A stretch of DNA of 64,000 bases from Hyphomicrobiales bacterium (lineage in GTDB: Bacteria > Pseudomonadota > Alphaproteobacteria > Rhizobiales > Beijerinckiaceae): positions 62,001 to 126,000 of the forward strand of contig JAGXAM010000001.1 of NCBI GenBank assembly GCA_019075905.1. The letters run 5' to 3'. The translations under genes were made by a program, and so were the position numbers. Shown one piece after another: positions 1-64,000 of this stretch. The notes beneath the pieces were generated by a model. The model did not search any database, was not told the origin of the DNA, and worked only from the letters and a program-made list of their open reading frames with translations. Positions within the stretch are counted from its first letter, which is position 1. Every line of letters begins with the position of its first letter.

Positions 1-1868
1 GTAGTGCGGATGAACTTCGACTTGCCGCCGAGGCCGGCAACGTCCTCGGTGATCGAGCCGAGGATGCCATCACGCGGATCCTTGGGATTGTCGAGCGTGT
101 TGTAGGTCAGCGTTACGCCGCCGAGCGACGTCAGGGTGCGGCCCTGCGATTCCTTCACTGCCAGCGAGGCCTCGCCATTGGTCAGACAGTTGTTGGTGGC
201 CGTCGGCGGCGAGGGTGTCACGCCCGTGAGCGGCAAGGTACAATCATTGTAGGGCTGCGCCGCGGTATTCGGGATGTAGATTTGCGTCTCATACAGCGAA
301 TAATGCGGCGACACGCTCCACTGGTCGGTCAAGGGAATGCCGAGGCTGGTGGTGACGCCGGTTATGATCGTCTGGTAGGTCGAATAGACGTTGACGCTCT
401 GCTCCTTGCGGTAGACGTCGAGCGTGCCCGACATGCGGTAGCCAAGGAAATAGGGCTGCGTGAACGAAGCCTCATAAGCGCTGGAATATTGCCCGCGGCT
501 CACCGAGAGCTTCACGAACTGGCCGCGACCCAGAAAGTTCGAATCCGAGATCGAAGCGCTGGCAAGGAAGCCGTCGGTGGTCGAATAGCCGCCGCCGATG
601 GCAAAGGAGCCGGACGCCTTTTCGACGACATCGACATCGACAATCACCTTGTCGGGCGCAGAGCCCTGCACGGCAGTGATGGTCACTTTCTTGAAGAAGC
701 CCAACGCTTCGAGACGGCGCTTCGCCTGATCGATCAGAACCTGGTTATAGGCATCGCCCTCGCCGATATCGAACTCACGACGGATGACATAATCGCGGGT
801 CTTGTCATTGCCGCGGATCTGGATCTTCTCGATATAGGCCTTCTGGCCGGGATCGATGGCGAAATGCACCGCCACTGTGCGCGCTGCCGGATTGCGGTCA
901 CCCTGCGGGTGCACCTGCGCGAAAGGATAGCCGGCCTCATCGGCTGCGCGCGTCAGGTTCTCGGCCGTCTTCTGGATTTCATCGCCGTTGTAAATCTCGC
1001 CGGCGCTGACCAGCAGCTTGTTCTGCAAGGTGGCCGGCTGCAAGCCTGCGACATTGGAGACGACATTAACCGAGCCAATGCGGTACTGCGGGCCTTCCTG
1101 CATCGAAATGGTGATGATGTAGCCTTTTTTGGCCGCATCATAATGCACATCCGAGCCGGTGATGCGGAAATCGATATAGCCGTTCTTCAGATAATAACGG
1201 CGGATATGGTCCTCGTCGGTGGCCAGCTTGTCGGGATCATAGACGTCGCTGGTCTTGAGCCACGACAGGAAATTCATCTCGGTGGTCGACATGATGCCCC
1301 GCAACGTGCCGTCCGAGAACGCATGGTTGCCGACAAAATGGATTTCGCGAACGCCGGTCTTGTCGCCTTCCTTGATCTCGAAGACCACGTCAACGCGCCC
1401 GTCCGGCAGGTTGACGATGCGGTCGCTCACGGTCGCATCATTGTGGCCGCCATGGACATAGGCTTCCTTGATGGCGGCGACGTCGGCGGCAACCAGACCC
1501 GGATCAAAGGCACCGCCGGAGCGGGACTGGATCTGCGACTTGAGCTGCGCGTCCTTGATCTTGCTGTTGCCCTCGAAAGCTACATGATTGATGCGCTTGT
1601 TGTCGACGAGATTGACGACGAGGCGATTGCCCTCGCGGCGCACCGAGACATTGGCGAAGCGCCCGGTCGCGTAAAGCGCCTTGATGCCGGCATTGATCTG
1701 ATCAGGCGAGGTGCCCTGGAAATAGTTCTGGATGGAGGATGGCGCCGCATTGGTGGAGCCACGCACGATGACGGTCGTCGCCATGGCAAGACCCGAAAAC
1801 GCCAGACTGGCGACGAGGGCGCACATGACAAGGAGCAGACGTCTCAACACTCCGGCAACGAACGCCAT
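1..1868 (-). CDS. bamA: Outer membrane protein assembly factor BamA (C-terminus cut off by window edge)
   Basis: BamA is the outer-membrane insertase that folds beta-barrel proteins. About 622 residues are visible from an ATG at 1868. They begin with a signal peptide (VLRRLLLVMCALVASLAFSG, then LAMA), continue through POTRA repeats (for example RIVNLPDGRVDVVFEIKEGD and VEFAIDPG-like segments) and run into the barrel (IGGGYSTTDGFLASASISDS). The protein continues past position 1, so the end of the barrel is missing. In many Hyphomicrobiales bamA follows rseP; here the upstream neighbour is a dioxygenase gene 323 bp away, so bamA probably has its own promoter. The long plus-strand open frame over it is a codon-bias shadow. 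Confidence 0.95.
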   Translation of the reverse strand, partial: MAFVAGVLRRLLLVMCALVASLAFSGLAMATTVIVRGSTNAAPSSIQNYFQGTSPDQINAGIKALYATGRFANVSVRREGNRLVVNLVDNKRINHVAFEGNSKIKDAQLKSQIQSRSGGAFDPGLVAADVAAIKEAYVHGGHNDATVSDRIVNLPDGRVDVVFEIKEGDKTGVREIHFVGNHAFSDGTLRGIMSTTEMNFLSWLKTSDVYDPDKLATDEDHIRRYYLKNGYIDFRITGSDVHYDAAKKGYIITISMQEGPQYRIGSVNVVSNVAGLQPATLQNKLLVSAGEIYNGDEIQKTAENLTRAADEAGYPFAQVHPQGDRNPAARTVAVHFAIDPGQKAYIEKIQIRGNDKTRDYVIRREFDIGEGDAYNQVLIDQAKRRLEALGFFKKVTITAVQGSAPDKVIVDVDVVEKASGSFAIGGGYSTTDGFLASASISDSNFLGRGQFVKLSVSRGQYSSAYEASFTQPYFLGYRMSGTLDVYRKEQSVNVYSTYQTIITGVTTSLGIPLTDQWSVSPHYSLYETQIYIPNTAAQPYNDCTLPLTGVTPSPPTATNNCLTNGEASLAVKESQGRTLTSLGGVTLTYNTLDNPKDPRDGILGSITEDVAGLGGKSKFIRT

Positions 1869-2191
1869 GAATTTGTTTCCACTTTTACGGAAGCCCCCCC
1901 GCCCCTCGGCCTGGATCACTTCACCAATTCCAATCTTCGTCACCAGAGGCCGGAGCCGGGCTGGCGAACCCCTATCACGCCTTAACCTTCTACAAACTTT
2001 TGCTGTTCCTGCCAACACTCATTTGCCGCCAACGGTGGAATTTGGCAAGGCCGTTGCCGAAAAGCCACGCTTTTGCGTTCCAACAAGGTTAAGAATTTTT
2101 ATCTTATTTCGCATGATCGCCGCGTCCGCGCACCCTGCCCTTGCAGGTGCGCAGCGCTGGCGGGTCGAATCGTGATGGCGCGGGCCGCGCA
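1869..2191. other. Intergenic gap upstream of bamA, no gene seen
   Basis: This 323 bp gap separates bamA from the dioxygenase gene, both on the minus strand. It contains an AT-rich stretch around 2085-2115 that contrasts with the GC-rich flanks and is the likeliest place for a bamA promoter. I could not place -35 and -10 boxes with confidence. Open frames crossing it have no recognisable product. Confidence 0.5.
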
Positions 2192-2989
2192 TCACTGGAA
2201 GGCGTAGGCATCCATCATCAGCACGCCGAATTCATGCGAGCTGTGGACGCGCGTGCCCGTGGCGCCTTCGCCGGCCGCGCCAAAGGCGAAGGGCAAGGGC
2301 AGAAAATGATCCTCGCTCGGGTGATTTTCCCGGGCAAAGGGAGCGCGCTGGCGGTAGTGGGCGATTTCGTCGATCTCGCCCTTTGTGACGCGGGCCTCGA
2401 CCCAGGTGGCGAAATCCTTGACCCAGGCGGGCGCGGGCGCATCGGGCTTGTAGCCGCCACGGAAGAACTCGCCGAGATTATGGGTCAGGCTGCCGGAGCC
2501 GATGATCAGCACGCCTTCATCGCGCAGCGGCGCGAGGGCCTTGCCCATGGCGACGTGATGCGCCGCGCCGGCGCCGGTCTGGATCGCCACCTGCACCACC
2601 GGAATATCGGCATCGGGATAAAGCAGCTTCAACGGCACCCAGGTGCCGTGATCATAGCCACGCTTCGTCACTTCTGTGGCAGCAATGCCGGCGGCGCCGA
2701 GCAGGGCCACGGCACGGTGCGCAACATCGGGCGCGCCGGGCGCAGGATAGACCATTTGATACAGCTCGGGCTCGAAGCCGCCGAAATCATAAATCATGGC
2801 GGGATGCGCGTCGGCGCTGACCACCGGGGCACGGGTTTCAAAATGGGCACTGGCGACCAGGATCGCCTTGGGGCGCCCCAATTGCTTGCCATAGCTTTCG
2901 AGGAACAGCCTCGCCTCGCTGTTATGGAGCACCAGGTTGGGGGCGCCATGCGAGATGAACAGGGTCGGAAATCTGGGGGTAGCGGTCAT
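2192..2989 (-). CDS. DODA-type extradiol aromatic ring-opening dioxygenase (LigB/YgiD family)
   Basis: Starting at the ATG at 2989 the protein is 265 residues, the usual length for 4,5-DOPA-dioxygenase-like enzymes. Conserved metal-site motifs are present: SHGAPN near the N-terminus, ASAHFETR, GYDHGTWVPL and GSGSLTHNLGEF. Members cleave catecholic rings with an active-site metal, but the substrates of bacterial YgiD-type proteins are mostly unsettled. An in-frame N-terminal extension up to 3181 is possible but has no family similarity and overlaps the end of the DAHP synthase gene, so it was not used. Downstream is the gap before bamA. The family call is secure; the substrate is unknown. Confidence 0.88.
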   Translation of the reverse strand: MTATPRFPTLFISHGAPNLVLHNSEARLFLESYGKQLGRPKAILVASAHFETRAPVVSADAHPAMIYDFGGFEPELYQMVYPAPGAPDVAHRAVALLGAAGIAATEVTKRGYDHGTWVPLKLLYPDADIPVVQVAIQTGAGAAHHVAMGKALAPLRDEGVLIIGSGSLTHNLGEFFRGGYKPDAPAPAWVKDFATWVEARVTKGEIDEIAHYRQRAPFARENHPSEDHFLPLPFAFGAAGEGATGTRVHSSHEFGVLMMDAYAFQ

Positions 2990-3080
2990 GGATGCAAACC
3001 TTGGCTGAAGGGCGTTTTCCCGCTCTATATAATGAGCCGTCCCCGCCGCGTCGTTGCATGAATGCAAGGTTTCGCTTGTT

Positions 3081-4472
3081 TCATTCCGCCGCTGCAACGA
3101 TCGCCGGCACGGCACGCGCGGCCCGCTCGCGCTTGAGGCGCTCAGCCACCAGAAACGCCACCTCGATGGCCTGTTCGGCATTGAGGCGCGGGTCGCAATG
3201 GCTGTGGTAACGGTCGCTGAGCTCGGTATCGGATATCGAGCGGGCGCCGCCGGTGCATTCGGTGACGTTCTTGCCGGTCATTTCCAGATGCACGCCGCCG
3301 GCATAGGTGCCCTCGGCCTGGTGAACATCGAAAAACTGGCTGATTTCGGCGGTGATCTGCTCATAGGGCCGGGTCTTGTAGCCCGAAAGCGCCTTGACGG
3401 TATTGCCGTGCATCGGATCGCACGACCATACCACCACCTTGCCCTCGCGCTCGATGGCCCGAACCAGGCCGGGCAGATGCGCCTCGACCTTGCCGGCGCC
3501 AAAGCGGCAGATCAGCGTCAGGCGGCCCGGTTCATTCTCGGGATTGAGCGCATCGACCAGCCGCAGCAGGCCGTCCGGGGTCAGGGACGGGCCGCATTTG
3601 AGGCCAATCGGGTTCTTGATGCCGCGCATATATTCGACATGGGCATGATCGGGCTGGCGGGTGCGATCCCCCACCCAGAGCATGTGGCCGGAGGTCGCGT
3701 AAGGATCGCCCGTGGTCGAATCGATGCGGGTCAGCGCCTGCTCGAAGCCGAGCAGCAAGGCCTCGTGCGAGGTGTAAAAATCGGTGGCGCGCAATTCCTG
3801 ATGGGCCTCGGCATCGAGACCGATGGCTTTCATGAAGCCCAGGGTCTCGGTGATGCGGTCGGCCACTTCCTGATAGCGGCCCGATTGCGGGCTGTCCTTG
3901 ACGAAGCCCAGCATCCAGCGATGGGCGTTTTCGAGATTGGCATAGCCGCCTGTGGCAAAGGCGCGCAGCAGGTTGAGCGTGGCGGCCGACTGGCGATAGG
4001 CATCAATCTGGCGGCGCGGGTCGGGCTGGCGGCCCTCGCTGGTGAAGCTGATGTCATTGACGATATCGCCACGATAGGCCGGCAGGGTGACGCCATCGAC
4101 GGTCTCAAAATCCGACGAGCGCGGCTTGGCAAACTGGCCAGCGATGCGCCCGACCTTGATCACCGGCGAGGCGGCGGCAAAGGTGAGCACCACCGACATT
4201 TGCAGGAACACGCGGAAAAAATCGCGGATATTGTCGGCGGAATGTTCGGCAAAGCTCTCGGCGCAATCGCCGCCTTGCAGCAGGAAGGCCTCGCCGGCCG
4301 CAACCTTGGCCAGCGCCCGCTTCAGCTTGCGTGCCTCACCGGCAAAGACCAGCGGCGGAAAGCCGGCAAGCTGCGCCTCGACGGATTCGAGGGCGGCGCC
4401 ATCGGCGTAACCGGGCATCTGCGCTACCGGCTTGCTGCGCCAGGAACTGGGCGACCATGCCACGCTCTTCAT
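3081..4472 (-). CDS. aroG: Class II (plant-type) 3-deoxy-7-phosphoheptulonate synthase
   Basis: This 463-residue cytoplasmic enzyme condenses phosphoenolpyruvate and erythrose 4-phosphate, the first step of the shikimate pathway. Metal and substrate motifs of the class II family are all visible: [11 protein letters not shown] (metal-ligand Cys), [25 protein letters not shown] (His), [17 protein letters not shown] (Glu) and HCDPRLN (Asp). Length matches the family. The ATG at 4472 is the only reasonable start. Single-enzyme class II synthases are common in Hyphomicrobiales and are often the organism's only DAHP synthase; whether that holds here cannot be seen. Confidence 0.96.
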
Positions 4473-4576
4473 GCCTCAACTCCTTGATCCTGAGCAATTC
4501 CCGGGCGGCGAGTGGCGCCGCGGCCCGCATTGCTGCAGGTTCCTATAGGCCGGGCGCGCAGATATTCCAACCGGAT

Positions 4577-5881
4577 TCACGCCGCCGCGCGATCGACCAG
4601 GGCATGACGCGCCTCTTCGAGCGCGAAGCGCAGGCCGGCCAGCGTCGCCGAATCGGGCGGGCGTTCCTCGATTTCAACGAGCAGGCGCGCCGCCAGCCGG
4701 TCGATTTCGGCACGCGCGGCTGCCACATCCTCGGGGCTGTGCGCGGCGGCGGCGCGGGCGCGGGCCTCGGCCATGTCGGCCAGAAGATCGCCGCTCGACG
4801 AGCGCTTCGAGCGGCGGGCATAGCCGATCATCGCCGCCAGGGCCGAGCCGATGCCGCCGAGGATCATCGCCCCGAGATAGAAAAAATCGCCATAGCGATC
4901 AAGAAAGCTCTTGTCGGTGTCGCCATACCAGGCGGCGGCGCCCAGTTGCACGGCGCGGATCGAGGTCTTGTCGCCATCGGGCTTGTCGATGCCGAGGGCG
5001 AGCGGCAGTTGCGCGACGATCTGCGGGCGCATGACAAAGAGGTTGCGGGTCAGGTCCGCCGCGAGGGTCTGGTCAAGATCGGCACGCGCTTCCAGCAGGG
5101 TCTCGACGCCGGGGGTGGTGATGTCCTCGCCTGGAACCTTGGCTTTGGCCGGAACAAAGCCTTCGGGAAGTTCGATCTTGCGGAAGGCCGGGTTGCGGGC
5201 GGCAAGCCCGCCAGCGCGGTTGACATCGACGAGATTGCCGCGACGAGGGCCGGGCGTCGCCAGATTTTGCAAAGCGGCAATGGTTTCAGGGCTTTGCAGC
5301 GGCGCCAGCAGCACCGCGACATCGATGCGCGCTGCGGTGAAATCACCCGCAGCCTGGCTCAGCGGCCCGCCGGAAAGGCGCAAATCGCCGGGGCGCAGCC
5401 CATATTGCGCCAGCGCGCTCGCCAACACGCCCCGGTTAGCGGCATCATCAGGATAAAGCCCGACCTTGCGTCCGGCCAGATTGCTGACGCTCTTGATGCT
5501 CTTGCCCGCGACGGCAAAAACCAGCAGCGCGTCGCGGTGCAGCACGGCAAGGGTTGCGGCCTTGCGGGCGGGCGCGCGATCCGACCTTGTGACATAAAGC
5601 TCGTCGCGACCGCTTTCCACCCCGGCCACGGCCGCCGCCTCGTCCTTGACCGCATCCACGCGCAGGCGCGGATGCATATGCTGGGCTTTCATCGCCGCAG
5701 CAAGGGCATTGACCAGCGGCATATCGGGGCTCGATTTCGCCACGGCGATTTGCAAAATCGCAGCCCTGCCGACCTGATGCCAAGTGTAATAGCCAAGGAT
5801 GCCGATGGCAGCGAGGCCGAGCAGCATGCCCATGGGCCATGACAGGGCGCCGGAAACCGAAGACAGCTTTCGTGCACGCAT
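4577..5881 (-). CDS. TAXI-family solute receptor, membrane-tethered at both ends
   Basis: From the ATG at 5881 the product is 434 residues. It has one N-terminal membrane segment (MGMLLGLAAIGILGYYTW) and then a periplasmic TAXI/NMT1-like binding fold (LQIAVAKSSPDMPLVNALAA, LAGRKVGLYPDDAANRG). A second membrane segment near residue 340 (FFYLGAMILGGIGSALAAMI) is followed by a basic stretch and a charged helical tail rich in Ala, Glu and Arg that should be cytoplasmic. Ordinary TAXI receptors are free or lipidated and work with TRAP permeases. No permease is encoded nearby, and the tail suggests a signalling or tethering role. The ligand is unknown. Confidence 0.8.
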   Translation of the reverse strand: MRARKLSSVSGALSWPMGMLLGLAAIGILGYYTWHQVGRAAILQIAVAKSSPDMPLVNALAAAMKAQHMHPRLRVDAVKDEAAAVAGVESGRDELYVTRSDRAPARKAATLAVLHRDALLVFAVAGKSIKSVSNLAGRKVGLYPDDAANRGVLASALAQYGLRPGDLRLSGGPLSQAAGDFTAARIDVAVLLAPLQSPETIAALQNLATPGPRRGNLVDVNRAGGLAARNPAFRKIELPEGFVPAKAKVPGEDITTPGVETLLEARADLDQTLAADLTRNLFVMRPQIVAQLPLALGIDKPDGDKTSIRAVQLGAAAWYGDTDKSFLDRYGDFFYLGAMILGGIGSALAAMIGYARRSKRSSSGDLLADMAEARARAAAAHSPEDVAAARAEIDRLAARLLVEIEERPPDSATLAGLRFALEEARHALVDRAAA

Positions 5882-5961
5882 GCCTGATCCCGTTTGCTCG
5901 CGCGTTGCGAAGGCTTTGTCGCAACGCGCCGGCGTCTTGGCAAGCCCCGGCGCGGGCCTGG

Positions 5962-6705
5962 CTACATCTTCAGGAAGATCACCAGTCGCACGAAGCGCAT
6001 GAAGGCTTCGATATGGCTGACGATGAAACCATCGACGCCACCGAAGACATGGCGGCGCAGGATGTAATATTTGAAGAACTGGGTCGGATATTCGAGCGGC
6101 AATCGCCACCACAGCCGGGACCGGCCCGGCTTGAGCTCCCTGGCCTGCATCTCGAAATAATTCAATTGCTTGCGCATCAATTGCGCCATCGAGGTGAAGG
6201 ATTGGTGCAGGGCCGGGGCGCGCAGCCAGATGACATCGGCGGTGGCGGGCACCTCATCATAGACGGTCGAGGCGTCGAAGCGGGTGACGCGCCGGTCATA
6301 GAGGCGGATGCAGGGGTTGTAATAGGCGAAGGGCGCCGGCTTGCTGCGGTTTTGATAGACCAGCATGACTTTCAGCCACATCGAATGGGCCGGCCAGGCC
6401 GGCGCGGCCTTCATCGCCTTGAGTTCGCCAATGAGCGCGTCCGACAGCCATTCATCGGCATCAAGGTTGAGAATGAAATCGTGGCTGGCCTGATCTTCGG
6501 CAAAGCGCTTCTGTGGGCCATAGCCGGGCCAGGGGTTGAAGATGACGCGGGCGCCGAGGCTTGTCGCCAGCGCCTGCGTGCCGTCGGTCGAGCCGGAATC
6601 GATCACCACCACTTCATCGGCAATGCCCTGCACCGACTTGATGGTGCGGGCGATGCGCGCCGCCTCGTTTTTGGCAATGATGGCGCAGGTGAGCTTTTCA
6701 GCCAT
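5962..6705 (-). CDS. Family 2 glycosyltransferase, LPS core type
   Basis: This 247-residue protein has the GT-A fold signature from the start: LTCAIIAKNEAARI, DEVVVIDSGSTDGT and the nucleotide-sugar/metal motif NLDADEW. It resembles WaaE/KdtX-like beta-1,4-glucosyltransferases that add a sugar to the lipopolysaccharide core at the inner membrane. A hydrophobic and basic C-terminal half (RLWWRLPLEYPTQFFKYYIL) fits membrane association. It starts at the ATG at 6705, 24 bp downstream of the cysS stop, so it may be co-transcribed with cysS. The acceptor sugar cannot be told from sequence. Confidence 0.88.
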   Translation of the reverse strand: MAEKLTCAIIAKNEAARIARTIKSVQGIADEVVVIDSGSTDGTQALATSLGARVIFNPWPGYGPQKRFAEDQASHDFILNLDADEWLSDALIGELKAMKAAPAWPAHSMWLKVMLVYQNRSKPAPFAYYNPCIRLYDRRVTRFDASTVYDEVPATADVIWLRAPALHQSFTSMAQLMRKQLNYFEMQARELKPGRSRLWWRLPLEYPTQFFKYYILRRHVFGGVDGFIVSHIEAFMRFVRLVIFLKM

Positions 6706-6729
6706 GGCAGCCCCCTGCCCGGCGCGCCA

Positions 6730-8094
6730 TCAAGGCTTGAGCTCCCACGATGTCGTTCCGTCCTTGTTGTCCTTGAGCGCGACGCCCATGACGAGCAACT
6801 CATCGCGGATGCGATCGGATTCCGCCCAATTCCGGGCGGCGCGGGCGGCATGGCGAAGCGCGATGTTGCTTTCGATGGCGGCGGCATCGACGCCGCGCGC
6901 GGCCAGCGCCTTCGCGCGCATAGCGCTGGCGCTGTCGCGCATGAGGCCAAGCAGATTGGCGGCGGCCTTGACCGCGGACGGGGCCGAAGCCCTGCCACCC
7001 GCATGCGCCAGGCGGTGGATGTCGTGCAGGGCCTGGGGCGTGTTGAGGTCATCGGCAAGGCTCGCAACCACCTGCGGGGGGACTTCGCCAGCCGGCGCGG
7101 CGTCGCCGACATGCGCGCTCCAGTCGGCCATGGTCTGCGCGCTTTCCTTCAGCGCCGCCATCGTCCAGTCGATGGGCTGGCGATAATGGGTCTTGAGCAT
7201 GGCATGGCGAACGACGTCGCCCGGCCAATCGGCCAGCACCTCGCGAATGGTGATGAAATTACCCTCGCTCTTGCTCATCTTGCGGCCTTCGACCTGCAGA
7301 AATCCGTTGTGCATGAAGATATTGGCCATGACCCTGGCGCCAAAGCCACAGCGCGACTGGGCGATTTCGTTCTCGTGATGCGGGAAGATCAGGTCGATGC
7401 CGCCGCCGTGGATGTCAAAGGTCTCGCCCAAATGCGCGGCGCTCATGGCCGAGCACTCGATGTGCCAGCCGGGGCGCCCGCGCCCCCAGGGCGAAGCCCA
7501 GCCCGGCTCATCGTCGCGAGCCGGTTTCCACAGCACGAAATCCATGTCGCTTTTCTTGAAGGGCGCGACCTCGACTCTGGCGCCGGCGATCATCTCGTCC
7601 AGCGGCCGGCGTGACAGCGCGCCATAATCCGGCATGGAGGGCACCGAAAACAGCACATGCCCGGAGGCGGCATAGGCATGGCCGCGCTCGACGAGTTTTT
7701 CGATCAGCGCCACCATGGCGTCAATATGCTCGGTCGCGCGCGGCTCGACGTCGGGGGCGAGGCAGCCGAGGGCGGCGACATCCTCGTGGAAGCGCTGCGC
7801 GGTGACCTCGGTCAGCTCGCGGATCGAAATGCCGCGCTCGCGCGCCCTGGCATTAATCTTGTCATCAACATCGGTGATGTTGCGCACGTAGCGGACATGA
7901 TTCGGGCCGAAGAGATGGCGCAGCAACCGGTAGAGCACATCAAAGACAATGACAGGGCGGGCATTGCCAATATGGGCATCATCGTAAACGGTCGGCCCGC
8001 AGACATAGAGGCGAACCATGCTGGAATCGATAGGCTGAAATGTGGTTTTTGCACGGCTGAGGGTGTTGTAGAATCGGGCTTGCATGTATGTCAC
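6730..8094 (-). CDS. cysS: Cysteinyl-tRNA synthetase
   Basis: This class I aminoacyl-tRNA synthetase charges tRNA-Cys. It shows the zinc-site Cys in YVCGPTVYD, the HIGH-like motif AHIGN, ECSAM and FPHHENE zinc ligands, and the KMSKS loop ([11 protein letters not shown]). The product is 454 residues from a GTG at 8094. That start has an AGGA about five bases upstream, whereas the in-frame ATG at 8085 would be 14 bases away. The protein is otherwise of normal length. It is divergently arranged with a small exported protein gene, leaving about 140 bp for both promoters. Confidence 0.95.
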
Positions 8095-8234
8095 TCGCGT
8101 CCTGCCGCATGTTGATTCGCCATTTTCAACGTCATGGCTGGCTCATCGCCTTGCTTTACAGGGTTGTGATTTTTGTCCGCTTAACATGTTTTTCATCTGA
8201 TTTCCCTAGTGTCACGAACTTATTGGTAAGGTTG

Positions 8235-8624
8235 ATGAGCGTGCGTGCTGTTATGAAATTATCTGTTCTTCCCTGGAAATTTGGTCATCTGTCGGCTTCC
8301 CTCGTGCTGAGCGTCGCAACTTTTGCGACCGTGCCAGGGCTGTCGCAGGCGGCGCCGCTGAAGCGCGCGCCAGCACCCGCCGGCAAGACGATTGCCTATC
8401 TGCTGCCGATTGACGAAGGCTATGGCCTCAGCGATTGCCTGGCACGCGGTCATCGCTGCGCGTTCCGGGTCGCCAATGCCTGGTGCAAGGCTCACGGCAG
8501 GGGCGCGGCGGTCAGTGTCGGCAAGGCCGACGACGTCACCGGTTCCATTGCCGGACAACATCGTCCCCTGCATTTGGTCAGTGTTCCCGCACGCCACAGC
8601 GTCGTGGTGACCTGCCGCCTGTAA
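8235..8624 (+). CDS. Small exported protein of unknown function
   Basis: From the ATG at 8235 (preceded by GTAAGGTTG) the product is 129 residues. It has a signal peptide ending near LSQAAP and a mature domain with three Cys (LSDCLARGHRCAFRV, NAWCKAHG) followed by VTGSI. Similar small secreted proteins with the pattern LP-DEGYG, Cys and AWC-AHG recur in Hyphomicrobiales, from memory, but have no known function. The cysteines could form periplasmic disulfides. A longer in-frame upstream start overlaps cysS and was not chosen. Confidence 0.72.
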   Translation: MSVRAVMKLSVLPWKFGHLSASLVLSVATFATVPGLSQAAPLKRAPAPAGKTIAYLLPIDEGYGLSDCLARGHRCAFRVANAWCKAHGRGAAVSVGKADDVTGSIAGQHRPLHLVSVPARHSVVVTCRL

Positions 8625-8676
8625 GGTCGCAGGGACGAAGACGCACCCGGCCCTGCAACAGGCTTTGCCCTGACTG

Positions 8677-8700
8677 AAAAGGGCCGCTCCGCGGCGGCCC
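8677..8700 (-). terminator. Rho-independent terminator of rpsP
   Basis: On the minus strand, just past the rpsP stop, a 7-bp perfect stem (8694-8700 with 8681-8687, GGGCCGC and its complement) with a 6-base loop is followed by four T residues (8680-8677). The plus-strand reading has no T-run, so it serves the ffh-rpsP direction. Confidence 0.8.
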
Positions 8701-8709
8701 CTTCAAGCT

Positions 8710-9069
8710 TCATTCCGCAGGTGCGGCAGCTGCCTCAGCGGCCTTGGCGGCAGCGGCGGCGCGCTCCTGCGCCTTTTTCTTCGGCTTGGCCTTTTCGGGG
8801 TTGTTATGGGCGGCACGCTCGCCGACACCAAGGCCCACCAGCAGGCGCAGCACGCGGTCGGTCGGCTGTGCGCCCTTGGCGATCCAGCTCTTGGCGCTGT
8901 CGATATCCATGACGACGCGGGTCGCATCATCCTTCTTCTTCAGCGGATCAAAGGTGCCGAGCTTCTCGATGAAGCGGCCGTCGCGCGGCATGCGCGCATC
9001 GGCAACGACGATGGAATAATGCGGGCGCTTCTTGGCACCCCCGCGCGAGAGACGAATTTTCAGAGACAT
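8710..9069 (-). CDS. rpsP: 30S ribosomal protein S16
   Basis: The 119-residue product begins [18 protein letters not shown], the diagnostic S16 N-terminus, and continues with [20 protein letters not shown] and the KPTDRV-like segment [10 protein letters not shown]. The C-terminal tail is a low-complexity Lys/Ala/Glu run (from about residue 93), longer than in E. coli S16 but usual in alphaproteobacteria. It is essential for 30S body assembly. It lies 75 bp downstream of ffh on the same strand, the conserved ffh-rpsP order, and ends in a strong terminator. The usual followers rimM and trmD are not adjacent here. Confidence 0.97.
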
Positions 9070-9144
9070 GGACTTCTAGCCTTTCCGTTTTACACTACCC
9101 GATGATCACGAGCGCCGGGCTTCGGGAGAGCCACAGCGCCAAAC

Positions 9145-10701
9145 TCATTTCTTCTTGCCGCCAAAGGGCGGAAAGCCGCCGAGCCCCGGCAGTTTGCCGC
9201 CACCCAGACCCGGGAGCCCGCCGGGCAGGCGCGGCACGGCGCCCGGAAATGACGGCGGCATGGCCGGCATCGCCCCTTTGGGCGGCAGGGCACCACCCAT
9301 CTGCTTTTGCATGGCCTCGATTTGCTCGGGCGTGGGTTGCGGCATGCCGCCGCCCATGCCCATCATGCCCGCCATCTTGCCCATAAGGCCGCGCTTGCCT
9401 TGCGCTGCACCCATTTGCTTCATCATATCAGCCATTTGCCGATGCTGTTTGAGAAGCCGATTCACATCCTCGACCTTGGTGCCGCTGCCCGCAGCAACGC
9501 GCTTTTTGCGCGAGGCCTTGAGAATATCGGGGTCGCGCCGCTCCTTGGCGGTCATGGATGAAATAATGGCGCGCTGGCGCTTGACCACCCGGTCGTCGAT
9601 ATTGGCAGCGGCGAGCTGGTCCTTCATCTTGGCCATGCCGGGCAGCATGTTCATGATGCCGCCAAGCCCGCCGATCTTCTCGATCTGCGCCAGTTGCTCG
9701 GAGAGATCATTGAGATCAAACCGGCCCTTGCTCATGCGCTCGGCGAGTTTCTGGGCCTTTTCGGCATCGATCGTGGCGGCCGCGCGCTCGACCAGCGCGA
9801 CAATGTCGCCCATGCCGAGAATGCGGTTGGCGATGCGCGAGGGGTTGAACTCGTCGAGCCCGTCCATTTTCTCGCCGGTGCCGAGCAGCTTTACCGGGCG
9901 GCCGGTGACGGCGCGCATCGACAGGGCGGCGCCGCCGCGGCCATCGCCATCGGTTCTGGTCAGGACAATGCCGGTGATGCCGACGCGCTCATTGAAATTG
10001 CGAGCAAGATTGACGGCATCCTGACCGGTGAGGCTGTCGGCGACCAGGAGGATCTCATGCGGCTTGGCGGCGGCCTTGATCTCGGCCATTTCCGCCATCA
10101 GCGGCTCGTCGATATGGGTGCGGCCGGCCGTGTCGAGGATCACGACATCATAACCCTGCAGGCGTGCCGCCTCCTCCGCCCGGCTGGCGATCTGCACCGG
10201 GGTCTGGCCGGCGACGATGGGCAGCGTGGCGACGCCGATCTGGCGGCCGAGCACCGCCAGCTGTTCTTGCGCGGCCGGGCGCTTGACGTCGAGCGAGGCC
10301 ATCAGAACCTTGCGTTTATCGCGCTCGGTCAGACGCTTGGCGATCTTTGCCGAAGTTGTGGTTTTGCCGGCGCCCTGCAGGCCGACCATCATGATCGCCA
10401 CCGGCGGTGCCGCCTCGAGGTTGAGCGGTTCGGCCACCGAGCCCAGTGTTTCCACCAGAACGTCATTGACGATCTTGATGACCATCTGGCCGGGGGTCAC
10501 CGACTTGACGACATTGGCGCCAATAGCCTCGGCGCGCACCTTGTCGATGAAGCTGCGCACCACATCGAGCGCGACGTCGGCCTCGATCAGGGCGCGACGC
10601 ACTTCGCGCATGGCGTTGTTGACGTCCTCCTCGCGCAGCGCACCACGACGGGTGATCTGGTCAAAAATGCCAGAGAGCTTTTCGCTAAGGCCCTCGAACA
10701 T
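9145..10701 (-). CDS. ffh: Signal recognition particle protein Ffh
   Basis: Ffh is the GTPase of the signal recognition particle and targets inner-membrane proteins co-translationally. The 518-residue product starts at the ATG at 10701 (MFEGLSEKL). It has an N domain, a G domain with GLQGAGKTTT (P-loop), DTAGR and TRTDGDGRGG, and a Met-rich M domain. The M domain ends in an unusual Gly/Pro/Met-rich tail (repeats such as GGLPGLGGGKLPGLGG) of about 60 residues, which is common in alphaproteobacterial Ffh. An in-frame start at 10743 adds 14 residues without family similarity. It is followed by rpsP. Confidence 0.97.
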   Translation of the reverse strand: MFEGLSEKLSGIFDQITRRGALREEDVNNAMREVRRALIEADVALDVVRSFIDKVRAEAIGANVVKSVTPGQMVIKIVNDVLVETLGSVAEPLNLEAAPPVAIMMVGLQGAGKTTTSAKIAKRLTERDKRKVLMASLDVKRPAAQEQLAVLGRQIGVATLPIVAGQTPVQIASRAEEAARLQGYDVVILDTAGRTHIDEPLMAEMAEIKAAAKPHEILLVADSLTGQDAVNLARNFNERVGITGIVLTRTDGDGRGGAALSMRAVTGRPVKLLGTGEKMDGLDEFNPSRIANRILGMGDIVALVERAAATIDAEKAQKLAERMSKGRFDLNDLSEQLAQIEKIGGLGGIMNMLPGMAKMKDQLAAANIDDRVVKRQRAIISSMTAKERRDPDILKASRKKRVAAGSGTKVEDVNRLLKQHRQMADMMKQMGAAQGKRGLMGKMAGMMGMGGGMPQPTPEQIEAMQKQMGGALPPKGAMPAMPPSFPGAVPRLPGGLPGLGGGKLPGLGGFPPFGGKKK

Positions 10702-11044
10702 GGCGTTCCCCAAATTTGGCCGCCGCTGGCAGCATGGAAGCAAGCATCACCCCAAAGCCGAACGCGCCCGGGAGCGCATCAGCGCCGCAGGACGTGCACC
10801 GCAAGCCTCAAGGGGCATGTCGGCTCAATGGGGTCTCACTCACGAGTGAATGGAAGGCTTGTTAAGCGCGCGCGCCGCATATGTCAAGGAAAGGTGAGGC
10901 AAGCCCCGAAGCGACAGCAAGCACCGCCGTCATTGCGAGCGCAAGCGAAGCAACCCAAGGGGTTGCGGTAACCCTCGCCGCAGCCTTCCCCGAGACCTCT
11001 GGATTGCTTCGTCGCTGCGCTCCGCGCAATGACGGTGGTAGTGC
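10702..11044. other. Intergenic gap between the Deg protease gene and ffh, with a REP-like element
   Basis: This 343 bp gap lies downstream of the protease gene's neighbour ffh start and the protease stop. Its right part is an inverted repeat element (listed separately at 10929-11033). The left part (10702-10928) should hold the ffh promoter, but I could not assign boxes with confidence. No gene is visible. Confidence 0.6.
10929..11033. repeat. REP-like imperfect inverted repeat, copy 1
   Basis: The left arm begins GTCATTGCGAGCGCAAGCGA and continues into AGCAACCCA. The right arm, read on the minus strand, begins GTCATTGCGCGGAGCGCAGC and continues into GACGAAGCAATCCA. The arms flank a ~40 bp centre. 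The same design occurs at 17279-17381, and comparable intergenic elements are abundant in many Hyphomicrobiales genomes. The element lies just past the Deg protease stop codon. Confidence 0.85.
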
Positions 11045-12532
11045 TCAGGGCACCGGCAGGGCGACGAACTGATCTTGTCCCGAGGGGCGCGCGACCAGCA
11101 GCAGGGCGATTTTCTTGCCGGATTTTTTCGCGTTTGCCAGCGCTGCCAGAACGTCGGCTGGCGTTGCCACCTTTTTCTGCTCGACCTTGACGATGACATT
11201 ATCGGCCGCGATTCCCTTGGCAGCAGCGGGTGATTGCGGATCGACGCTGGTGACGAGCACGCCCGTGACCGTGGCGGCAATGCTGAATTTCTTGCGGGCG
11301 GCATCATCGAGCAGGCTCAGGCCCATGCCCAGGGCCTCGATGGGCGCGGCGGCCTTGGGTTTGGGCGGCGCGTCCGCCGCGGCGAGTTTGGCATCATCCG
11401 GCAACAGGCCGAGCTTGACGGTCTTGTCCACCACCTTGCCGTTGCGGATCACTTCCACCGGCACATCATCGCCAACCGCCGTATTGGCCACCATTTTGGG
11501 CAGGTCACGGGCGGTGTCGATGTCGTGGCCATTGAACTTGACGATGACGTCACCCGGCTGCAGGCCCGCGGGCCCGGCCGGCCCCGAGGCCTCAAGACTG
11601 GCGATCAGGGCGCCGCGCGGTGTGCCAAGCCCGAGGCTTTCGGCAATGGCGGCATCAACCTTCTGGATGCGCACGCCAAGCCAGCCACGCTTGACGACGC
11701 CGGTCTTGCGCAATTGCGCAATGGCGGAAATGACGCTGTTGGACGGGGTGGCAAAGCCAAGGCCGATAGAGCCGCCGGACGGGGACAGGATGGCGGTGTT
11801 GATGCCGATGACCTCGCCGGCCATGTTGAACAGCGGCCCGCCGGAATTGCCCTTATTGATGGCAGCATCGGTCTGGATGAAATCGTCATAGGGGCCGGAA
11901 TCGATGTTGCGATGGCGGGCCGAGACAATGCCCGCCGTTACCGTGCCGCCAAGCCCGAAGGGGTTGCCGACCGCCATCACCGGATCGCCGATGCGCATCT
12001 TGTCGCTATTGCCAAAAGCGACCGAAGCCAGCGGCTTGGGCGATGTCACCTTGAGCACGGCAATATCCAGCTTCTTGTCGCGGCCCAGAAGCCTGGCCCT
12101 GAGCTTGCGCCCGTCGGTGAAAATCACGGTGATATGGTTGGCGTCGGCAATGACGTGATTGTCGGTGACGACAATGCCGGAGGGATCAATGACAAAGCCT
12201 GAACCCAGCGAGGTCGCCTGATTGTTCTGCGGCTCCATCGGCGGCATGCCCTTGCCGTGATTCTTGAAGAAGTCCCGGAACATCTTGTCGAAGGGCGTGC
12301 CGGGGGCGATGTGCGGCATGGTCGCGGGCGGGCTGTGGCCCGGCAGGTCCTCTTCTGCTGAAATATTGACGACCGCACCCGAGACCCGGGCGGCGAGATC
12401 GGCAAGGCTGGGAATGCCTTGCGCCTTCATGGCCATGAGGGCGGGCAGGCCATCGGCAAGGGCGGGCACGCTGGCGCCAAGCGTCAAGGTGAGGACAACG
12501 GCTCCGATGAGGCGGCGCTTGGCATTTTGCAT
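11045..12532 (-). CDS. Deg/HtrA-type periplasmic serine endoprotease
   Basis: From the ATG at 12532 the product is 495 residues with a clear signal peptide (RLIGAVVLTLTLGASVPALA). The trypsin-fold catalytic triad is intact: His126 (VTDNHVIAD), Asp156 (KLDIAVLK) and Ser230 (GNSGGPLF). Two PDZ domains follow (about 280-370 and 400-495). It degrades or chaperones misfolded periplasmic proteins. An AGGA lies 8 bases before the chosen start; an upstream in-frame ATG at 12553 is possible but weakens the signal peptide. It ends immediately after the REP-like element. Confidence 0.94.
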   Translation of the reverse strand: MQNAKRRLIGAVVLTLTLGASVPALADGLPALMAMKAQGIPSLADLAARVSGAVVNISAEEDLPGHSPPATMPHIAPGTPFDKMFRDFFKNHGKGMPPMEPQNNQATSLGSGFVIDPSGIVVTDNHVIADANHITVIFTDGRKLRARLLGRDKKLDIAVLKVTSPKPLASVAFGNSDKMRIGDPVMAVGNPFGLGGTVTAGIVSARHRNIDSGPYDDFIQTDAAINKGNSGGPLFNMAGEVIGINTAILSPSGGSIGLGFATPSNSVISAIAQLRKTGVVKRGWLGVRIQKVDAAIAESLGLGTPRGALIASLEASGPAGPAGLQPGDVIVKFNGHDIDTARDLPKMVANTAVGDDVPVEVIRNGKVVDKTVKLGLLPDDAKLAAADAPPKPKAAAPIEALGMGLSLLDDAARKKFSIAATVTGVLVTSVDPQSPAAAKGIAADNVIVKVEQKKVATPADVLAALANAKKSGKKIALLLVARPSGQDQFVALPVP

Positions 12533-12703
12533 GAAAGGGTTCCTGGAGATCATCTTGCGTGACCTAGAGATAGGCCAAGCGCAGGCAATTTGCCATGGAC
12601 GCCAGATTATTTTTGCGCTGCGGGCCTGACAGGCATGCATCAGGGAGCCTGCCTTGCCCTTGCCAAATCAGCCAGATGCCATAATTAGGCGTGCGGAGGA
12701 CTG

Positions 12704-13279
12704 GTGATTCCCGTGGCTGAGGCAACCTTCGAACGCTATCATCCGGTCGCCGTCTGGCTGCACTGGATCATTGCCATCCTGATCCTTGCCAATCTGGCTT
12801 TGGGCGTCGGGGCACCGCATGCCGCCGATGCCTGGCAAAGGCCGCTGATCGACCTGCATAAGTCCATCGGAATAAGCCTGTTGTTCCTGGTGCTGGCGCG
12901 CATCATCTGGCGGCTGGGCCATCGCCCGCCGCCCCTGCCCGACCATTATGCCGGCTGGGAGCGCTTTGCCGCGCGTGGGGCACATGGCTTGCTCTATGCG
13001 CTGATTTTGCTGGTGCCGGTCACCGGCTGGATGCATGATTCCGCCTGGAGCGCCGGGCCGTCACATCCGATCTGGCTGTTCGGCCTGATCCCGTGGTTCC
13101 GGCTGGGCTTCATCGCCAATCTCGATCCGGCGACCAAGCACAACATGCACCTGCTGCTGGGGTCGATCCATTATAATCTCGCCTTCGGCCTTGCGGCGCT
13201 GGTCGGGCTGCATGTGGTGGCGGCGCTGAAACACCAGTTCATTGACCGCCATCCCGAATTGCAGCGCATGTGGCACTGA
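12704..13279 (+). CDS. Cytochrome b561
   Basis: This 191-residue integral membrane protein has four hydrophobic segments (LHWIIAILILANLALGVG, GISLLFLVLARIIWRL, LLYALILLVPVTGW and NLAFGLAALVGLHVVAAL). His residues in helices 1, 2 and 4 (YHPVAVWLHW, LHKSIG, LHVVAALKHQF) fit the two haem b groups of the bacterial CybB family, which move electrons from quinol, for example to superoxide. A GTG start at 12704 is preceded by CGGAGGACTG, a strong ribosome binding site. The gene diverges from the Deg protease gene with 171 bp between them. Confidence 0.9.
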   Translation: MIPVAEATFERYHPVAVWLHWIIAILILANLALGVGAPHAADAWQRPLIDLHKSIGISLLFLVLARIIWRLGHRPPPLPDHYAGWERFAARGAHGLLYALILLVPVTGWMHDSAWSAGPSHPIWLFGLIPWFRLGFIANLDPATKHNMHLLLGSIHYNLAFGLAALVGLHVVAALKHQFIDRHPELQRMWH

Positions 13280-13437
13280 GACCGCGCCCGCCCCCTGCCG
13301 CGCCATATCCCTTCAAAATGCCACGATTCCTGCGGAAGATAGCTGAAGGTTGCGCGCCGCGGGTGCACCGCCTATAGACACAGCCACCGCGACGCCATGC
13401 CATCGCCCATCCCGTCATCCGGCCAGATCAGGCAACC

Positions 13438-14130
13438 ATGATCAGACTTTACCATCATCCCCTGTGCCCGCAATCGCGTTTCGTGCGCCTGATGCTCGGT
13501 GAATACGGCCTTGAGGCGGAACTAATCGAGGAACTGGCTGGCGCAAGGCGGCATGATTTTCTGCTGATCAACCCGGCCGGCAATACGCCGGTGATGATTG
13601 ACGAAGATGGCACCAGGATTGTTGGCGCCGGCCCGATTGCCGAATATCTCGACGAAACGCACGGCCTGAGGCTGGGTGCACACCGGTTGCTGCCGCCCGG
13701 CAGCGTTGCGCGGGCCGAAGTACGGCGCCTGACGGACTGGTTTAACGGCAAATTCTTCGAGGAAGTTTCCGGTCACCTGACGCGCGAAAAGGTCTTCAAG
13801 CGATTTTTGTCATCGCAGCAGGGCGGCGGCGCGCCGGATATGGCCGCTGTGCGCGTGGCGCGCCGCAATGTGCTCTATCACCTCGCTTATCTCGGCTTTC
13901 TCACAGCCCATCACAATTGGCTGGCGGGCGAGGCCATGACGCTGGCTGACCTGGCAGCGGCGGCGCATTTGTCGGTTGTGGATTTCCTCGGTGATGTGCC
14001 GTGGGATGAAGATCATGGCGCCAAGCTCTGGTATGCGATGATGAAATCGCGCCCCGGCTTCAGGCCGCTGCTGGCCGACCGGGTGCGCGGCCTGCAACCG
14101 AGCGCGGTTTACGCTGATCTCGATTTCTGA
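13438..14130 (+). CDS. Glutathione S-transferase family protein
   Basis: The 230-residue protein has an N-terminal thioredoxin-like GST domain ([19 protein letters not shown], then [14 protein letters not shown] and the glutathione gamma-Glu loop region [10 protein letters not shown]). A helical C-terminal domain follows ([20 protein letters not shown]). The start ATG at 13438 begins at the conserved strand. It is separated by 2 bp from queG, and that short spacing indicates co-transcription with queG, the SDR gene and the acyl-CoA dehydrogenase gene. The substrate is unknown. Confidence 0.9.
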
Positions 14131-14132
14131 AA

Positions 14133-15284
14133 ATGACCCGGCCGCGGTCTGGCGATCCGGTCAGGATCCGCAAGGGGCTTGATGCCAAGGCCGCCGAGCT
14201 TGGCTTTGCGGCCTGCCGCATCGTTGCCCCTGATGGCGCGCTGCCGGCCGGGCTGCGCCTCGAAAGCTGGCTGGCGGCCGGCCATGCCGGCGATATGGCG
14301 TGGATGGCCGAGACCAGGGCGCGCCGCGCTGATCCGCGGGTGCTGTGGCCCCAGGTGCGCAGCATCGTCATGCTGACCATGGCCTATGGCCCGGAAGGCG
14401 ATGCGCTGGCGACCCTGCGCGCGCCCGACTGCGGCAATATCTCGGTCTATGCCCGCCATCGCGATTATCATGAGGTGATCAAGGGCCGCCTGAAACAACT
14501 CGGGCAATGGCTGCTAGCCCAGGCGGGCGCGGGCGAGATCAAGGTGTTCGTGGATACGGCACCGGTCATGGAAAAGCCGCTCGCCGCCGCTGCCGGTCTT
14601 GGCTGGCAGGGGCGCCACACCAATCTGGTGTCGCGCGCGGGCGGTTCATGGCTGTTTCTGGGGGCGATCTTCACCAATCTGCCGCTGGCGGCCGATGCGC
14701 CGGAAGAGGATCATTGCGGCTCGTGTCGCGCCTGCCTCGATATCTGCCCGACAGCGGCGTTTCCGGCGCCCTATCAGCTCGATGCGCGCCGTTGCATTTC
14801 CTATCTCACCATCGAGCACAAGGGTTTCATCGCCGCAGAACTGCGGCCGCTGATCGGCAACCGCATCTATGGCTGCGATGATTGCCTTGCGGTGTGTCCG
14901 TGGAACAAATTTGCCGCCAGGGCACAGCTGATGCAGTTGCAGGCGCGCGCCGAAATGGTCGCCCCGCCGCTGGCCCGGCTGGCGGCGCAGGACGACGCGC
15001 AATTTCGGGCCTTTTTTGCCGGCTCGCCGGTCAAGCGCATTGGCCATGCGCGGTTTTTGCGCAATGTCCTCATAGCCATAGGCAATAGCGCGGATGCGCG
15101 GTTGCTCGATGCAGCGCTGGCGCATCTCCACAATGAAGCCGCGCTTGTGCGCGGCATGGCGGTATGGGCTTGCGGAAGGCTGGCATCGCCAGCAAAATGC
15201 CGCGAACTTGCGGCGCAGCACCTGCCCGGTGAACAAGACGCCGGGGTGCGCGCCGAATGGCAGGCTCTGGGGGAGGAAGCGTGA
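14133..15284 (+). CDS. queG: Epoxyqueuosine reductase QueG
   Basis: QueG performs the last step of queuosine synthesis in tRNA, reducing epoxyqueuosine with cobalamin and two [4Fe-4S] clusters. The 383-residue product shows both cluster motifs, [16 protein letters not shown] and [14 protein letters not shown]. It also has the N-terminal DUF1730 region ([17 protein letters not shown]), the [12 protein letters not shown] and GWQGRHTNL motifs, and a C-terminal HEAT-like part. Length is normal. Its stop overlaps the GTG start of the next gene (GTGA), which supports an operon. Confidence 0.95.
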
Positions 15285-16114
15285 CGCGCCTGATGATTTT
15301 TGGCCAGGGCTTTACGGCAAGCGCCTTCCGGGCGCGACGCGGCGGTGCCATCGATGCCACCCGCCGGGTGGCCGATGGCGAGGCAAGGCTTGGCTTTGAC
15401 GGCACCAACGCCAGCCCGGCGGTGCGCGAGGCGCTGATGCAGGCTGACGAGTTGCTGGTGTCGATCCCGCCGCAGGGCGAGATCGATCCTGTGCTGACGC
15501 ATTTTGGCCGCGAGCTGGCGGCGAGGCCGCGCAAAATCGTCTATCTTTCGACCATCGGCGTCTATGGCAACCATGATGGCAACTGGATCGACGAGAGCGC
15601 CGAGCTTCGCGCGTCCAATGCCCGCACCAGGGTAAGGGTGAGCGTCGAGCATGGCTGGCGGGCGCTGGCCGGCACGGGTTCAACGGTGAGCATCCTGCGG
15701 CTCTCCGGCATTTACGGGCCGGGGCGCAGCGCGCTGGATGCGATAAGGGCCGGCACGGCGCGGCGGATCATCAAGGCCGGCCAGGTGTTCAACCGCATTC
15801 ATGTCGATGATATTGCGCTTGCCATCGAGGCAGCCCTGGCGCGGCCCGGCGGGCTTGGCACGGTCAATGTCACCGATGATGAACCGGCGCCGCCGCAGGA
15901 TATCATTGTCTTTGCCGCCGGGCTGCTTGGCGTGCCGCCGCCGCCTGAACAGGCTTTTGCGGGCGCGCCGCTCTCGGACATGGCCCGCAGCTTTTATGGT
16001 GAGAACAAGCGGGTCAGCAACCGGAAATTGCGTGAGGACTTTGGTGTCAATTTGCGCTTTCCCAGCTATCGCGAGGGCCTGCGCAGCCTCGCTTCTGCAC
16101 TCTCAATGGACTGA
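15281..16114 (+). CDS. NAD-dependent epimerase/dehydratase (SDR family, YeeZ-like)
   Basis: The 277-residue product starts at a GTG at 15281 that overlaps the queG stop and has GGGAGGAA just upstream. A Rossmann start ([13 protein letters not shown]) is followed by [27 protein letters not shown] (active-site Tyr region) and [13 protein letters not shown], typical of atypical SDR proteins near YeeZ. The reaction is not known. Tight packing between queG and an acyl-CoA dehydrogenase is common in alphaproteobacteria and says little about function. Confidence 0.85.
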
Positions 16115-16118
16115 CATC

Positions 16119-17255
16119 ATGGATTTTCAACTGAACGAGGACCAGGTGGCGATGCGCGACATGGCGCGGGATTTTGCTGCCGAAAAGCTGAAACCGCATG
16201 CGGTGGAATGGGACCAGACCAAGCATTTCCCCATGGATGTGCTGCGCGAGGCAGCGGCGCTGGGGCTCGGTGCGATCAATGTTTCGGGCGCGCATGGCGG
16301 CTCCGGCCTGTCGCGCACCGAAGGCGTGCTGATTTATGAGGCGCTGGCCAGCGGCTGCCCGTCGCTGACCGGCTACCTCTCGGTGCATAATATGGTGGCG
16401 GCGATGATCGACCGGTTCGGCTCGCCGGCGCAATGCCAGCGCTATCTGCCCGATCTCGTCTCCATGGAAACCTTTGCGAGCTATTGCCTGACCGAGCCCG
16501 GTTCCGGCTCGGATGCGGCAGCCCTGCGCACCAGGGCGCGGCGCGATGGCAGCTATTATGTGCTCGATGGCCAGAAGCAGTTCATCTCCGGGGCGGGATC
16601 GAGCGGGATCTATGTCGTCATGGCCCGCACCGGTGCCGATGGTCCCAAGGGTATCAGCGCCTTCATCGTCGAAGAAGGCATGAAGGGCCTCGGCTTTGGC
16701 GCCAATGAACGCAAGATGGGCTGGAATGCCCAGCCAACCCGTGCCGTGATCATGGAAGGGGTGCGGGTGCCAGAAGCCAACCGGCTCGGCGAGGAAGGCG
16801 CGGGTTTCAGCATTGCCATGAGCGGGCTCGATTCCGGGCGGCTGTCGATCGCTGCCTGCTCGCTCGGCGGGGCGCAGACGGCTTTTGACATTGCCAAATC
16901 CTATGTCGGCGAGCGCAAGGCCTTTGGCCAGAAACTGAACCAGTTCCAGAATGTGCAGTTTCAACTGGCTGATATGGCTACGGAATTAGAAGCCGCGCGG
17001 CTGCTGCTGTGGCGTGCTGCCGATTCTTATGACCGCAAGGACCCGAACCTGACGCTGCATTGCGCCCATGCCAAGCGCTTCGTGACGGATACCGGTTTCA
17101 GCGTCGCCAACCGCGCCCTGCAATTGCTCGGCGGCTATGGCTATCTTGCTGATTACGGCATTGAAAAAATCGTGCGGGACCTGCGCGTGCACCAGATTCT
17201 CGAAGGCGCCAATGACATCATGCGCCTGATCATCGGGCGCTCGATGCTGTCGTGA
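16119..17255 (+). CDS. Acyl-CoA dehydrogenase, isobutyryl-CoA dehydrogenase-like
   Basis: From the ATG at 16119 the product is 378 residues with the full three-domain acyl-CoA dehydrogenase fold. Motifs are CLTEPGSGSDAAALRT (FAD/substrate), KQFISGAGSSGIYVVMART, GWNAQPTRAVI, ERKAFGQKLNQFQNVQF and QILEGANDIMR, which carries the catalytic Glu. The SGAGSS and GWNAQPTRAVI segments are close to mammalian ACAD8, so valine catabolism (isobutyryl-CoA to methacrylyl-CoA) is the best guess. The open frame extends upstream to 15801 inside the SDR gene, but similarity starts at MDFQLNEDQ. Confidence 0.88.
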   Translation: MDFQLNEDQVAMRDMARDFAAEKLKPHAVEWDQTKHFPMDVLREAAALGLGAINVSGAHGGSGLSRTEGVLIYEALASGCPSLTGYLSVHNMVAAMIDRFGSPAQCQRYLPDLVSMETFASYCLTEPGSGSDAAALRTRARRDGSYYVLDGQKQFISGAGSSGIYVVMARTGADGPKGISAFIVEEGMKGLGFGANERKMGWNAQPTRAVIMEGVRVPEANRLGEEGAGFSIAMSGLDSGRLSIAACSLGGAQTAFDIAKSYVGERKAFGQKLNQFQNVQFQLADMATELEAARLLLWRAADSYDRKDPNLTLHCAHAKRFVTDTGFSVANRALQLLGGYGYLADYGIEKIVRDLRVHQILEGANDIMRLIIGRSMLS

Positions 17256-17278
17256 GGGGAGACGGCGCGTTTTTCACC

Positions 17279-17381
17279 GTCATTGCGAGGAGCGCAGCGA
17301 CGAAGCAAACCAGCGGGCTCCGGACATGCCGCGGCGAGGATTGCGCGAAACCCTAGTTTGCTTCGCTTCGCTCGCCATGAC
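17279..17381. repeat. REP-like imperfect inverted repeat, copy 2
   Basis: The left arm begins GTCATTGCGAGGAGCGCAGC. The right arm, read on the minus strand, begins GTCATGGCGAGCGAAGCGAA and continues into GCAAAC. The element fills the gap between the convergent acyl-CoA dehydrogenase and paaE genes and resembles the copy at 10929-11033. It may fold as a long hairpin and end transcription from both sides. Confidence 0.85.
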
Positions 17382-17390
17382 GGCGCGCCG

Positions 17391-18476
17391 TTACATGGCG
17401 TCGTAATCGACCTTGACGCGCGGCGTCACCGGGTGGGCCTGGCAGGTGAGAATGAAGCCCTTCTGCACTTCCCAGTCCTGCAAGGCAAAATTCTGGTCCA
17501 TGGTGGCCTCGCCTTCGAGCAGGGCGGCGCGGCAGGTCGAGCACATGCCGCCCTTGCAGGCGAAGGGCAGATCCATGCCGGCGCGCAGGGCACCATCGAG
17601 GACGGTCTCGCCCTCGGCAAGGCCGATCTCGCGCGATTTGCCATCGGCGATGATGGTAGCGATGAAGGCGGCGGGGGCAGATTCAAGCGGCTTCGCAGTG
17701 GCGCGCGGCGCGCCGCCGAGGCTGGAAACAAAGCGCTCGGTGTGGATTTTGCCAGGGGCGACGCCAGCCTGCACCAGGGCTGATTCGGCGGCAACGATCA
17801 TGGCTTCCGGGCCGCAGATAAAGGCCTGGTCGATCAGCTGTGCCGGCACGACATGCCGCAGCCAGCGGGTGATTTTGGCGGCATCGATATGGCCGTTGAG
17901 ATCGTCGAGATCCTGGGCCTCGCGCGAGAGCACATTCAGCACCGCGAGCCGGTCGGGAAAGCGGTCCTTGAGATCGGCCAGAGCCTCGCCGAACAACACG
18001 CTGTGCGAGGCGCGGTTGCCATAGAACAGGAAAAACCGGCTGGCCGGCTCCTGTTCGAGAACATGGCTGATGATCGACATCAGCGGGGTGATGCCCGAAC
18101 CGGCGGCAAATCCGGCATAGGTGCGGCCATCCTGCAGCGCATCCTGGCCGAAGCGCCCGGTCGGGGTCATGACGTCAATGACGTCGCCGCGGCTTGTGGC
18201 ATTGTTGAGGAAGCCCGATAGCAGGCCATCCTCGATGAGCTTGACGGCAATGCGCAATTCGCCGCTGGCCGGAGCGCTGCAGATCGAATAGGAGCGGCGC
18301 ACTTCCGCGCCGCCGAGCGTGGCGCGCAGGGTCAGATACTGGCCAGGGGCGAAGGCATAGGCTGGCGCCAGCGCCTCGGGCACGGCAAAGGCCAGCGACA
18401 CGGCATCGGCGGTTTCGCGGCGAAGGTCACTGACGGTGAGGTGATGGAAGCGCGGCGGCGAGGTCATGTTGGGCAT
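17391..18476 (-). CDS. paaE: Phenylacetyl-CoA 1,2-epoxidase reductase subunit PaaE
   Basis: PaaE passes electrons from NADPH to the PaaABCD di-iron epoxidase. The 361-residue product has an FAD-binding barrel (FAPGQYLTLRA, RRSYSICSAP), an NAD(P) domain (GFAAGSGITPLMSII, LFYGNR) and a C-terminal plant-type [2Fe-2S] domain (CKGGMCSTCRA, then a distal Cys in ILTCQAHP). It is the last gene of a compact paaABCDE operon on the minus strand, 4 bp after the paaD stop. It ends opposite a convergent gene with a REP-like element between. Confidence 0.95.
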   Translation of the reverse strand: MPNMTSPPRFHHLTVSDLRRETADAVSLAFAVPEALAPAYAFAPGQYLTLRATLGGAEVRRSYSICSAPASGELRIAVKLIEDGLLSGFLNNATSRGDVIDVMTPTGRFGQDALQDGRTYAGFAAGSGITPLMSIISHVLEQEPASRFFLFYGNRASHSVLFGEALADLKDRFPDRLAVLNVLSREAQDLDDLNGHIDAAKITRWLRHVVPAQLIDQAFICGPEAMIVAAESALVQAGVAPGKIHTERFVSSLGGAPRATAKPLESAPAAFIATIIADGKSREIGLAEGETVLDGALRAGMDLPFACKGGMCSTCRAALLEGEATMDQNFALQDWEVQKGFILTCQAHPVTPRVKVDYDAM

Positions 18477-18480
18477 GGCG

Positions 18481-18951
18481 TCAATGACACTTGAAGTGAT
18501 CGAAAGGCTCGCGGCATGTATTGCAGCGCCACAGCGCCTTGCAGGCGGTCGAGCCGAAATGCGCGATTTCGCTGGTGCTGGCCGAGCCGCAATGCGGACA
18601 GACCACCGGCAGGTCAGTGCCGCGCGGATGCGGCGGCGCTATGCCGAAAGCCTTGAGCTTGGCATGGCCTTCAGCGCTGATCCAGTCGGTGCTCCAGGCC
18701 GGGCTCAGCACGGTTTTGATCCGCACTGCGCCATAGCCGGCCTCGCCCAGGGCAAGGCTGATATCCATGCCGATGGCATTCATGGCCGGGCAGCCTGAAT
18801 AGGTCGGGGTGATGGTGACATCGACGCCGGTCTCCGACAGCGCCACGGCGCGGATGATGCCAAGATCGCCGAGCGTCAGAACCGGCACTTCGGGATCGGG
18901 CACCGCCTCGGCGATGCGGCGGGCCGCGTCGGTCGACAGGTGGCTCACCAT
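18481..18951 (-). CDS. paaD: Phenylacetate degradation protein PaaD (epoxidase maturation, MIP18-like)
   Basis: The 156-residue product carries an N-terminal MIP18/DUF59 domain (VPDPEVPVLTLGDLGIIR, TPTYSGCPAMN) and a C-terminal zinc-binding part with CPHCGS and CNTCREPFDHFKCH. This matches PaaD, which is thought to help mature the iron centre of the epoxidase complex. It overlaps the end of paaC by 7 bases and ends 4 bp before paaE, so translation is probably coupled. Confidence 0.93.
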   Translation of the reverse strand: MVSHLSTDAARRIAEAVPDPEVPVLTLGDLGIIRAVALSETGVDVTITPTYSGCPAMNAIGMDISLALGEAGYGAVRIKTVLSPAWSTDWISAEGHAKLKAFGIAPPHPRGTDLPVVCPHCGSASTSEIAHFGSTACKALWRCNTCREPFDHFKCH

Positions 18952-19721
18952 TGCGCCCCCGGATAGGCGCGCTGCATATATTGCAACTCGGCGAGAAGAT
19001 GGCCCATGGCCTCGCTGTGGTTGCCGCGCCGTCCGCCCTGTTGCGAGAAGGGCGCCGAGGGCAGCCTGAGCGCGGCCTGCGCGGCATCGCTGGTGATGCG
19101 TTGCAGCCAGGGCTGCCGCAGGGTCTCGGGGTCAATGGCGATGCCGTTTGCGGTGAGGGCTGCCTCGTCGGGCTGGCTCGTCAGCATCTCGCCGGCATAG
19201 GGCCACAGCAGATCGAGCGCCGTTTGCGCGCGCCGGAGGCTCTCGGGCGTGCCATCGCCAAGGCGCACCACCCAGTTGCTGGCGTGGCGCAGGTGATAGG
19301 CCACTTCCTTGACCGCCCGCGCAGCCAGGGCGGCAAGTTGCGCATCCTTCGAGGCGGTCATCGCCTGCCACCACAGGCTCATGAAGGCGCTGTAGAGCCA
19401 GAGGCGGACGATGGTATGGGCGAAATCGCCATTGGGGCGCTCGACCAGCAGCAGGTTGAGATAATCAACCGGGTCACGCCGGTAGGCATAGGCGTCCTCG
19501 TCGTGGCCGGCCGCCTCGACCTCGGCAGCATAGCTATAGAGGGCCCGGGCCTGGCCGAGATGATCGAGGGCGATATTGGCGAGCGCCATCTCCTCTTCCA
19601 GCAAAGGCGCGTGCCCGCACCATTCCGAAAGCCGGTGGCCGAGCACGAGGGCATCATCGGCGCGGCGCAGGATGAAGCGCACCAGCGGATCATCACTGAG
19701 GGTGATGCTGCCGGTCGTCAT
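18945..19721 (-). CDS. paaC: Phenylacetyl-CoA epoxidase structural subunit PaaC
   Basis: PaaC is the inactive ferritin-like partner of PaaA in the phenylacetyl-CoA epoxidase. The 258-residue product shows the helical-bundle pattern (LGHRLSEWCGHAPLLEEEMA, ALDHLGQARAL, EVAYHLRHASNWVVRLGDGT) typical of the subunit. The start is the ATG at 19721, which shares one base with the paaB stop (TGATG); a GTG three bases upstream is also possible. Both arrangements imply translational coupling. Confidence 0.95.
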   Translation of the reverse strand: MTTGSITLSDDPLVRFILRRADDALVLGHRLSEWCGHAPLLEEEMALANIALDHLGQARALYSYAAEVEAAGHDEDAYAYRRDPVDYLNLLLVERPNGDFAHTIVRLWLYSAFMSLWWQAMTASKDAQLAALAARAVKEVAYHLRHASNWVVRLGDGTPESLRRAQTALDLLWPYAGEMLTSQPDEAALTANGIAIDPETLRQPWLQRITSDAAQAALRLPSAPFSQQGGRRGNHSEAMGHLLAELQYMQRAYPGAQW

Positions 19722-20008
19722 CACATGTGCCCGACGTCTTCCGGCACTTCATAGAAGGTCGGATGGCGGTAAATCTTGTCGCTGGCGGGGTCGAACATCA
19801 TGGATTTTTCGGCAGGATCGGAGGCGGTGATGCTGGCCGAAGGCACGACCCAGATCGACACGCCCTCATTGCGCCGCGTGAAGAGATCGCGGGCGGCCTC
19901 AAGGGCGCTCGCCACATCAACGGCGTGCAGCGAGCCGACATGCCGGTGCGCCAGGCCGGTGCGAGAGCGGATGAACACTTCCCAAAGCGGAAATCGTGGG
20001 CTTGCCAT
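19721..20008 (-). CDS. paaB: Phenylacetyl-CoA epoxidase subunit PaaB
   Basis: From the ATG at 20008 the product is 95 residues, the normal PaaB length. It begins MASPRFPLWEVFIRSRTGLA and continues with HVGSLHAVDVASALEAARDL and TRRNEGVSIWVVPS, the family signature. PaaB bridges the PaaAC heterodimers in the complex. A longer open frame upstream overlaps paaA and was rejected. The gap to paaA is 25 bp. Confidence 0.95.
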   Translation of the reverse strand: MASPRFPLWEVFIRSRTGLAHRHVGSLHAVDVASALEAARDLFTRRNEGVSIWVVPSASITASDPAEKSMMFDPASDKIYRHPTFYEVPEDVGHM

Positions 20009-20033
20009 GGCACCTACTTTCAGTTGACCGGCT

Positions 20034-21017
20034 TCAGGCCGCGCGGGCCTTGTGTTTTTCGGCATGGGCAAGGGCGGCTTCGCGCACCCATGCGCCATCA
20101 TCATGGGCCTTGCGGCGGGCCGCCATGCGCTCCTGGTTGCAGGGGCCGTTTCCGGCCAGCACCTGGCGAAATTCCTCCCAATCGATATCGCCATAGCGCC
20201 AATGGCCGGTGGCCTCATCGAATTGCAGGTCCTTGTCAGGGATGGTCAAGCCCAGATAATGCGCCTGCGGCACGGTGGCATCAACGAACTTCTGCCGCAG
20301 CTCATCATTGGAGAAGCGCTTGATTTTCCACAATGTCGAGGTGTCCGAATGCTGGCTTTGGGCATCGGGCGGGCCGAACATCATCAGGCACGGCCACCAC
20401 CAGCGGTTGAGCGCCTCCTGGGCCATGCGCCTTTGCGCCGGCGTGCCGCGCGCCAGTACCATCATGATTTCAAAGCCCTGGCGCTGGTGGAAGGATTCTT
20501 CCTTGCAGACGCGGATCATGGCGCGGGCATAGGGGCCATAGGAGCAGCGGCACAGCGGAATCTGGTTCATGATCGCCGCGCCATCGACCAGCCAGCCGAT
20601 GGCGCCGATATCGGCCCAGGTCGGCGTCGGATAATTGAAGATCGACGAATAGCGGGCCTTGCCAGCGAGCAGGTCATCGTAAAGCTGCTCGCGCGTGGCA
20701 TCGAGCGTTTCGGCGGCGGCGTAAAGATAAAGCCCGTGGCCGCATTCATCCTGCACCTTGGCGAGCAGCGCCACCTTGCGGCGCAGGGACGGCGCACGGG
20801 TGATCCAGTTGCCTTCGGGCAACATGCCGACAATTTCGGAATGGGCGTGCTGCGATATCTGGCGCAGCAGGGTGCGCCGGTAGGCGGCCGGCATGGCATC
20901 ATTGGGCTCAATGCGCTGCTCGGCGTCAATGCGGGCCTGAAACTGCGCCATGGCCGCGTCATCGCCAACGGCGCGCAGCGGGGTTTCGGTTTCGGGCGTC
21001 AAACCTTGCGTATACAT
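20034..21017 (-). CDS. paaA: Phenylacetyl-CoA 1,2-epoxidase catalytic subunit PaaA
   Basis: PaaA carries the di-iron centre that epoxidises the ring of phenylacetyl-CoA. The 327-residue product starts at the ATG at 21017 with GCGGAGGCGCC just upstream. Di-iron ligand motifs are present ([38 protein letters not shown]). It heads the paaABCDE operon. A -35/-10 pair with 17 bp spacing lies at 21046-21074. Downstream pathway genes (paaG, paaZ, paaJ, paaH, paaK) are not in the window. Confidence 0.96.
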
Positions 21018-21045
21018 GGCGCCTCCGCCAGTCTGGAGAGATTCC

Positions 21046-21074
21046 AGAATACATAACGCAATTATGCAGCGCAA
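21046..21074 (-). promoter_or_regulatory. Putative paaA promoter with overlapping inverted repeat
   Basis: On the minus strand TTGCGC (21074-21069) and TATTCT (21051-21046) are separated by exactly 17 bases. Over the spacer lies ATAA-TTGCG-TTAT, an inverted repeat. The string GTTATGTAT at the -10 (21057-21049) is repeated at the crotonase promoter on the other side of paaX, so it is a candidate PaaX operator. Inferred from sequence only. Confidence 0.5.
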
Positions 21075-21099
21075 GAGTTTTTTGTAACGGAACGTGGGG

Positions 21100-21963
21100 T
21101 TAAGGCACAAACCTTGCGGCGGTGGCGCGCGAGGCCGGCAAAGCGGTGCCGAGGCTGGTGGTGGCGTGGCTGTCGAGCCAGGCTTCGGCGGGCTTGAACA
21201 ATTGGCCATAGAGCGAGGCGCAAAGCCGGCGGGCGGCGATGCCGGGCCAGTCTTGTGGCAGCAGGTCATGCGGCAGGAGCGGATCGCGCAGGGCGATGCG
21301 GCGATATTCATGGATCAGCAGCACGCGGGCCAGCAGGGCCTGCATGTCCTGCGGGGCGAGACGCGCGGCAAGCGCCGTCGCCAGCGGCGAAAAGGCGCTC
21401 ATGAAAGCGTGATAATGCGCGGCGAGATGGTCGAGCGGCCAGGCGCGGGCCGCAAGCTCGCGCAAGCTTGCGGCATCGCCGGCGACTTGCAGCGCCAGCG
21501 CACCCGCGGGCAGCATCGCCCTGTCGGGTTGCACGGCGACGAACAGGCCCGGCTGGGCGACGCCAAAGCCCCGGGCGCTGCAGGCCGCAGCGACCTCGGC
21601 GCGGGCGGCTTCCGGCGCCAGAAGCAGGGTGAGCGTGCTGCCTTCGGCCGGCACCGGCGGCGCGTAAATGCGCGAGGAAGCCGTCACAAATTGCGCATGG
21701 CCCTCAGCGCTCAGGCGGTAAAAGCTGTTGCGGCCGCGCTTTTGCCGGGTCAGCCAGCCATCGCGGACCAGGCGCGACAAGGCGGTGCGCACCGCGCCGA
21801 CATCAATGTCGAGCCCGGCGCAAAAGGCTGACAGGGTCGCAAGATCCACCTCGCCGCCGCGCGGCACCACGGCATCGCCGAACAGCGAAATGATCAGCGA
21901 CCAGGTGCGCAAGGGCCGCGCGTTCAGATGCTTGATGATGCTGGCGATGGCATTGTCGATCAT
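21100..21963 (-). CDS. paaX: Phenylacetate catabolism transcriptional repressor PaaX
   Basis: PaaX represses phenylacetate genes and is released by phenylacetyl-CoA. The 287-residue product has a GntR-like winged helix ([38 protein letters not shown]), the central PaaX domain and a C-terminal part ([20 protein letters not shown]). It lies directly upstream of paaA on the same strand and divergent from the crotonase gene. This position lets it control both arms, and the shared GTTATGTAT motif at the two promoters supports that idea. Confidence 0.93.
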
Positions 21964-22038
21964 GCGGCTTCTTAACCGCTGACAGCGCCGGTGCCAATGA
22001 CCCCGGCGCCCTTCGTCCCCAGCGCATAAAAGCGCCTC

Positions 22039-22067
22039 TTGACGCGATTTTAGTTATGTATAATATC
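22039..22067 (+). promoter_or_regulatory. Putative promoter of the crotonase-ligase operon
   Basis: TTGACG (22039-22044) is followed 17 bases later by AATATC, or 14 bases later by TATAAT (22059-22064). The -10 area contains GTTATGTAT (22053-22061) and the inverted repeat TTAT-GT-ATAA. The same nine bases occur at the paaA -10 region. It lies between paaX and the divergent crotonase gene. Confidence 0.45.
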
Positions 22068-22111
22068 TATTTTATTGCCCGCCCAACCTCTTGAAGCGTG
22101 GATGGATTCTT

Positions 22112-22894
22112 ATGACGTCAGCCCCGGCCCCGCTTGAATTTGAGCGCCAAGGCGCCGTGCTGACGCTGCACCTCAACCGTCCGGCCAAGCGCAATGCCCT
22201 CAATGACGCGACGATTGCGGCGCTCGATGACGCGTTTTCGCGGCTTGATCCCGGCATTGGCGCCGTCGTCATCAACGGGCGCGGCGAGCATTTTTCCGCC
22301 GGGCTCGATCTTTCCGACCTTTCCGAGCGCAATGCGGTCGAGGGGGTGGCGCATTCGCGCTCGTGGCACAGTTGCTTCGAGAAAATCCAGTTCGGCAACG
22401 TGCCGGTGGTGGCGGCGCTGAAGGGTGCGGTGATCGGCGGCGGGCTTGAGCTGGCGGCTGCGACCCATATTCGCGTGGCCGAAGAGGGGGCGTTTTACGC
22501 CCTGCCCGAGGGTCAGCGCGGAATTTTTGTCGGTGGCGGCGGTTCGGTGCGGCTGCCGCGCCTGATCGGTGTCGCGCGCATGGCTGACATGATGCTGACC
22601 GGGCGCACCTATGGCGCGGCCGAGGGCGTGGCGCTGGGATTTTCGCAATATATCGTGCCGGAGGGCGGCGCGCTGGACAAGGCGCAGGAGCTGGCGGCGC
22701 GCATGGCCACCAATGCGCCGCTGACCACATTCGCGGTCCTTCATGCCCTGCCCCGCATCGCTGAAAGTGATCCCTCGGCCGGCTTCATGATGGAAGCGCT
22801 GATGGCGAGCATTGCCCAGGACAGCGATGAGGCCAAAGGGCGCATCAGGGATTTTCTTGCCAAGCGTGCTGCCAAAGTGGCACTCAAAAGCTGA
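22112..22894 (+). CDS. Enoyl-CoA hydratase/isomerase family protein (crotonase), phenylpropanoid cluster
   Basis: From the ATG at 22112 the product is 260 residues. The crotonase fold is clear: oxyanion-hole segment HFSAGLDLSDL and AALKGAVIGGGLELAAATHI. The two catalytic glutamates are both present at residues 113 (GGGLE) and 133 (ALPEG), spaced as in rat hydratase. It is the first gene of an operon with a feruloyl-CoA synthetase-type ligase, so hydration of coumaroyl- or feruloyl-CoA-like thioesters is likely. A TTG at 22091 is an alternative start. The gene is divergent from paaX. Confidence 0.87.
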   Translation: MTSAPAPLEFERQGAVLTLHLNRPAKRNALNDATIAALDDAFSRLDPGIGAVVINGRGEHFSAGLDLSDLSERNAVEGVAHSRSWHSCFEKIQFGNVPVVAALKGAVIGGGLELAAATHIRVAEEGAFYALPEGQRGIFVGGGGSVRLPRLIGVARMADMMLTGRTYGAAEGVALGFSQYIVPEGGALDKAQELAARMATNAPLTTFAVLHALPRIAESDPSAGFMMEALMASIAQDSDEAKGRIRDFLAKRAAKVALKS

Positions 22895-22936
22895 ATATGA
22901 ACTGCAAAATGCAGTCATGCCCCAAGGGAGGGCCGC

Positions 22937-24799
22937 GTGAGTGAAGAGGCTAAGGCGTCCGGCTCTGTGCGCTTCGGCGACCTGTCGGTAGATATTGAAC
23001 GACGCAAGGACGGTTGCGTTGTGGTGCGCCCGCGCGGGCAGCTTCCGGGCTTTCCGCTGCGCCTCGGTGACCGGCTGCATCATTGGGCCGCGGCCACGCC
23101 CGATGCCGTGCTGTTTGCCGAACGCGATGCCCATGGCGACTGGCGCAAGGTCAGCTATGGCGAGGCGCTCGATGCCGTGCGCCACCTCGCCTCGGCGCTG
23201 CTCGCCCTGAAGCTGACGCGCGAGCGCCCGTTGCTGATCCTTTCCGGCAACAGCATCAACCATGCCTTGCTGGGGCTGGCGGCCAATTATATCGGCGTGC
23301 CACATTGCCCGGTATCGCCGCCCTATTCGCTGCTCTCGCGCGACCATGCCAAGCTGAAATATGCGGTCGAACTGCTGACGCCCGGGCTGGTTTATGCCGA
23401 GGATGGCGCGATGTTTGCGCGGGCGATCGAGGCCGGCGTGCCCGCTGGCACGCCTGTGGCCGTGACCATGGGTGCTGTGCCAGGGCGCGCGACGCTGAGC
23501 TTTGCCGATCTGCTGGCAACACCGCTATCGCCCGGTCTCGATGCTGCCTTCAGCAGTTCGGGGCCCGAAACCATCGTCAAATTCCTCTTGACGTCAGGCT
23601 CGACCGGCTTGCCGAAAGTGGTAATCAACACCCAGAAAATGCTGTGCGCCAATCAGGTGATGATCCGCGAGACCATGCGCTTCCTGCAGGACCAGCCGCC
23701 GGTGCTGGTCGACTGGCTGCCCTGGAGCCATACATTCGGCGGCAATCACAATGTCGGGCTGGCCCTGTTCAATGGCGGCGCGCTTTATATTGATGATGGC
23801 CGGCCGACGCCGGGCGGGATTGCCGCGACCCTGCGCAATCTCAGGGAGATCGCGCCGACGGTCTATTTCAATGTGCCCAAGGGCTTTGAAATGCTGGTGC
23901 CGGCGCTGCGCGAGGATGAGGCGCTGCGCAAGAGCCTGTTTTCGCGGCTGGGGGCGATTTTCTTTGCCGGGGCTTCGCTGCCGGCCCATGTCTGGAAAGC
24001 CCTGCAGGACATATCGGAGGCCGAGACCGGGCATCGGGTGCCGATCCTCACCGGTCTTGGCGCCACCGAAACCGCACCGTTCTCGATGTCGGTGACGCCG
24101 CAAACCAGCCGGTCGGGCCATGTCGGCCAGCCGGTACCCGGCAATGAGATCAAGCTGGTGCCCAATGGCAGCAAATGGGAAGTGCGGGTCAGGGGCAACA
24201 ATGTCACCCCCGGCTATTGGCGCCAGCCCGAAGTCAGCGCGGCGGCGTTTGATGACGAAGGCTATTATAAGTTCGGCGATGCGCTGAAGCCGGTCGATGA
24301 CTTCGACTGGTCGAAGGGCTTTGATTTCGACGGGCGCATTGCCGAGGATTTCAAGCTGGCTTCGGGCACCTGGGTCAATACCGGGCCGCTGCGCAGCCAG
24401 ATCATTGCCGCCTGCGCGCCCCTGCTGCGCGATGTGGTGCTGGCCGGGCTCAACCGCGACCATCTCGCCGCCCTGCTGCTGCTCGACGAGGACGCCTGCC
24501 GCAGCGCCATTCCCGGCCTCACCAGCCATGATCTGGCCGAGATTTGCCGCCATCCCGGCCTGCGACGGCACTTGCGCGCGGGCCTGCAGCGGCATGCGCA
24601 GGCCTGGCCGGGCTCCTCGACCCAGGTGCCGCTGGCGATCATCATCGATACGCCCCTGCAGATCGACCTTGGTGAAATCACCGACAAGGGTTCGGTCAAC
24701 CAGCGGGCGGTGTTGCAGCATCGCGCCGGTCTGGTCGAGGCGCTCTATGCCACGAAGCTTCCGGCGGCGGTCATATCCCTTGATCAGCCCGATGAGTGA
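22937..24799 (+). CDS. Feruloyl-CoA synthetase-type acyl-CoA ligase
   Basis: The 620-residue product starts at a GTG at 22937 with a strong AAGGGAGGGCCGC upstream. It is an AMP-forming ligase with FLLTSGSTGLPKVV (ATP loop), LTGLGATETAPFS, NNVTPGYWRQPE and a C-terminal region with the catalytic-Lys motif DLGEITDKGSVNQRA. The long N-terminal region and the DWLPWSHTFGGNHNVGLAL segment are typical of the feruloyl-CoA synthetase subfamily (Fcs, CouB-like). It would activate a hydroxycinnamate or related acid with CoA. It sits 42 bp after the crotonase gene. Confidence 0.9.
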   Translation: MSEEAKASGSVRFGDLSVDIERRKDGCVVVRPRGQLPGFPLRLGDRLHHWAAATPDAVLFAERDAHGDWRKVSYGEALDAVRHLASALLALKLTRERPLLILSGNSINHALLGLAANYIGVPHCPVSPPYSLLSRDHAKLKYAVELLTPGLVYAEDGAMFARAIEAGVPAGTPVAVTMGAVPGRATLSFADLLATPLSPGLDAAFSSSGPETIVKFLLTSGSTGLPKVVINTQKMLCANQVMIRETMRFLQDQPPVLVDWLPWSHTFGGNHNVGLALFNGGALYIDDGRPTPGGIAATLRNLREIAPTVYFNVPKGFEMLVPALREDEALRKSLFSRLGAIFFAGASLPAHVWKALQDISEAETGHRVPILTGLGATETAPFSMSVTPQTSRSGHVGQPVPGNEIKLVPNGSKWEVRVRGNNVTPGYWRQPEVSAAAFDDEGYYKFGDALKPVDDFDWSKGFDFDGRIAEDFKLASGTWVNTGPLRSQIIAACAPLLRDVVLAGLNRDHLAALLLLDEDACRSAIPGLTSHDLAEICRHPGLRRHLRAGLQRHAQAWPGSSTQVPLAIIIDTPLQIDLGEITDKGSVNQRAVLQHRAGLVEALYATKLPAAVISLDQPDE

Positions 24800-24802
24800 A
24801 AG

Positions 24803-26062
24803 ATGACGAACGTGCAGGCACTGACGATGCAATGGGATGATGTGGCACTGGTCGATGGCCAGCGCACGCCCTTTACCGATTATACCGGGGCGCTTTCCGG
24901 GGTCTCGCCGATCGATCTTGGGATCAAGGCGGGGCGGGCGGCGTTGGCGAAGGCCGGGATCGCGGCAAGCGACATCGGCACGGTGATTTGCGGCTCGATG
25001 GCGCAGGCAAGTTTTGATGCCTATATGCTGCCGCGCCATATCGGGCTTTATTGCGGTGTGCCGCAGGCGGTGCCGGCGCATCTGGTGCAGCGGGTGTGCG
25101 GCACCGGCATCGAGGTCCTGTCGCAAGCCGCCGATGCGGTGGCGCTGAAGCGCGCCGATGCCGCGCTCTGTGTCGGCGCGGAATCGATGAGTCGCAATCC
25201 GGTGGCCTCCTATACCTCCCGCTCCGGGTTCCGCATGGGCCAGGTCGAGTTCAAGGACTTCCTGTGGGAGGCGCTGCTCGATCCTGCCTGCGGCTTTTCC
25301 ATGGGCGGGACGGCGGAAAATCTCGCGCGGCGCCACCAGATCACCCGCGAGGAGGTCGATGCCTTTGCCGCGCGCTCGTTTGCCCGCGCCCTGCAGGCCG
25401 AGGCCGACGGCTTTTTTGCCGACGAATATGTGGCGGTCGCCGACGAGGTGTTTACCTGTGATGGCCTTGCCGCGCGTGGCATCCGGCTGCGCAAGGGCGA
25501 GCGCGTAACCCGCGACAGCCATGTGCGGCCCTCGCCGCTGGAGGTGCTGGCGAAAATCAAGCCGGCCTTTGGCGGGGTGCAGACCGGCGGCAATTCCTCG
25601 GCGGTGGTCGATGGCGCGGCGGCGCTGGTGGTGACATCGGGCGCCCATGCCCGGGCGTTCGGCAAGAGCCCGCTGGCGATGATCCGCGCCTGCGCGGCGG
25701 TGGGGGTCGAGCCGGCCTTTATGGGCATTGGCCCGGTGCCGGCCATCCGCGCGGTGCTGGCAAAGGCCGGGCTTGGCCTCGATGCCATCGACCGCATTGA
25801 AATCAATGAGGCTTTCGGGGCGCAGGTGATGGCTTGCGCCCGTGAGCTCGGGCTCGATGAATCCCGGCTCAATGTCAATGGCGGGGCGATAGCCATCGGC
25901 CATCCGCTGGGGGCGACCGGCATCAGGCTGGCTTTGACGGCGGCGCGCGAATTGCGGCGGCACGGGCTGCGCTATGGCATAGCCTCCGCCTGCATCGGCG
26001 GCGGCCAGGGCATAGCCATGCTGATCGAAAATCCGCTGCATGGCACAGCACAAACGAGGTGA
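24803..26062 (+). CDS. Thiolase (acetyl-CoA acyltransferase)
   Basis: The 419-residue product is a complete thiolase with the nucleophilic Cys99 (QRVCGTGIEVLSQA), the NEAFGAQVMA motif, GHPLGATGIR with the active His, and the second Cys in IASACIGGGQG. It starts 3 bp after the ligase stop, so the two are translationally linked. In a ligase-crotonase-thiolase set it would cleave a 3-ketoacyl-CoA formed from a phenylpropanoid side chain to an aromatic acyl-CoA and acetyl-CoA. A 3-hydroxyacyl-CoA dehydrogenase for the preceding step is not encoded nearby. Confidence 0.92.
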   Translation: MTNVQALTMQWDDVALVDGQRTPFTDYTGALSGVSPIDLGIKAGRAALAKAGIAASDIGTVICGSMAQASFDAYMLPRHIGLYCGVPQAVPAHLVQRVCGTGIEVLSQAADAVALKRADAALCVGAESMSRNPVASYTSRSGFRMGQVEFKDFLWEALLDPACGFSMGGTAENLARRHQITREEVDAFAARSFARALQAEADGFFADEYVAVADEVFTCDGLAARGIRLRKGERVTRDSHVRPSPLEVLAKIKPAFGGVQTGGNSSAVVDGAAALVVTSGAHARAFGKSPLAMIRACAAVGVEPAFMGIGPVPAIRAVLAKAGLGLDAIDRIEINEAFGAQVMACARELGLDESRLNVNGGAIAIGHPLGATGIRLALTAARELRRHGLRYGIASACIGGGQGIAMLIENPLHGTAQTR

Positions 26063-26070
26063 GGTCCAAT

Positions 26071-26490
26071 ATGTTCAGCAACCGCCGCGATGTAACGATT
26101 GAATGGGGCGATTGCGACCCGGCCGGCATCGTGTTCTATCCGCGCTATTTTGCAATGTTCGATGCCTCAACCGCTTTCCTGTTCGCGGCGGCAGGCTTTC
26201 CCAAGCAGGACTTGCGGCGGCGCTTTGATTTCATCGGCTGGCCGATGGTTGATACGCGGGCGCGCTTTCTGATACCCTCGGCTTTCGGGGATATCATCTC
26301 CATCGAAAGCCGGGTCGTGGCCTGGAAAAGATCGAGCTTCGACCTCGAACACCGCGTCTTCAAGCGCGAGGCGCTGGCGATTGAAGGCTTCGAGACGCGG
26401 GTGTGGACCGGGCCGCATCCCGAGCAGCCAGGACGGCTGAAATCAAGGCCGGTGCCCGAAGAGATTATCGCAAGGTTCAACAAGGCCTGA
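26071..26490 (+). CDS. Hotdog-fold thioesterase, 4-hydroxybenzoyl-CoA thioesterase family
   Basis: From the ATG at 26071, with GAGGTGAGG six bases upstream, the product is 139 residues. The segment EWGDCDPAGIVFYPRYF is the signature of Pseudomonas-type 4-hydroxybenzoyl-CoA thioesterases, including the catalytic Asp. It would release a free aromatic acid, such as 4-hydroxybenzoate, from the thioester left by the thiolase. A GTG at 26059 is a weaker alternative start. The gene lies between the thiolase and a binding-protein gene in the same operon. Confidence 0.9.
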   Translation: MFSNRRDVTIEWGDCDPAGIVFYPRYFAMFDASTAFLFAAAGFPKQDLRRRFDFIGWPMVDTRARFLIPSAFGDIISIESRVVAWKRSSFDLEHRVFKREALAIEGFETRVWTGPHPEQPGRLKSRPVPEEIIARFNKA

Positions 26491-26516
26491 ACAAGTTCAA
26501 CAAGGGAGACAACAAC

Positions 26517-27659
26517 ATGAGAAAAATCAATGTGCTTTTGCTGGGTGGCGTGGCGCTGGTGGCCATGAGCCTGAGCGCCGCCGCGCGCGATATCAAGATC
26601 GGTTTCAGCCTTTCGACTACCGGGCCGGCTGCGGCGCTCGGCCTGCCGGAGCTGAAATCCATCGCCATCCTGCCCAAGACCATCGCCGGCCAGAAGGTCG
26701 ATTACATCGTGCTCGATGATGGCGGCGATCCGGCCAAGGCGACAGCCAATGCCCGCAAACTGGTGACCGAAGACAAGGTCGATGTGCTAGTGGGCTCGTC
26801 GATTACGCCGGGCGCCATCGCGGTGTCGAATGTCGCGACCGAAGCCGGTGTGCCGGATTTTTCCCAGGCGCCGATGCCGATTACGCCGGCCCAGGCGAAA
26901 TGGACCGTGGTGCTGCCGCAGCCGGTGTCGCTGATGGGCAAGGGCGTCTTTGAAAACATGAAGCAGCATCATGTCAAAACCGTCGGTATCATCGGCTATA
27001 ATGATGTCTGGGGCGATCTGTGGCTGAATGATTTCAACCATGACGGCGTGGCCATGGGCATGAAGCTCGACGGCAACGAGCGCTTTGCGCGTGCCGACAC
27101 CTCCGTCACCGGCCAGGCGCTGCGGCTGATCGCCGCCAAGCCGGATGCGGTGCTGGTGGCAGCCTCCGGCACGGCGGCGGCGCTGCCGCAGACGGCGCTG
27201 CGCGACCATGGCTACAAGGGCCTGATCTATCAGACGCATGGCGCGGTCTCGAATGATTTCATCCGCGTCGCCGGCAAGGACGCCGAAGGGGCGATCCTGC
27301 CCTCAGGCCCGGTGATGGTCGCCGAATTGCAGGATGACAGTTCCCCGACCAAGGCGCCCGGCCTTGCCTATCTCAAGGCCTATGAAGGCAAATATGGCGC
27401 CAACACCCGCACCCAGTTCGGAGCGCAGATCTGGGATACCTACCTGATCCTTGAGCGTGTGATTCCCGATGCGTTGAAGGCAGGCAAGCCGGGGACGGCG
27501 GCCTTCCGCAATGGCATCCGCAAGGCCCTGCTCACCGAGCATAATATTGCCGGCAGCCAGGGCGTCTACAATTACACGGCGACCGATCGCAATGGCGTCG
27601 ATGACCGGGCTCGCGTCATGCTGCAGGTCAAGGACGGCAAGTTTGCTATTGTAAAATAA
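26517..27659 (+). CDS. ABC-type periplasmic substrate-binding protein, aromatic-acid type
   Basis: From the ATG at 26517, preceded by CAAGGGAGACAACAAC, the product is 380 residues. It has a signal peptide (NVLLLGGVALVAMSLSAAA) and a type I binding fold (DIKIGFSLSTTGPAAALG, DVLVGSSITPGAIAVSN, VKTVGIIGYNDVWGDLW). It resembles the Leu/Ile/Val-type receptors that bind coumarate and other aromatic acids in Rhodopseudomonas (CouP-like). No permease or ATPase genes are adjacent, so it must borrow them. A short direct repeat TTCAACAAGG spans the gap with the thioesterase gene. Confidence 0.88.
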   Translation: MRKINVLLLGGVALVAMSLSAAARDIKIGFSLSTTGPAAALGLPELKSIAILPKTIAGQKVDYIVLDDGGDPAKATANARKLVTEDKVDVLVGSSITPGAIAVSNVATEAGVPDFSQAPMPITPAQAKWTVVLPQPVSLMGKGVFENMKQHHVKTVGIIGYNDVWGDLWLNDFNHDGVAMGMKLDGNERFARADTSVTGQALRLIAAKPDAVLVAASGTAAALPQTALRDHGYKGLIYQTHGAVSNDFIRVAGKDAEGAILPSGPVMVAELQDDSSPTKAPGLAYLKAYEGKYGANTRTQFGAQIWDTYLILERVIPDALKAGKPGTAAFRNGIRKALLTEHNIAGSQGVYNYTATDRNGVDDRARVMLQVKDGKFAIVK

Positions 27660-27749
27660 CAGGCGCATCCTGAGCGCAAGGGGTTCGTGGTGGCGGTGCC
27701 GGAGCGGTGCGGCCGCAGCGGCCCCATAAACCTCAGGGAGGCGTGCGGG

Positions 27750-30068
27750 TTGCTTGAAATGCCTTGGCCCCAAGCGGGCAGACCGGCCGTGCCGCATGAA
27801 TCGGCGGCGCGGCATGTCGCGGGCTCAGCCCTCTATATTGATGACATGCCCGAGCCGGCCGGGACGCTGCATATTGCGCTCGGCCTCTCCAGCGAGGCCC
27901 ATGCCGACATCACCGGGCTTGATCTTGAGGCGGTGCGCCAGGCTGCCGGCGTCGTCGCGGTGTTTACGGCTGACGATATTCCCGGCGTCAATGATATCAG
28001 CGCCACCCACAGCCATGATGAGCCGCTGCTGGCGCAGGGACGCGTCAGCTATCATGGCCAACCGGTCTTTGCGGTGGCGGCGACCTCGCGCCTCGCCGCG
28101 CGCCGCGCCGTCGCCAAGGCCAGAATCTCCTATGCCGCCTTGCCGGCGATCATTGATATTGCCGCGGCGCAGCCGGGCGGTGTGATGGTCTGTGCGCCGA
28201 TGGTGTTGCAGCGAGGCGATCCGGCGCCGGGGCTCGCGGCCGCCACCATGCGGCTTGGCGGCGAGATGCGCTGCGGCGGCCAGGAGCATTTTTATCTCGA
28301 AGGGCAGATTGCCCTCGCCCTGCCGGGTGAGGCGGACGAAATCATCATTCACTCATCGACCCAGCACCCGAGCGAGGTGCAAGCCATGGTCGCGGCGGTG
28401 CTCGGGGTGGCGCGCCATGCGGTGATCGTCGAAGTGCGACGCATGGGCGGGGCGTTCGGCGGCAAGGAGACGCAAGGCAACCTCTTTGCCAGCATTGCCG
28501 CGCTGGTGGCGCGGGCGACAGGGCGGCCCGCGAAAATACGCCCCGACCGCGATGATGATTTCATCATTACCGGCAAGCGCCATGATTTTCTGCTGAGCTA
28601 TGACGCGGCATTCACGGAGGACGGGCGCATCGAGGCGGTGGCGATGCAACTTGCGGCGCGTTGCGGCTTCAGCGCCGATTTATCCGGCCCGGTGACAGAC
28701 CGGGCGCTGTTTCATGCCGACAATGCCTATTTTTATCCGGCGGTGCGGCTGACCTCGCAGCCGCTGCGGACGAATACGCCCTCCAACACCGCCTTTCGCG
28801 GCTTTGGCGGGCCGCAAGGCATGCTGGCGGCTGAACGGCTGATGGAGGAGATTGCCTATGCCACCGGGCAAGACCCGCTGGATGTGCGCAAGGCCAATCT
28901 TTATGCGCCCGGGCGCAATGTCACGCCCTATCACCAGACGGTCAGTGACCTCAACGGCCTCGCGCTTGTCGAGCAGCTTGAGGCCAGCAGCGACTACCGC
29001 GCCCGGCGGGCGGCGATAAGGGCCTTTAATGCAAAAAGCCCGGTGATCCGCCACGGCATCGCCCTGACGCCGGTCAAATTCGGCATATCCTTCACGGCGA
29101 CGGCCTTCAACCAGGCCGGTGCGCTGGTGCATATTTATACGGATGGTTCGGTGCAGGTGAACCATGGCGGCACGGAAATGGGCCAGGGCCTGCACAGCAA
29201 GATCATCGAGGTGGTGGCGCGCACGCTGCAGGTGCCGCAAGAGGCCATCAGGATCAGCGCCACCAATACCGGCAAGGTGCCGAACACCTCGGCGACGGCA
29301 GCCTCGTCGGGGGCCGATCTCAACGGCAAGGCCGCCGAGGCGGCGGCGCTGACACTGAAAACCCGGCTGATCGATTTTGCCTGCCGACATTATCACCTGA
29401 AACCCGAGCAGGTGCGATTTACCCGTGAGGGGGTCGTGCTTGGCACCTCGGTGCTGAGTTTTGCCAGACTGGCGCAGGCCGCCTATGGCGCGCGGGTGCA
29501 GCTTTCGGCCACCGGCTTTTATGCCACGCCGGACATTCACTGGGATCGGGCCAGCGGCAAGGGCCAGCCGTTCTATTATTTCGCCTGGGGTGCGGCGGTG
29601 AGTGAGGTGGCGATTGATACGCTGACCGGCGAATACCGGCTGCTGCGGGTCGATATCCTGCATGATGTCGGCCAGTCGCTGCATGAAGCCGTTGACCGTG
29701 GCCAAATCGAAGGCGGCTTCATTCAGGGCATGGGCTGGCTGACCACCGAGGAACTGGTGTTCGATGCCAAGGGCAGGCTCGCCACCCATGCACCCTCGAC
29801 CTATAAAATCCCGGCCTGCCGCGATACGCCGCCGGATTTCCGGGTGGCGCTGGCGCAGGGCCTCGCGCATGGCGCAGCGACGATCTATGGCTCGAAGGCG
29901 GTGGGCGAGCCACCGCTGATGCTGGCGATCAGTGTGCTGCATGCGCTGGGCGATGCCGTGGCGAGCGTCGCCGATTATCGCTCTTGCCCGCGCCTCGATG
30001 CCCCGGCGACGCCGGAGCGGGTGCTGGCAGCGGTGCGTCGCCTCAAGGATTCTGGCCTCGGCCCCTGA
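27750..30068 (+). CDS. Xanthine dehydrogenase-like molybdopterin-binding subunit (XdhB type), orphan
   Basis: This molybdenum hydroxylase large subunit has the XdhB signatures GGQEHFYLEGQ (substrate-binding Glu), GGAFGGKET, NTAFRGFGGPQGM (active-site Arg), GGTEMGQGLH and YGSKAVGEPPLM (catalytic Glu). All key residues seem intact. XdhB needs an XdhA partner with FAD and iron-sulfur clusters, normally encoded just upstream; there is only a 90 bp gap here and no XdhC follows. I placed the start at TTG 27750, eight bases after GGGAGG. The ATG at 27759 is too far from it, and a frame-open extension to 27687 is also possible. Its last 26 bases overlap the convergent methyltransferase gene. Confidence 0.85.
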   Translation: MLEMPWPQAGRPAVPHESAARHVAGSALYIDDMPEPAGTLHIALGLSSEAHADITGLDLEAVRQAAGVVAVFTADDIPGVNDISATHSHDEPLLAQGRVSYHGQPVFAVAATSRLAARRAVAKARISYAALPAIIDIAAAQPGGVMVCAPMVLQRGDPAPGLAAATMRLGGEMRCGGQEHFYLEGQIALALPGEADEIIIHSSTQHPSEVQAMVAAVLGVARHAVIVEVRRMGGAFGGKETQGNLFASIAALVARATGRPAKIRPDRDDDFIITGKRHDFLLSYDAAFTEDGRIEAVAMQLAARCGFSADLSGPVTDRALFHADNAYFYPAVRLTSQPLRTNTPSNTAFRGFGGPQGMLAAERLMEEIAYATGQDPLDVRKANLYAPGRNVTPYHQTVSDLNGLALVEQLEASSDYRARRAAIRAFNAKSPVIRHGIALTPVKFGISFTATAFNQAGALVHIYTDGSVQVNHGGTEMGQGLHSKIIEVVARTLQVPQEAIRISATNTGKVPNTSATAASSGADLNGKAAEAAALTLKTRLIDFACRHYHLKPEQVRFTREGVVLGTSVLSFARLAQAAYGARVQLSATGFYATPDIHWDRASGKGQPFYYFAWGAAVSEVAIDTLTGEYRLLRVDILHDVGQSLHEAVDRGQIEGGFIQGMGWLTTEELVFDAKGRLATHAPSTYKIPACRDTPPDFRVALAQGLAHGAATIYGSKAVGEPPLMLAISVLHALGDAVASVADYRSCPRLDAPATPERVLAAVRRLKDSGLGP

Positions 30069-30798
30069 ACGAGGCCAGCGCCGGCTGCATCGCCCGTGCC
30101 GGGCGCTGCTGGGCGACGCGCAGGCTGACGGGGCGGTAAAGCAGCTTGGTCGCCTCGACCGCGAGAACGCCGGCGCCCGGCAGGGCGAGGCGCCGCCCGA
30201 CGGTCTCAAGCGCCGGAGCCAGTTGCAGGAACAGCCGGTCATCTGAGGGCGGCATATACAGCGCCTCGCGGATGGTGAGCGGCGAGAGCAAGGCCTCGCG
30301 CATGATCTCGCGCAATTGCCCGCGCGAGAAGGGCCGGCCGTTGCCGAATGGCGTGTGATCAAACCGCGCCCACAACCCGCGCCGGTTCGGCACCAGCGCG
30401 ATCAGACGCCCGGCCGGAGCCAGCACACGCCAGATTTCGGCGAGGAAGCGCTCGGCATCGGTGCTGGTTTCCAGCGCATGAACCAGCAAGAGCCGGTCAA
30501 TACAGGCGTCGGGGAGCGGCAGGCGCAGGGTGTCAACGAGGGCAGTGGCGGAGGGGCCCTCGGCCGGCCAGGCGGCAATGCCCATTTCGGCCGGCATGAA
30601 GGCTATGGTGCGCACGGCATCGCGCGCGAGGTCATCCAGCCAGGGCGCAGCATAACCAAGGCCGAGCACCGACAGGCCAAGGCTGTTGGGCCATAATTGG
30701 GTGACGATGCGCTTGATGGCATGATGCGCGACGTGGCCCAGAGGCGAAGCGTAAAAGCTCTGGAGATCAACGACATCCGGTTTCATCATGGCGGTCAT
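30043..30798 (-). CDS. SAM-dependent methyltransferase-like protein
   Basis: The 251-residue product has a class I methyltransferase pattern in divergent form: LSVLGLGYAAPWL in place of the usual glycine-rich loop, then LPLPDACIDRLLLVHALE and EIWRVLAPAGRLIALVPNRRG. Such proteins sit next to gloB in many alphaproteobacteria, as here (divergent, 86 bp apart). The substrate is unknown. The 3' end overlaps that of the convergent molybdenum hydroxylase gene by 26 bases. Confidence 0.85.
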   Translation of the reverse strand: MTAMMKPDVVDLQSFYASPLGHVAHHAIKRIVTQLWPNSLGLSVLGLGYAAPWLDDLARDAVRTIAFMPAEMGIAAWPAEGPSATALVDTLRLPLPDACIDRLLLVHALETSTDAERFLAEIWRVLAPAGRLIALVPNRRGLWARFDHTPFGNGRPFSRGQLREIMREALLSPLTIREALYMPPSDDRLFLQLAPALETVGRRLALPGAGVLAVEATKLLYRPVSLRVAQQRPARAMQPALASFRGRGQNP

Positions 30799-30884
30799 CT
30801 TGCGAAGCCATCCTTCGTGTTTGCGGTTTGACCGCGCCGCAGCGCGGGCGCTATGGAGGATGATATTACCCGCGCGAGACCGTC

Positions 30885-31655
30885 ATGGCACATGAAATTG
30901 CGATTTTCCCCTGCCTCAGCGATAATTACGGGGTGCTGCTGCATGATGATGCCACCGGCACGACCGCGGCGATAGATGCGCCGGAAGCCGAACCGATTCT
31001 GGCGGCGCTGGCCGGGCGCGGCTGGGTCTTGAGCGATATTCTGGTGACGCACCACCACAAGGATCATGTGCAGGGGATAGACGGCCTGCGCCAGCGCTAT
31101 CCGCAGGCGCGGGTGAGCGGTCCGGCGGCGGAGGCGGCAAAAATCGGCGCCCTCGATGTGCGTCTTGGCGACAATGACGCGGTCAGCGTCGGCACGCTCA
31201 AAGGCCAGGTTCTGTCGACGCCGGGCCATACTGCCGGGCATATCTGCTATTATTTTGCCGATGCCGGCCTGCTGTTTGCCGGTGATACGCTGTTTGCGCT
31301 TGGTTGCGGGCGGGTGTTCGAGACGCCGCTGCCGGTGATGTGGCACTCGCTGGCGAGGTTGCGCGGGCTGCCGCCGGCCACGAAGCTTTATTGCGGGCAC
31401 GAATATACGCTGAACAATGGCCGCTTTGCGCTGGGCATCGAGCCGAACAATGCGGCGCTGCAGCAGCGCATGCAGGTGGTCGCGGCGCTGCGGGCGGCGG
31501 GCAAGCCGACCGTGCCCTCGACGCTGGCCGACGAACTTGCCACCAATCCGTTTTTGCGGGCCGATGATCCCGGCTTGCAGCGCGCCTTCAACATGACGGG
31601 CGCGCCACCGGCTGATGTTTTCGCGGCGCTGCGCAGCGCCAAAGACCGCGCGTGA
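30885..31655 (+). CDS. gloB: Hydroxyacylglutathione hydrolase (glyoxalase II)
   Basis: GloB hydrolyses S-lactoylglutathione to lactate and glutathione in methylglyoxal detoxification. The 256-residue product has the binuclear metal motif THHHKDHVQG, the GHTAGHICY segment, FAGDTLFALGCGRVFE and the C-terminal glutathione-binding domain with CGHEYTLNN and PTVPSTLADELATNPFLR. Length and motifs are complete. A small membrane protein gene follows after 10 bp. Confidence 0.96.
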   Translation: MAHEIAIFPCLSDNYGVLLHDDATGTTAAIDAPEAEPILAALAGRGWVLSDILVTHHHKDHVQGIDGLRQRYPQARVSGPAAEAAKIGALDVRLGDNDAVSVGTLKGQVLSTPGHTAGHICYYFADAGLLFAGDTLFALGCGRVFETPLPVMWHSLARLRGLPPATKLYCGHEYTLNNGRFALGIEPNNAALQQRMQVVAALRAAGKPTVPSTLADELATNPFLRADDPGLQRAFNMTGAPPADVFAALRSAKDRA

Positions 31656-31665
31656 GGGGTGAGGC

Positions 31666-32229
31666 ATGATGACGGCTGCGGCCCTGTCGGATTTTGTGCT
31701 GGCGCTGGCGGCCTTTGCAGTCGCAGGCCGCTGGGGTCGCGGGCGCCCTGCCCTGCAGATCGGCAGCCTGCTGACAGCCGTCGCGGCGCTGGTCGGTGCC
31801 ATTACCTATGCCGGCCTGTTGCCGCTTTATGGCCTGCATGATGCGCTGAGCCTCATTGCGGCGGTGAGCGGCCTGCCGATGCTGGCGCTGGGGCTGACCT
31901 GGCCGCAATCTGCCACCGCACGGCGCGCGCCCTTCGCCTGGGGGCTGGCGCTGGCCGCCGCTGCGCTGGGGCTGGTGGTGGTCGGGCTGCATGGCCCCAA
32001 GGCGCTGCTGGAGGGCGTGGCGGTTGTGTCCATGCTGGTGATTTTGCTGGCCGGGGCGCTGCGGCTCGACCGTCCGCGCCAGATAACCGGGCTGTTGCTG
32101 CTGCTGGGTGCTGCCACCTTCCGGCTCGGTGTGCATGCCGGGGCCAGCGTGCCGCCTGTGGCCATGCTGCATATTTTCATGGCCGGCGCTTTTCTGGTGA
32201 TGCTGCGCATTGTGGCCTATGGGCCGTGA
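31666..32229 (+). CDS. Hypothetical membrane protein with about six membrane segments
   Basis: The 187-residue product is almost entirely hydrophobic, with about six predicted helices (for example DFVLALAAFAVAGRW, LTAVAALVGAITYAGLLPL, LALAAAALGLVVVGLHG and LLLLLGAATFRLGVHAG). I do not recognise a family. It begins 10 bp after gloB and was probably transcribed with it. The ATG at 31666 and the codon immediately after (another ATG) are both possible starts. No metal, redox or transporter motif is visible. Confidence 0.75.
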   Translation: MMTAAALSDFVLALAAFAVAGRWGRGRPALQIGSLLTAVAALVGAITYAGLLPLYGLHDALSLIAAVSGLPMLALGLTWPQSATARRAPFAWGLALAAAALGLVVVGLHGPKALLEGVAVVSMLVILLAGALRLDRPRQITGLLLLLGAATFRLGVHAGASVPPVAMLHIFMAGAFLVMLRIVAYGP

Positions 32230-32299
32230 ACCCGGCGGGTTGCGACATGACCAGCACTGTGGCACAAGGCCGCATCTCATTGGAGCTGGACAAAATTTT

Positions 32300-32620
32300 A
32301 TGAGCATCATCGAAACCATTGAACTTGGCGCGCTGAAGCAGGGCTTGTCAGACGGGAAAATCCTGCTGGTGGATGTGCGCGAGGATGATGAATATGCCGA
32401 GGGCCATGTTGCCGGGGCGCTGTTGCAGCCGCTGTCGCGCTTCAACGCGCATGAGCTGCCGCCGCCCTCTGACAAGACTGTCGTGTTCATCTGCCGCTCG
32501 GGCCGGCGTTCGGTGACGGCGCTGGAGCTGGCGCAAGCGCAGGGGCGCAGCGACATCAAGGTGCATTATCGCGGCGGCATGCTCGGCTGGGCCGACGCCG
32601 GCGAACCCATCGAGACATGA
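32300..32620 (+). CDS. Single-domain rhodanese-like sulfurtransferase
   Basis: From the ATG at 32300 the product is 106 residues. It has the rhodanese fold with LLVDVREDDEYAEGHVAGAL and the active-site loop FICRSGRRS, where the Cys accepts sulfane sulfur. Such proteins start the Rhd-TusA-DsrE relay that delivers cytoplasmic persulfide to oxidising enzymes. Its place at the edge of the sulfur island, convergent with the exported DsrE-like genes, fits that role, but the gene is not in the same operon. A longer frame from 32210 overlaps the membrane-protein gene. Confidence 0.88.
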   Translation: MSIIETIELGALKQGLSDGKILLVDVREDDEYAEGHVAGALLQPLSRFNAHELPPPSDKTVVFICRSGRRSVTALELAQAQGRSDIKVHYRGGMLGWADAGEPIET

Positions 32621-32648
32621 TCGCGGCCTGAAGTACGCATAGCCCGCT

Positions 32649-32678
32649 GCCCGCCACCCGGGAATTCGCGTGGCGGGC
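32649..32678. terminator. Bidirectional terminator-like hairpin between convergent genes
   Basis: A 9-bp perfect stem (32649-32657 GCCCGCCAC with 32670-32678) encloses a 12-base loop. It sits between the rhodanese gene (plus) and the exported DsrE-like gene (minus), both ending here. No long T-run follows on either strand, so efficiency is uncertain. Confidence 0.55.
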
Positions 32679-32684
32679 GAAGCC

Positions 32685-33194
32685 TTATTTATCGAGCAAT
32701 TCCACGACGATGGGCTTGTAGCCGAGCGTCTGGTAATGGGCCAGCGTCGGGAAGGCGCCGAGGTTGACGACGGCCGGATGGGCCGAACTCAACCCGGTCA
32801 TGTCGGCGGGTTTCAGGCCCGCGCCATGCACCGAATTGCCGCAATATTCGACCCTGACGCCGGCCTTGACCAGCTTGACCCAGCTGTCGACGATGCCCTG
32901 GTGATCAATATAGTCTTTCTTGGCGAATACATTGATCGCCGGGCCTTCGACGACCACGACCAGCTGTGTGCCCTTCTGCTTCATGATGCGGCCGGCAACG
33001 ATCGAACCAAAGTTGATGCTGGCGGGCGAGACGGCCTTCAGGTCCATGACTATTTTCAAATCATGGAATTGCTCGGTGCTGTGATCAATGGCCGTGCCGC
33101 CGGGCGCAAAGCTGCCGTCATCGGCGGCAAGGGCCGGGCCGCGCAGCAATGCCGCCAGAACCAGCGATGCCGCGATCATGCGTGAATCAAGCAT
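32685..33194 (-). CDS. Exported DsrE-like protein 1
   Basis: The 169-residue product has a signal peptide (MIAASLVLAALLRGPALA) and a DsrE/DsrF-like mature domain (FHDLKIVMDLKAVSPASINF, KGTQLVVVVEGPAINVF, LVKAGVRVEYCGNSVHG). The Cys in VEYCGNS lies where the sulfur-carrying Cys of DsrE-family proteins is found. DsrE proteins of sulfur oxidisers are usually cytoplasmic; export implies a periplasmic sulfane-sulfur role. It is the last gene of the sqr operon, 39 bp after its paralogue. Confidence 0.8.
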   Translation of the reverse strand: MLDSRMIAASLVLAALLRGPALAADDGSFAPGGTAIDHSTEQFHDLKIVMDLKAVSPASINFGSIVAGRIMKQKGTQLVVVVEGPAINVFAKKDYIDHQGIVDSWVKLVKAGVRVEYCGNSVHGAGLKPADMTGLSSAHPAVVNLGAFPTLAHYQTLGYKPIVVELLDK

Positions 33195-33233
33195 AGGTCA
33201 CCCTCAATCGTTGATGGTTGGCTGCCGGGACGG

Positions 33234-33707
33234 CTAGTTCAGAGGATCGACAGCCCAGCCATGGTTGGCGAGCCAGCCGACTTCGAGAAAGCCCGAGGGC
33301 ACGACGTCGGTCTCTTTCACGCCATAGAGCGAGTGCCAGTCAACCTTCAGTTTTTCCAGAGAATTATTGCAGATTTCAAACTGCACGCCGTCCTTGCGCA
33401 AGGCATCGACCAGCTTGACCAGCCCCGGCGCCATGGGCTGCTGCAACATGGCAATGCCGCGGGCATAGAGCACGACGCGGGCCTGCAGGGTGCCGCTGCC
33501 GGCCTTGATGGCATTTTCGGCATTCATGAGATTGTGCAGCTTCACGTTCCAGATCAGGGGATTGACGGCCGTGACCGGAATGACGATTTTGACGTTGCCA
33601 TAGGGCACGTGGTTCATCTTGACCTGTACATAGGCCGCGCTCACAGGTGCTGCGAGCGCCAGGCTGGCAGCGATAGCGGCGGCGGCAATCTTGACGATTG
33701 ATTTCAT
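33234..33707 (-). CDS. Exported DsrE-like protein 2
   Basis: From the ATG at 33707 (preceded by GGAGAT) the product is 157 residues with a signal peptide (SIVKIAAAAIAASLALAAPV, then SAA). The mature domain follows the same plan as its neighbour: VKMNHVPYGNVKIVIPV, TLQARVVLYARGIAML, LRKDGVQFEICNNSLEKL. A single Cys sits in the DsrE-like position. A 149 bp gap separates it from the DUF1641 gene. An open frame continuing upstream to 34079 has no similarity to the family and runs over that gap. Confidence 0.8.
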   Translation of the reverse strand: MKSIVKIAAAAIAASLALAAPVSAAYVQVKMNHVPYGNVKIVIPVTAVNPLIWNVKLHNLMNAENAIKAGSGTLQARVVLYARGIAMLQQPMAPGLVKLVDALRKDGVQFEICNNSLEKLKVDWHSLYGVKETDVVPSGFLEVGWLANHGWAVDPLN

Positions 33708-33855
33708 ATCTCCAGGCTCCGGTTTGCTGAACTTTATCGAACTGGTGTGATTTGGCTGGGTATCCAGAACCTGAAGTAGCCACTTCATGGCACATTCGGT
33801 CAGGCGGTGGCCAGCGGGGCGGGCGTGTGGTGCTGGCGCCCTCCCCGCCGTGTTG

Positions 33856-34380
33856 TCATTGCTCTTCGGCGTGTTTTTGCAGCTTGCTGGCAAAGGACAG
33901 CAGGAATTGCAAGCTGCGCTGGGTTTCCGGCTTGCCGAGCAGGCCGGCCGTGCCGAGCCAGCCAGCCTTGACCGGCTCGTTGGCGGTATGTTGCGCGGCG
34001 TCACGCAGCGCCCCGATGGCGCCCTGGGCAAAGCCGAAGGTTTCCTCATTGGCGACAGTATCGACCGCCGATTCGACAAAGCACACCAGCCGCTCGACCA
34101 TCTGGTCGGTCATGGCATTGCGCACGGCATGAATGGCCATGAGCACGTCAAAGATCGTATCGAGGGCACCGGCCTTGTGCACCTCGGTGAGGCGATCAAG
34201 CAGGCTGTGCACCGCCGCATTGGTGCCTTCATCATTCAGGCGATCGAGCAATTCCAGGGCATTCGAGCCGGTGACGGCGAAACGCTCGACCATCTGGTCG
34301 GTGAGAGCCTCACGAATGGCGACACCGGCGCGGGTGAGTTCATCAAGGGGCATTTTATCGGGTGAGGGCATCTGGTTCAT
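33856..34380 (-). CDS. DUF1641 family protein
   Basis: The 174-residue product contains two related helical blocks (TDQMVERFAVTGSNALELLD and MTDQMVERLVCFVESAVDTV), the mark of DUF1641 proteins, and ends KLQKHAEEQ. These small helical proteins are regularly encoded beside sulfide:quinone oxidoreductases and also near formate dehydrogenases. Their function is unknown; a membrane-docking or assembly role is only a guess. The gene begins 10 bp after the sqr stop, so the two are co-translated. Confidence 0.85.
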   Translation of the reverse strand: MNQMPSPDKMPLDELTRAGVAIREALTDQMVERFAVTGSNALELLDRLNDEGTNAAVHSLLDRLTEVHKAGALDTIFDVLMAIHAVRNAMTDQMVERLVCFVESAVDTVANEETFGFAQGAIGALRDAAQHTANEPVKAGWLGTAGLLGKPETQRSLQFLLSFASKLQKHAEEQ

Positions 34381-34390
34381 TCCAACCTCC

Positions 34391-35530
34391 TCACAACAGG
34401 CCGCGGGCAGACAGCCAGTACATGCGGTTGTAGCCGAGCTTCAGCCAGTGCACCATGGCCGAGGGCGGGCCGGGATTGGGCGGGGTCGTATAGTTGAACA
34501 TGATATAGGTGCCGGTGGTCAGCCCCGTCTCGATAAAGCAATAGACCTTGCCATCGTAATTGCGCGACCAGCGTTGCTCTTTCAGCAAGGATGCAAGGTT
34601 GTCGACCACCGTATCGGCTTCGAAATGCGCGGTCGAACCGGCCTTGGAAATCGGGATATTGGTGGTATCGCCGACGATGAACACATTGTCCGAGCCTTCG
34701 CGCAGCAAGGTCTGCTTGTTGGTCGGCACCCAGCCGCCTGCCCCCAGTTGCGAGTCGGTGATGACCTGCGCACCGGAATGCGGCGGGATGGTGATCAACA
34801 GGTCGTAGGGCAGCGTCACACCTTCTTCGGAGGTGATGGTCCTGGCCTCGGGATCGACCGACTTGGTGTTGAAGAAGGTCTCGGACTTGATGCCGTGCTT
34901 CTGGAATTCCGGCACCGCCCAGTTGGCGACCGGTTCCAGCCCGTGCAACCGGCCGATGGGATAGGTGTAGGTGATTTCGGTCTTGTCCATCACGCCCCTG
35001 GCGATGAAAAACTCGCGCAGCATCAGCGTGACTTCGACCGGGGCGACCGGGCATTTGTGCGGGGCATTGACGTTGATGATGACCTTGCCGCCCTGGAACG
35101 CATTGAGCGCGTCACGCAATTTGCGCGCGCCATCAAGATCATAGAACCAGTGAGCGCCCTCGCTCATGCCGGGAATGGTATCGGGGCGGATACGCGAGCC
35201 AGTGGCAATCACCAGATAATCATAGGTGAAGGTCTTGCCGGAGGCGGTCGTGACTGACTTGGCCTCGACATCGATCTTTCTGGCAGGATCCACAAAAAAG
35301 GCGATTCGCTTGTCGAGCACCTTGCGCTGGTCGCGGAAAAGTTCGGATTCGCGCATTTTGCCAAAGGGCACATAAAGCAGGCCCGGCTGGTACATGTGCT
35401 TGTCGGTGTCGCCGATCATGGTGATCGTCACCGCGCCCGCAGCGAGTTCTGATCTTGTCTGCCGGGCGAGACCATTGGCTATGATCGTTCCGGCAACCCC
35501 GCCCCCGATAATCAATACTTGCTTGGCCAT
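34391..35530 (-). CDS. sqr: Sulfide:quinone oxidoreductase-like flavoprotein
   Basis: The 379-residue product has FAD motifs (QVLIIGGGVAGTIIANGL, YDYLVIATGSRIRPD, NVFIVGDTTN) and the two cysteines needed for sulfide oxidation: Cys160 in APHKCPVAP and Cys331 in VYCFIETG. The third Cys of type I enzymes is absent, so it belongs to one of the two-cysteine SQR types. It would oxidise sulfide to sulfane sulfur at the membrane and reduce quinone. A GGGGAGGACGTC lies directly before the ATG. Neighbouring tusA and dsrE genes provide acceptors for its product. Confidence 0.9.
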   Translation of the reverse strand: MAKQVLIIGGGVAGTIIANGLARQTRSELAAGAVTITMIGDTDKHMYQPGLLYVPFGKMRESELFRDQRKVLDKRIAFFVDPARKIDVEAKSVTTASGKTFTYDYLVIATGSRIRPDTIPGMSEGAHWFYDLDGARKLRDALNAFQGGKVIINVNAPHKCPVAPVEVTLMLREFFIARGVMDKTEITYTYPIGRLHGLEPVANWAVPEFQKHGIKSETFFNTKSVDPEARTITSEEGVTLPYDLLITIPPHSGAQVITDSQLGAGGWVPTNKQTLLREGSDNVFIVGDTTNIPISKAGSTAHFEADTVVDNLASLLKEQRWSRNYDGKVYCFIETGLTTGTYIMFNYTTPPNPGPPSAMVHWLKLGYNRMYWLSARGLL

Positions 35531-35587
35531 GACGTCCTCCCCGGTGGTTGATACAGTCTGGCTTTCCAGATCTGTTATGGCTTCAGG

Positions 35588-35818
35588 TCATTTTGCCTTG
35601 CGTACGAGAACACTCCAATAACCCTGCTGCTCGACGACGCCGACGCACTCGTGCTTTACTTTCTTGCACCATTCCGGAATGTCGGTGACCGAGCCCTTGT
35701 CGGTCGACCAGACGTCGACCTCATCGCCGACCGCCACGTTTTTCAGGGTCGCAATCAGCTCCATCAACGGGCCGGGGCAGAACGCGCCGCGGGCATCCAC
35801 GATTACTTTTTCGCTCAT
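35588..35818 (-). CDS. TusA-family sulfur carrier 2
   Basis: The 76-residue product from the ATG at 35818 has the TusA core DARGAFCPGPLMELIATLK, with the sulfur-accepting Cys in the C-P-x-P motif, and ends in VVEQQGYWSVLVRK. Two further Cys (EWCKKVKHECVG) are unusual for TusA and could also take part in sulfur transfer or metal binding. It lies between dsrE3 and sqr. It is distinct from the more canonical TusA encoded at 36261-36488. Confidence 0.88.
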   Translation of the reverse strand: MSEKVIVDARGAFCPGPLMELIATLKNVAVGDEVDVWSTDKGSVTDIPEWCKKVKHECVGVVEQQGYWSVLVRKAK

Positions 35819-35838
35819 GATCTGGCGGGCTCCAAAAT

Positions 35839-36237
35839 TCAGAGAGTTACAAATTGTCCGCTTTCGGCATCCGAGAGGAATTTGGTCAGGCCTAGCGGCC
35901 CGTCGAACAGCGTCTCGTCGAGATGCGACATCTCCCAGCCCTGGATGTCGAGCGCCATCGAACAGGCCCACATTTTGAGATCGCCGAGGTCCTTGCCCTG
36001 CTGGAACAAGACCATCGGGTCGGGGGCTTTCTGATCGTGCAATAATTTCGCGAAGGTGCCGCCATAATAGCGGGTGGCGGCGGGCACGCTTCTGTCGAAA
36101 GCCAGTATGGCATTCATGCTGACGAACACCTGCACCGGGCGCTCCGACACGGCGGCGACGGCTGCCATCATGGCAGCCATCTGGATTTTTTCGCGCTCAC
36201 CCGAACACAGCAGAATATAAAGTGCATTGTCCGCCAT
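35839..36237 (-). CDS. DsrE3-type cytoplasmic sulfurtransferase
   Basis: From the ATG at 36237 the product is 132 residues. The DsrE fold is seen in LYILLCSGEREKIQMAAMM, ERPVQVFVSMNAI and KMWACSMALDIQGW, where the Cys in the last motif is the expected sulfur-binding residue. DsrE3 proteins exchange persulfide sulfur with TusA and rhodanese. It is encoded between two TusA genes, 20 bp before the downstream one. No signal peptide is present, so it should act in the cytoplasm. Confidence 0.85.
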   Translation of the reverse strand: MADNALYILLCSGEREKIQMAAMMAAVAAVSERPVQVFVSMNAILAFDRSVPAATRYYGGTFAKLLHDQKAPDPMVLFQQGKDLGDLKMWACSMALDIQGWEMSHLDETLFDGPLGLTKFLSDAESGQFVTL

Positions 36238-36260
36238 AGGGTTACCCGCCTTGCGCCCGC

Positions 36261-36488
36261 TCAGGCGGTGCGCTTGATGAGGAATTTGTAGAGATTGCCG
36301 TCCTGTTTCGATTCCAGCATCTGGTTGCCGGTGGTGCGGCAAAAGGCTTCAAAATCCGGGATCGAGCCGGGATCGGTGGCGATGATTTCAAGCGTCTGCC
36401 CGGTCGCCATGTCCTTCAGCGCCTTCTTGGCACGCAGAATGGGCAGCGGGCAGTTCAATCCCTTGGCATCAAGTGTCTGGTCGGCCAT
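36261..36488 (-). CDS. tusA: TusA-family sulfur carrier 1
   Basis: The 75-residue product starts at the ATG at 36488 with AAGGA seven bases upstream. LDAKGLNCPLPILRAKKAL is the classical TusA motif with the C-P-x-P active site, followed by LEIIATDPGSIPDFEAFC. In sulfur oxidisers TusA is the central cytoplasmic carrier that hands sulfane sulfur to oxidising systems, here probably to the LbpA/sHdr pathway. A 22-base perfect palindrome lies just upstream at 36534-36555. Confidence 0.92.
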   Translation of the reverse strand: MADQTLDAKGLNCPLPILRAKKALKDMATGQTLEIIATDPGSIPDFEAFCRTTGNQMLESKQDGNLYKFLIKRTA

Positions 36489-36532
36489 ACTTGGTTCCTT
36501 CAAGTTCAGTCTTTGTCAGTTGCGGGCTGGTG

Positions 36533-37048
36533 TCAGATATAAAGATTTATATCTGCCTTCAGGGCGCCTTCCATATAGGTGGCAGCGCCTCCGAGTTGAA
36601 TGCCGCCAATCATGTCCTTGAGATCATATTCGAACAGATCCATGGTCATCTGGCAGGCGATCATCTTGACGTCGGATTCCACAGCGGCTTCGCGCAGATC
36701 CTCAATCGAGGCGACACCCTTCTTTTTGATGAGGTTCTTCATCATCCGCGAGGCGGCGGCATCGACGCCGGGAATCATGCCGACAATATTCGGCATGCCC
36801 ATATGCATGCCCATCATCGGCATTTTCATGGCCGGATTGCCGAGCGGTGTCACCTGCAAATCCAGCTTTTTCAGCAGCAGCGGCAGGCCGTAAAAGGTGA
36901 AAAACATCGTGACATCAACGCCCATGGCTGCCGCTGTGGTGGCAAGAATGAAGGGCGGATAGGCCCAGTCGAGCGAGCCCTTGGTAACGATGATGGACAT
37001 AGACCTGGCGTTGGACGAGCCAGCTACGCCCTGCGATTCATTTGCCAT
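36533..37048 (-). CDS. dsrE2: DsrE2-type sulfurtransferase
   Basis: The 171-residue product carries the DsrE2 pattern: IIVTKGSLDWAYPPFILATT, GVDVTMFFTFYGLPLLL, a Met-rich stretch (MKMPMMGMHMGMPNIVGM) and DVKMIACQMTMDLF with the conserved Cys. DsrE2 proteins contain a hydrophobic part and are thought to sit at the inner membrane, where they may pass sulfur between compartments. It is the first gene of the minus-strand sulfur operon. Its promoter carries operator-like site 1. Confidence 0.88.
   Translation of the reverse strand: MANESQGVAGSSNARSMSIIVTKGSLDWAYPPFILATTAAAMGVDVTMFFTFYGLPLLLKKLDLQVTPLGNPAMKMPMMGMHMGMPNIVGMIPGVDAAASRMMKNLIKKKGVASIEDLREAAVESDVKMIACQMTMDLFEYDLKDMIGGIQLGGAATYMEGALKADINLYI
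36534..36555. promoter_or_regulatory. Perfect 10-2-10 palindrome at the dsrE2 3' end
   Basis: CAGATATAAA (36534-36543) and its exact complement TTTATATCTG (36546-36555) are separated by GA. The palindrome encodes the last residues and stop of dsrE2 and ends 46 bases before the tusA ATG. It could be a regulator site or an AU-rich mRNA hairpin; it lacks the GC-rich stem of a terminator. Confidence 0.5.
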
Positions 37049-37112
37049 TGTGGAACTCCCTGGCGACGGACAATGCCAAAGGCGCTCTGGCGATCATCCC
37101 CGGATTTCTATT

Positions 37113-37130
37113 TATTAGCATAAATGAATA
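37113..37130. promoter_or_regulatory. Operator-like site 1 (TATTAG-N6-TGAATA), dsrE2/deacetylase divergent region
   Basis: TATTAG-CATAAA-TGAATA occupies 37113-37130 and also contains a perfect AGCATA-N6-TATGCT inverted repeat at 37117-37134. On the minus strand a consensus -35 TTGACA (37151-37146) lies 17 bases from 37128-37123, so the site covers the dsrE2 -10 region. Matching sites at 38362 and 43655 suggest one regulator, probably the ArsR protein encoded at 50878. Confidence 0.65.
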
Positions 37131-37176
37131 TGCTCTTGTCAGGAATGTCAAGCAATCTTTTTGAAAGAGCCGGAAT

Positions 37177-38313
37177 TTGCAACATCCTGCACCCAAGCCC
37201 GCGCCGCACAAGAGGCGGCCAGCCTTCGTCCATGCCGAGGTTTACCGTCGCGCCGCCTATGGCCAGAACCATCCTTTGGCGATTGCGCGGGTTGAGACCG
37301 CGGTTGACCTTTGTCTCGGGCTAGGGTGGCTCGAAGGCGGCTATCATGCCAGCCCGGTCGCCAGCCGCGAGCAGCTCGAAGCCTTCCATGCGCAAGATTA
37401 TATCGAGGCGCTTTATCAGGCTGAGGCCGCCGGGCTGACACCGGCGGCGCACCGGCAGGCCTATAATCTTGGCACGCGCGAAAATCCGGTGTTTGCGGGC
37501 ATATTCGAGCGAGCCTCAACCTCGGTCGGTGGCTCGATCCTGGCCGCCGAACTGGCGCTTCTGGGCGGCATTGCCTATCATCCGGCCGGGGGCACCCATC
37601 ATGGCCAAAAGGCGCGGGCCAGCGGCTTTTGCTATTTCAATGATCCGGTATTCGCGATCCTGACCTGTCTCGACAGGGGGCTGGAGCGCATCGTCTATGT
37701 CGATCTCGATGCCCACCATGGCGATGGCGTCGAAGATGCGTTTTTTGACAATGACAAGGTGTTCACGCTCTCGCTGCACGAGGCCGGGCGCTGGCCCGGC
37801 ACCGGCCTGCTGCATGACCGGCGCATGGGGCGGGCACGCAACCTGCCGGTGCCGCGCCATCTCAATGACAGCGAGCTCGATTACCTGATTCAGACGGCGA
37901 TCCTGCCGCTGGTGCAGCGCCAGCGACCGCAAGTGCTCGTCATCACCTGCGGGGCCGACAATCTTGCGGGCGACCCGCTGTCGACCATGGACTTGAGCAA
38001 TGGCGCGCTATGGCGGGCGGTGACCGGGCTCGCCGCCTGCGCTCCGGCTGTAGTGGTTCTGGGTGGTGGCGGCTACAATCCCTGGACGCTGGGGCGCGCC
38101 TGGGCCGGGCTGTGGGCGGCGCTCAATGGTTTTGAGGTGCCCGAGCGGCTGCCATCTGCCCTCAACGGCTTGCTGAAAGGCCTGACATGCGATCTGGTAG
38201 AGGATGAGGACATAAGGCCGGAATGGCTGACGACGCTGCGCGATCCGCCGAACCATGGCCCGGTGCGCGACGAAATAAAGGCCATGGCCGACACGATCAT
38301 GCGCGAGGCCTGA
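37177..38313 (+). CDS. Histone deacetylase-fold zinc hydrolase inside the sulfur island
   Basis: The 378-residue product belongs to the AcuC/AphA/HDAC superfamily. The active site is complete: His141-His142 (GGTHHGQKA), zinc ligands Asp178 and His180 (VYVDLDAHHGDGVED), a third Asp in TCGADNLAGDP, and the transition-state Tyr in GGGGYNPW. Bacterial members remove acetyl groups from proteins, polyamines or small molecules. It starts at a TTG at 37177; there is no ATG near the N-terminus. It sits between the sqr operon and lipS1 and shares operator-like site 1. Its substrate in sulfur metabolism is unknown. Confidence 0.87.
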   Translation: MQHPAPKPAPHKRRPAFVHAEVYRRAAYGQNHPLAIARVETAVDLCLGLGWLEGGYHASPVASREQLEAFHAQDYIEALYQAEAAGLTPAAHRQAYNLGTRENPVFAGIFERASTSVGGSILAAELALLGGIAYHPAGGTHHGQKARASGFCYFNDPVFAILTCLDRGLERIVYVDLDAHHGDGVEDAFFDNDKVFTLSLHEAGRWPGTGLLHDRRMGRARNLPVPRHLNDSELDYLIQTAILPLVQRQRPQVLVITCGADNLAGDPLSTMDLSNGALWRAVTGLAACAPAVVVLGGGGYNPWTLGRAWAGLWAALNGFEVPERLPSALNGLLKGLTCDLVEDEDIRPEWLTTLRDPPNHGPVRDEIKAMADTIMREA

Positions 38314-38361
38314 GACCTGACCAAAAAACCATTTGCGGTTTCGCCGGCATGATGTCATCTA

Positions 38362-38379
38362 TATTAGAAAAACTGAATA
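38362..38379 (+). promoter_or_regulatory. Operator-like site 2 (TATTAG-N6-TGAATA) before lipS1
   Basis: TATTAG-AAAAAC-TGAATA has both half-sites identical to site 1 with a different spacer. It overlaps a possible -10 (TATATT, 38360-38365) and ends just before the lipS1 ribosome binding site (AGAGGA). A good -35 box was not found, so the promoter call is weak while the repeat itself is clear. Confidence 0.6.
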
Positions 38380-38390
38380 GAGGAACGCTC

Positions 38391-39452
38391 ATGGACTGGA
38401 ATGGCGCTCTTGCCGGGATCGAAGCCCTTGAAGATGCAGAGCTCGACCATCGCCTGATTGGTGAGTTTCAGCATCAGGCCTCGCTGGCACCCTTGCGGGA
38501 AATGCGGTTTTCGACGCCGACCTTCAAGGAATATTCTTCGGGAGAAATTTCCGGCTGCTCGAAGAATTCGTTTCCGGCCTTTTCGGTGACGGCGGCGGCC
38601 TGTGCGCTGGACTGCGACCATTGCCAGGCAAAAATACTCGAACCGATGATCCCGGCGACGACGCCGGAGATGCTGGATGCCAAGGTGCGCGACCTCGTGT
38701 TGTTGCAGGACTTGCAGGGCTTTCTGCTGTCGGGCGGCTCAAACCGGCGCAATGAAATCAAATATGAGCGCTATTTGCCGGTGGTCGAGAAGCTGAAGCA
38801 CGATTTTCCCTATCTCAAAATTGCGATCCATTCGGCGCTGACCGATGAAAGGCGGGCGCGGCAGATGGCCGATGCCGGCGTCGATACCGCGATGATGGAT
38901 GTGATCGGCGCGCAGGAAACCATCCGCGACGTTTATCATCTCGATCGCAGTGTCGATGATTTCGAGGCGACACTGGCGGCGCTGTGCGCGACCGACATGG
39001 AAATCGTGCCGCATATTGTCATCGGGCTGCATTACGGGCGGATCCTAGGTGAGGCGCGGGCGCTGGATATTGTGGCGCGCCACGCGATACATTCGCTGGT
39101 ACTGGTGGTGGTGATGCCGTTTTATGGCCGCGACGGCATGTTTGTGACGCCGGCGACCAGAGATGTCGGGCGGATATTCCTGGAAGCGCGACGCAAGATC
39201 CCGGATCGCCAGGTGCTGCTCGGCTGCGCCCGTCCGCCCGGCATGCACAAGCGCGTCACCGATGCCTATGCGGTGATGGCCGGGCTCGATGGCATTGCCT
39301 TTCCGGCCGAGGGCGCGGTGGCGGTAGCGCGGGCGCTGGGGCGGCCGTTCAGCCAGCAACATGCCTGCTGCTCGATCAAGGTTGGCGGGCAGATGCCGCG
39401 CGCCGGGGCCCGCAGCCAGGAGCGGCAACTCGTGCATGGATGCGCAAGATGA
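38391..39452 (+). CDS. lipS1: Radical SAM lipoyl synthase subunit LipS1
   Basis: From the ATG at 38391, with AGAGGA upstream, the product is 353 residues. It has a radical SAM cluster motif Cys71-x3-Cys75-x2-Cys78 (ACALDCDHCQAK), an extra Cys at 56 (GCSKNS), and the GFLLSGGSNRRNEIKYERYL segment. LipS1 and LipS2 together insert the two sulfur atoms into octanoyl-protein in the non-LipA lipoate pathway described for sHdr-containing bacteria and archaea. An in-frame extension to 38223 overlaps the deacetylase gene and was rejected. It is followed by lipT with a 4-base overlap. Confidence 0.92.
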   Translation: MDWNGALAGIEALEDAELDHRLIGEFQHQASLAPLREMRFSTPTFKEYSSGEISGCSKNSFPAFSVTAAACALDCDHCQAKILEPMIPATTPEMLDAKVRDLVLLQDLQGFLLSGGSNRRNEIKYERYLPVVEKLKHDFPYLKIAIHSALTDERRARQMADAGVDTAMMDVIGAQETIRDVYHLDRSVDDFEATLAALCATDMEIVPHIVIGLHYGRILGEARALDIVARHAIHSLVLVVVMPFYGRDGMFVTPATRDVGRIFLEARRKIPDRQVLLGCARPPGMHKRVTDAYAVMAGLDGIAFPAEGAVAVARALGRPFSQQHACCSIKVGGQMPRAGARSQERQLVHGCAR

Positions 39453-40573
39453 GGGCGGGGCTGGCCGCTGATCTGGTGGTGGTCGGGCTCGGCCCGGCCG
39501 GCGCCAGTGCGGCGCTGGCGGCGGCAAGCGGCGGCCTGCGGGTGATCGGCCTCGACCGTCGCCGCGAGGCCGGACTCCCGGTGCAATGCGCGGAATTTGT
39601 GCCCGGCCCGCTGCTGGGTCAGGCGAGCGGCCTGCCGGAGGCGATCCGCCAGCCGATCAGCGCGATGCACACCTATCTGGCCGGCGAGGCACCGTGTCTG
39701 ACGGCGGATTTTCGCGGCCAGATGATTGACCGTGCCGCCTTTGACCAGGCGCTGGTCAGCGCGGCTGTCGATGCCGGGGCGCAGGTGCGGTTTGGTGCCA
39801 GCGTCAAGGCGATCACGCCGGAAGGTGTGGTGCTGCAAAATGGCGAGATCCTCGATGCGCCGGTGCTGATCGGCGCGGATGGCCCGCGCTCGCTGCTGGG
39901 GCTAGCGATCGGTGCCGGGGCGCAGGCGCTGGTGGAAACCCGGCAGATCACGGTCCCCCTGCATGAGCCGCATGCCGCAACCGACATATTTTTGTCGCCC
40001 GACTATCGCGGCGGCTATGCCTGGCTGTTCCCCAAGGGAGCGGTGGCGCATATCGGGCTCGGGGTTGAGCCGGCGCTGCGCCATCAGCTCAAGGGGCTGC
40101 TGGAAGCCTTGCATGCCGCGTTGGTGGCCACAGGGCGGGTCGGGCGCGAGATCATGAACCTCACCGGCGGGGCGATTCCGGTCGGCGGGTTGCGGCGCTG
40201 CACGGGCATGGCGCAGGGGCGCAGCATCCTGCTGGCCGGCGATGCCGCGGGCCTCACCAATCCGGTGACCGGTGCGGGCATTGCCTCGGCGGTGCAATCC
40301 GGGCGCATGGCCGGCGAGGCGACGGTGCGGCTGGCGCAGGGCCACACGCAGGCGGTCAGCGATTATGCGCTTGATCTTGATGATATTTTCGGCGTTTCAC
40401 TGGCGCGGGCGGTGGCGCGGCGCACGCATCTCATGGCGAAGCCGACCGCAGATGTGAGGGCGCAGCCGCAGCACCTGCGGCAAGGGTGGATCGCATATCC
40501 GGAATATTGGGCGCCGCTGACAATAGATGGCACCCGGCAGAATTTCAGCCACAATGAAAGAGCTCTTCCATGA
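39449..40573 (+). CDS. lipT: FAD-dependent oxidoreductase LipT (geranylgeranyl reductase-like)
   Basis: The 374-residue product begins with an FAD-binding Rossmann motif ([18 protein letters not shown]) and has ILLAGDAAGLTNPVTGAGI near residue 260, which identifies the geranylgeranyl-reductase-like flavoprotein family. In lipoate loci with lipS1 and lipS2 this gene is called lipT and probably supplies electrons to the radical SAM lipoyl synthase. The ATG at 39449 overlaps the lipS1 stop (ATGA); another ATG at 39440 is possible. It overlaps lipS2 in the same way. Confidence 0.88.
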   Translation: MRAGLAADLVVVGLGPAGASAALAAASGGLRVIGLDRRREAGLPVQCAEFVPGPLLGQASGLPEAIRQPISAMHTYLAGEAPCLTADFRGQMIDRAAFDQALVSAAVDAGAQVRFGASVKAITPEGVVLQNGEILDAPVLIGADGPRSLLGLAIGAGAQALVETRQITVPLHEPHAATDIFLSPDYRGGYAWLFPKGAVAHIGLGVEPALRHQLKGLLEALHAALVATGRVGREIMNLTGGAIPVGGLRRCTGMAQGRSILLAGDAAGLTNPVTGAGIASAVQSGRMAGEATVRLAQGHTQAVSDYALDLDDIFGVSLARAVARRTHLMAKPTADVRAQPQHLRQGWIAYPEYWAPLTIDGTRQNFSHNERALP

Positions 40574-41835
40574 CCTGTCTCAAGCCAGAAACCCGCCTGC
40601 CCGCGCCTACCGGCGCGCATGGTGCCGATTTCAATGCCGCCGCGCTGATGAAGCCGCGCGCGCCGCTGCCGACCCCGGGTGACCGCCGCAATGGCGGCGC
40701 GGTCAAGGCGCAGGGCATCGTGCCGCAGGGCTTTTATATGCCCAACAACAATATCCAGACGCCGGAAATGCGTTCGCCAGATTATGTGCAGCTTTCGACG
40801 GCGGCGGCGATCACGCTGGGGCTGATGCAGGGCAAGATGCACCGCTGCGGCTGCACGCGCTGCCTCAACCTGCTGCTGACCTATCCCGAAGGCTGCCGCG
40901 CCAATTGCGCCTATTGCGGCCTCGCCCGCCACCGCGAAGCCGACCGTGATTATGCCGACCGCAATTTCATCAGGGTGGACTGGCCGGCGGTGCCGATGGC
41001 GCAGATCATCGACATTGTGGCGCGCGATGGCGCCAACAGCCCGTTTCATCGCATGTGCATCTCAATGATCACGCATCCGCGCTCGGATGCTGACACATTC
41101 AGCGTGCTCAAGGCCTGGACCGACAGGATCGATCCCAAGACCATACCGGTGTCGATCCTCTCCAACCCCACCACCATGCAGCGCGCCGATGTCGCGCGGC
41201 TCAAGGACATGGGCGCCGATATTTTCACGGTGGCGCTGGATGCGGCGACGCCGGAGATTTTTGATGCGACGCGCGGCAAGGGTGTCGACTCGCCGCATTC
41301 TTGGCGCAAATACTGGGAAATCCTCCAGGATGCGCGCGATATCTTTGGCCCGCAGAAATTCGGCGCCCATATCATCGTCGGCATGGGCGAGACCGAATTT
41401 GATTCGCTGAGCCTGATCCAAAAGATCGTCGACATGGGCGGGCACAGCCACATGTTCTGCTTCTTCCCGGAAAAAGGCTCGCTGATGGACCATCTGCCGG
41501 CGACGCCGCGTGACCAGTGGAGGCGCGTGCAGCTCGGGCGCTATCTGATCGACTACGCCGGCGGGCGGGTCGAGAACATGAGCTTTGACGACAAGGGCCG
41601 GGTGGTGGATTTCGGCTTCAGCCAGGATGTGCTCAACCCGATCATCGATAAGGCGGTGGCGTTCCGCACCTCGGGCTGCCCGGGCAAGGTGGCCGAGGAT
41701 ATTTCTGCCTGCGACCGGCCCTATGGTGATTCCCCGCCGAGCAATATTGCCAGCTATCCGTTCCAGCCGAACAAGGCGGATGTGACGAAAATCCGTCGCC
41801 AGCTCGCCATTCCGCGCCCCCGCAACCAGCCATAG
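40570..41835 (+). CDS. lipS2: Radical SAM lipoyl synthase subunit LipS2
   Basis: The 421-residue product has two cysteine clusters close together: CGCTRC (Cys93, Cys95, Cys98) and the radical SAM motif GCRANCAYCGL (Cys109, Cys113, Cys116). Further motifs are ISMITHPRSDADTFSVLKAW and HMFCFFPEKGSLMDHL. It pairs with LipS1 in two-protein lipoyl synthases. Its ATG overlaps the lipT stop, and the ligase gene follows after 15 bp. The C-terminal CPGKVAEDISACDRPYGDSP adds more conserved Cys. Confidence 0.92.
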   Translation: MTCLKPETRLPAPTGAHGADFNAAALMKPRAPLPTPGDRRNGGAVKAQGIVPQGFYMPNNNIQTPEMRSPDYVQLSTAAAITLGLMQGKMHRCGCTRCLNLLLTYPEGCRANCAYCGLARHREADRDYADRNFIRVDWPAVPMAQIIDIVARDGANSPFHRMCISMITHPRSDADTFSVLKAWTDRIDPKTIPVSILSNPTTMQRADVARLKDMGADIFTVALDAATPEIFDATRGKGVDSPHSWRKYWEILQDARDIFGPQKFGAHIIVGMGETEFDSLSLIQKIVDMGGHSHMFCFFPEKGSLMDHLPATPRDQWRRVQLGRYLIDYAGGRVENMSFDDKGRVVDFGFSQDVLNPIIDKAVAFRTSGCPGKVAEDISACDRPYGDSPPSNIASYPFQPNKADVTKIRRQLAIPRPRNQP

Positions 41836-41850
41836 CGAAAGGGCTGCCCC

Positions 41851-42918
41851 ATGCAGAAAGTTTTTCGCGTCATTGACACCGGCGTGCGCGAGGGGCGGGC
41901 CAATATCGCCTTTGACCAGGCGCTGATCGACCTGCACCAGCGCCGTGTCATTCCCGACACGATCCGGTTCCTGCAGTTCCGGCCCTCGGCGCTGGTCGGG
42001 CGGCACCAGGCGCTGGCGCGCGAGGTGCATGTCGATTTTTGCCGCGATCACAATATCGGGCTGGTGCGGCGCATCACTGGCGGCGGCGCGCTTTATATGG
42101 ACGAGGGCCAGTTCGGCTTCGAGCTGGTGTTTCACCGCGCCACGCTGGGGATCAGCTCACTCAATGAGCTGGCGCGCATCCTGTGCGAGGCGGCGGCCAG
42201 GGGATTGCAGAATCTCGGCGTGGCGGCGCGCTACCGGCCGCGCAATGACATCGAGGTCGATGGCCGCAAGGTCAGCGGCACCGGCGGGTTTTTCGATGGC
42301 GACACGCTGTTCTACCAGGGGACGATCCTGGTCGACATGGACCCGGCGCGGATGCTGGCGGCGCTGAATGTGCCGCAGGACAAGCTTGCCAAACGCGCGC
42401 TCGATTCGGCCGGGCAACGGGTGGTGACCTTGCGCGAATTGCTGGGCGCGCGGCTGCCGGACGTTGCCGCCATCAAGGCGGCGATGCTGAAGGGATTTGC
42501 CGAGGCCCTGGGGATCGAGCCGGTGCAAGGTAATATTTCCGATGCCGAGGAGGCTTTGGCGGCGCAGATATGGCGCGATGAAATTGGCACGGATGAGTTC
42601 GTGCACGAGCTTGAGGACCCTGCCGGGCAGGAAAATGTGCTGAGCGCCAGCCTGCAGGGGCCGGGCGGCACGATCAGCGCGCATTTGCGCCTCGAAGACA
42701 GCCGGATTCGCGAAGTGCTGTTCACCGGTGATTTTTTTGTCACGCCGCCGCGTGTCATTTTTGATCTTGAAGCGCATTTGCGCGGCACGGCGGTGGCTGA
42801 TGTCGAAGCGCAGGTGGCGCAGTTTTTCAATGCGGCCAAGGTCGGCCTGCTCTCGGCGCGTTCGAGCGATTTTGCCGCTGCGGTCGGCGAGGCGGCGGCA
42901 AAGGCAGTGGCGGCGTGA
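41851..42918 (+). CDS. lplA: Lipoate-protein ligase specific for the sHdr carrier, sLpl(AB)
   Basis: The 355-residue product is a complete LplA-type ligase: VRRITGGGALYMDEGQFGFE, PRNDIEVDGRKVSGTGGF with the conserved Lys, and a C-terminal accessory (LplB-like) domain from about residue 255. Dedicated ligases of this type attach octanoate or lipoate to LbpA rather than to pyruvate dehydrogenase. It overlaps the start of the amidotransferase-like gene by 4 bases. The position between lipS2 and the sHdr genes supports the specificity call. Confidence 0.9.
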   Translation: MQKVFRVIDTGVREGRANIAFDQALIDLHQRRVIPDTIRFLQFRPSALVGRHQALAREVHVDFCRDHNIGLVRRITGGGALYMDEGQFGFELVFHRATLGISSLNELARILCEAAARGLQNLGVAARYRPRNDIEVDGRKVSGTGGFFDGDTLFYQGTILVDMDPARMLAALNVPQDKLAKRALDSAGQRVVTLRELLGARLPDVAAIKAAMLKGFAEALGIEPVQGNISDAEEALAAQIWRDEIGTDEFVHELEDPAGQENVLSASLQGPGGTISAHLRLEDSRIREVLFTGDFFVTPPRVIFDLEAHLRGTAVADVEAQVAQFFNAAKVGLLSARSSDFAAAVGEAAAKAVAA

Positions 42919-43613
42919 AGCACCTCACCATCATCCAGCACACATCGGCAGATTATCTCGGGCTGATGGAAGATCACTTCGAGGGCCGGCGCATACGCTT
43001 CAGCTATTTCCGGCCGTTCACCGCCGGGGGCAAGGTGCCGGAAGCGACTGCGATCAGCGACGGGCTGATCCTGCTCGGCGGTGGGCCGTGGGGCAGCGCC
43101 GGTGAGCGCATCGTCCCCAATCTCGATGCCGAAATCAGGCTGGCGCGTATGTGCCTGATGCTGGACAAGCCCGTGATCGGCATTGGCCTTGGCGCGCAGA
43201 TCCTGAGCCTTGCGGCCGATGGCGGTGCCGTGGCGACCCCGCTGAATTTTGAGGTCGGCATGGCGCAACGACAGGCGGACGATGCGCTGAACGGCTTCCT
43301 GCCGGCGCAATTCCCGCATGTGGTCTATATGCGCGACCGGCCCGAGCCGCCCGCCTATGCCAAAATTCTGGCGCACGATGCCGCCGGACTTCCGGCGCTG
43401 TTCCAGATCGGCCGGAAGGCCTTCGGTTTTACCGGCCACCCCGGCTTCAAACTGGCCATGGCCGAAGACCTGGTGATGGAATTTGAAGAGTCGCCCGACA
43501 ACCCGCTGCCAAAATTTGCCGCGCTGGGGCGCATGAAACAGCAGATCGAGGATGCGCTGGTGCCGATCATGACCGGGCTTATCCAGCTGACGGGATTGAT
43601 GGAAAATAATTAA
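42915..43613 (+). CDS. Class I glutamine amidotransferase-like protein lacking the catalytic Cys
   Basis: The 232-residue product has the GATase fold (DGLILLGGGPWGSAGE, DKPVIGIGLGAQILSLAAD, GRKAFGFTGHPGFK). In active enzymes the nucleophile elbow reads G-x-C-x-G-x-Q; here the Cys position is Gly91 (GIGLGAQ), so glutaminase activity should be absent. It overlaps the ligase gene by 4 bases and closes the lipoate-assembly block. A ligand-binding or scaffold role is more likely than amidotransfer. Similar genes accompany sHdr loci, from memory. Confidence 0.85.
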   Translation: MKHLTIIQHTSADYLGLMEDHFEGRRIRFSYFRPFTAGGKVPEATAISDGLILLGGGPWGSAGERIVPNLDAEIRLARMCLMLDKPVIGIGLGAQILSLAADGGAVATPLNFEVGMAQRQADDALNGFLPAQFPHVVYMRDRPEPPAYAKILAHDAAGLPALFQIGRKAFGFTGHPGFKLAMAEDLVMEFEESPDNPLPKFAALGRMKQQIEDALVPIMTGLIQLTGLMENN

Positions 43614-43634
43614 CAGGCCCGCTTTCGGAGGGAC

Positions 43635-43672
43635 TTGCATATCGTCATATCTTGTATTAGAGAATGCTAATA
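43635..43672 (+). promoter_or_regulatory. Promoter with operator-like site 3 (TATTAG-N6-CTAATA) before the shdr operon
   Basis: TATTAG-AGAATG-CTAATA (43655-43672) is a perfect 6-6-6 inverted repeat. A possible -35 TTGCAT (43635-43640) is 17 bases from TAGAGA (43658-43663), so the site would cover the -10. The dsrE3C start is about 80 bases downstream. The left half-site is identical to sites 1 and 2. Confidence 0.65.
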
Positions 43673-43753
43673 GGCGACGACAAGGGCTGCGGCCCTCCCA
43701 CAAGTCACAGCAAGTGACGGGCTGTCGATCCCCGTGCCGACTGGAGGAAATAA

Positions 43754-44131
43754 ATGGCAAAGAAGCTCATAATTGTCATGGCCAATACCGATCCGCGCAA
43801 CGGCGAGGAACTCGGCGCGCCGTTTTTTCAGGCCTCGGTCGCTGCCGCGATGGATTATGAGGTTGAGGTCATCTGCACCGCCACCTCTGGCGCGCTGATG
43901 AAAAAGGGCTTTGCCGAAAAGCTGCATGTGAAGGCCGGTTCGCCGAAAACGGTCTATCAATTCATTCAGGAAGCCCATGAAGCCGGCGTGAAATTCATGT
44001 GCTGCTCGCCCAACCTTGATCTCTTCGACATGACCAAGGACGATCTGATCCCGGAATGCTCGGGGATTGTCGGCGGCGCCTATCTGATCGAAGAGGTCAT
44101 GGAAGCCGACTGCAAGGTGATGACTTATTGA
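43754..44131 (+). CDS. dsrE3C: DsrE3C-type sulfurtransferase of the sHdr system
   Basis: The 125-residue product shows a DsrE fold (KLIIVMANTDPRNGEELG, VEVICTATSGALMKKGFAE) and a CC pair at residues 83-84 (GVKFMCCSPNLDLF), the expected sulfur-binding place. In Hyphomicrobium the corresponding protein exchanges sulfur with TusA and probably loads the sHdr pathway. A GGAGGAAATAA precedes the ATG. It is the first gene of the sHdr operon, 18 bp before shdrC1. Confidence 0.9.
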   Translation: MAKKLIIVMANTDPRNGEELGAPFFQASVAAAMDYEVEVICTATSGALMKKGFAEKLHVKAGSPKTVYQFIQEAHEAGVKFMCCSPNLDLFDMTKDDLIPECSGIVGGAYLIEEVMEADCKVMTY

Positions 44132-44149
44132 TTGCAGGAGGCAAGCGAC

Positions 44150-44902
44150 ATGGAACATGCCCACTCTTCCCGCGTCCAGACGTTCATTGGTGATCCGCTC
44201 AGCGACACGCCCGAGGTGCCGCGCCCGCAGCTCGAAGAGATTTTTGCGGATATCCAGGGCGACATGCGCTTCAACCATGAACTCAATGGTTGCCTGAACT
44301 GCGGCATCTGCACTGCCACCTGCCCGGCAGCGCATTATTATGATTTCAGCCCGCGCGAAATCGTCCAGTTGCTGTGGACCGAGAATCTCGAAGGCATTTA
44401 TGATGCCATGCAGGAAAAAATCTGGTCCTGCGCGCAATGCTATACATGTGCTGCCCGCTGCCCGTTCGAAAATTCGCCGGGCGGGCTGATCATGATCATG
44501 CGCGAGACGGCGATCAAGCATGGCATGGAATCGGCCAAGAACGTGCTGCGCCCGTTCAGCCGCGTCATGCTCAAGCTGGTTTCGACCGGCAACCAGCTCG
44601 CGCCCGACATGATCACGGCCGATGGTTTCGCCGACTGGGGGCCGAATATCTCCAAGGTGAAGGCGCCGCTGAAGATCCTGCGCAAGGCCATTCCCATGCC
44701 GACGCTGAACACGACCGAGACGGCGTGGGAAGTGAATCTGAAGACCTCGGTCGAGCTCTACACGATCTGGGAAATGACCGGGGTTCTCAACCAGCTTGAG
44801 ACGATCGATGAGAACCTGTTCGATGTCATCTCCGACATCATGGATGAAAAAAAGCAAGATTATCAGGACTTTGTTGACGAACAGGCCGAGGACGACGCCT
44901 GA
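44150..44902 (+). CDS. shdrC1: sHdrC1, ferredoxin-like subunit of the sulfur-oxidising Hdr-like complex
   Basis: From the ATG at 44150, with GCAGGAGGCAAGCGAC upstream, the product is 250 residues. It holds two [4Fe-4S] motifs: Cys48-51-54-58 (CLNCGICTATCP) and Cys94-97-100-104 (CAQCYTCAARCP). The acidic C-terminus (DEQAEDDA) is not part of the fold. It should wire electrons between HdrB1 and HdrA in the cytoplasm. Comparable HdrC proteins serve methanogens, but the neighbours here are those of the sulfur-oxidising system. Confidence 0.92.
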   Translation: MEHAHSSRVQTFIGDPLSDTPEVPRPQLEEIFADIQGDMRFNHELNGCLNCGICTATCPAAHYYDFSPREIVQLLWTENLEGIYDAMQEKIWSCAQCYTCAARCPFENSPGGLIMIMRETAIKHGMESAKNVLRPFSRVMLKLVSTGNQLAPDMITADGFADWGPNISKVKAPLKILRKAIPMPTLNTTETAWEVNLKTSVELYTIWEMTGVLNQLETIDENLFDVISDIMDEKKQDYQDFVDEQAEDDA

Positions 44903-44937
44903 CCTCCCCTGCCTTGGATGAAATGAGGAGCGGACCC

Positions 44938-46311
44938 ATGAGTGCACCTAATTGCGGTGAAAGACTGACCGGCCACGGCTCGGAATGGCGTGATGCCAAC
45001 CTCAGCCCGGAAGATGCGCGCACGGCGACCAACTGGGTTGAGCAAAGGATCGACAAGCGCTCGATGCTCACCAGCAAGGATCGCGTCCATGATGTGCGTG
45101 ACATCATGTGGCAGCTCGAAAAGGATGGCGAGATCGTCGTCCACCGCATCCGCGACGAGCATGAGCCGATCGAGGCCAAGACGCTTTATGGCTGGACCAA
45201 GCGCATCCCGACCAACCAGCTCTGGCACCACAAGTCCTGCGGCCAATGTGGCAATATTCCCGGCTATCCGGCCTCCCTGCTGTGGCTGATGAACAAGCTC
45301 GACAAGCGCTATGTTGACGAAACCGACCAGACATCATGCACCGCGTGGAATTACCACGGCTCAGGCATCGGCAATCTCGAAAGCCTCGCCGCCGTGTTTC
45401 TGCGCAACTTCCACCAGGCCTATGTCTCGGCCAAGGCCGAAGGCCTGCCGGAAGGCTATTATTACCCGCTGGTGCATTGCGGTACCTCGTTCGGCAATTA
45501 CAAGGAAGTGCGCGGCTATCTGCTGCAATCGGCCGAATTGCGCGACCGGGTGAAGAAAATCCTCGGCAAGCTCGGCCGCCTCGTCGACGGCAAGCTGCTG
45601 ATCCCGGAAGAAATCGTGCATTACTCGGAATGGGTGCACGTGATGCGGCACGAAATCGCCAAGCACCGGGTGATCGATTGCAGCAACATTCGCTCGACCA
45701 TCCACCCTGCCTGCCATGTCTACAAGATGGTGCCGCAGGATGCGATCTATGATGACAGCATTCTTGAGGGCAACCGCGTCGCCGTTTCCACCGGCATCAT
45801 GCAGGCGCTCGGCACCAATGTGATCGATTATTCGACCTGGTATGATTGCTGCGGCTTCGGCTTCCGCCATATCATTTCGGAGCGCGAATTCACGCGCTCG
45901 TTCTCGATCGACCGCAAGATCATGATCGCCCAGAACGAGGCCCATTCCGATGTGATGATCGGCCATGATACCGGCTGCATCACCACGCTCGACAAGAGCC
46001 AGTGGATCGGCAAGTCGGCGGGCAAGGAGGTCGATCTGCCGGTGCTGGCGGATGTGCAGTTTGCGGCGCTGGCCTGCGGTGCGCATCCCTACAAGATCGT
46101 GCAATCGCACTGGCATGCCTCGTCGACCGAAAAGCTGATGGAAAAGCTCGGCATCGACTGGCGCGCCAAAAAGGCGGAATTCGAGGCCTATCTCGAAGAT
46201 GTGAAGCTCGGCAAGCAGGACAATCTCTATGACCCGCGCCGCATGATCACCTCAGGCCCCGGGTTCAACCCCCTCACCAAGACCACGACCCTAGCGATCG
46301 GGAGACCCTGA
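44938..46311 (+). CDS. shdrB1: sHdrB1, CCG-domain subunit of the sulfur-oxidising Hdr-like complex
   Basis: From the ATG at 44938 (GAGGAGCGGACCC upstream) the product is 457 residues, longer than HdrB2. The C-terminal cysteine pattern HPACHVYKM, WYDCCGFGF and HDTGCITTLD resembles a CCG domain but has only one Cys at its end. The N-terminal half keeps scattered Cys (KSCGQCGNIPGYP, SCTAWNYHG, VHCGTSFGN) without a clean CCG motif. This suggests one cluster here against two in HdrB2. It overlaps shdrA by one base. Confidence 0.92.
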   Translation: MSAPNCGERLTGHGSEWRDANLSPEDARTATNWVEQRIDKRSMLTSKDRVHDVRDIMWQLEKDGEIVVHRIRDEHEPIEAKTLYGWTKRIPTNQLWHHKSCGQCGNIPGYPASLLWLMNKLDKRYVDETDQTSCTAWNYHGSGIGNLESLAAVFLRNFHQAYVSAKAEGLPEGYYYPLVHCGTSFGNYKEVRGYLLQSAELRDRVKKILGKLGRLVDGKLLIPEEIVHYSEWVHVMRHEIAKHRVIDCSNIRSTIHPACHVYKMVPQDAIYDDSILEGNRVAVSTGIMQALGTNVIDYSTWYDCCGFGFRHIISEREFTRSFSIDRKIMIAQNEAHSDVMIGHDTGCITTLDKSQWIGKSAGKEVDLPVLADVQFAALACGAHPYKIVQSHWHASSTEKLMEKLGIDWRAKKAEFEAYLEDVKLGKQDNLYDPRRMITSGPGFNPLTKTTTLAIGRP

Positions 46312-47357
46312 TGCGTGACCCTGTTTTAATTGTTGGCGGCGGACCGGCCGGACTGGCTGCGGCCCATGCGCTCTCCAGCGTCGGCCAGCCGAATATCCTG
46401 GTCGAGAAAATGGACCGGCTCGGCGGCGCGCCAATTCTTTCCGGCTATGCCAAGCTGGTGCCGTCGGGCGAATGGGCGAAAGACGCCATTGGCGGCATGG
46501 TCTCGCGGGTCGTGGACAACAAGCTGACCGACGTGCGGCTCAATGCCAGCGTCAAAAGCTTTGATGGCCAGCCAGGCGATTTCCATGCGGTGCTGAGCGA
46601 TGGATCGTCGCTCAAGGCGAGCGCGGCGATGCTTGCCACCGGCTTCACGCATTTCGACTCGGTCAACAAGCCGGAATGGGGTTTTGGCCTGTTCCCCGAT
46701 GTGGTGACGACGACGCAGGTCGAGCAGATGCTGTCCTCGGGCCAGGGCGTGCATTGTCCCTCCGACGGGCGCAAGCCGAAGCGCGTGGCGATCCTGCTGT
46801 GCGTCGGCTCGCGTGACCGGCAGATCGGCCGGGAATGGTGCTCGAAGATCTGCTGCACGGTGTCTGCCAATATCGCGATGGAAATCCGCGAGGAATTACC
46901 CGATTGCCATGTCTACATCTATTACATGGATATCCGCACCTTCGGGCTGCTGGAGCAGAAATATTACTGGCGCAGCCAGGAAGAATTCAAGGTCAAGTAT
47001 ATCAAGGCGCGTATCGCCGAGGTCACCTCCAACGGCAACCAGCTGATCGTCAAGGGTGAGGATACGCTGGTCAAGCGGCCGATCACCATTCCCTTTGACA
47101 TGGTGGTTCATGCCGTCGGCATGGATCCCAACGTCGATAATATGACGCTGGCGGCCATTTTCGGCGTCAAGCTGGAGACCAACGGCTTCATCGACCGCAA
47201 GAACACCTATGGCGTGATGGGCGCGACCAGCCGCGCCGGCGTGTTTGTGGCGGGTTCCGCAACCGGACCGGAAACGATCGACGATTCCATCGCGCAAGGC
47301 CATGCCGCAGCCATATCGGCCCTGGGGCTGATGCCGGTTGGCGTGGCGGCGGAATAG
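46311..47357 (+). CDS. shdrA: sHdrA, FAD-binding subunit of the sulfur-oxidising Hdr-like complex
   Basis: The 348-residue product starts at the ATG sharing a base with the shdrB1 stop. It has the FAD motif LIVGGGPAGLAAAHAL, a second nucleotide-binding part (MVVHAVGMDPNVDNMTLA) and an atypical iron-sulfur site with Cys164 (LLCVGSRD) and Cys177, Cys181, Cys182 (WCSKICCTV). It is about half the size of methanogen HdrA and lacks ferredoxin inserts, as expected for sHdrA. It is the core of the complex that oxidises carrier-bound sulfur. Confidence 0.93.
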   Translation: MRDPVLIVGGGPAGLAAAHALSSVGQPNILVEKMDRLGGAPILSGYAKLVPSGEWAKDAIGGMVSRVVDNKLTDVRLNASVKSFDGQPGDFHAVLSDGSSLKASAAMLATGFTHFDSVNKPEWGFGLFPDVVTTTQVEQMLSSGQGVHCPSDGRKPKRVAILLCVGSRDRQIGREWCSKICCTVSANIAMEIREELPDCHVYIYYMDIRTFGLLEQKYYWRSQEEFKVKYIKARIAEVTSNGNQLIVKGEDTLVKRPITIPFDMVVHAVGMDPNVDNMTLAAIFGVKLETNGFIDRKNTYGVMGATSRAGVFVAGSATGPETIDDSIAQGHAAAISALGLMPVGVAAE

Positions 47358-47366
47358 GAGCGCGAC

Positions 47367-48236
47367 GTGGCGACTCTGGCCTGGCTCACAGTCGACAAAC
47401 CAGGGGTGCCGGACATTGCGCGCCCGCATCTGGACCTGAGCGGGCCGCTGCTGGCTTCCGCCTTCGAGGCGCTGGCGCGCGGCAGCGAGCAACTTGGCGG
47501 CGTCGAGCGCTATGTCGAGGCGTTAAAACTGAAATCGGCGCTGTTCAAGGACACGCTGGGTGAGGGCAAGGTCGCATCGCTCAACCTTGAAGGCTTCATG
47601 GGGCTTTGCACCTTCATGGCGACGGTGCGGCGGCGGGTGGCACCCTATCTGTCACAGGACGGGCTGGTCAGGATCCGCGCCGGCCTGGTGGAATTGCTGG
47701 AGGGGGCGGGCAATACCGCCACCACCGATCAGCGGATGGCGGCGTTCTGCGCGCGCTTTCCCACCGACAAGGCGCACCGCTTCGTGCATGATCTTGCCGC
47801 CGAAGTGCTGCATAATGTCGACCCCGAGCGCTATCCGCTGATGAACCGCTGGGTGTGGGATGCCAAGCCCAATACCGGCGCCGTGCGGGAAATCTGGTTC
47901 GGCGACAATGTCGACCATATCACCATCCCCCTGCCCGACGGCTACCCGACCTTCCTGATGCTGCGCGAGGAACTGGCGCAATTCCTCACCGGCCAGGGCG
48001 TGTTTCGCGATGTCATGTTTTTCGTCGATATGCTGACAGCGCAGATTTACGCCAATTATATTTCGGCGCAGGGAGGCACTTATCTGCGGGCGGATTTCTC
48101 CACCGCAGAGGACCCCATGCACCATACGCGGCGGATACTGGGGCTGGACGGCATCCGCCCCGGTTCCTCGCGCATGCGCCTCAAGGCCATCGACGGCGAG
48201 GCCTTTGTCCTCGACGATTCCAAACTCCTTGGATGA
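47367..48236 (+). CDS. Conserved sHdr-associated protein of unknown function (Hyp)
   Basis: The 289-residue product begins at a GTG at 47367 with GGAGCGCGAC upstream. It has no cofactor motif that I recognise. Helical and His/Trp-containing segments are LNLEGFMGLCTFMATVRRR, PLMNRWVWDAKPNTGAVREI and MFFVDMLTAQIYANYISAQG. A gene in this place, between shdrA and shdrC2, is a fixed part of sHdr loci, from memory, so it is probably a complex subunit or assembly factor. No signal peptide is present. Confidence 0.85.
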   Translation: MATLAWLTVDKPGVPDIARPHLDLSGPLLASAFEALARGSEQLGGVERYVEALKLKSALFKDTLGEGKVASLNLEGFMGLCTFMATVRRRVAPYLSQDGLVRIRAGLVELLEGAGNTATTDQRMAAFCARFPTDKAHRFVHDLAAEVLHNVDPERYPLMNRWVWDAKPNTGAVREIWFGDNVDHITIPLPDGYPTFLMLREELAQFLTGQGVFRDVMFFVDMLTAQIYANYISAQGGTYLRADFSTAEDPMHHTRRILGLDGIRPGSSRMRLKAIDGEAFVLDDSKLLG

Positions 48237-48248
48237 GAGACCCATAAA

Positions 48249-49037
48249 ATGGCTATTCACGAGAAGCACCTCATTCGCCCGGAAAACATCAAGTCGCATG
48301 AAAAGCTCGTGCTGGATGGCATTGATATTTCCGGCCACTGGAGCACCTTCATCGAGACCCGCGTGGTCAAGGATTATAACGAGGACCTGCAGGAAGAGAT
48401 CAGCGCGCTGCCCGGCGGCGAGAATGTGCATCGTTGCTGGCAATGCGGCTCATGCACCAATGCCTGCACAGTCAATGCCATCAACCCGGATTTCAACCCG
48501 CGCTACTGGATCTATCTGATCCGCATGGGCATGGAATCAGAATTGCTGCGTGACAAGGAGATCATCTGGCAATGCGTCTCGTGCAACAAATGCACCTATG
48601 TGTGCCCGCGCGAGGTTGCGCCCGAGGGGGTGATGAAAGCCACCGCCCACTGGCTGGAGCTGAAGGGGCACACCAAGCCCTCGCCCTCGACGATTTTCGA
48701 TGATGTGTTTTCGAGCCAGGTGATCAACACCGGCAAGATCGAGGATGGGCTCGTGGTGCGCAATTTCTTCAAGCGCACCGGCCAGTCGCTCAACCAGCCG
48801 TGGCTGGTGGAAATGGTCAAGCGCATGATGGCGCACCTGCCGGTGACCATGCTGATGAAGCTCGGCCTTTCGACCGTGGTGCACCCGCGCACGCAGAACT
48901 GGGGCGCCGCGCGCGATGCCATCAATGAATATGTCGCCGAGCAGGATGCGCATCACCGCAAGGCACTGGGGCTGGAAGGCCTTGTCGAGATGGCCAAGCA
49001 GGAAGCCGCCGCCCCCTTCAAACACGCCGCAGAATAG
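48249..49037 (+). CDS. shdrC2: sHdrC2, ferredoxin-like subunit of the sulfur-oxidising Hdr-like complex
   Basis: The 262-residue product has two cluster motifs: Cys63-66-69-73 (CWQCGSCTNACTV) and Cys109-112-115-119 (CVSCNKCTYVCP). The first lacks the usual Pro after the fourth Cys. Spacing and length match the second HdrC of the sHdr complex, which partners HdrB2. The ATG at 48249 lies 12 bp after the Hyp gene. The C-terminus is helical and basic to acidic without other motifs. Confidence 0.92.
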   Translation: MAIHEKHLIRPENIKSHEKLVLDGIDISGHWSTFIETRVVKDYNEDLQEEISALPGGENVHRCWQCGSCTNACTVNAINPDFNPRYWIYLIRMGMESELLRDKEIIWQCVSCNKCTYVCPREVAPEGVMKATAHWLELKGHTKPSPSTIFDDVFSSQVINTGKIEDGLVVRNFFKRTGQSLNQPWLVEMVKRMMAHLPVTMLMKLGLSTVVHPRTQNWGAARDAINEYVAEQDAHHRKALGLEGLVEMAKQEAAAPFKHAAE

Positions 49038-49050
49038 GAAGTGCAGCGCC

Positions 49051-49989
49051 ATGACCGATAACCGCACCGACAAATACAAGAAAGTCGCCTATTACCCCGG
49101 CTGCGCGCTTGAGGGGACGGGCCATGCCTATAACCGCTCGACCAAGGAAGTCGGCAAGGCGCTCGGTCTTGAGCTCGAAGACGTCAAGAACTGGAATTGC
49201 TGCGGCGCGATGGAAGTGAAGAACATCGATCCGAAAGTGCAGACCTATCTATCGTCGCGCGTCATGTCGCAGGCGGTCAACGAGATGGGCCATTCGGTGG
49301 TGATGGCGCCGTGCAACGGCTGCTATCACAACTTGAAAAAGGCCGAATATGACCTGAAGAACGACGAGACCTCGCGCCAGGTGGTGGACCGCATTTCCAG
49401 CAAGGCCGGGCACAAGACCTATCATGCCGGCGAGATCGAGACCATTCACGCGCTCGACTGGATCAAGCACGGCATCGGCGAGGAAGGCCTGAAGTCGCGG
49501 GTGAAAAAATCGCTGAAGGGCATGAAAGTCGCCAATTATTACGGCTGCATGTACACGCGTCCGCGTCATATTTTCCCGGAAAAGGACCAGGGCGCCGGCT
49601 CGGAATCGACATCGCGGCCGCATTTCATGGATGACCTGCTGGCAGCAGCGGGTGCGGCCAATGTCGATTTCCCGCTCAAGACCGCCTGCTGCGGCGGTGC
49701 GCATACCTTGTCGGATTCCGACATGTCGACCAAGCTGGTGCTCAACATTCTCAAGGCGGCGGAAGCCTCGGGCGCGAATGTGATCGCAACCGAATGCCCG
49801 ACCTGCCATTCCGGGCTGGAAATGCACCAGATCCGGGCCGAGAAGAAGTTTGGCGTCAAGACCAATGTGAAAATCCTCTATTTCACGCAATTGCTCGGCC
49901 TGGCGCTGGGTTTGACGCCAAAAAAGGTCGGCGTACATGAAAACATGTCGGATTCCTTTGGCCTGCTCGAACAACAGGGGCTGGCATGA
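49051..49989 (+). CDS. shdrB2: sHdrB2, two-CCG-domain subunit of the sulfur-oxidising Hdr-like complex
   Basis: From the ATG at 49051 the product is 312 residues. Both CCG domains are intact: Cys18, Cys50-51, Cys88 and Cys91 in the first (YYPGCALEG, NWNCCGAME, APCNGCYHN), and Cys166, Cys213-214, Cys249 and Cys252 in the second (YYGCMYTR, TACCGGAH, ECPTCHSG). In HdrB proteins these bind non-cubane clusters that handle disulfides, so this subunit is the likely site of carrier-thiol chemistry. It overlaps the next gene by 4 bases. Confidence 0.93.
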   Translation: MTDNRTDKYKKVAYYPGCALEGTGHAYNRSTKEVGKALGLELEDVKNWNCCGAMEVKNIDPKVQTYLSSRVMSQAVNEMGHSVVMAPCNGCYHNLKKAEYDLKNDETSRQVVDRISSKAGHKTYHAGEIETIHALDWIKHGIGEEGLKSRVKKSLKGMKVANYYGCMYTRPRHIFPEKDQGAGSESTSRPHFMDDLLAAAGAANVDFPLKTACCGGAHTLSDSDMSTKLVLNILKAAEASGANVIATECPTCHSGLEMHQIRAEKKFGVKTNVKILYFTQLLGLALGLTPKKVGVHENMSDSFGLLEQQGLA

Positions 49990-50405
49990 GGTCGCTCGCC
50001 ACCATCGGGGAGCTGCTTGAGGGCGGCATCGATACAGCAACGCCGGCGGCGACCGCGCGCGACCTGCTGACGATTGGCGAAGAGGTGCTGGAGCACTGGC
50101 TGCAGGCTCGCGGCCTGAAGCCGACGGCCAGCAAGGCGGAAGGGTTCAGGCTGCTCGGCCTGCACCGGCAGGGCGCCAGGGGCGATCCCAGCTTCAATGC
50201 CTGCCGCGAGACCTGCCGGGAACTCGTTTATCATTATAATCTCGTCACCATGGAACCCGGTGATTCGGCGACGGCGCAGCGCCTTGCCATGATGCAACTG
50301 GTGGCGTCGCATATTTATTATTTCGTCAGCGGCAAGATGCAGAGCGCGCAATTGGGTGAGTTCTGTTGCTCGTCGCGTGATTTGCGCTTAAAGCAGGCTT
50401 CGTAA
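49986..50405 (+). CDS. Small conserved protein between shdrB2 and lbpA, unknown function
   Basis: The 139-residue product overlaps the shdrB2 stop (ATGA). It is predicted helical with four Cys: FNACRETCREL in the middle and GEFCCSSRD near the C-terminus. I do not recognise a domain. Its constant position before the carrier gene in sHdr loci, from memory, suggests a helper in cluster or carrier loading, but this is inference. The start is fixed by the overlap. Confidence 0.78.
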   Translation: MRSLATIGELLEGGIDTATPAATARDLLTIGEEVLEHWLQARGLKPTASKAEGFRLLGLHRQGARGDPSFNACRETCRELVYHYNLVTMEPGDSATAQRLAMMQLVASHIYYFVSGKMQSAQLGEFCCSSRDLRLKQAS

Positions 50406-50420
50406 GACGGGGAGGCGGGA

Positions 50421-50864
50421 ATGCCAGTTGTTCGTGGATGCAATTTGCCGGACGATCTTTTGTATGACGTCGAAAACCATACATGGTTCAAGGAAGTAGG
50501 TGACGGGACGGTCCGTCTCGGCATGACCACCATTGCGCTGGCGCTAGCCGGCAACCTGGTGGCCGTGACCCCGAAGAAGGCAGGCCGTGCGGTCGAGGCC
50601 GGCAAATCCTGCGCCACCGTCGAATCAGGCAAGTGGGTCGGCCCGGCCAAATCCGCCGCCGCTGGCACGATTGTCGGCATCAACAATGATCTCGTCAACA
50701 AGCCGAGCCTTGCCAATGCCGATCCTTATGGCGAAGGCTGGCTGGTAGTGCTCAATCCCAGCAACTGGGACGAGGTCAAGCCGACCCTGACCCCCGGCGC
50801 GCAGGTGGCGCCCAAATATGAAGCCAAGATGGCGGCTGACGGATTTGCAGGCTGCGCCCCCTGA
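50421..50864 (+). CDS. lbpA: Lipoate-binding carrier protein LbpA (GcvH-like)
   Basis: The 147-residue product has a GcvH-like fold with the lipoylated Lys71 in CATVESGKWVGPAKS. The flanking KSAAAGTIVGINNDLVNKP and DPYGEGWLVVLNPSNW match glycine cleavage H protein architecture. The surrounding residues differ from true GcvH, and no gcvT or gcvP is nearby, so it belongs to the LbpA group that carries sulfur intermediates for sHdr. A GGGGAGGCGGGA precedes the ATG. The lipoate would be installed by the LipS1/S2 and ligase genes upstream. Confidence 0.93.
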   Translation: MPVVRGCNLPDDLLYDVENHTWFKEVGDGTVRLGMTTIALALAGNLVAVTPKKAGRAVEAGKSCATVESGKWVGPAKSAAAGTIVGINNDLVNKPSLANADPYGEGWLVVLNPSNWDEVKPTLTPGAQVAPKYEAKMAADGFAGCAP

Positions 50865-50877
50865 ATCGAGCCCGGCC

Positions 50878-51192
50878 ATGCATGACCCTATGGAGCAACT
50901 GGCAGACAAGGCTGACCATGCTGCGCTTGTGCTCAGATCCATCAGCAACAAGTGGCGGCTGCAGATACTTTGCCAGCTGGTCAAGGGTGAAAAATCGGTT
51001 GGCGAGCTGGAAGATGTGATTCCGCTCAGCCAATCGGCGCTGTCACAACATCTTGCCGTGCTGCGCCACAATAATCTCGTGGCCACCCGCCGCGACGCAC
51101 AGATGATCATCTACTCAGTTGAAGGCACGGAAGTGCATTTCATCCTCGGCGCCCTCTATGAGCTTTATTGCAGCTCGGCCGAACTTTCATGA
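50878..51192 (+). CDS. shdrR: ArsR-family transcriptional repressor sHdrR
   Basis: From the ATG at 50878 the product is 104 residues: a winged helix with the recognition helix SQSALSQHLAVLRHNNLV and wing TRRDAQMIIYSV. Cys32 (QILCQLV) and Cys98 (LYCSSAEL) are 66 residues apart. In the characterised Hyphomicrobium repressor sHdrR two conserved Cys respond to sulfur species, from memory. It is last in the operon and could act on the three TATTAG sites, including its own promoter. The ATG at 50890 is an alternative start. Confidence 0.9.
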   Translation: MHDPMEQLADKADHAALVLRSISNKWRLQILCQLVKGEKSVGELEDVIPLSQSALSQHLAVLRHNNLVATRRDAQMIIYSVEGTEVHFILGALYELYCSSAELS

Positions 51193-51256
51193 CAATTTGA
51201 ATGTATTGCGGGCTGATGGGCGGTGCTGTTGCCCACGCACCCCACCCTATACGCAA

Positions 51257-51268
51257 TCACTATAGTGA
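51257..51268. promoter_or_regulatory. Perfect 12-base palindrome TCACTATAGTGA
   Basis: TCACTATAGTGA is a perfect palindrome in the gap between shdrR and the Met/His-rich protein gene. It may be an operator for the downstream gene. No promoter boxes could be placed around it with confidence. Confidence 0.35.
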
Positions 51269-51401
51269 AACGCCACGGACCATTGCCGAGATGATGCGGT
51301 TTATTTATCGGCTTTACCTGAATTTCTGAAAATACCTCAATCCGGTAACGCCTTCAACACAATAACATCACAAAGCTGTGTTTTGACGAGGATGGCCCGG
51401 A

Positions 51402-51435
51402 CATGGATTGTGTCCTGGCAACAATGTCCATGAAG
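51402..51435 (+). promoter_or_regulatory. Inverted repeat in the probable 5' leader of the Met/His-rich protein gene
   Basis: CATGGATTGT near 51402 can pair with ACAATGTCCATG near 51424-51435, allowing a 2-base bulge. A smaller repeat GGACA/TGTCC overlaps it. The ribosome binding site (AAGGG) lies just downstream, so folding could affect translation. A possible TTGACG -35 lies upstream at about 51383. Confidence 0.4.
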
Positions 51436-51445
51436 GGTCACGTCC

Positions 51446-51706
51446 ATGTTCAGAACCGCCTTGATCGCCATCGCCGCCACTGCCTGCGCTGCTTTCGCAG
51501 TGACCAGCGCCAATGCCGACGACATGAAAATGATGCATCATGACAAGATGCACCACAAAATGATGGAACATCACAAGATGATGGAACATCGCCGGATGAT
51601 GCATCACCGCATGATGATGCATCACAAGATGATGATGCGCCACAAGATGATGCACCACAAGATGATGGAGCATCACAAGATGATGGAAAAGCACAAGGCC
51701 ATGTGA
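51446..51706 (+). CDS. Exported Met/His-rich peptide, probable metal binder
   Basis: The 86-residue product has a signal peptide (TALIAIAATACAAFAVTSAN, then ADD). The mature part of 62 residues contains 23 Met and 17 His, arranged in loose repeats of H-K-M-M-E-H and H-H-K-M-M with Lys, Arg and Glu between. There is no Cys in the mature part. Met and His runs of this kind bind Cu(I), Cu(II) or silver in periplasmic proteins. It follows the sHdr operon after 253 bp and ends at a terminator-like hairpin, so it is a single-gene unit. No named family is recognised. Confidence 0.85.
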   Translation: MFRTALIAIAATACAAFAVTSANADDMKMMHHDKMHHKMMEHHKMMEHRRMMHHRMMMHHKMMMRHKMMHHKMMEHHKMMEKHKAM

Positions 51707-51735
51707 TTTCCGCATTGCCGGATCCATGCTGTTTC

Positions 51736-51763
51736 GGGGGCCGCGCCATGCTATGCGGCCCCC
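51736..51763 (+). terminator. Terminator-like hairpin after the Met/His-rich gene
   Basis: A 9-bp perfect stem (51736-51744 GGGGGCCGC with 51755-51763) and a 10-base loop follow the stop codon by about 30 bases. Only TT follows, so it is GC-strong but T-poor. Confidence 0.6.
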
Positions 51764-51926
51764 TTGGCATGCCCCGGGCGCAATGCGCGGCTGCGCGCAG
51801 CAGGGTCGAGAATCCGCCCTTCACGCCTTCCCCCGCCGCCCGCCCTCTGATAGGTTTGTTTGACATAGCCTTGCAGCCCCAGCGGCGCTGACCTAGGTTG
51901 ATGTTATCAAATTACGAGGGCACCGT

Positions 51927-54212
51927 ATGAAACCGATGAAATTTGGCATAGGCCAGGCCGTCCGCCGCGTCGAAGACGTGCGTCTGGTGACCGGCCACGG
52001 CCGCTATACCGCCGATGAAATTCCGGAAGGTGCCTTGCGCGCCGTGTTCCTGCGCTCACCCCATGCCCATGCCGCCTTCAGAATCACCGATACCAGCGCC
52101 GCGAAGGCGGTGCCGGGCGTCCGCGCGGTCTATGTCGCTGCTGATTTTGCCGATGTCGGCGATCTGCCCTGCAATGCGCCGATGCCCGATGCCAAGGGCA
52201 AGGTGATGCCGCTGCCGCCCTATCCGGTGCTGGCGAAGGATGTCGTGCGCCATGTCGGTGATGCTGTCGCCATGGTCATTGCCGACACCGCCGAAAACGC
52301 CATGGCCGGTGCCGAAGCCATTGCGATTGATTATCAGGAAAAGCCGGCCGTGTCGGATATGCACCGCGCGATTGCCGCCGGTGCCCCGCTGGTCTGGCCG
52401 CAATTTGGCAGCAATGTCGCGGTTGCCGCCGTCATGGGTGACAAGGCGAAATGCGATGCGGTTTTTGCCAGTGCCACCCATGTGGTCGAGGTGGAAATCG
52501 TCAACAACCGGCTGGTCTCGAACTATATGGAGCCGCGCGCGGCCATCGCCAGTTTTGATGCCGCCACCGGCGGCTATCAATTGATCTCCGGCACGCAGGG
52601 CGTGCACAATACCCGCGGCCTTGTCGCCAAAATCATGGGTATCGAGCCGGAAAAGCTGCATGTCGTCAATCATGATGTCGGCGGCGGCTTTGGCACCAAG
52701 GGCTTCGTTTATCGCGAATATCCGCTGCTGCTGAAGGCCGCGCAGAAGCTCGGCGCCACAATCGCCTGGGTATCGGACCGCTCGGAACATTTCGTGGCCG
52801 ATGCGCATGGCCGCGACAATCTCACCAAAGCGACGATGGCGCTGGATGGCGAGGGCCGGTTTCTGGCCTTGAAGGTCGATATTCTCGGCAATATGGGTGC
52901 CTATCTGTCGCAATTTGCGCCCTATATCCCGTGGCTGGGCGTCACCATGGCGACCGGGCCCTATGATATCAGCGTGTTTTATGGCGAGATGCGGCCGGTC
53001 TATACCAATACGGTGCCGGTCGATGCCTATCGCGGTGCAGGCCGGCCGGAAGCGGCCTATGTGCTCGAGCGGCTGGTTGATGCCTGCGCCATGAAGCTCG
53101 GGCTGGCGCGTGATGCCATCCGCGCCCGCAATTTCGTCAAGCCCTCGCAGATGCCCTACAAAACCGCGACCGGGCGCACCTATGATGTCGGCGAGTTTGA
53201 AGGGGCGATGCGGCAGGCGCTGAGCAAGGCAGATTATGCCGGTTTTGCGGCCCGCCAGGCCGCGAGCGCCGCCAAGGGGCAGCTGCGCGGCATCGGCTTT
53301 GCCAGCTATATCGAATGCACCGCCTGGGGTTCGGGCGAGGAAGGCTCGGTGCAGCTCGATGAGGATGGCAATTTCACCGTGCTGATCGGCACGCAATCCA
53401 ACGGCCAGGGCCACGAGACCGCCTATGCGCAGGTGGTGGCGCAATCGCTGGATGTGCCGCTTGAGCGGGTGCGGGTCATCCAGGGCGATTCGCAAAAGGT
53501 TAAAAGTGGCAATGGCACCGGCGGCTCGCGGTCGATCCCGGTTGGCGCTGCCATGTTGAACCAGGCCTCGGAAAAGCTCGCGGTGCAATTGAAGGAACTG
53601 GCGTCCGACGTTCTCGAAGCTGCCGTCAGCGATCTTGAGATCATCGAGGGGCGCGTGATTATTGGTGGCACCGACCGGGCGATCTCCTTTGCCGAGATTG
53701 CGAAATTGCCCAAGGCGACGCCGGAGCGGCGGCTTGCGGTGGCGAGCTTTTCGCCGCCGGAAGCGACCTACCCCAATGGCACGCATGTGTGCGAGCTGGA
53801 AGTTGATCCCGAAACCGGGGCAGTGAAGCTGCTGCGCTATACGATCTGCGATGATTTCGGCATGTCGCTGAACCCGCTGCTGCTGGCCGGGCAGGTGCAT
53901 GGTGGCATTGCCCAGGGCATCGGCCAGGCGCTGCTTGAAGGCGTGACCTATGATGACAATGGCCAGCTTCTGAGCGCCACCTTCATGGATTATTGCATGC
54001 CGCGCGCCGAGGACCTGCCGTCGTATCATTTTGAAACGCGCAATGTGCCGTCGATCACCAATCCGCTCGGCCTCAAGGGCGCGGGCGAAGCCGGGTCGAT
54101 CGGCTCGACACCGGCGGTGATGAATGCACTGATCCATGCCCTGTCGGCACGCGGGGTGACGCATATCGACATGCCGGCGACGCCTGCGAAAATTTTCGCC
54201 GCCCTGCGCTGA
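51927..54212 (+). CDS. CoxL-like molybdopterin-binding subunit of a xanthine/aldehyde oxidase family enzyme, orphan
   Basis: The 761-residue product begins with the CoxL-type N-terminus (GIGQAVRRVEDVRLVTGHGR) and has NHDVGGGFGTKGF, VDAYRGAGRPEAAYVLERLV (AYRGAGR, form II type rather than the AYRCSFR of true CO dehydrogenase), GTQSNGQGHETAYAQVVAQS and LKGAGEAGSIG with the catalytic Glu. It needs small iron-sulfur and medium FAD subunits, but neither gene is adjacent. The substrate is probably an aldehyde or heterocycle. It is the second orphan large subunit in this window. Confidence 0.88.
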   Translation: MKPMKFGIGQAVRRVEDVRLVTGHGRYTADEIPEGALRAVFLRSPHAHAAFRITDTSAAKAVPGVRAVYVAADFADVGDLPCNAPMPDAKGKVMPLPPYPVLAKDVVRHVGDAVAMVIADTAENAMAGAEAIAIDYQEKPAVSDMHRAIAAGAPLVWPQFGSNVAVAAVMGDKAKCDAVFASATHVVEVEIVNNRLVSNYMEPRAAIASFDAATGGYQLISGTQGVHNTRGLVAKIMGIEPEKLHVVNHDVGGGFGTKGFVYREYPLLLKAAQKLGATIAWVSDRSEHFVADAHGRDNLTKATMALDGEGRFLALKVDILGNMGAYLSQFAPYIPWLGVTMATGPYDISVFYGEMRPVYTNTVPVDAYRGAGRPEAAYVLERLVDACAMKLGLARDAIRARNFVKPSQMPYKTATGRTYDVGEFEGAMRQALSKADYAGFAARQAASAAKGQLRGIGFASYIECTAWGSGEEGSVQLDEDGNFTVLIGTQSNGQGHETAYAQVVAQSLDVPLERVRVIQGDSQKVKSGNGTGGSRSIPVGAAMLNQASEKLAVQLKELASDVLEAAVSDLEIIEGRVIIGGTDRAISFAEIAKLPKATPERRLAVASFSPPEATYPNGTHVCELEVDPETGAVKLLRYTICDDFGMSLNPLLLAGQVHGGIAQGIGQALLEGVTYDDNGQLLSATFMDYCMPRAEDLPSYHFETRNVPSITNPLGLKGAGEAGSIGSTPAVMNALIHALSARGVTHIDMPATPAKIFAALR

Positions 54213-54251
54213 CGCCGGCAGCGAGGCCCCTTCAGCGGGTCCTTTCGGCTC

Positions 54252-54271
54252 AGGCCCGCGTCAGCGGGCCT
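54252..54271. terminator. Hairpin at the convergent junction of coxL-like and panE-like genes
   Basis: An 8-bp perfect stem (AGGCCCGC at 54252-54259 with 54264-54271) and a 4-base loop overlap the minus-strand stop codon. No T-run follows on either strand, so a terminator role is tentative. Confidence 0.35.
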
Positions 54272-55244
54272 CGGCACCCTGGATGCGGGCGTCGAGCAGC
54301 TTGGCGAGGGCATAGACCGCATCGAGATGCGGCGTGGCTGTAGCGGTCAGGCGGCCAAGCTCGATCACCGAGCCGAGCAAGGCGTCGATTTCGAGAACCC
54401 GGCCGGCCTCGACATCCTGCAACATCGAGGTCTTGTGCTCGCCGACGGCCTCGCCGCCAGCCAGCCGCTTGTCGATGCTGATGCGAAACCTGATGCCGAG
54501 CGCCTCGCCGACGCTCTGGGCCTCGGCCATCATGGCCGCAGCCAGCGCGCGGGTGAGCGGGAAGCGGCACAAGCCGGCAAGAGTGGTGCCGGTCAGGGCA
54601 CTGATCGGGTTGAAGCTGAGATTGCCCCAGAGCTTGGTCCAGATTTCGGTGCGAATGTCGCTGACCATGGGCGCCTTGAAGCCGGCATCGCGCAAGGTTT
54701 CCGACAGGGCGACGAGGCGCGGCGTCTCGCTGTTGTCGATCTCGGCAATCGACAGGCGGTTGCCCTCGATATGCCGGATGACGCCCGGCGCCACCACCTC
54801 GGCCGCCGGATAAACCACGCTGCCGATCACCCGCTCGACCGGCAGAAAGGCGGCAATGCGTCCGCCCGGATCGACGCTCTCCAGGTGGCGGCCCTGCAGC
54901 GGCCCGCCAAATTTGCAGAAATACCACCAGGGAATGCCGTTCTGCGCCGTCAGCACCATGGTATCGGCGCCAAAAAGCTGCGGCAGATCCGCCACCAGCG
55001 CAGTGAGCTGATGCGCCTTGACGCCAAGCACGACCAGATCCTGCGCGCCGATGGCTGCCATATCGGCACTGGCGTGCACTTTCGCCCTGGTCTCGGTGCC
55101 GGCTTCCTGCAGCGTCAGGCCGGAGGCGCGAATGGCGGCGAGCTGGGCCCCGCGGGCGACGACGCTGACATCATGGCCGCGTGCAGCGAGTTTGACGGCG
55201 AGAAGGCCACCAATGGCCCCGGCGCCGACGATGCAGATTTTCAT
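54261..55244 (-). CDS. Ketopantoate reductase family (2-dehydropantoate 2-reductase-like) protein
   Basis: The 327-residue product has an N-terminal NADP Rossmann motif (ICIVGAGAIGGLLAVKLAAR) and VLGVKAHQLTALVADL, plus the C-terminal helical domain (EIWTKLWGNLSFNPISALTG with the conserved Lys and Asn). It could be PanE of pantothenate synthesis, but families like this also include other 2-ketoacid reductases, so no symbol is given. The ATG at 55244 is chosen; a GTG at 55253 is nine bases upstream. It converges with the coxL-like gene. Confidence 0.85.
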   Translation of the reverse strand: MKICIVGAGAIGGLLAVKLAARGHDVSVVARGAQLAAIRASGLTLQEAGTETRAKVHASADMAAIGAQDLVVLGVKAHQLTALVADLPQLFGADTMVLTAQNGIPWWYFCKFGGPLQGRHLESVDPGGRIAAFLPVERVIGSVVYPAAEVVAPGVIRHIEGNRLSIAEIDNSETPRLVALSETLRDAGFKAPMVSDIRTEIWTKLWGNLSFNPISALTGTTLAGLCRFPLTRALAAAMMAEAQSVGEALGIRFRISIDKRLAGGEAVGEHKTSMLQDVEAGRVLEIDALLGSVIELGRLTATATPHLDAVYALAKLLDARIQGAEAR

Positions 55245-55282
55245 GAAGCCCACCGCTGGTTGATTGCATTGCGTGGCGCATC

Positions 55283-55918
55283 CTAGATGGGACGACCCTC
55301 AACCTTCAAGGTCAGATCATCAACGGTCTTTTTCAGGCCGCTCATGGTGGGATAAATCTGCAACAGCCGACGGTCAATGACCAGCGCGTCCTTGTCGAGG
55401 CCATGACGCAGCAGAATTTCCGCCATGCCGCTGAGGGCGCCAAAATGGCGCGGCTCAAGTTTCAGCACCCGGGCAATGTCACGCATCGAGCCGGCATCAT
55501 CATTGGCCTGAAACCGCAGGGTGGCGCGCTGGTTCCAGCCCTCCGGCCAGGAGGGATCGAGCACGACCACCTGATCGAGCAGTTTCAGAGCAAGGGTGGT
55601 GTTGTGTTTTGCCGCGACATCCATGGCGCGGCTGAGCAGCAGGTCGGAGGTCGCGGAACCCGAGCGCATCTGCAGCGTCTGGATGCGCGCGGCGATCATC
55701 ACGCCTTCCTGCGCATTCGTGGTGGCAGCGAGCCGGGCATAGAGCTTCGCCAGCATCTGGCGGCGCGATTCGGAAAGAGAAGGCACCGGCTGCGGCTGCT
55801 TTGCCAGAGGCGCAGCGACCGGGGCGGCCGCCATGCTGCGCGACGCCGGACCCGCGACCAGCCAAGCCGCACCAAGCGCCAGCGCCACACGCGCTACAAG
55901 GGGTGAACCAACACGCAT
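55283..55918 (-). CDS. Exported TPR-repeat protein
   Basis: The 211-residue product has a signal peptide (RVALALGAAWLVAGPASRSM, then AAAP), a Pro/Gln-rich linker and about three TPR helices: AARIQTLQMRSG, ALKLLDQVVVLDPSWPEGWN and GSMRDIARVLKLEPRHFGAL. TPR proteins mediate protein contacts, here in the periplasm. The partner is unknown. It is encoded next to rpmJ, a common arrangement in Hyphomicrobiales. Confidence 0.85.
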   Translation of the reverse strand: MRVGSPLVARVALALGAAWLVAGPASRSMAAAPVAAPLAKQPQPVPSLSESRRQMLAKLYARLAATTNAQEGVMIAARIQTLQMRSGSATSDLLLSRAMDVAAKHNTTLALKLLDQVVVLDPSWPEGWNQRATLRFQANDDAGSMRDIARVLKLEPRHFGALSGMAEILLRHGLDKDALVIDRRLLQIYPTMSGLKKTVDDLTLKVEGRPI

Positions 55919-55959
55919 GAACCCAGAATAGGGTTCAGCGGGCGGGAGTCAACCTCGCT

Positions 55960-56085
55960 TCAGCCCTGGCGGGCCTTGTAACGCTTTTGTGTCTTGTTGA
56001 TGATGTAGACGCGGCCACGGCGACGCACCAGCTGGTTGTCGCGGTGACGCAGGCGCAGGGACTTCAGCGAATTACGGACTTTCAT
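55960..56085 (-). CDS. rpmJ: 50S ribosomal protein L36
   Basis: The 41-residue product starts [18 protein letters not shown] and ends [13 protein letters not shown], which is the L36 paralogue (bL36 type without zinc Cys) found in alphaproteobacteria. The zinc-binding Cys of the usual L36 are absent, so it is the C-minus form. The ATG is at 56085; an in-frame extension to 56202 has no family similarity. Confidence 0.93.
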
Positions 56086-56198
56086 GGCAACTTCCCGGAA
56101 ATACCGGGCATGCCCCGGACAGATTTGAGCGCTCTCATGCCGCAATTTGCCGCGATGATCAACCAAAAAATGATGCGCGGCCCGGCTTTTGTGTGCGC

Positions 56199-58178
<1,980 letters not shown>

Positions 58179-58189
58179 GGTGAAATGTC

Positions 58190-59797
58190 CTACATGCGAA
58201 ACACGCCGAATCTGGTGGCTTCAGCCGGGGCATTGCGGGCTGCCGCAAGGCCCAGCGCCAGGGCGCGCCGGGTTTGTCCGGGCAGGATGATACCATCATC
58301 CCACAGCCGCGCGGTGGCATAGAGCGGATGGCCCTGCGTTTCATATTGCTGGCGCAGCGGGGCGCGGAACGCTTCCTCGTCCTCGGCGCTCCAGGCCTCG
58401 CCGCGCGCTTCCAGCCCGTCGCGGCGCACGGTGGCCAGAACGCTCGAAGCCTGCTCGCCGCCCATGATGGAAATGCGGCTGTTGGGCCAAGAGAACAGCA
58501 GGCGCGGACTATAGGCGCGCCCGCACATGCCATAATTGCCGGCCCCGAACGAGCCGCCGATCAGCACCGTGAATTTCGGCACGGCCGCGGTGGCGACCGC
58601 CGTCACCATTTTGGCGCCATCGCGGGCAATGCCGGCATTTTCCGCCCGGCGCCCGACCATGAAGCCGGTGATATTCTGCAAAAACACCAGCGGTATCTGC
58701 TGCTGCGCGCAAATCTGGATGAAATGCGCCGCCTTTTGCGCCGATTCGGAGAATAAAATCCCGTTATTGGCGATGATGCCGACGCCCATGCCATGAATGT
58801 GGGCAAAGCCGGTCACCAGCGTCGTGCCATAGCGGGCCTTGAATTCATCAAATTCGCTGCCATCGACCAGCCGGGCGATGATCTCGCGCACATCGTAAGG
58901 CTTGCGGGTGTCGGCGGGGATGATGCCGGCAATTTCGGCGGCATCATAAAGCGGTGGCCGGAAGGCGGGGAAGGACGGCGCCGGGCCTGCACCTGCCGCG
59001 ACGATACGCACGGCATCACGCGCCAGTGCCAGCGCATGGGCATCGGACTGGGCGAGGTGATCGGCGACGCCGGAAAGCCGGGTATGGACATCGCCGCCGC
59101 CCAGATCCTCGGCGCTGACGATTTCGCCGGTGGCGGCTTTCACCAGCGGCGGCCCGCCGAGAAAGATCGTGCCCTGATCCTTGACGATGATGGTCTGGTC
59201 GGCCATGGCGGGAATATAGGCGCCGCCGGCCGTGCATGAGCCCATGACCACGGCGATCTGGGCAATGCCCTGCGACGACATTTGCGCCTGATTGAAGAAA
59301 ATCCGGCCAAAATGCTCGCGGTCGGGAAAGACCTCGTCCTGCAACGGCAGAAAGCCGCCGCCCGAATCGACCAGATAGACGCAGGGCAGATGGTTTTTCG
59401 CGGCGATTTCCTGGGCACGCAGGTGCTTTTTGACGGTGAGCGGGTAATAGGTGCCGCCCTTGACGGTAGCATCGTTGCAGACGATGACGCAGGTGCGCCC
59501 GCTGATCTGGCCAAGGCCGGTGATCAGCCCGGCGCCCGGCACTTCGCCGCCATAGCAACCATGTGCGGCCAGCGGCGACAATTCCAGAAATGGCGCGCCA
59601 TCATCGACCAGCGCCTCGATACGCTCACGCGCCAGCATCTTGCCGCGTGCCTGATGGCGCTGGCGTGCGGCCGGGGTGCCGCCGAGCGCGGCCTTGGCGA
59701 GATGACTGGAAACAATATCTGCCTGGGCATTGAAGGCCGCGGCATTGGCCATGAAACCGGCATCTTGCGGGTTGATGGCGCTGGTCAGGACCGGCAT
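58190..59797 (-). CDS. mccB: Carboxyltransferase beta subunit of 3-methylcrotonyl-CoA carboxylase
   Basis: The 535-residue product is a complete acyl-CoA carboxyltransferase: [50 protein letters not shown] and [18 protein letters not shown]. The length and the QDEVFPD segment fit methylcrotonyl-CoA carboxylase rather than PccB. Its start lies 3 bp after the ivd stop, so translation is coupled. The mccA gene follows after 11 bp. Confidence 0.93.
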
Positions 59798-59800
59798 GAA

Positions 59801-60958
59801 TCAAGCCTTCCCGTCGAATAATTCGCGCCCGATCAGCATGCGCCGGATCTCGCTGGTGCCGGCGCCGATCTCATAAAGCTTGGCATCGCGCCACAGGCGC
59901 CCGGTGGCGGTATCGTTGATGTAGCCATTGCCGCCCAGCGCCTGAATGGCCTCGCCCGCCATCCAGGTGGCCTTTTCGGCGGCATAGAGGATGGCGCCAG
60001 CAGCGTCCTTGCGGCTGGTTTCGTTGCGATCACAGGCCCGGGCGACCGTATAGACATAGGCGCGGGCGGCATTCATGGTGACATACATGTCGGCGACCTT
60101 GCCCTGCATGAGCTGGAATTCGCCGATGGCCTTGCCGAACTGGCGGCGCTCGCGCACATAGGGCAGCACAAGCTCGAGGCAGGCGGCCATGATGCCCAGC
60201 GGCCCGCCGGACAGCACCAGGCGCTCATAATCGAGGCCCGACATCAGCACCTTGACACCGCCGTTGAGCGTGCCCAGCACATTTTCGCGCGGGACCCGGC
60301 AGGCGTTGAACACCAGTTCGCAGGTGTTGGAGCCGCGCATGCCGAGCTTGTCGAGCTTGGGCGAGGTCGAGAAACCCGGCATGGATTTCTCGATCAGAAA
60401 GGCGGTGATGCCGCGCGGCCCGGCGTCAGGCGCGGTCTTGGCATAGACCACCAGCACATCGGCATCCGGGCCATTGGTGATCCACATTTTTGAGCCGGTG
60501 AGGCGGAAATGGTCGCCGTCCTCGCGCGCTTGCAGGCGCATCGACACCACATCGGACCCGGCCTCCGGCTCGCTCATGGCCAGTGCGCCGACATGCGCGC
60601 CGCTGATCAGTTTTGGCAGATAGCGGGCCTTTTGCGCCGGCGTGCCATTGCGGGCGATCTGGTTGATGCAGAGGTTGGAATGGGCGCCATAGGAAAGGCC
60701 GACGGCAGCGCTGGCGCGGCTGATTTCCTCCATGGCAATGACATGGGCGAGATAGCCCATACCAACCCCGCCATCGGCTTCGCTGACGGTGATGCCGTTG
60801 AGGCCGAGATCGCCGAATTTCCGCCAGAGATCATGCGGGAAGGCATTGCCGCTGTCGATCTGCTGGGCGCGCGGGGCGATTTCGGCGGCTGCGAATCCGG
60901 CGACGCTGCTGCGCAGCATGTCGAGGGTTTCTCCGAGTGCAAAATTCAAGCCCTGCAT
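59801..60958 (-). CDS. ivd: Isovaleryl-CoA dehydrogenase
   Basis: Isovaleryl-CoA dehydrogenase makes 3-methylcrotonyl-CoA in leucine breakdown. From the ATG at 60958 the product is 385 residues. It has [52 protein letters not shown] and [17 protein letters not shown], where the Glu is the catalytic base found in this position only in isovaleryl-CoA dehydrogenases. The C-terminus has [24 protein letters not shown] three bases upstream is the alternative start. It heads the operon. Confidence 0.94.
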
Positions 60959-61145
60959 CAAATTGACCTCATGAAAACCCTTGGGCTGCTGCCCATGGCA
61001 GCATTGCGCATTGTCGCCGCCGGTTCAACTGGCAGTTTGCGGGCTGGCTCGGCAGGTGCACGCAAATTTGCGCGTGAGGCATTTGCCTTGCGGCGCAAAT
61101 GATGAGACCAAGGAGCCGGAATGGGCAGTTCGAGGGGCGTCTACC

Positions 61146-62366
61146 TTGTCGGGAACTCTGGTGATTGGTGGCGGACAGGCTGCGGCCCAGTTGGCCATAA
61201 GCCTGCGCGCTGATGGTTATGTTGCGCCGGTGCGTATCCTTGGCCAGGAGGTGGAGCTACCCTACCAGCGCCCGCCGCTGTCGAAAGGCTTCCTCAAGCA
61301 GGAAACCACCGAGGCGCAACTGGAATTGCGCCCTGCCGATTTCTGGTCGGCACAGCGAATCGAGATCATGCGCGACATGCAGGCGATCAGTATCGACCGC
61401 GACCTGAAGCGCGTCACCTGCGCCGATGGCAGCCAGTGGTTTTATGACCATCTGGTACTGGCGACCGGCAGCCGCAACCGCCCGCTCAGCCTTGAGGGGC
61501 ATAATGCCGACGGGGTCTATGCGCTGCGCTCGCTGGAAGATGCCCGGCGGCTGCGCGAAGCCTTTGCCAGCGCCCGGCACATCGTGGTGATCGGCGGCGG
61601 CTTCATCGGGCTGGAATTTGCCGCCGTGGCGCGCAAGCTCGGCCGCGCGGTGACCATCATCGAAATGGCCGACCGGCTGATGGCGCGGGCGGTGGGGGCG
61701 CAGATATCGGACTGGTATCTGCGGCTGCACGCCGGGCATGGCACCGACGTGCGCCTTGGCAGCGGCGTCAAGGCGCTTGAGGTCAAGGCCGGGCGGATCG
61801 TTGGCGTGACGCTGGCCGATGGCACCGCCCTGCCCTGCGATCTCCTGGTCTATGGCATCGGCGCCATGGCCAATCTCGAAATCGCCCGGGCCTGCGGGCT
61901 GGAGACCGGCGCCGGCATCAGGGTCGATGCCTTCATGCAAAGCGCCGATCCGCAGGTGCTGGCGATTGGTGACTGCGCCGAAGCGCCCAGCAAATATTTT
62001 CATGCTGGTGCGTTCGTGCGGCTGGAATCGGTGCAAAATGCCGTCGACCAGGCCAAATGCGCCGCAAGGACCATCAGCGGTGCGCGCCAGGCCTTCGATG
62101 TCGTGCCGTGGTTCTGGACCGATCAGTTCGAGGCCAAATTGCAGATTGCCGGGCTCAGCGCCGGGGCGAGCCAGCAGGTGATTCGCGGCACGCCGGAAAG
62201 CGGGCGCTTCTCGGTGTTCTACTTCATGGGCGACAAGCTCATCGCCGTTGACAGCGTCAATATGGCGGCCGACCATTTGCTGGCGCGGCGGCTGCTCGCG
62301 GGCGGGCGGGCGATCACGCCGCAGCAGGCGGGCGATCTTGCCACCGACCTCAAGACCTTGCTGTAA
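61146..62366 (+). CDS. FAD-dependent ferredoxin reductase-like oxidoreductase (rhodocoxin reductase type)
   Basis: With a TTG start at 61146 the product is 406 residues, normal for this family. It begins at the first FAD strand (SGTLVIGGGQAAAQLAISL), then PYQRPPLSKGFL, VLATGSRNRPL, HIVVIGGGFIGLEFAAVARK (NADH) and VLAIGDCAEAP. Such enzymes reduce a [2Fe-2S] ferredoxin for a cytochrome P450 or dioxygenase; no such partner is adjacent. A ribosome-binding-like GAGGGG lies about ten bases upstream. No in-frame ATG exists near this point; a better-spaced ATG at 61121 is in another frame. Confidence 0.85.
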   Translation: MSGTLVIGGGQAAAQLAISLRADGYVAPVRILGQEVELPYQRPPLSKGFLKQETTEAQLELRPADFWSAQRIEIMRDMQAISIDRDLKRVTCADGSQWFYDHLVLATGSRNRPLSLEGHNADGVYALRSLEDARRLREAFASARHIVVIGGGFIGLEFAAVARKLGRAVTIIEMADRLMARAVGAQISDWYLRLHAGHGTDVRLGSGVKALEVKAGRIVGVTLADGTALPCDLLVYGIGAMANLEIARACGLETGAGIRVDAFMQSADPQVLAIGDCAEAPSKYFHAGAFVRLESVQNAVDQAKCAARTISGARQAFDVVPWFWTDQFEAKLQIAGLSAGASQQVIRGTPESGRFSVFYFMGDKLIAVDSVNMAADHLLARRLLAGGRAITPQQAGDLATDLKTLL

Positions 62367-62388
62367 GCATGTGAATTGACGATGCAAT

Positions 62389-62931
62389 TCAGTTTCTGGC
62401 GATGATCTCGCGCTGATCCGCGTGGCGAGTCTGCATATAGTGTTGCTGCCCGGCCTTGCGACGGCGGTTGAAGTTGCCGCGCCGGTCGAGCGTGAGCACA
62501 TGGGTGCGCTGCACTTGCGTTGCCGCCTTGGGTTTCTGATGCACCAGTTCAAGGCAGCCGGGGTCGCGCTCGACCAGCAGCGGCACGCCGAGCATATGGG
62601 CCCAGCGCCGCCAGTGCGTCTCGATAATGGCGCGCTCGGGATGATCGAACAGGGAGACGCAAAGGTCGGGATCGCCGTGCAGCAGGGTGGTGCGGTAGAG
62701 ATATTGGCCGGTGCCGGTCATCACCAGGCTGAGGACAACGCCGCGATAGGCACTGGTCGGCACTATGATCGTGACCATACCCGCCTCGCTGGGCCGCTCG
62801 ATCTTCACCTGACGGCGGCCGATCTCGATGTGAGGGGCGAGCGCCAGCTGGCGGGCGCTGCCCGGATCCGGCGACAGCGACGTGCCGGATGGCGGTGATG
62901 GCGGCGACATGATGGTCTGCAAGTTTGACAC
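62389..62931 (-). CDS. DUF6101-like protein, unknown function
   Basis: The 180-residue product has a low-complexity Pro/Ser N-terminus (SPPSPPSGTSLSPDP) and a central conserved region (GVVLSLVMTGTGQYLYRTTL, HPERAIIETHWRRWAHMLGV). The C-terminus is very basic (TLDRRGNFNRRRKAGQQHYM). It resembles Hyphomicrobiales proteins now grouped as DUF6101, from memory. A nucleic-acid-binding tail is possible, but no function is known. It converges with the flavoprotein gene. Confidence 0.7.
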   Translation of the reverse strand: MSNLQTIMSPPSPPSGTSLSPDPGSARQLALAPHIEIGRRQVKIERPSEAGMVTIIVPTSAYRGVVLSLVMTGTGQYLYRTTLLHGDPDLCVSLFDHPERAIIETHWRRWAHMLGVPLLVERDPGCLELVHQKPKAATQVQRTHVLTLDRRGNFNRRRKAGQQHYMQTRHADQREIIARN

Positions 62932-63156
62932 CCCGGGCGCGGAATTTCCGCAAGTCCGGCAGGTGTAGCGGCCGGGCCATGGCGGCCGGGCTAAATGAAT
63001 CGCTCAAATTTGAGACATTGCCGGGGATGGCGTGTGGTTTTCACCCGCAAGGTCAAGGGCTTCTTGCCAATATCGCAGCAATTTTAACGAAATGCCGGGC
63101 GTGGCCGCCATGGGCGGGACGCTTGACGCGTCATCGGGCTTGAGGCATCGGGGGGC

Positions 63157-64000
63157 ATGCCCGACACAGGACAAACCGACCTCGCCAAGGCCATGACCGC
63201 CGCCGCCGCCATGGTCGAGCAACGGCTCGACGAATTGTTGTCACCCGCGCTGCGGGCGCAAGAGCAGGCCCGTCCGGCGCGGCTGCTGGCAGCTATGCGG
63301 CATGCGGCACTGGCAGGCGGCAAGCGCATCCGTCCCTTTCTCCTGATCGAGACCGCCGGGCTGTTCGGCGTTGCGCCGCAGCGCGCGCTCCAGGCGGGTG
63401 TCGCGCTGGAAATGGTGCATTGCTATTCGCTGGTGCATGATGACCTGCCGGCGATGGATGATGATGACATGCGGCGCGGCCGCCCCACCGTGCATCGCGC
63501 CTTTGATGAGGCGACCGCGATTCTGGCGGGCGATGCGCTGCTGACACTGGCCTTTGACGTGATGGCCGATGCGGCCACCGATGCCGATGCCGATATACGC
63601 ATCAAGCTGGTGGCGGCGCTGGCGCAGGCTGCTGGGCCGGGCGGCATGGCGGGCGGACAGGCACTTGATCTTGCTGCGGAAACGGCGGCCGAACCTCTCG
63701 ACAGCGCCGCGATCCGGCAGTTGCAGGCGATGAAGACCGGCGCGCTGCTGGCCTTTGCCGTCACTGGCGGGGCGATTCTCGGCCGGGCCAGCCCGGCGCA
63801 GCATGCCGCGCTCGCCCGCTATGGCGCGGCCCTGGGTGCGGCCTTCCAGATCGCCGATGATATTCTCGATGCCACCGGCAATGCCGAAAATCTCGGCAAG
63901 AAGGCCGGCAAGGATGCCGCCCGCAACAAGGCGACGCTGGTCGCCCGCTACGGCCTTGCCAGCGCGCGGGCCATGTGCCAGCAACAGGTGGAGGCGGCGC
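63157..64000 (+). CDS. Polyprenyl (farnesyl/geranylgeranyl) diphosphate synthase, 3' end outside window
   Basis: About 281 codons are visible from an ATG at 63157; the gene continues past the window edge. Both aspartate-rich motifs are present: HDDLPAMDDDDMRRGRP (first, with two residues between Asp pairs plus the bacterial type insertion) and FQIADDILD (second). GGKRIRPFLLIETAG and KTGALLAFAVTGGAILG also match. The bacterial FPP-type first motif suggests IspA, but chain length cannot be fixed. It would supply isoprenoid precursors in the cytoplasm. Confidence 0.92.
   Translation, partial: MPDTGQTDLAKAMTAAAAMVEQRLDELLSPALRAQEQARPARLLAAMRHAALAGGKRIRPFLLIETAGLFGVAPQRALQAGVALEMVHCYSLVHDDLPAMDDDDMRRGRPTVHRAFDEATAILAGDALLTLAFDVMADAATDADADIRIKLVAALAQAAGPGGMAGGQALDLAAETAAEPLDSAAIRQLQAMKTGALLAFAVTGGAILGRASPAQHAALARYGAALGAAFQIADDILDATGNAENLGKKAGKDAARNKATLVARYGLASARAMCQQQVEAA

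Follow-up and report, generated by a model that had tools for sequence, protein, structure and literature searches.

Three predicted operators in a sHdr sulfur oxidation island point to control by an ArsR-type repressor

Three palindromic sites that precede the transcription units of a sHdr sulfur oxidation island are very probably the operators of an ArsR repressor belonging to the SqrR/BigR/sHdrR type, in all likelihood the one whose gene adjoins lbpA, and the release of this repressor by sulfane sulfur would derepress the pathway. The island lies within a 64,000-nucleotide stretch of DNA from a Hyphomicrobiales bacterium (referred to as the window), in whose coordinates all positions are given. 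The sites, their likely promoters (judged by eye) and the genes of the island are as follows.

34391..37048, strand -, leftward unit (dsrE2, tusA, dsrE-like, tusA, SQR-like)
34391-35530, strand -, SQR-like gene of this unit
35588-35833, strand -, second tusA of this unit
35839-36243, strand -, dsrE-like gene of this unit (protein without a family match, named from its position)
36261-36503, strand -, tusA of this unit
36533-37048, strand -, dsrE2 of this unit
37113..37130, strand., operator 1 (predicted), TATTAGCATAAATGAATA, between the divergent dsrE2 and deacetylase genes, with counterparts in relatives
37146..37151, strand -, likely -35 element (TTGACA) of the dsrE2 unit, starting 21 bp ahead of site 1 when read towards dsrE2
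37177..38313, strand +, histone-deacetylase-like gene (Pfam Hist_deacetyl, 216.9 bits)
38333..38361, strand +, likely lipS1 promoter, TTGCGG-N17-CATCTA, directly adjoining operator 2
38362..38379, strand., operator 2 (predicted), TATTAGAAAAACTGAATA, before lipS1, ending 11 bp before its ATG
38391..43613, strand +, lipoate unit (lipS1, lipT, lipS2, lplA-like, lipX; names other than lipS1 from the published gene order)
38391-39452, strand +, lipS1 (LipS1 model 188.4 bits, below the cut-off of 230)
39440-40573, strand +, lipT
40570-41835, strand +, lipS2
41851-42918, strand +, lplA-like gene
42915-43613, strand +, lipX
43635..43663, strand +, possible dsrE3C promoter, TTGCAT-N17-TAGAGA, overlapping operator 3 (a weaker case)
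43655..43672, strand., operator 3 (predicted), TATTAGAGAATGCTAATA, before dsrE3C, starting 99 bp before its ATG
43754..50864, strand +, sHdr unit (dsrE3C, hdrC1, hdrB1, hdrA, hdrH, hdrC2, hdrB2, hyp, lbpA; names from the published sHdr order)
50878..51192, strand +, ArsR-type repressor gene, last of the sHdr unit (Pfam HTH_5, two conserved Cys; alternative start at 50818, then overlapping lbpA)

As stated in a preliminary description of this DNA, the left half TATTAG and the 6-base spacing are shared by all three sites and the right half TGAATA by sites 1 and 2, the arms of site 3 form a perfect 6-bp inverted repeat, and each transcription unit of the island (dsrE2/deacetylase, lipS1 and dsrE3C) is preceded by one site. 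Its further statement on overlap with likely -10 regions is largely right, as judged by eye: the likely -10 element abuts site 2 and overlaps site 3. The island sites lie on or beside likely core promoters. In many relatives the counterpart of operator 2 begins 27 to 30 bases upstream of the lipS1 start, and the counterparts of operator 3 before dsrE3C again show the symmetric form TTAG-N6-CTAA. Among deduplicated sites, TTG occurs 16 times at -32 to -28 in 28 lipS1 sites (the mean per offset predicts about 5), CAA occurs at the dsrE2 -35 offset in 9/23 sites (mean per offset 0.7), and TTG is found at -20 in 6/26 dsrE3C sites.

The enrichment at sulfur genes that had been proposed as the test of a genome scan was found for exact matches. 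In the 2.88-Mb genome, the pattern TATTMR-N6-YKAATA matches exactly at four places, viz. the three island sites and one site ending 18 bp before cydA (cytochrome bd oxidase), whereas its reversed form has 0 exact matches; the narrower pattern TATTAG-N6-TGAATA has two matches, both inside the island. Four genomes of the genus gave 12/12 exact matches at such places (11 island promoters and one bd oxidase), as against 0, 0, 1 and 0 for the reversed pattern. The proposal of a shared regulon is supported; however, the regulon extends past the island, and matches with one mismatch are at background level (15 places with at most 1 mismatch in this genome versus 20 for the reversed pattern). Eleven places are one-mismatch matches, five of them inside long ORFs and four before genes without a clear link to sulfur; the additional targets of this kind (fadL on contig C8, moeA on C27, two on C30 and the five in ORFs) are not claimed. 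A chance likeness of three AT-rich intergenic stretches would agree with this background and also with the scan of the window allowing up to 3 mismatches, which gave 12 matches versus 7.62 in shuffles and is not significant alone (8/100 shuffles reach 12). However, the specificity of the exact matches and their conservation in distant loci refute this reading, and its probability is negligible.

Conservation was seen in the loci of 80 relatives, where 41/48 exact matches are upstream of lipS1, dsrE3C or the deacetylase gene, i.e. 41 in 42,136 upstream positions versus 7 in 1,233,217 positions elsewhere. The other seven are located before soxX (2), a molybdopterin oxidoreductase gene (2) and tusA (2), and between sat and an HdrA-like gene (1). 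A count of 4-mer pairs that made no use of the motif ranked ATTC-N9-AATA and TATT-N10-AATA first, in 30 and 28 of 63 locus groups; 10 local base shuffles gave expected values of 0.7 and 0.8. In 26/78 loci the three upstream regions lack a site with at most 1 mismatch. If the motif were a common AT-rich promoter element of sulfur genes and no operator, its position abutting or overlapping likely -10 elements would be accounted for; however, both arms are conserved together with their spacing, the reversed pattern, which has the same composition, occurs once in the same upstream positions versus 41 times for the motif, and the distance from the likely -35 element to the site varies among lipS1, dsrE3C and dsrE2 while the palindrome is constant, which makes this explanation quite improbable.

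The gene closing the last unit encodes, as proposed earlier, an ArsR-type repressor, and this arrangement is conserved. By sequence only, its product matches Pfam HTH_5 with 45.3 bits (cut-off 22) and NCBIfam HTH_metalloreg with 78.3 bits (cut-off 55), and its score of 83 bits for the NCBIfam BigR equivalog NF040642 is below the curated cut-off of 155. Cysteines are present at the Cys50 and Cys116 positions of the window ArsR and in 31/31 ArsRs from 30 island genomes, but also in 26/27 ArsRs of relatives without the island, hence this character is not discriminating. ArsR relatives (E <=1e-10) occur in 38/38 and 31/32 island genomes versus 27/37 relatives without LipS1. Around the ArsR genes of island genomes, motif matches with 1 mismatch number 8 versus 1 for the reversed pattern, and with 2 mismatches there is no excess (12 versus 17). 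The lbpA-arsR order is also kept in the genus genomes. An early count of linked ArsRs (8/52 operator loci) was an artefact, as the 10-kb flank stops before the end of the island. The regulator corresponds to sHdrR by position, but on the tree the rows with an RQSL helix form one clade (13 rows, support 100, starred) with Hyphomicrobium-type features and the window ArsR lies elsewhere, so that orthology is unsupported. The 31 lbpA-linked ArsRs do not form one strict clade on this tree (9 label changes); they fall within a 47-row cluster with a support of 88, not starred, based on 93 columns.

The working repressor could instead be an unlinked paralog (C12:44158, 85% identical) or a SqrR-like ArsR (C1:88122, 39%), acting alone or with the island ArsR. 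Both copies are present in this genome, the C12 copy has an identical helix core (SQSALSQHLAVLR) and both cysteines, two related repressors of H. denitrificans bind the same fragments according to PMC12423496, and in the genome G002 the nearest ArsR is about 50 kb away from lipS1. However, the C1 copy carries a different helix (RQATVSQHL), and arsR directly follows lbpA, beside the island, in 28/40 fetched pieces (picked around ArsR matches); we consider this alternative unlikely, though it deserves some weight.

For the lbpA-adjacent repressor, we infer binding, repression, signal and feedback from the sites, their exact-match specificity and conservation, the ArsR linkage and the cysteines, all of which are read from the DNA. 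An ArsR homodimer would bind each TATT(A/C)(G/A)-N6-inverted site, and the bound dimer, on or beside the core promoter, would block transcription. When sulfane sulfur (persulfide, polysulfide) accumulates, a sulfur bridge would form between the two conserved cysteines and the dimer would leave the DNA, so that sulfide oxidation (SQR, DsrE2, TusA), lipoate assembly and the sHdr complex would be turned on together. Because the repressor gene is inside the last controlled unit, negative feedback would result.

The regulon in this genome is inferred to include also a second SQR gene with the efflux-type gene behind it, and the bd oxidase. A profile scan found five places, viz. the four exact sites and one before the second sulfide:quinone oxidoreductase gene, with weak E-values (0.098 to 0.75); the training set of the profile included one window site and sites from near relatives, and for the sqr and cyd places it contained no counterpart. 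At the cyd site G001, a relative, differs by 1 mismatch, and the other 26 of 28 cydA loci have no match within 1 mismatch; conservation past G001 was not found among these loci. The sox genes are possibly a further target. Since one-mismatch matches show no genome-wide excess, the evidence for the sox site, which the profile scan did not recover, consists of its context and its identity in G001.

Further, we tentatively suggest, at somewhat less than even confidence, that a distinct ArsR subfamily encoded after lbpA in alpha-, beta- and gammaproteobacterial sHdr islands reads the TATTAG half-site with a SQSALSQHL-type helix, that islands with SqrR-like or Hyphomicrobium-type ArsRs carry TATTC half-sites, and that one sulfane-sulfur signal, acting by way of this operator, may set the sulfide-to-sulfate route and the bd oxidase together. 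Helix and half-site agree in 43/50 loci (Fisher p 5e-6), but with only 2 independent pairs on starred branches (7 on all) the association has no phylogenetically independent support. For each genome the test took the helix of the hit closest to the window ArsR rather than that of every ArsR, and L038 and L081, which have no ArsR row, were left out. The exceptions are L025, L031, L042, L051, L033, L044 and L078; the helices of L033 and L078 are one letter off the pattern.

The published work that was found on the control of sHdr sulfur oxidation concerns one species. The conserved operator, together with the frequent linkage of lbpA and arsR, provides a rule that a broad set of sulfur oxidizers could share. 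Predicted targets outside the island are the second SQR, the bd oxidase and sox, joined in relatives by sat and molybdopterin oxidoreductases, and the link between recognition helix and half-site becomes testable. The literature search found no paper that describes this operator at shdr genes or arsR linked to lbpA; Figure S6 of PMC12423496 may hold the motif. According to that paper, sHdrR relatives with two cysteines are seldom encoded in the vicinity of shdr genes, and control may also take other forms.

Among known systems, the window ArsR resembles sHdrR and SoxR of Hyphomicrobium denitrificans in being of the ArsR type with two conserved cysteines. These two proteins, as described in PMC12423496 and PMC10451225, bind fragments before lipS1 and dsrE3C and exert thiosulfate-dependent control of lipS1 and the shdr genes. 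However, in H. denitrificans shdrR precedes lipS1 and its protein has a third cysteine (Cys63), whereas in the window arsR follows lbpA and its product lacks that cysteine. The third cysteine is present in 11/13 rows of the RQSL clade, outside which the window ArsR falls; the H. denitrificans protein was compared by its published description, and the placement of Hden_0682 in this clade is deduced from Cys63 and gene order. For SqrR of Rhodobacter capsulatus, PMC9774250 gives the deduced site ATTC-N8-GAAT, which shares its geometry with the island sites and is fitted exactly by the cyd and sqr sites, whereas at least one arm of each island site reads ATTA (A in place of C); the recognition helix is SQSALSQHL in the window ArsR versus RQAAVSQQL in SqrR, which lies elsewhere on the tree. 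The same source reports that cydAB read counts are up in a ygaV mutant. The nearest ArsR-type regulators with solved structures are HlyU (82.6 bits), NolR (74.2), BigR (66.9), YgaV (62) and SqrR (61.6), and the known targets of HlyU, NolR, BigR and YgaV differ from those predicted here.

The preliminary description had placed three 18-bp sites before the transcription units of the island (the sHdr/lipoate/dsrE2 gene region), and an ArsR-type gene at the end of its last unit. All three sites are found in place and, based on gene and family-model reading, they do separate the units described (gene names beyond the family-model matches are taken from the published sHdr order):

37113-37130: site 1; leftward unit dsrE2-tusA-dsrE-tusA-SQR, rightward deacetylase-like gene
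38362-38379: site 2; unit lipS1 to lipX
43655-43672: site 3; unit dsrE3C to arsR
50878-51192 (+): ArsR repressor-type gene, directly after lbpA at the island end

A loose motif scan of the window alone says little on whether such sites are real or due to chance. In the whole genome (2,881,883 bases, 33 contigs), TATTAG-N6-TGAATA occurs exactly at only two places, both in the window, and TATTMR-N6-YKAATA at four, viz. the three island sites and C24:134830, whose end lies 18 bp upstream of a gene for cytochrome bd oxidase subunit I (cyd); the reversed pattern, a control of equal composition, has no exact match there. Four genomes of the genus contain 4, 3, 3 and 2 exact motif places (11 island promoters and 1 cyd), versus 0, 0, 1 and 0 for the reversed pattern, while 8 other family or order members lacking LipS1 at E up to 1e-60 show 0, 0, 0, 1, 1, 0, 2 and 14, versus 2, 0, 2, 0, 0, 0, 3 and 4. 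The genome with 14 places versus 4 (G035, same order) has one of them some 240 bases upstream of a gene for an RQSL-type ArsR. The enrichment at sulfur genes expected from a genome scan is thus borne out by the exact matches (island promoters, cyd), but not by those within one mismatch, where the own genome shows no surplus of the motif (15 places vs 20 reversed). Eleven places there carry one mismatch: 5 lie in long ORFs, 4 precede genes with no clear connection to sulfur, and 2 precede sulfur genes (a second sqr and soxX), both of which are identical in the relative G001.

Exact matches number 48 in the best 80 of the 152 LipS1 loci found in 84,980 species genomes, many of these loci being metagenome assemblies whose names are doubtful. 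In the 250-base stretches upstream of lipS1, dsrE3C and the deacetylase gene (78 loci), 41 exact matches fall in 42,136 positions, compared to 7 in 1,233,217 positions for the rest of the loci; the reversed pattern has 1 match in the upstream positions. A site within one mismatch is present in 52 of the 78 loci and absent from 26. With each LipS1 cluster at 90% identity represented once (63 loci), there are 34 upstream matches and 6 elsewhere. The outlying matches stand before soxX (L019, L022), between sat and an HdrA-like gene (L044), before a tusA gene (L067, L068) and before a molybdopterin oxidoreductase (L049, L082), which may be SoeA-like by our own reading, its family models being generic. 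A motif-free count of all 4-mer pairs with gaps of 2 to 12 ranks ATTC-N9-AATA first (30/63 groups vs 0.7 expected) and TATT-N10-AATA second (28/63 vs 0.8). The histone-deacetylase-like gene (37177-38313) has a counterpart in 57 of the best 80 loci, in 45 of which it lies no more than 400 bases upstream of lipS1 and in the same orientation. LipS1 itself (query 38391-39449, E up to 1e-60) is found in 4 of 41 family and order genomes, all of this genus, and in none of the other 37, which suggests that, within the family and order searched, only this genus acquired or retained the island.

A 55-site profile (all but one of the sites taken from relatives' loci, the other from the window; reported at E up to 10) matches five places in the own genome, viz. 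the three island sites, the one before the second sqr (C5:118208) and cyd (E-values 0.098 to 0.75); the sox site is absent from these matches. Against the SQR structure 3sz0, the product of the C5 gene reaches 479 bits; the genes that come next encode a membrane protein resembling YgaP and then one of HlyD type. Its matches in G001 comprise all three island sites, the same site at sqr, and one place (G001:C23:14376-14398; L309:1501-1523) that lies 40 bp upstream of a gene identified by eye as a cytochrome P450. A P450 is also present in the H. denitrificans sulfur locus (PMC12423496). A family relative without the island (G016, C159:3252-4119 and C135:17681-19889) has two copies of an ArsR gene sharing 49% identity with the window ArsR, each some 580 bp upstream of a cydA gene, in keeping with the cyd site of the own genome.

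TTG counts were made on operator-aligned deduplicated sites; all other promoter elements were identified by eye. In lipS1 regions, TTG occurs at -32 to -28 from the operator 16 times in 28 sites (about 5 expected), and in the window TTGCGG-N17-CATCTA ends immediately 5' of TATTAG. The cyd (TTGCGC-N17-CATATT) and second sqr (TTGATC-N17-CATATT) promoters have the same layout. Towards dsrE2, CAA (TTG when read on the opposite strand) lies 18 bases past the operator in 9/23, and upstream of dsrE3C, TTG peaks at -20 (6/26) and at -7 to -5 (11 occurrences), indicating that two layouts occur. From these predicted layouts the operator is read as covering the -10 or start region, a usual position for a repressor.

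The window ArsR has an HTH_5 domain and two cysteines at the SqrR/sHdrR positions. Both cysteines are present in 31/31 ArsRs from 30 island genomes, but also in 26/27 from relatives without the island, and hence they support the sensor type, not a link to the island. At E up to 1e-10 the window ArsR has matches in 38/38 and 31/32 island genomes, and in 27/37 relatives without LipS1. As in the window, arsR lies directly 3' of lbpA in 28 of 40 pieces around ArsR matches (39 genomes); no lbpA was seen in the other 12. The linkage holds for 20/20 of the first pieces, picked because the match lay where the island end was expected, and for 8/20 of the others, and it was seen in two more cases (L028, G003). 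In a 122-row ArsR tree (few columns, many open forks), 31 lbpA-linked ArsRs fall within one 47-row cluster (support 88, not starred) containing no row from relatives without the island. Thirteen RQSL rows form a separate clade (100, starred), 11 of them carrying a third cysteine like that reported for H. denitrificans sHdrR; SqrR and BigR are placed in other parts of the tree. Besides the island ArsR, the own genome encodes two relatives of it (E up to 0.001), 85% (C12) and 39% (C1) identical. The former (G000:C12:44158-44451; L089:8117-8476), whose neighbours look by eye like 2-oxoglutarate oxygenases, has no operator match within one mismatch in its 3.3-kb locus. One island end (G074:C231:48023-48673, L184) has two adjoining divergent ArsR genes, of which one belongs to the lbpA-linked type and the other differs in its helix.

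Of the 50 operator loci for which there is an ArsR row, 31 carry both a TATTAG half-site and a [SN]QS[AG]xSQHL helix, 12 pair exclusively TATTC half-sites with a different helix, and 7 disagree (Fisher p 5e-6). However, as the LipS1 tree has only 2 independent half-site/helix pairs on starred branches, common descent can explain this pairing.

The simplest account of the sites would be a repressor of the sHdrR/SoxR/SqrR group, encoded after lbpA, which would close the three units and let them open when sulfane sulfur appears. In H. denitrificans, fragments from upstream of lipS1 and dsrE3C are bound by both sHdrR and SoxR, transcription of lipS1 and the shdr genes becomes constitutive when sHdrR is lost, and SoxR is freed from DNA by a sulfur bridge between its cysteines (PMC12423496, PMC10451225). 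Two-cysteine relatives of sHdrR are rarely near shdr genes according to PMC12423496, whereas two-cysteine ArsRs are frequent beside lbpA in our sample, which was chosen by LipS1/ArsR similarity and is no census. The present sites share the geometry of the deduced SqrR site ATTC-N8-GAAT (PMC9774250), but A replaces C in one arm or in both.
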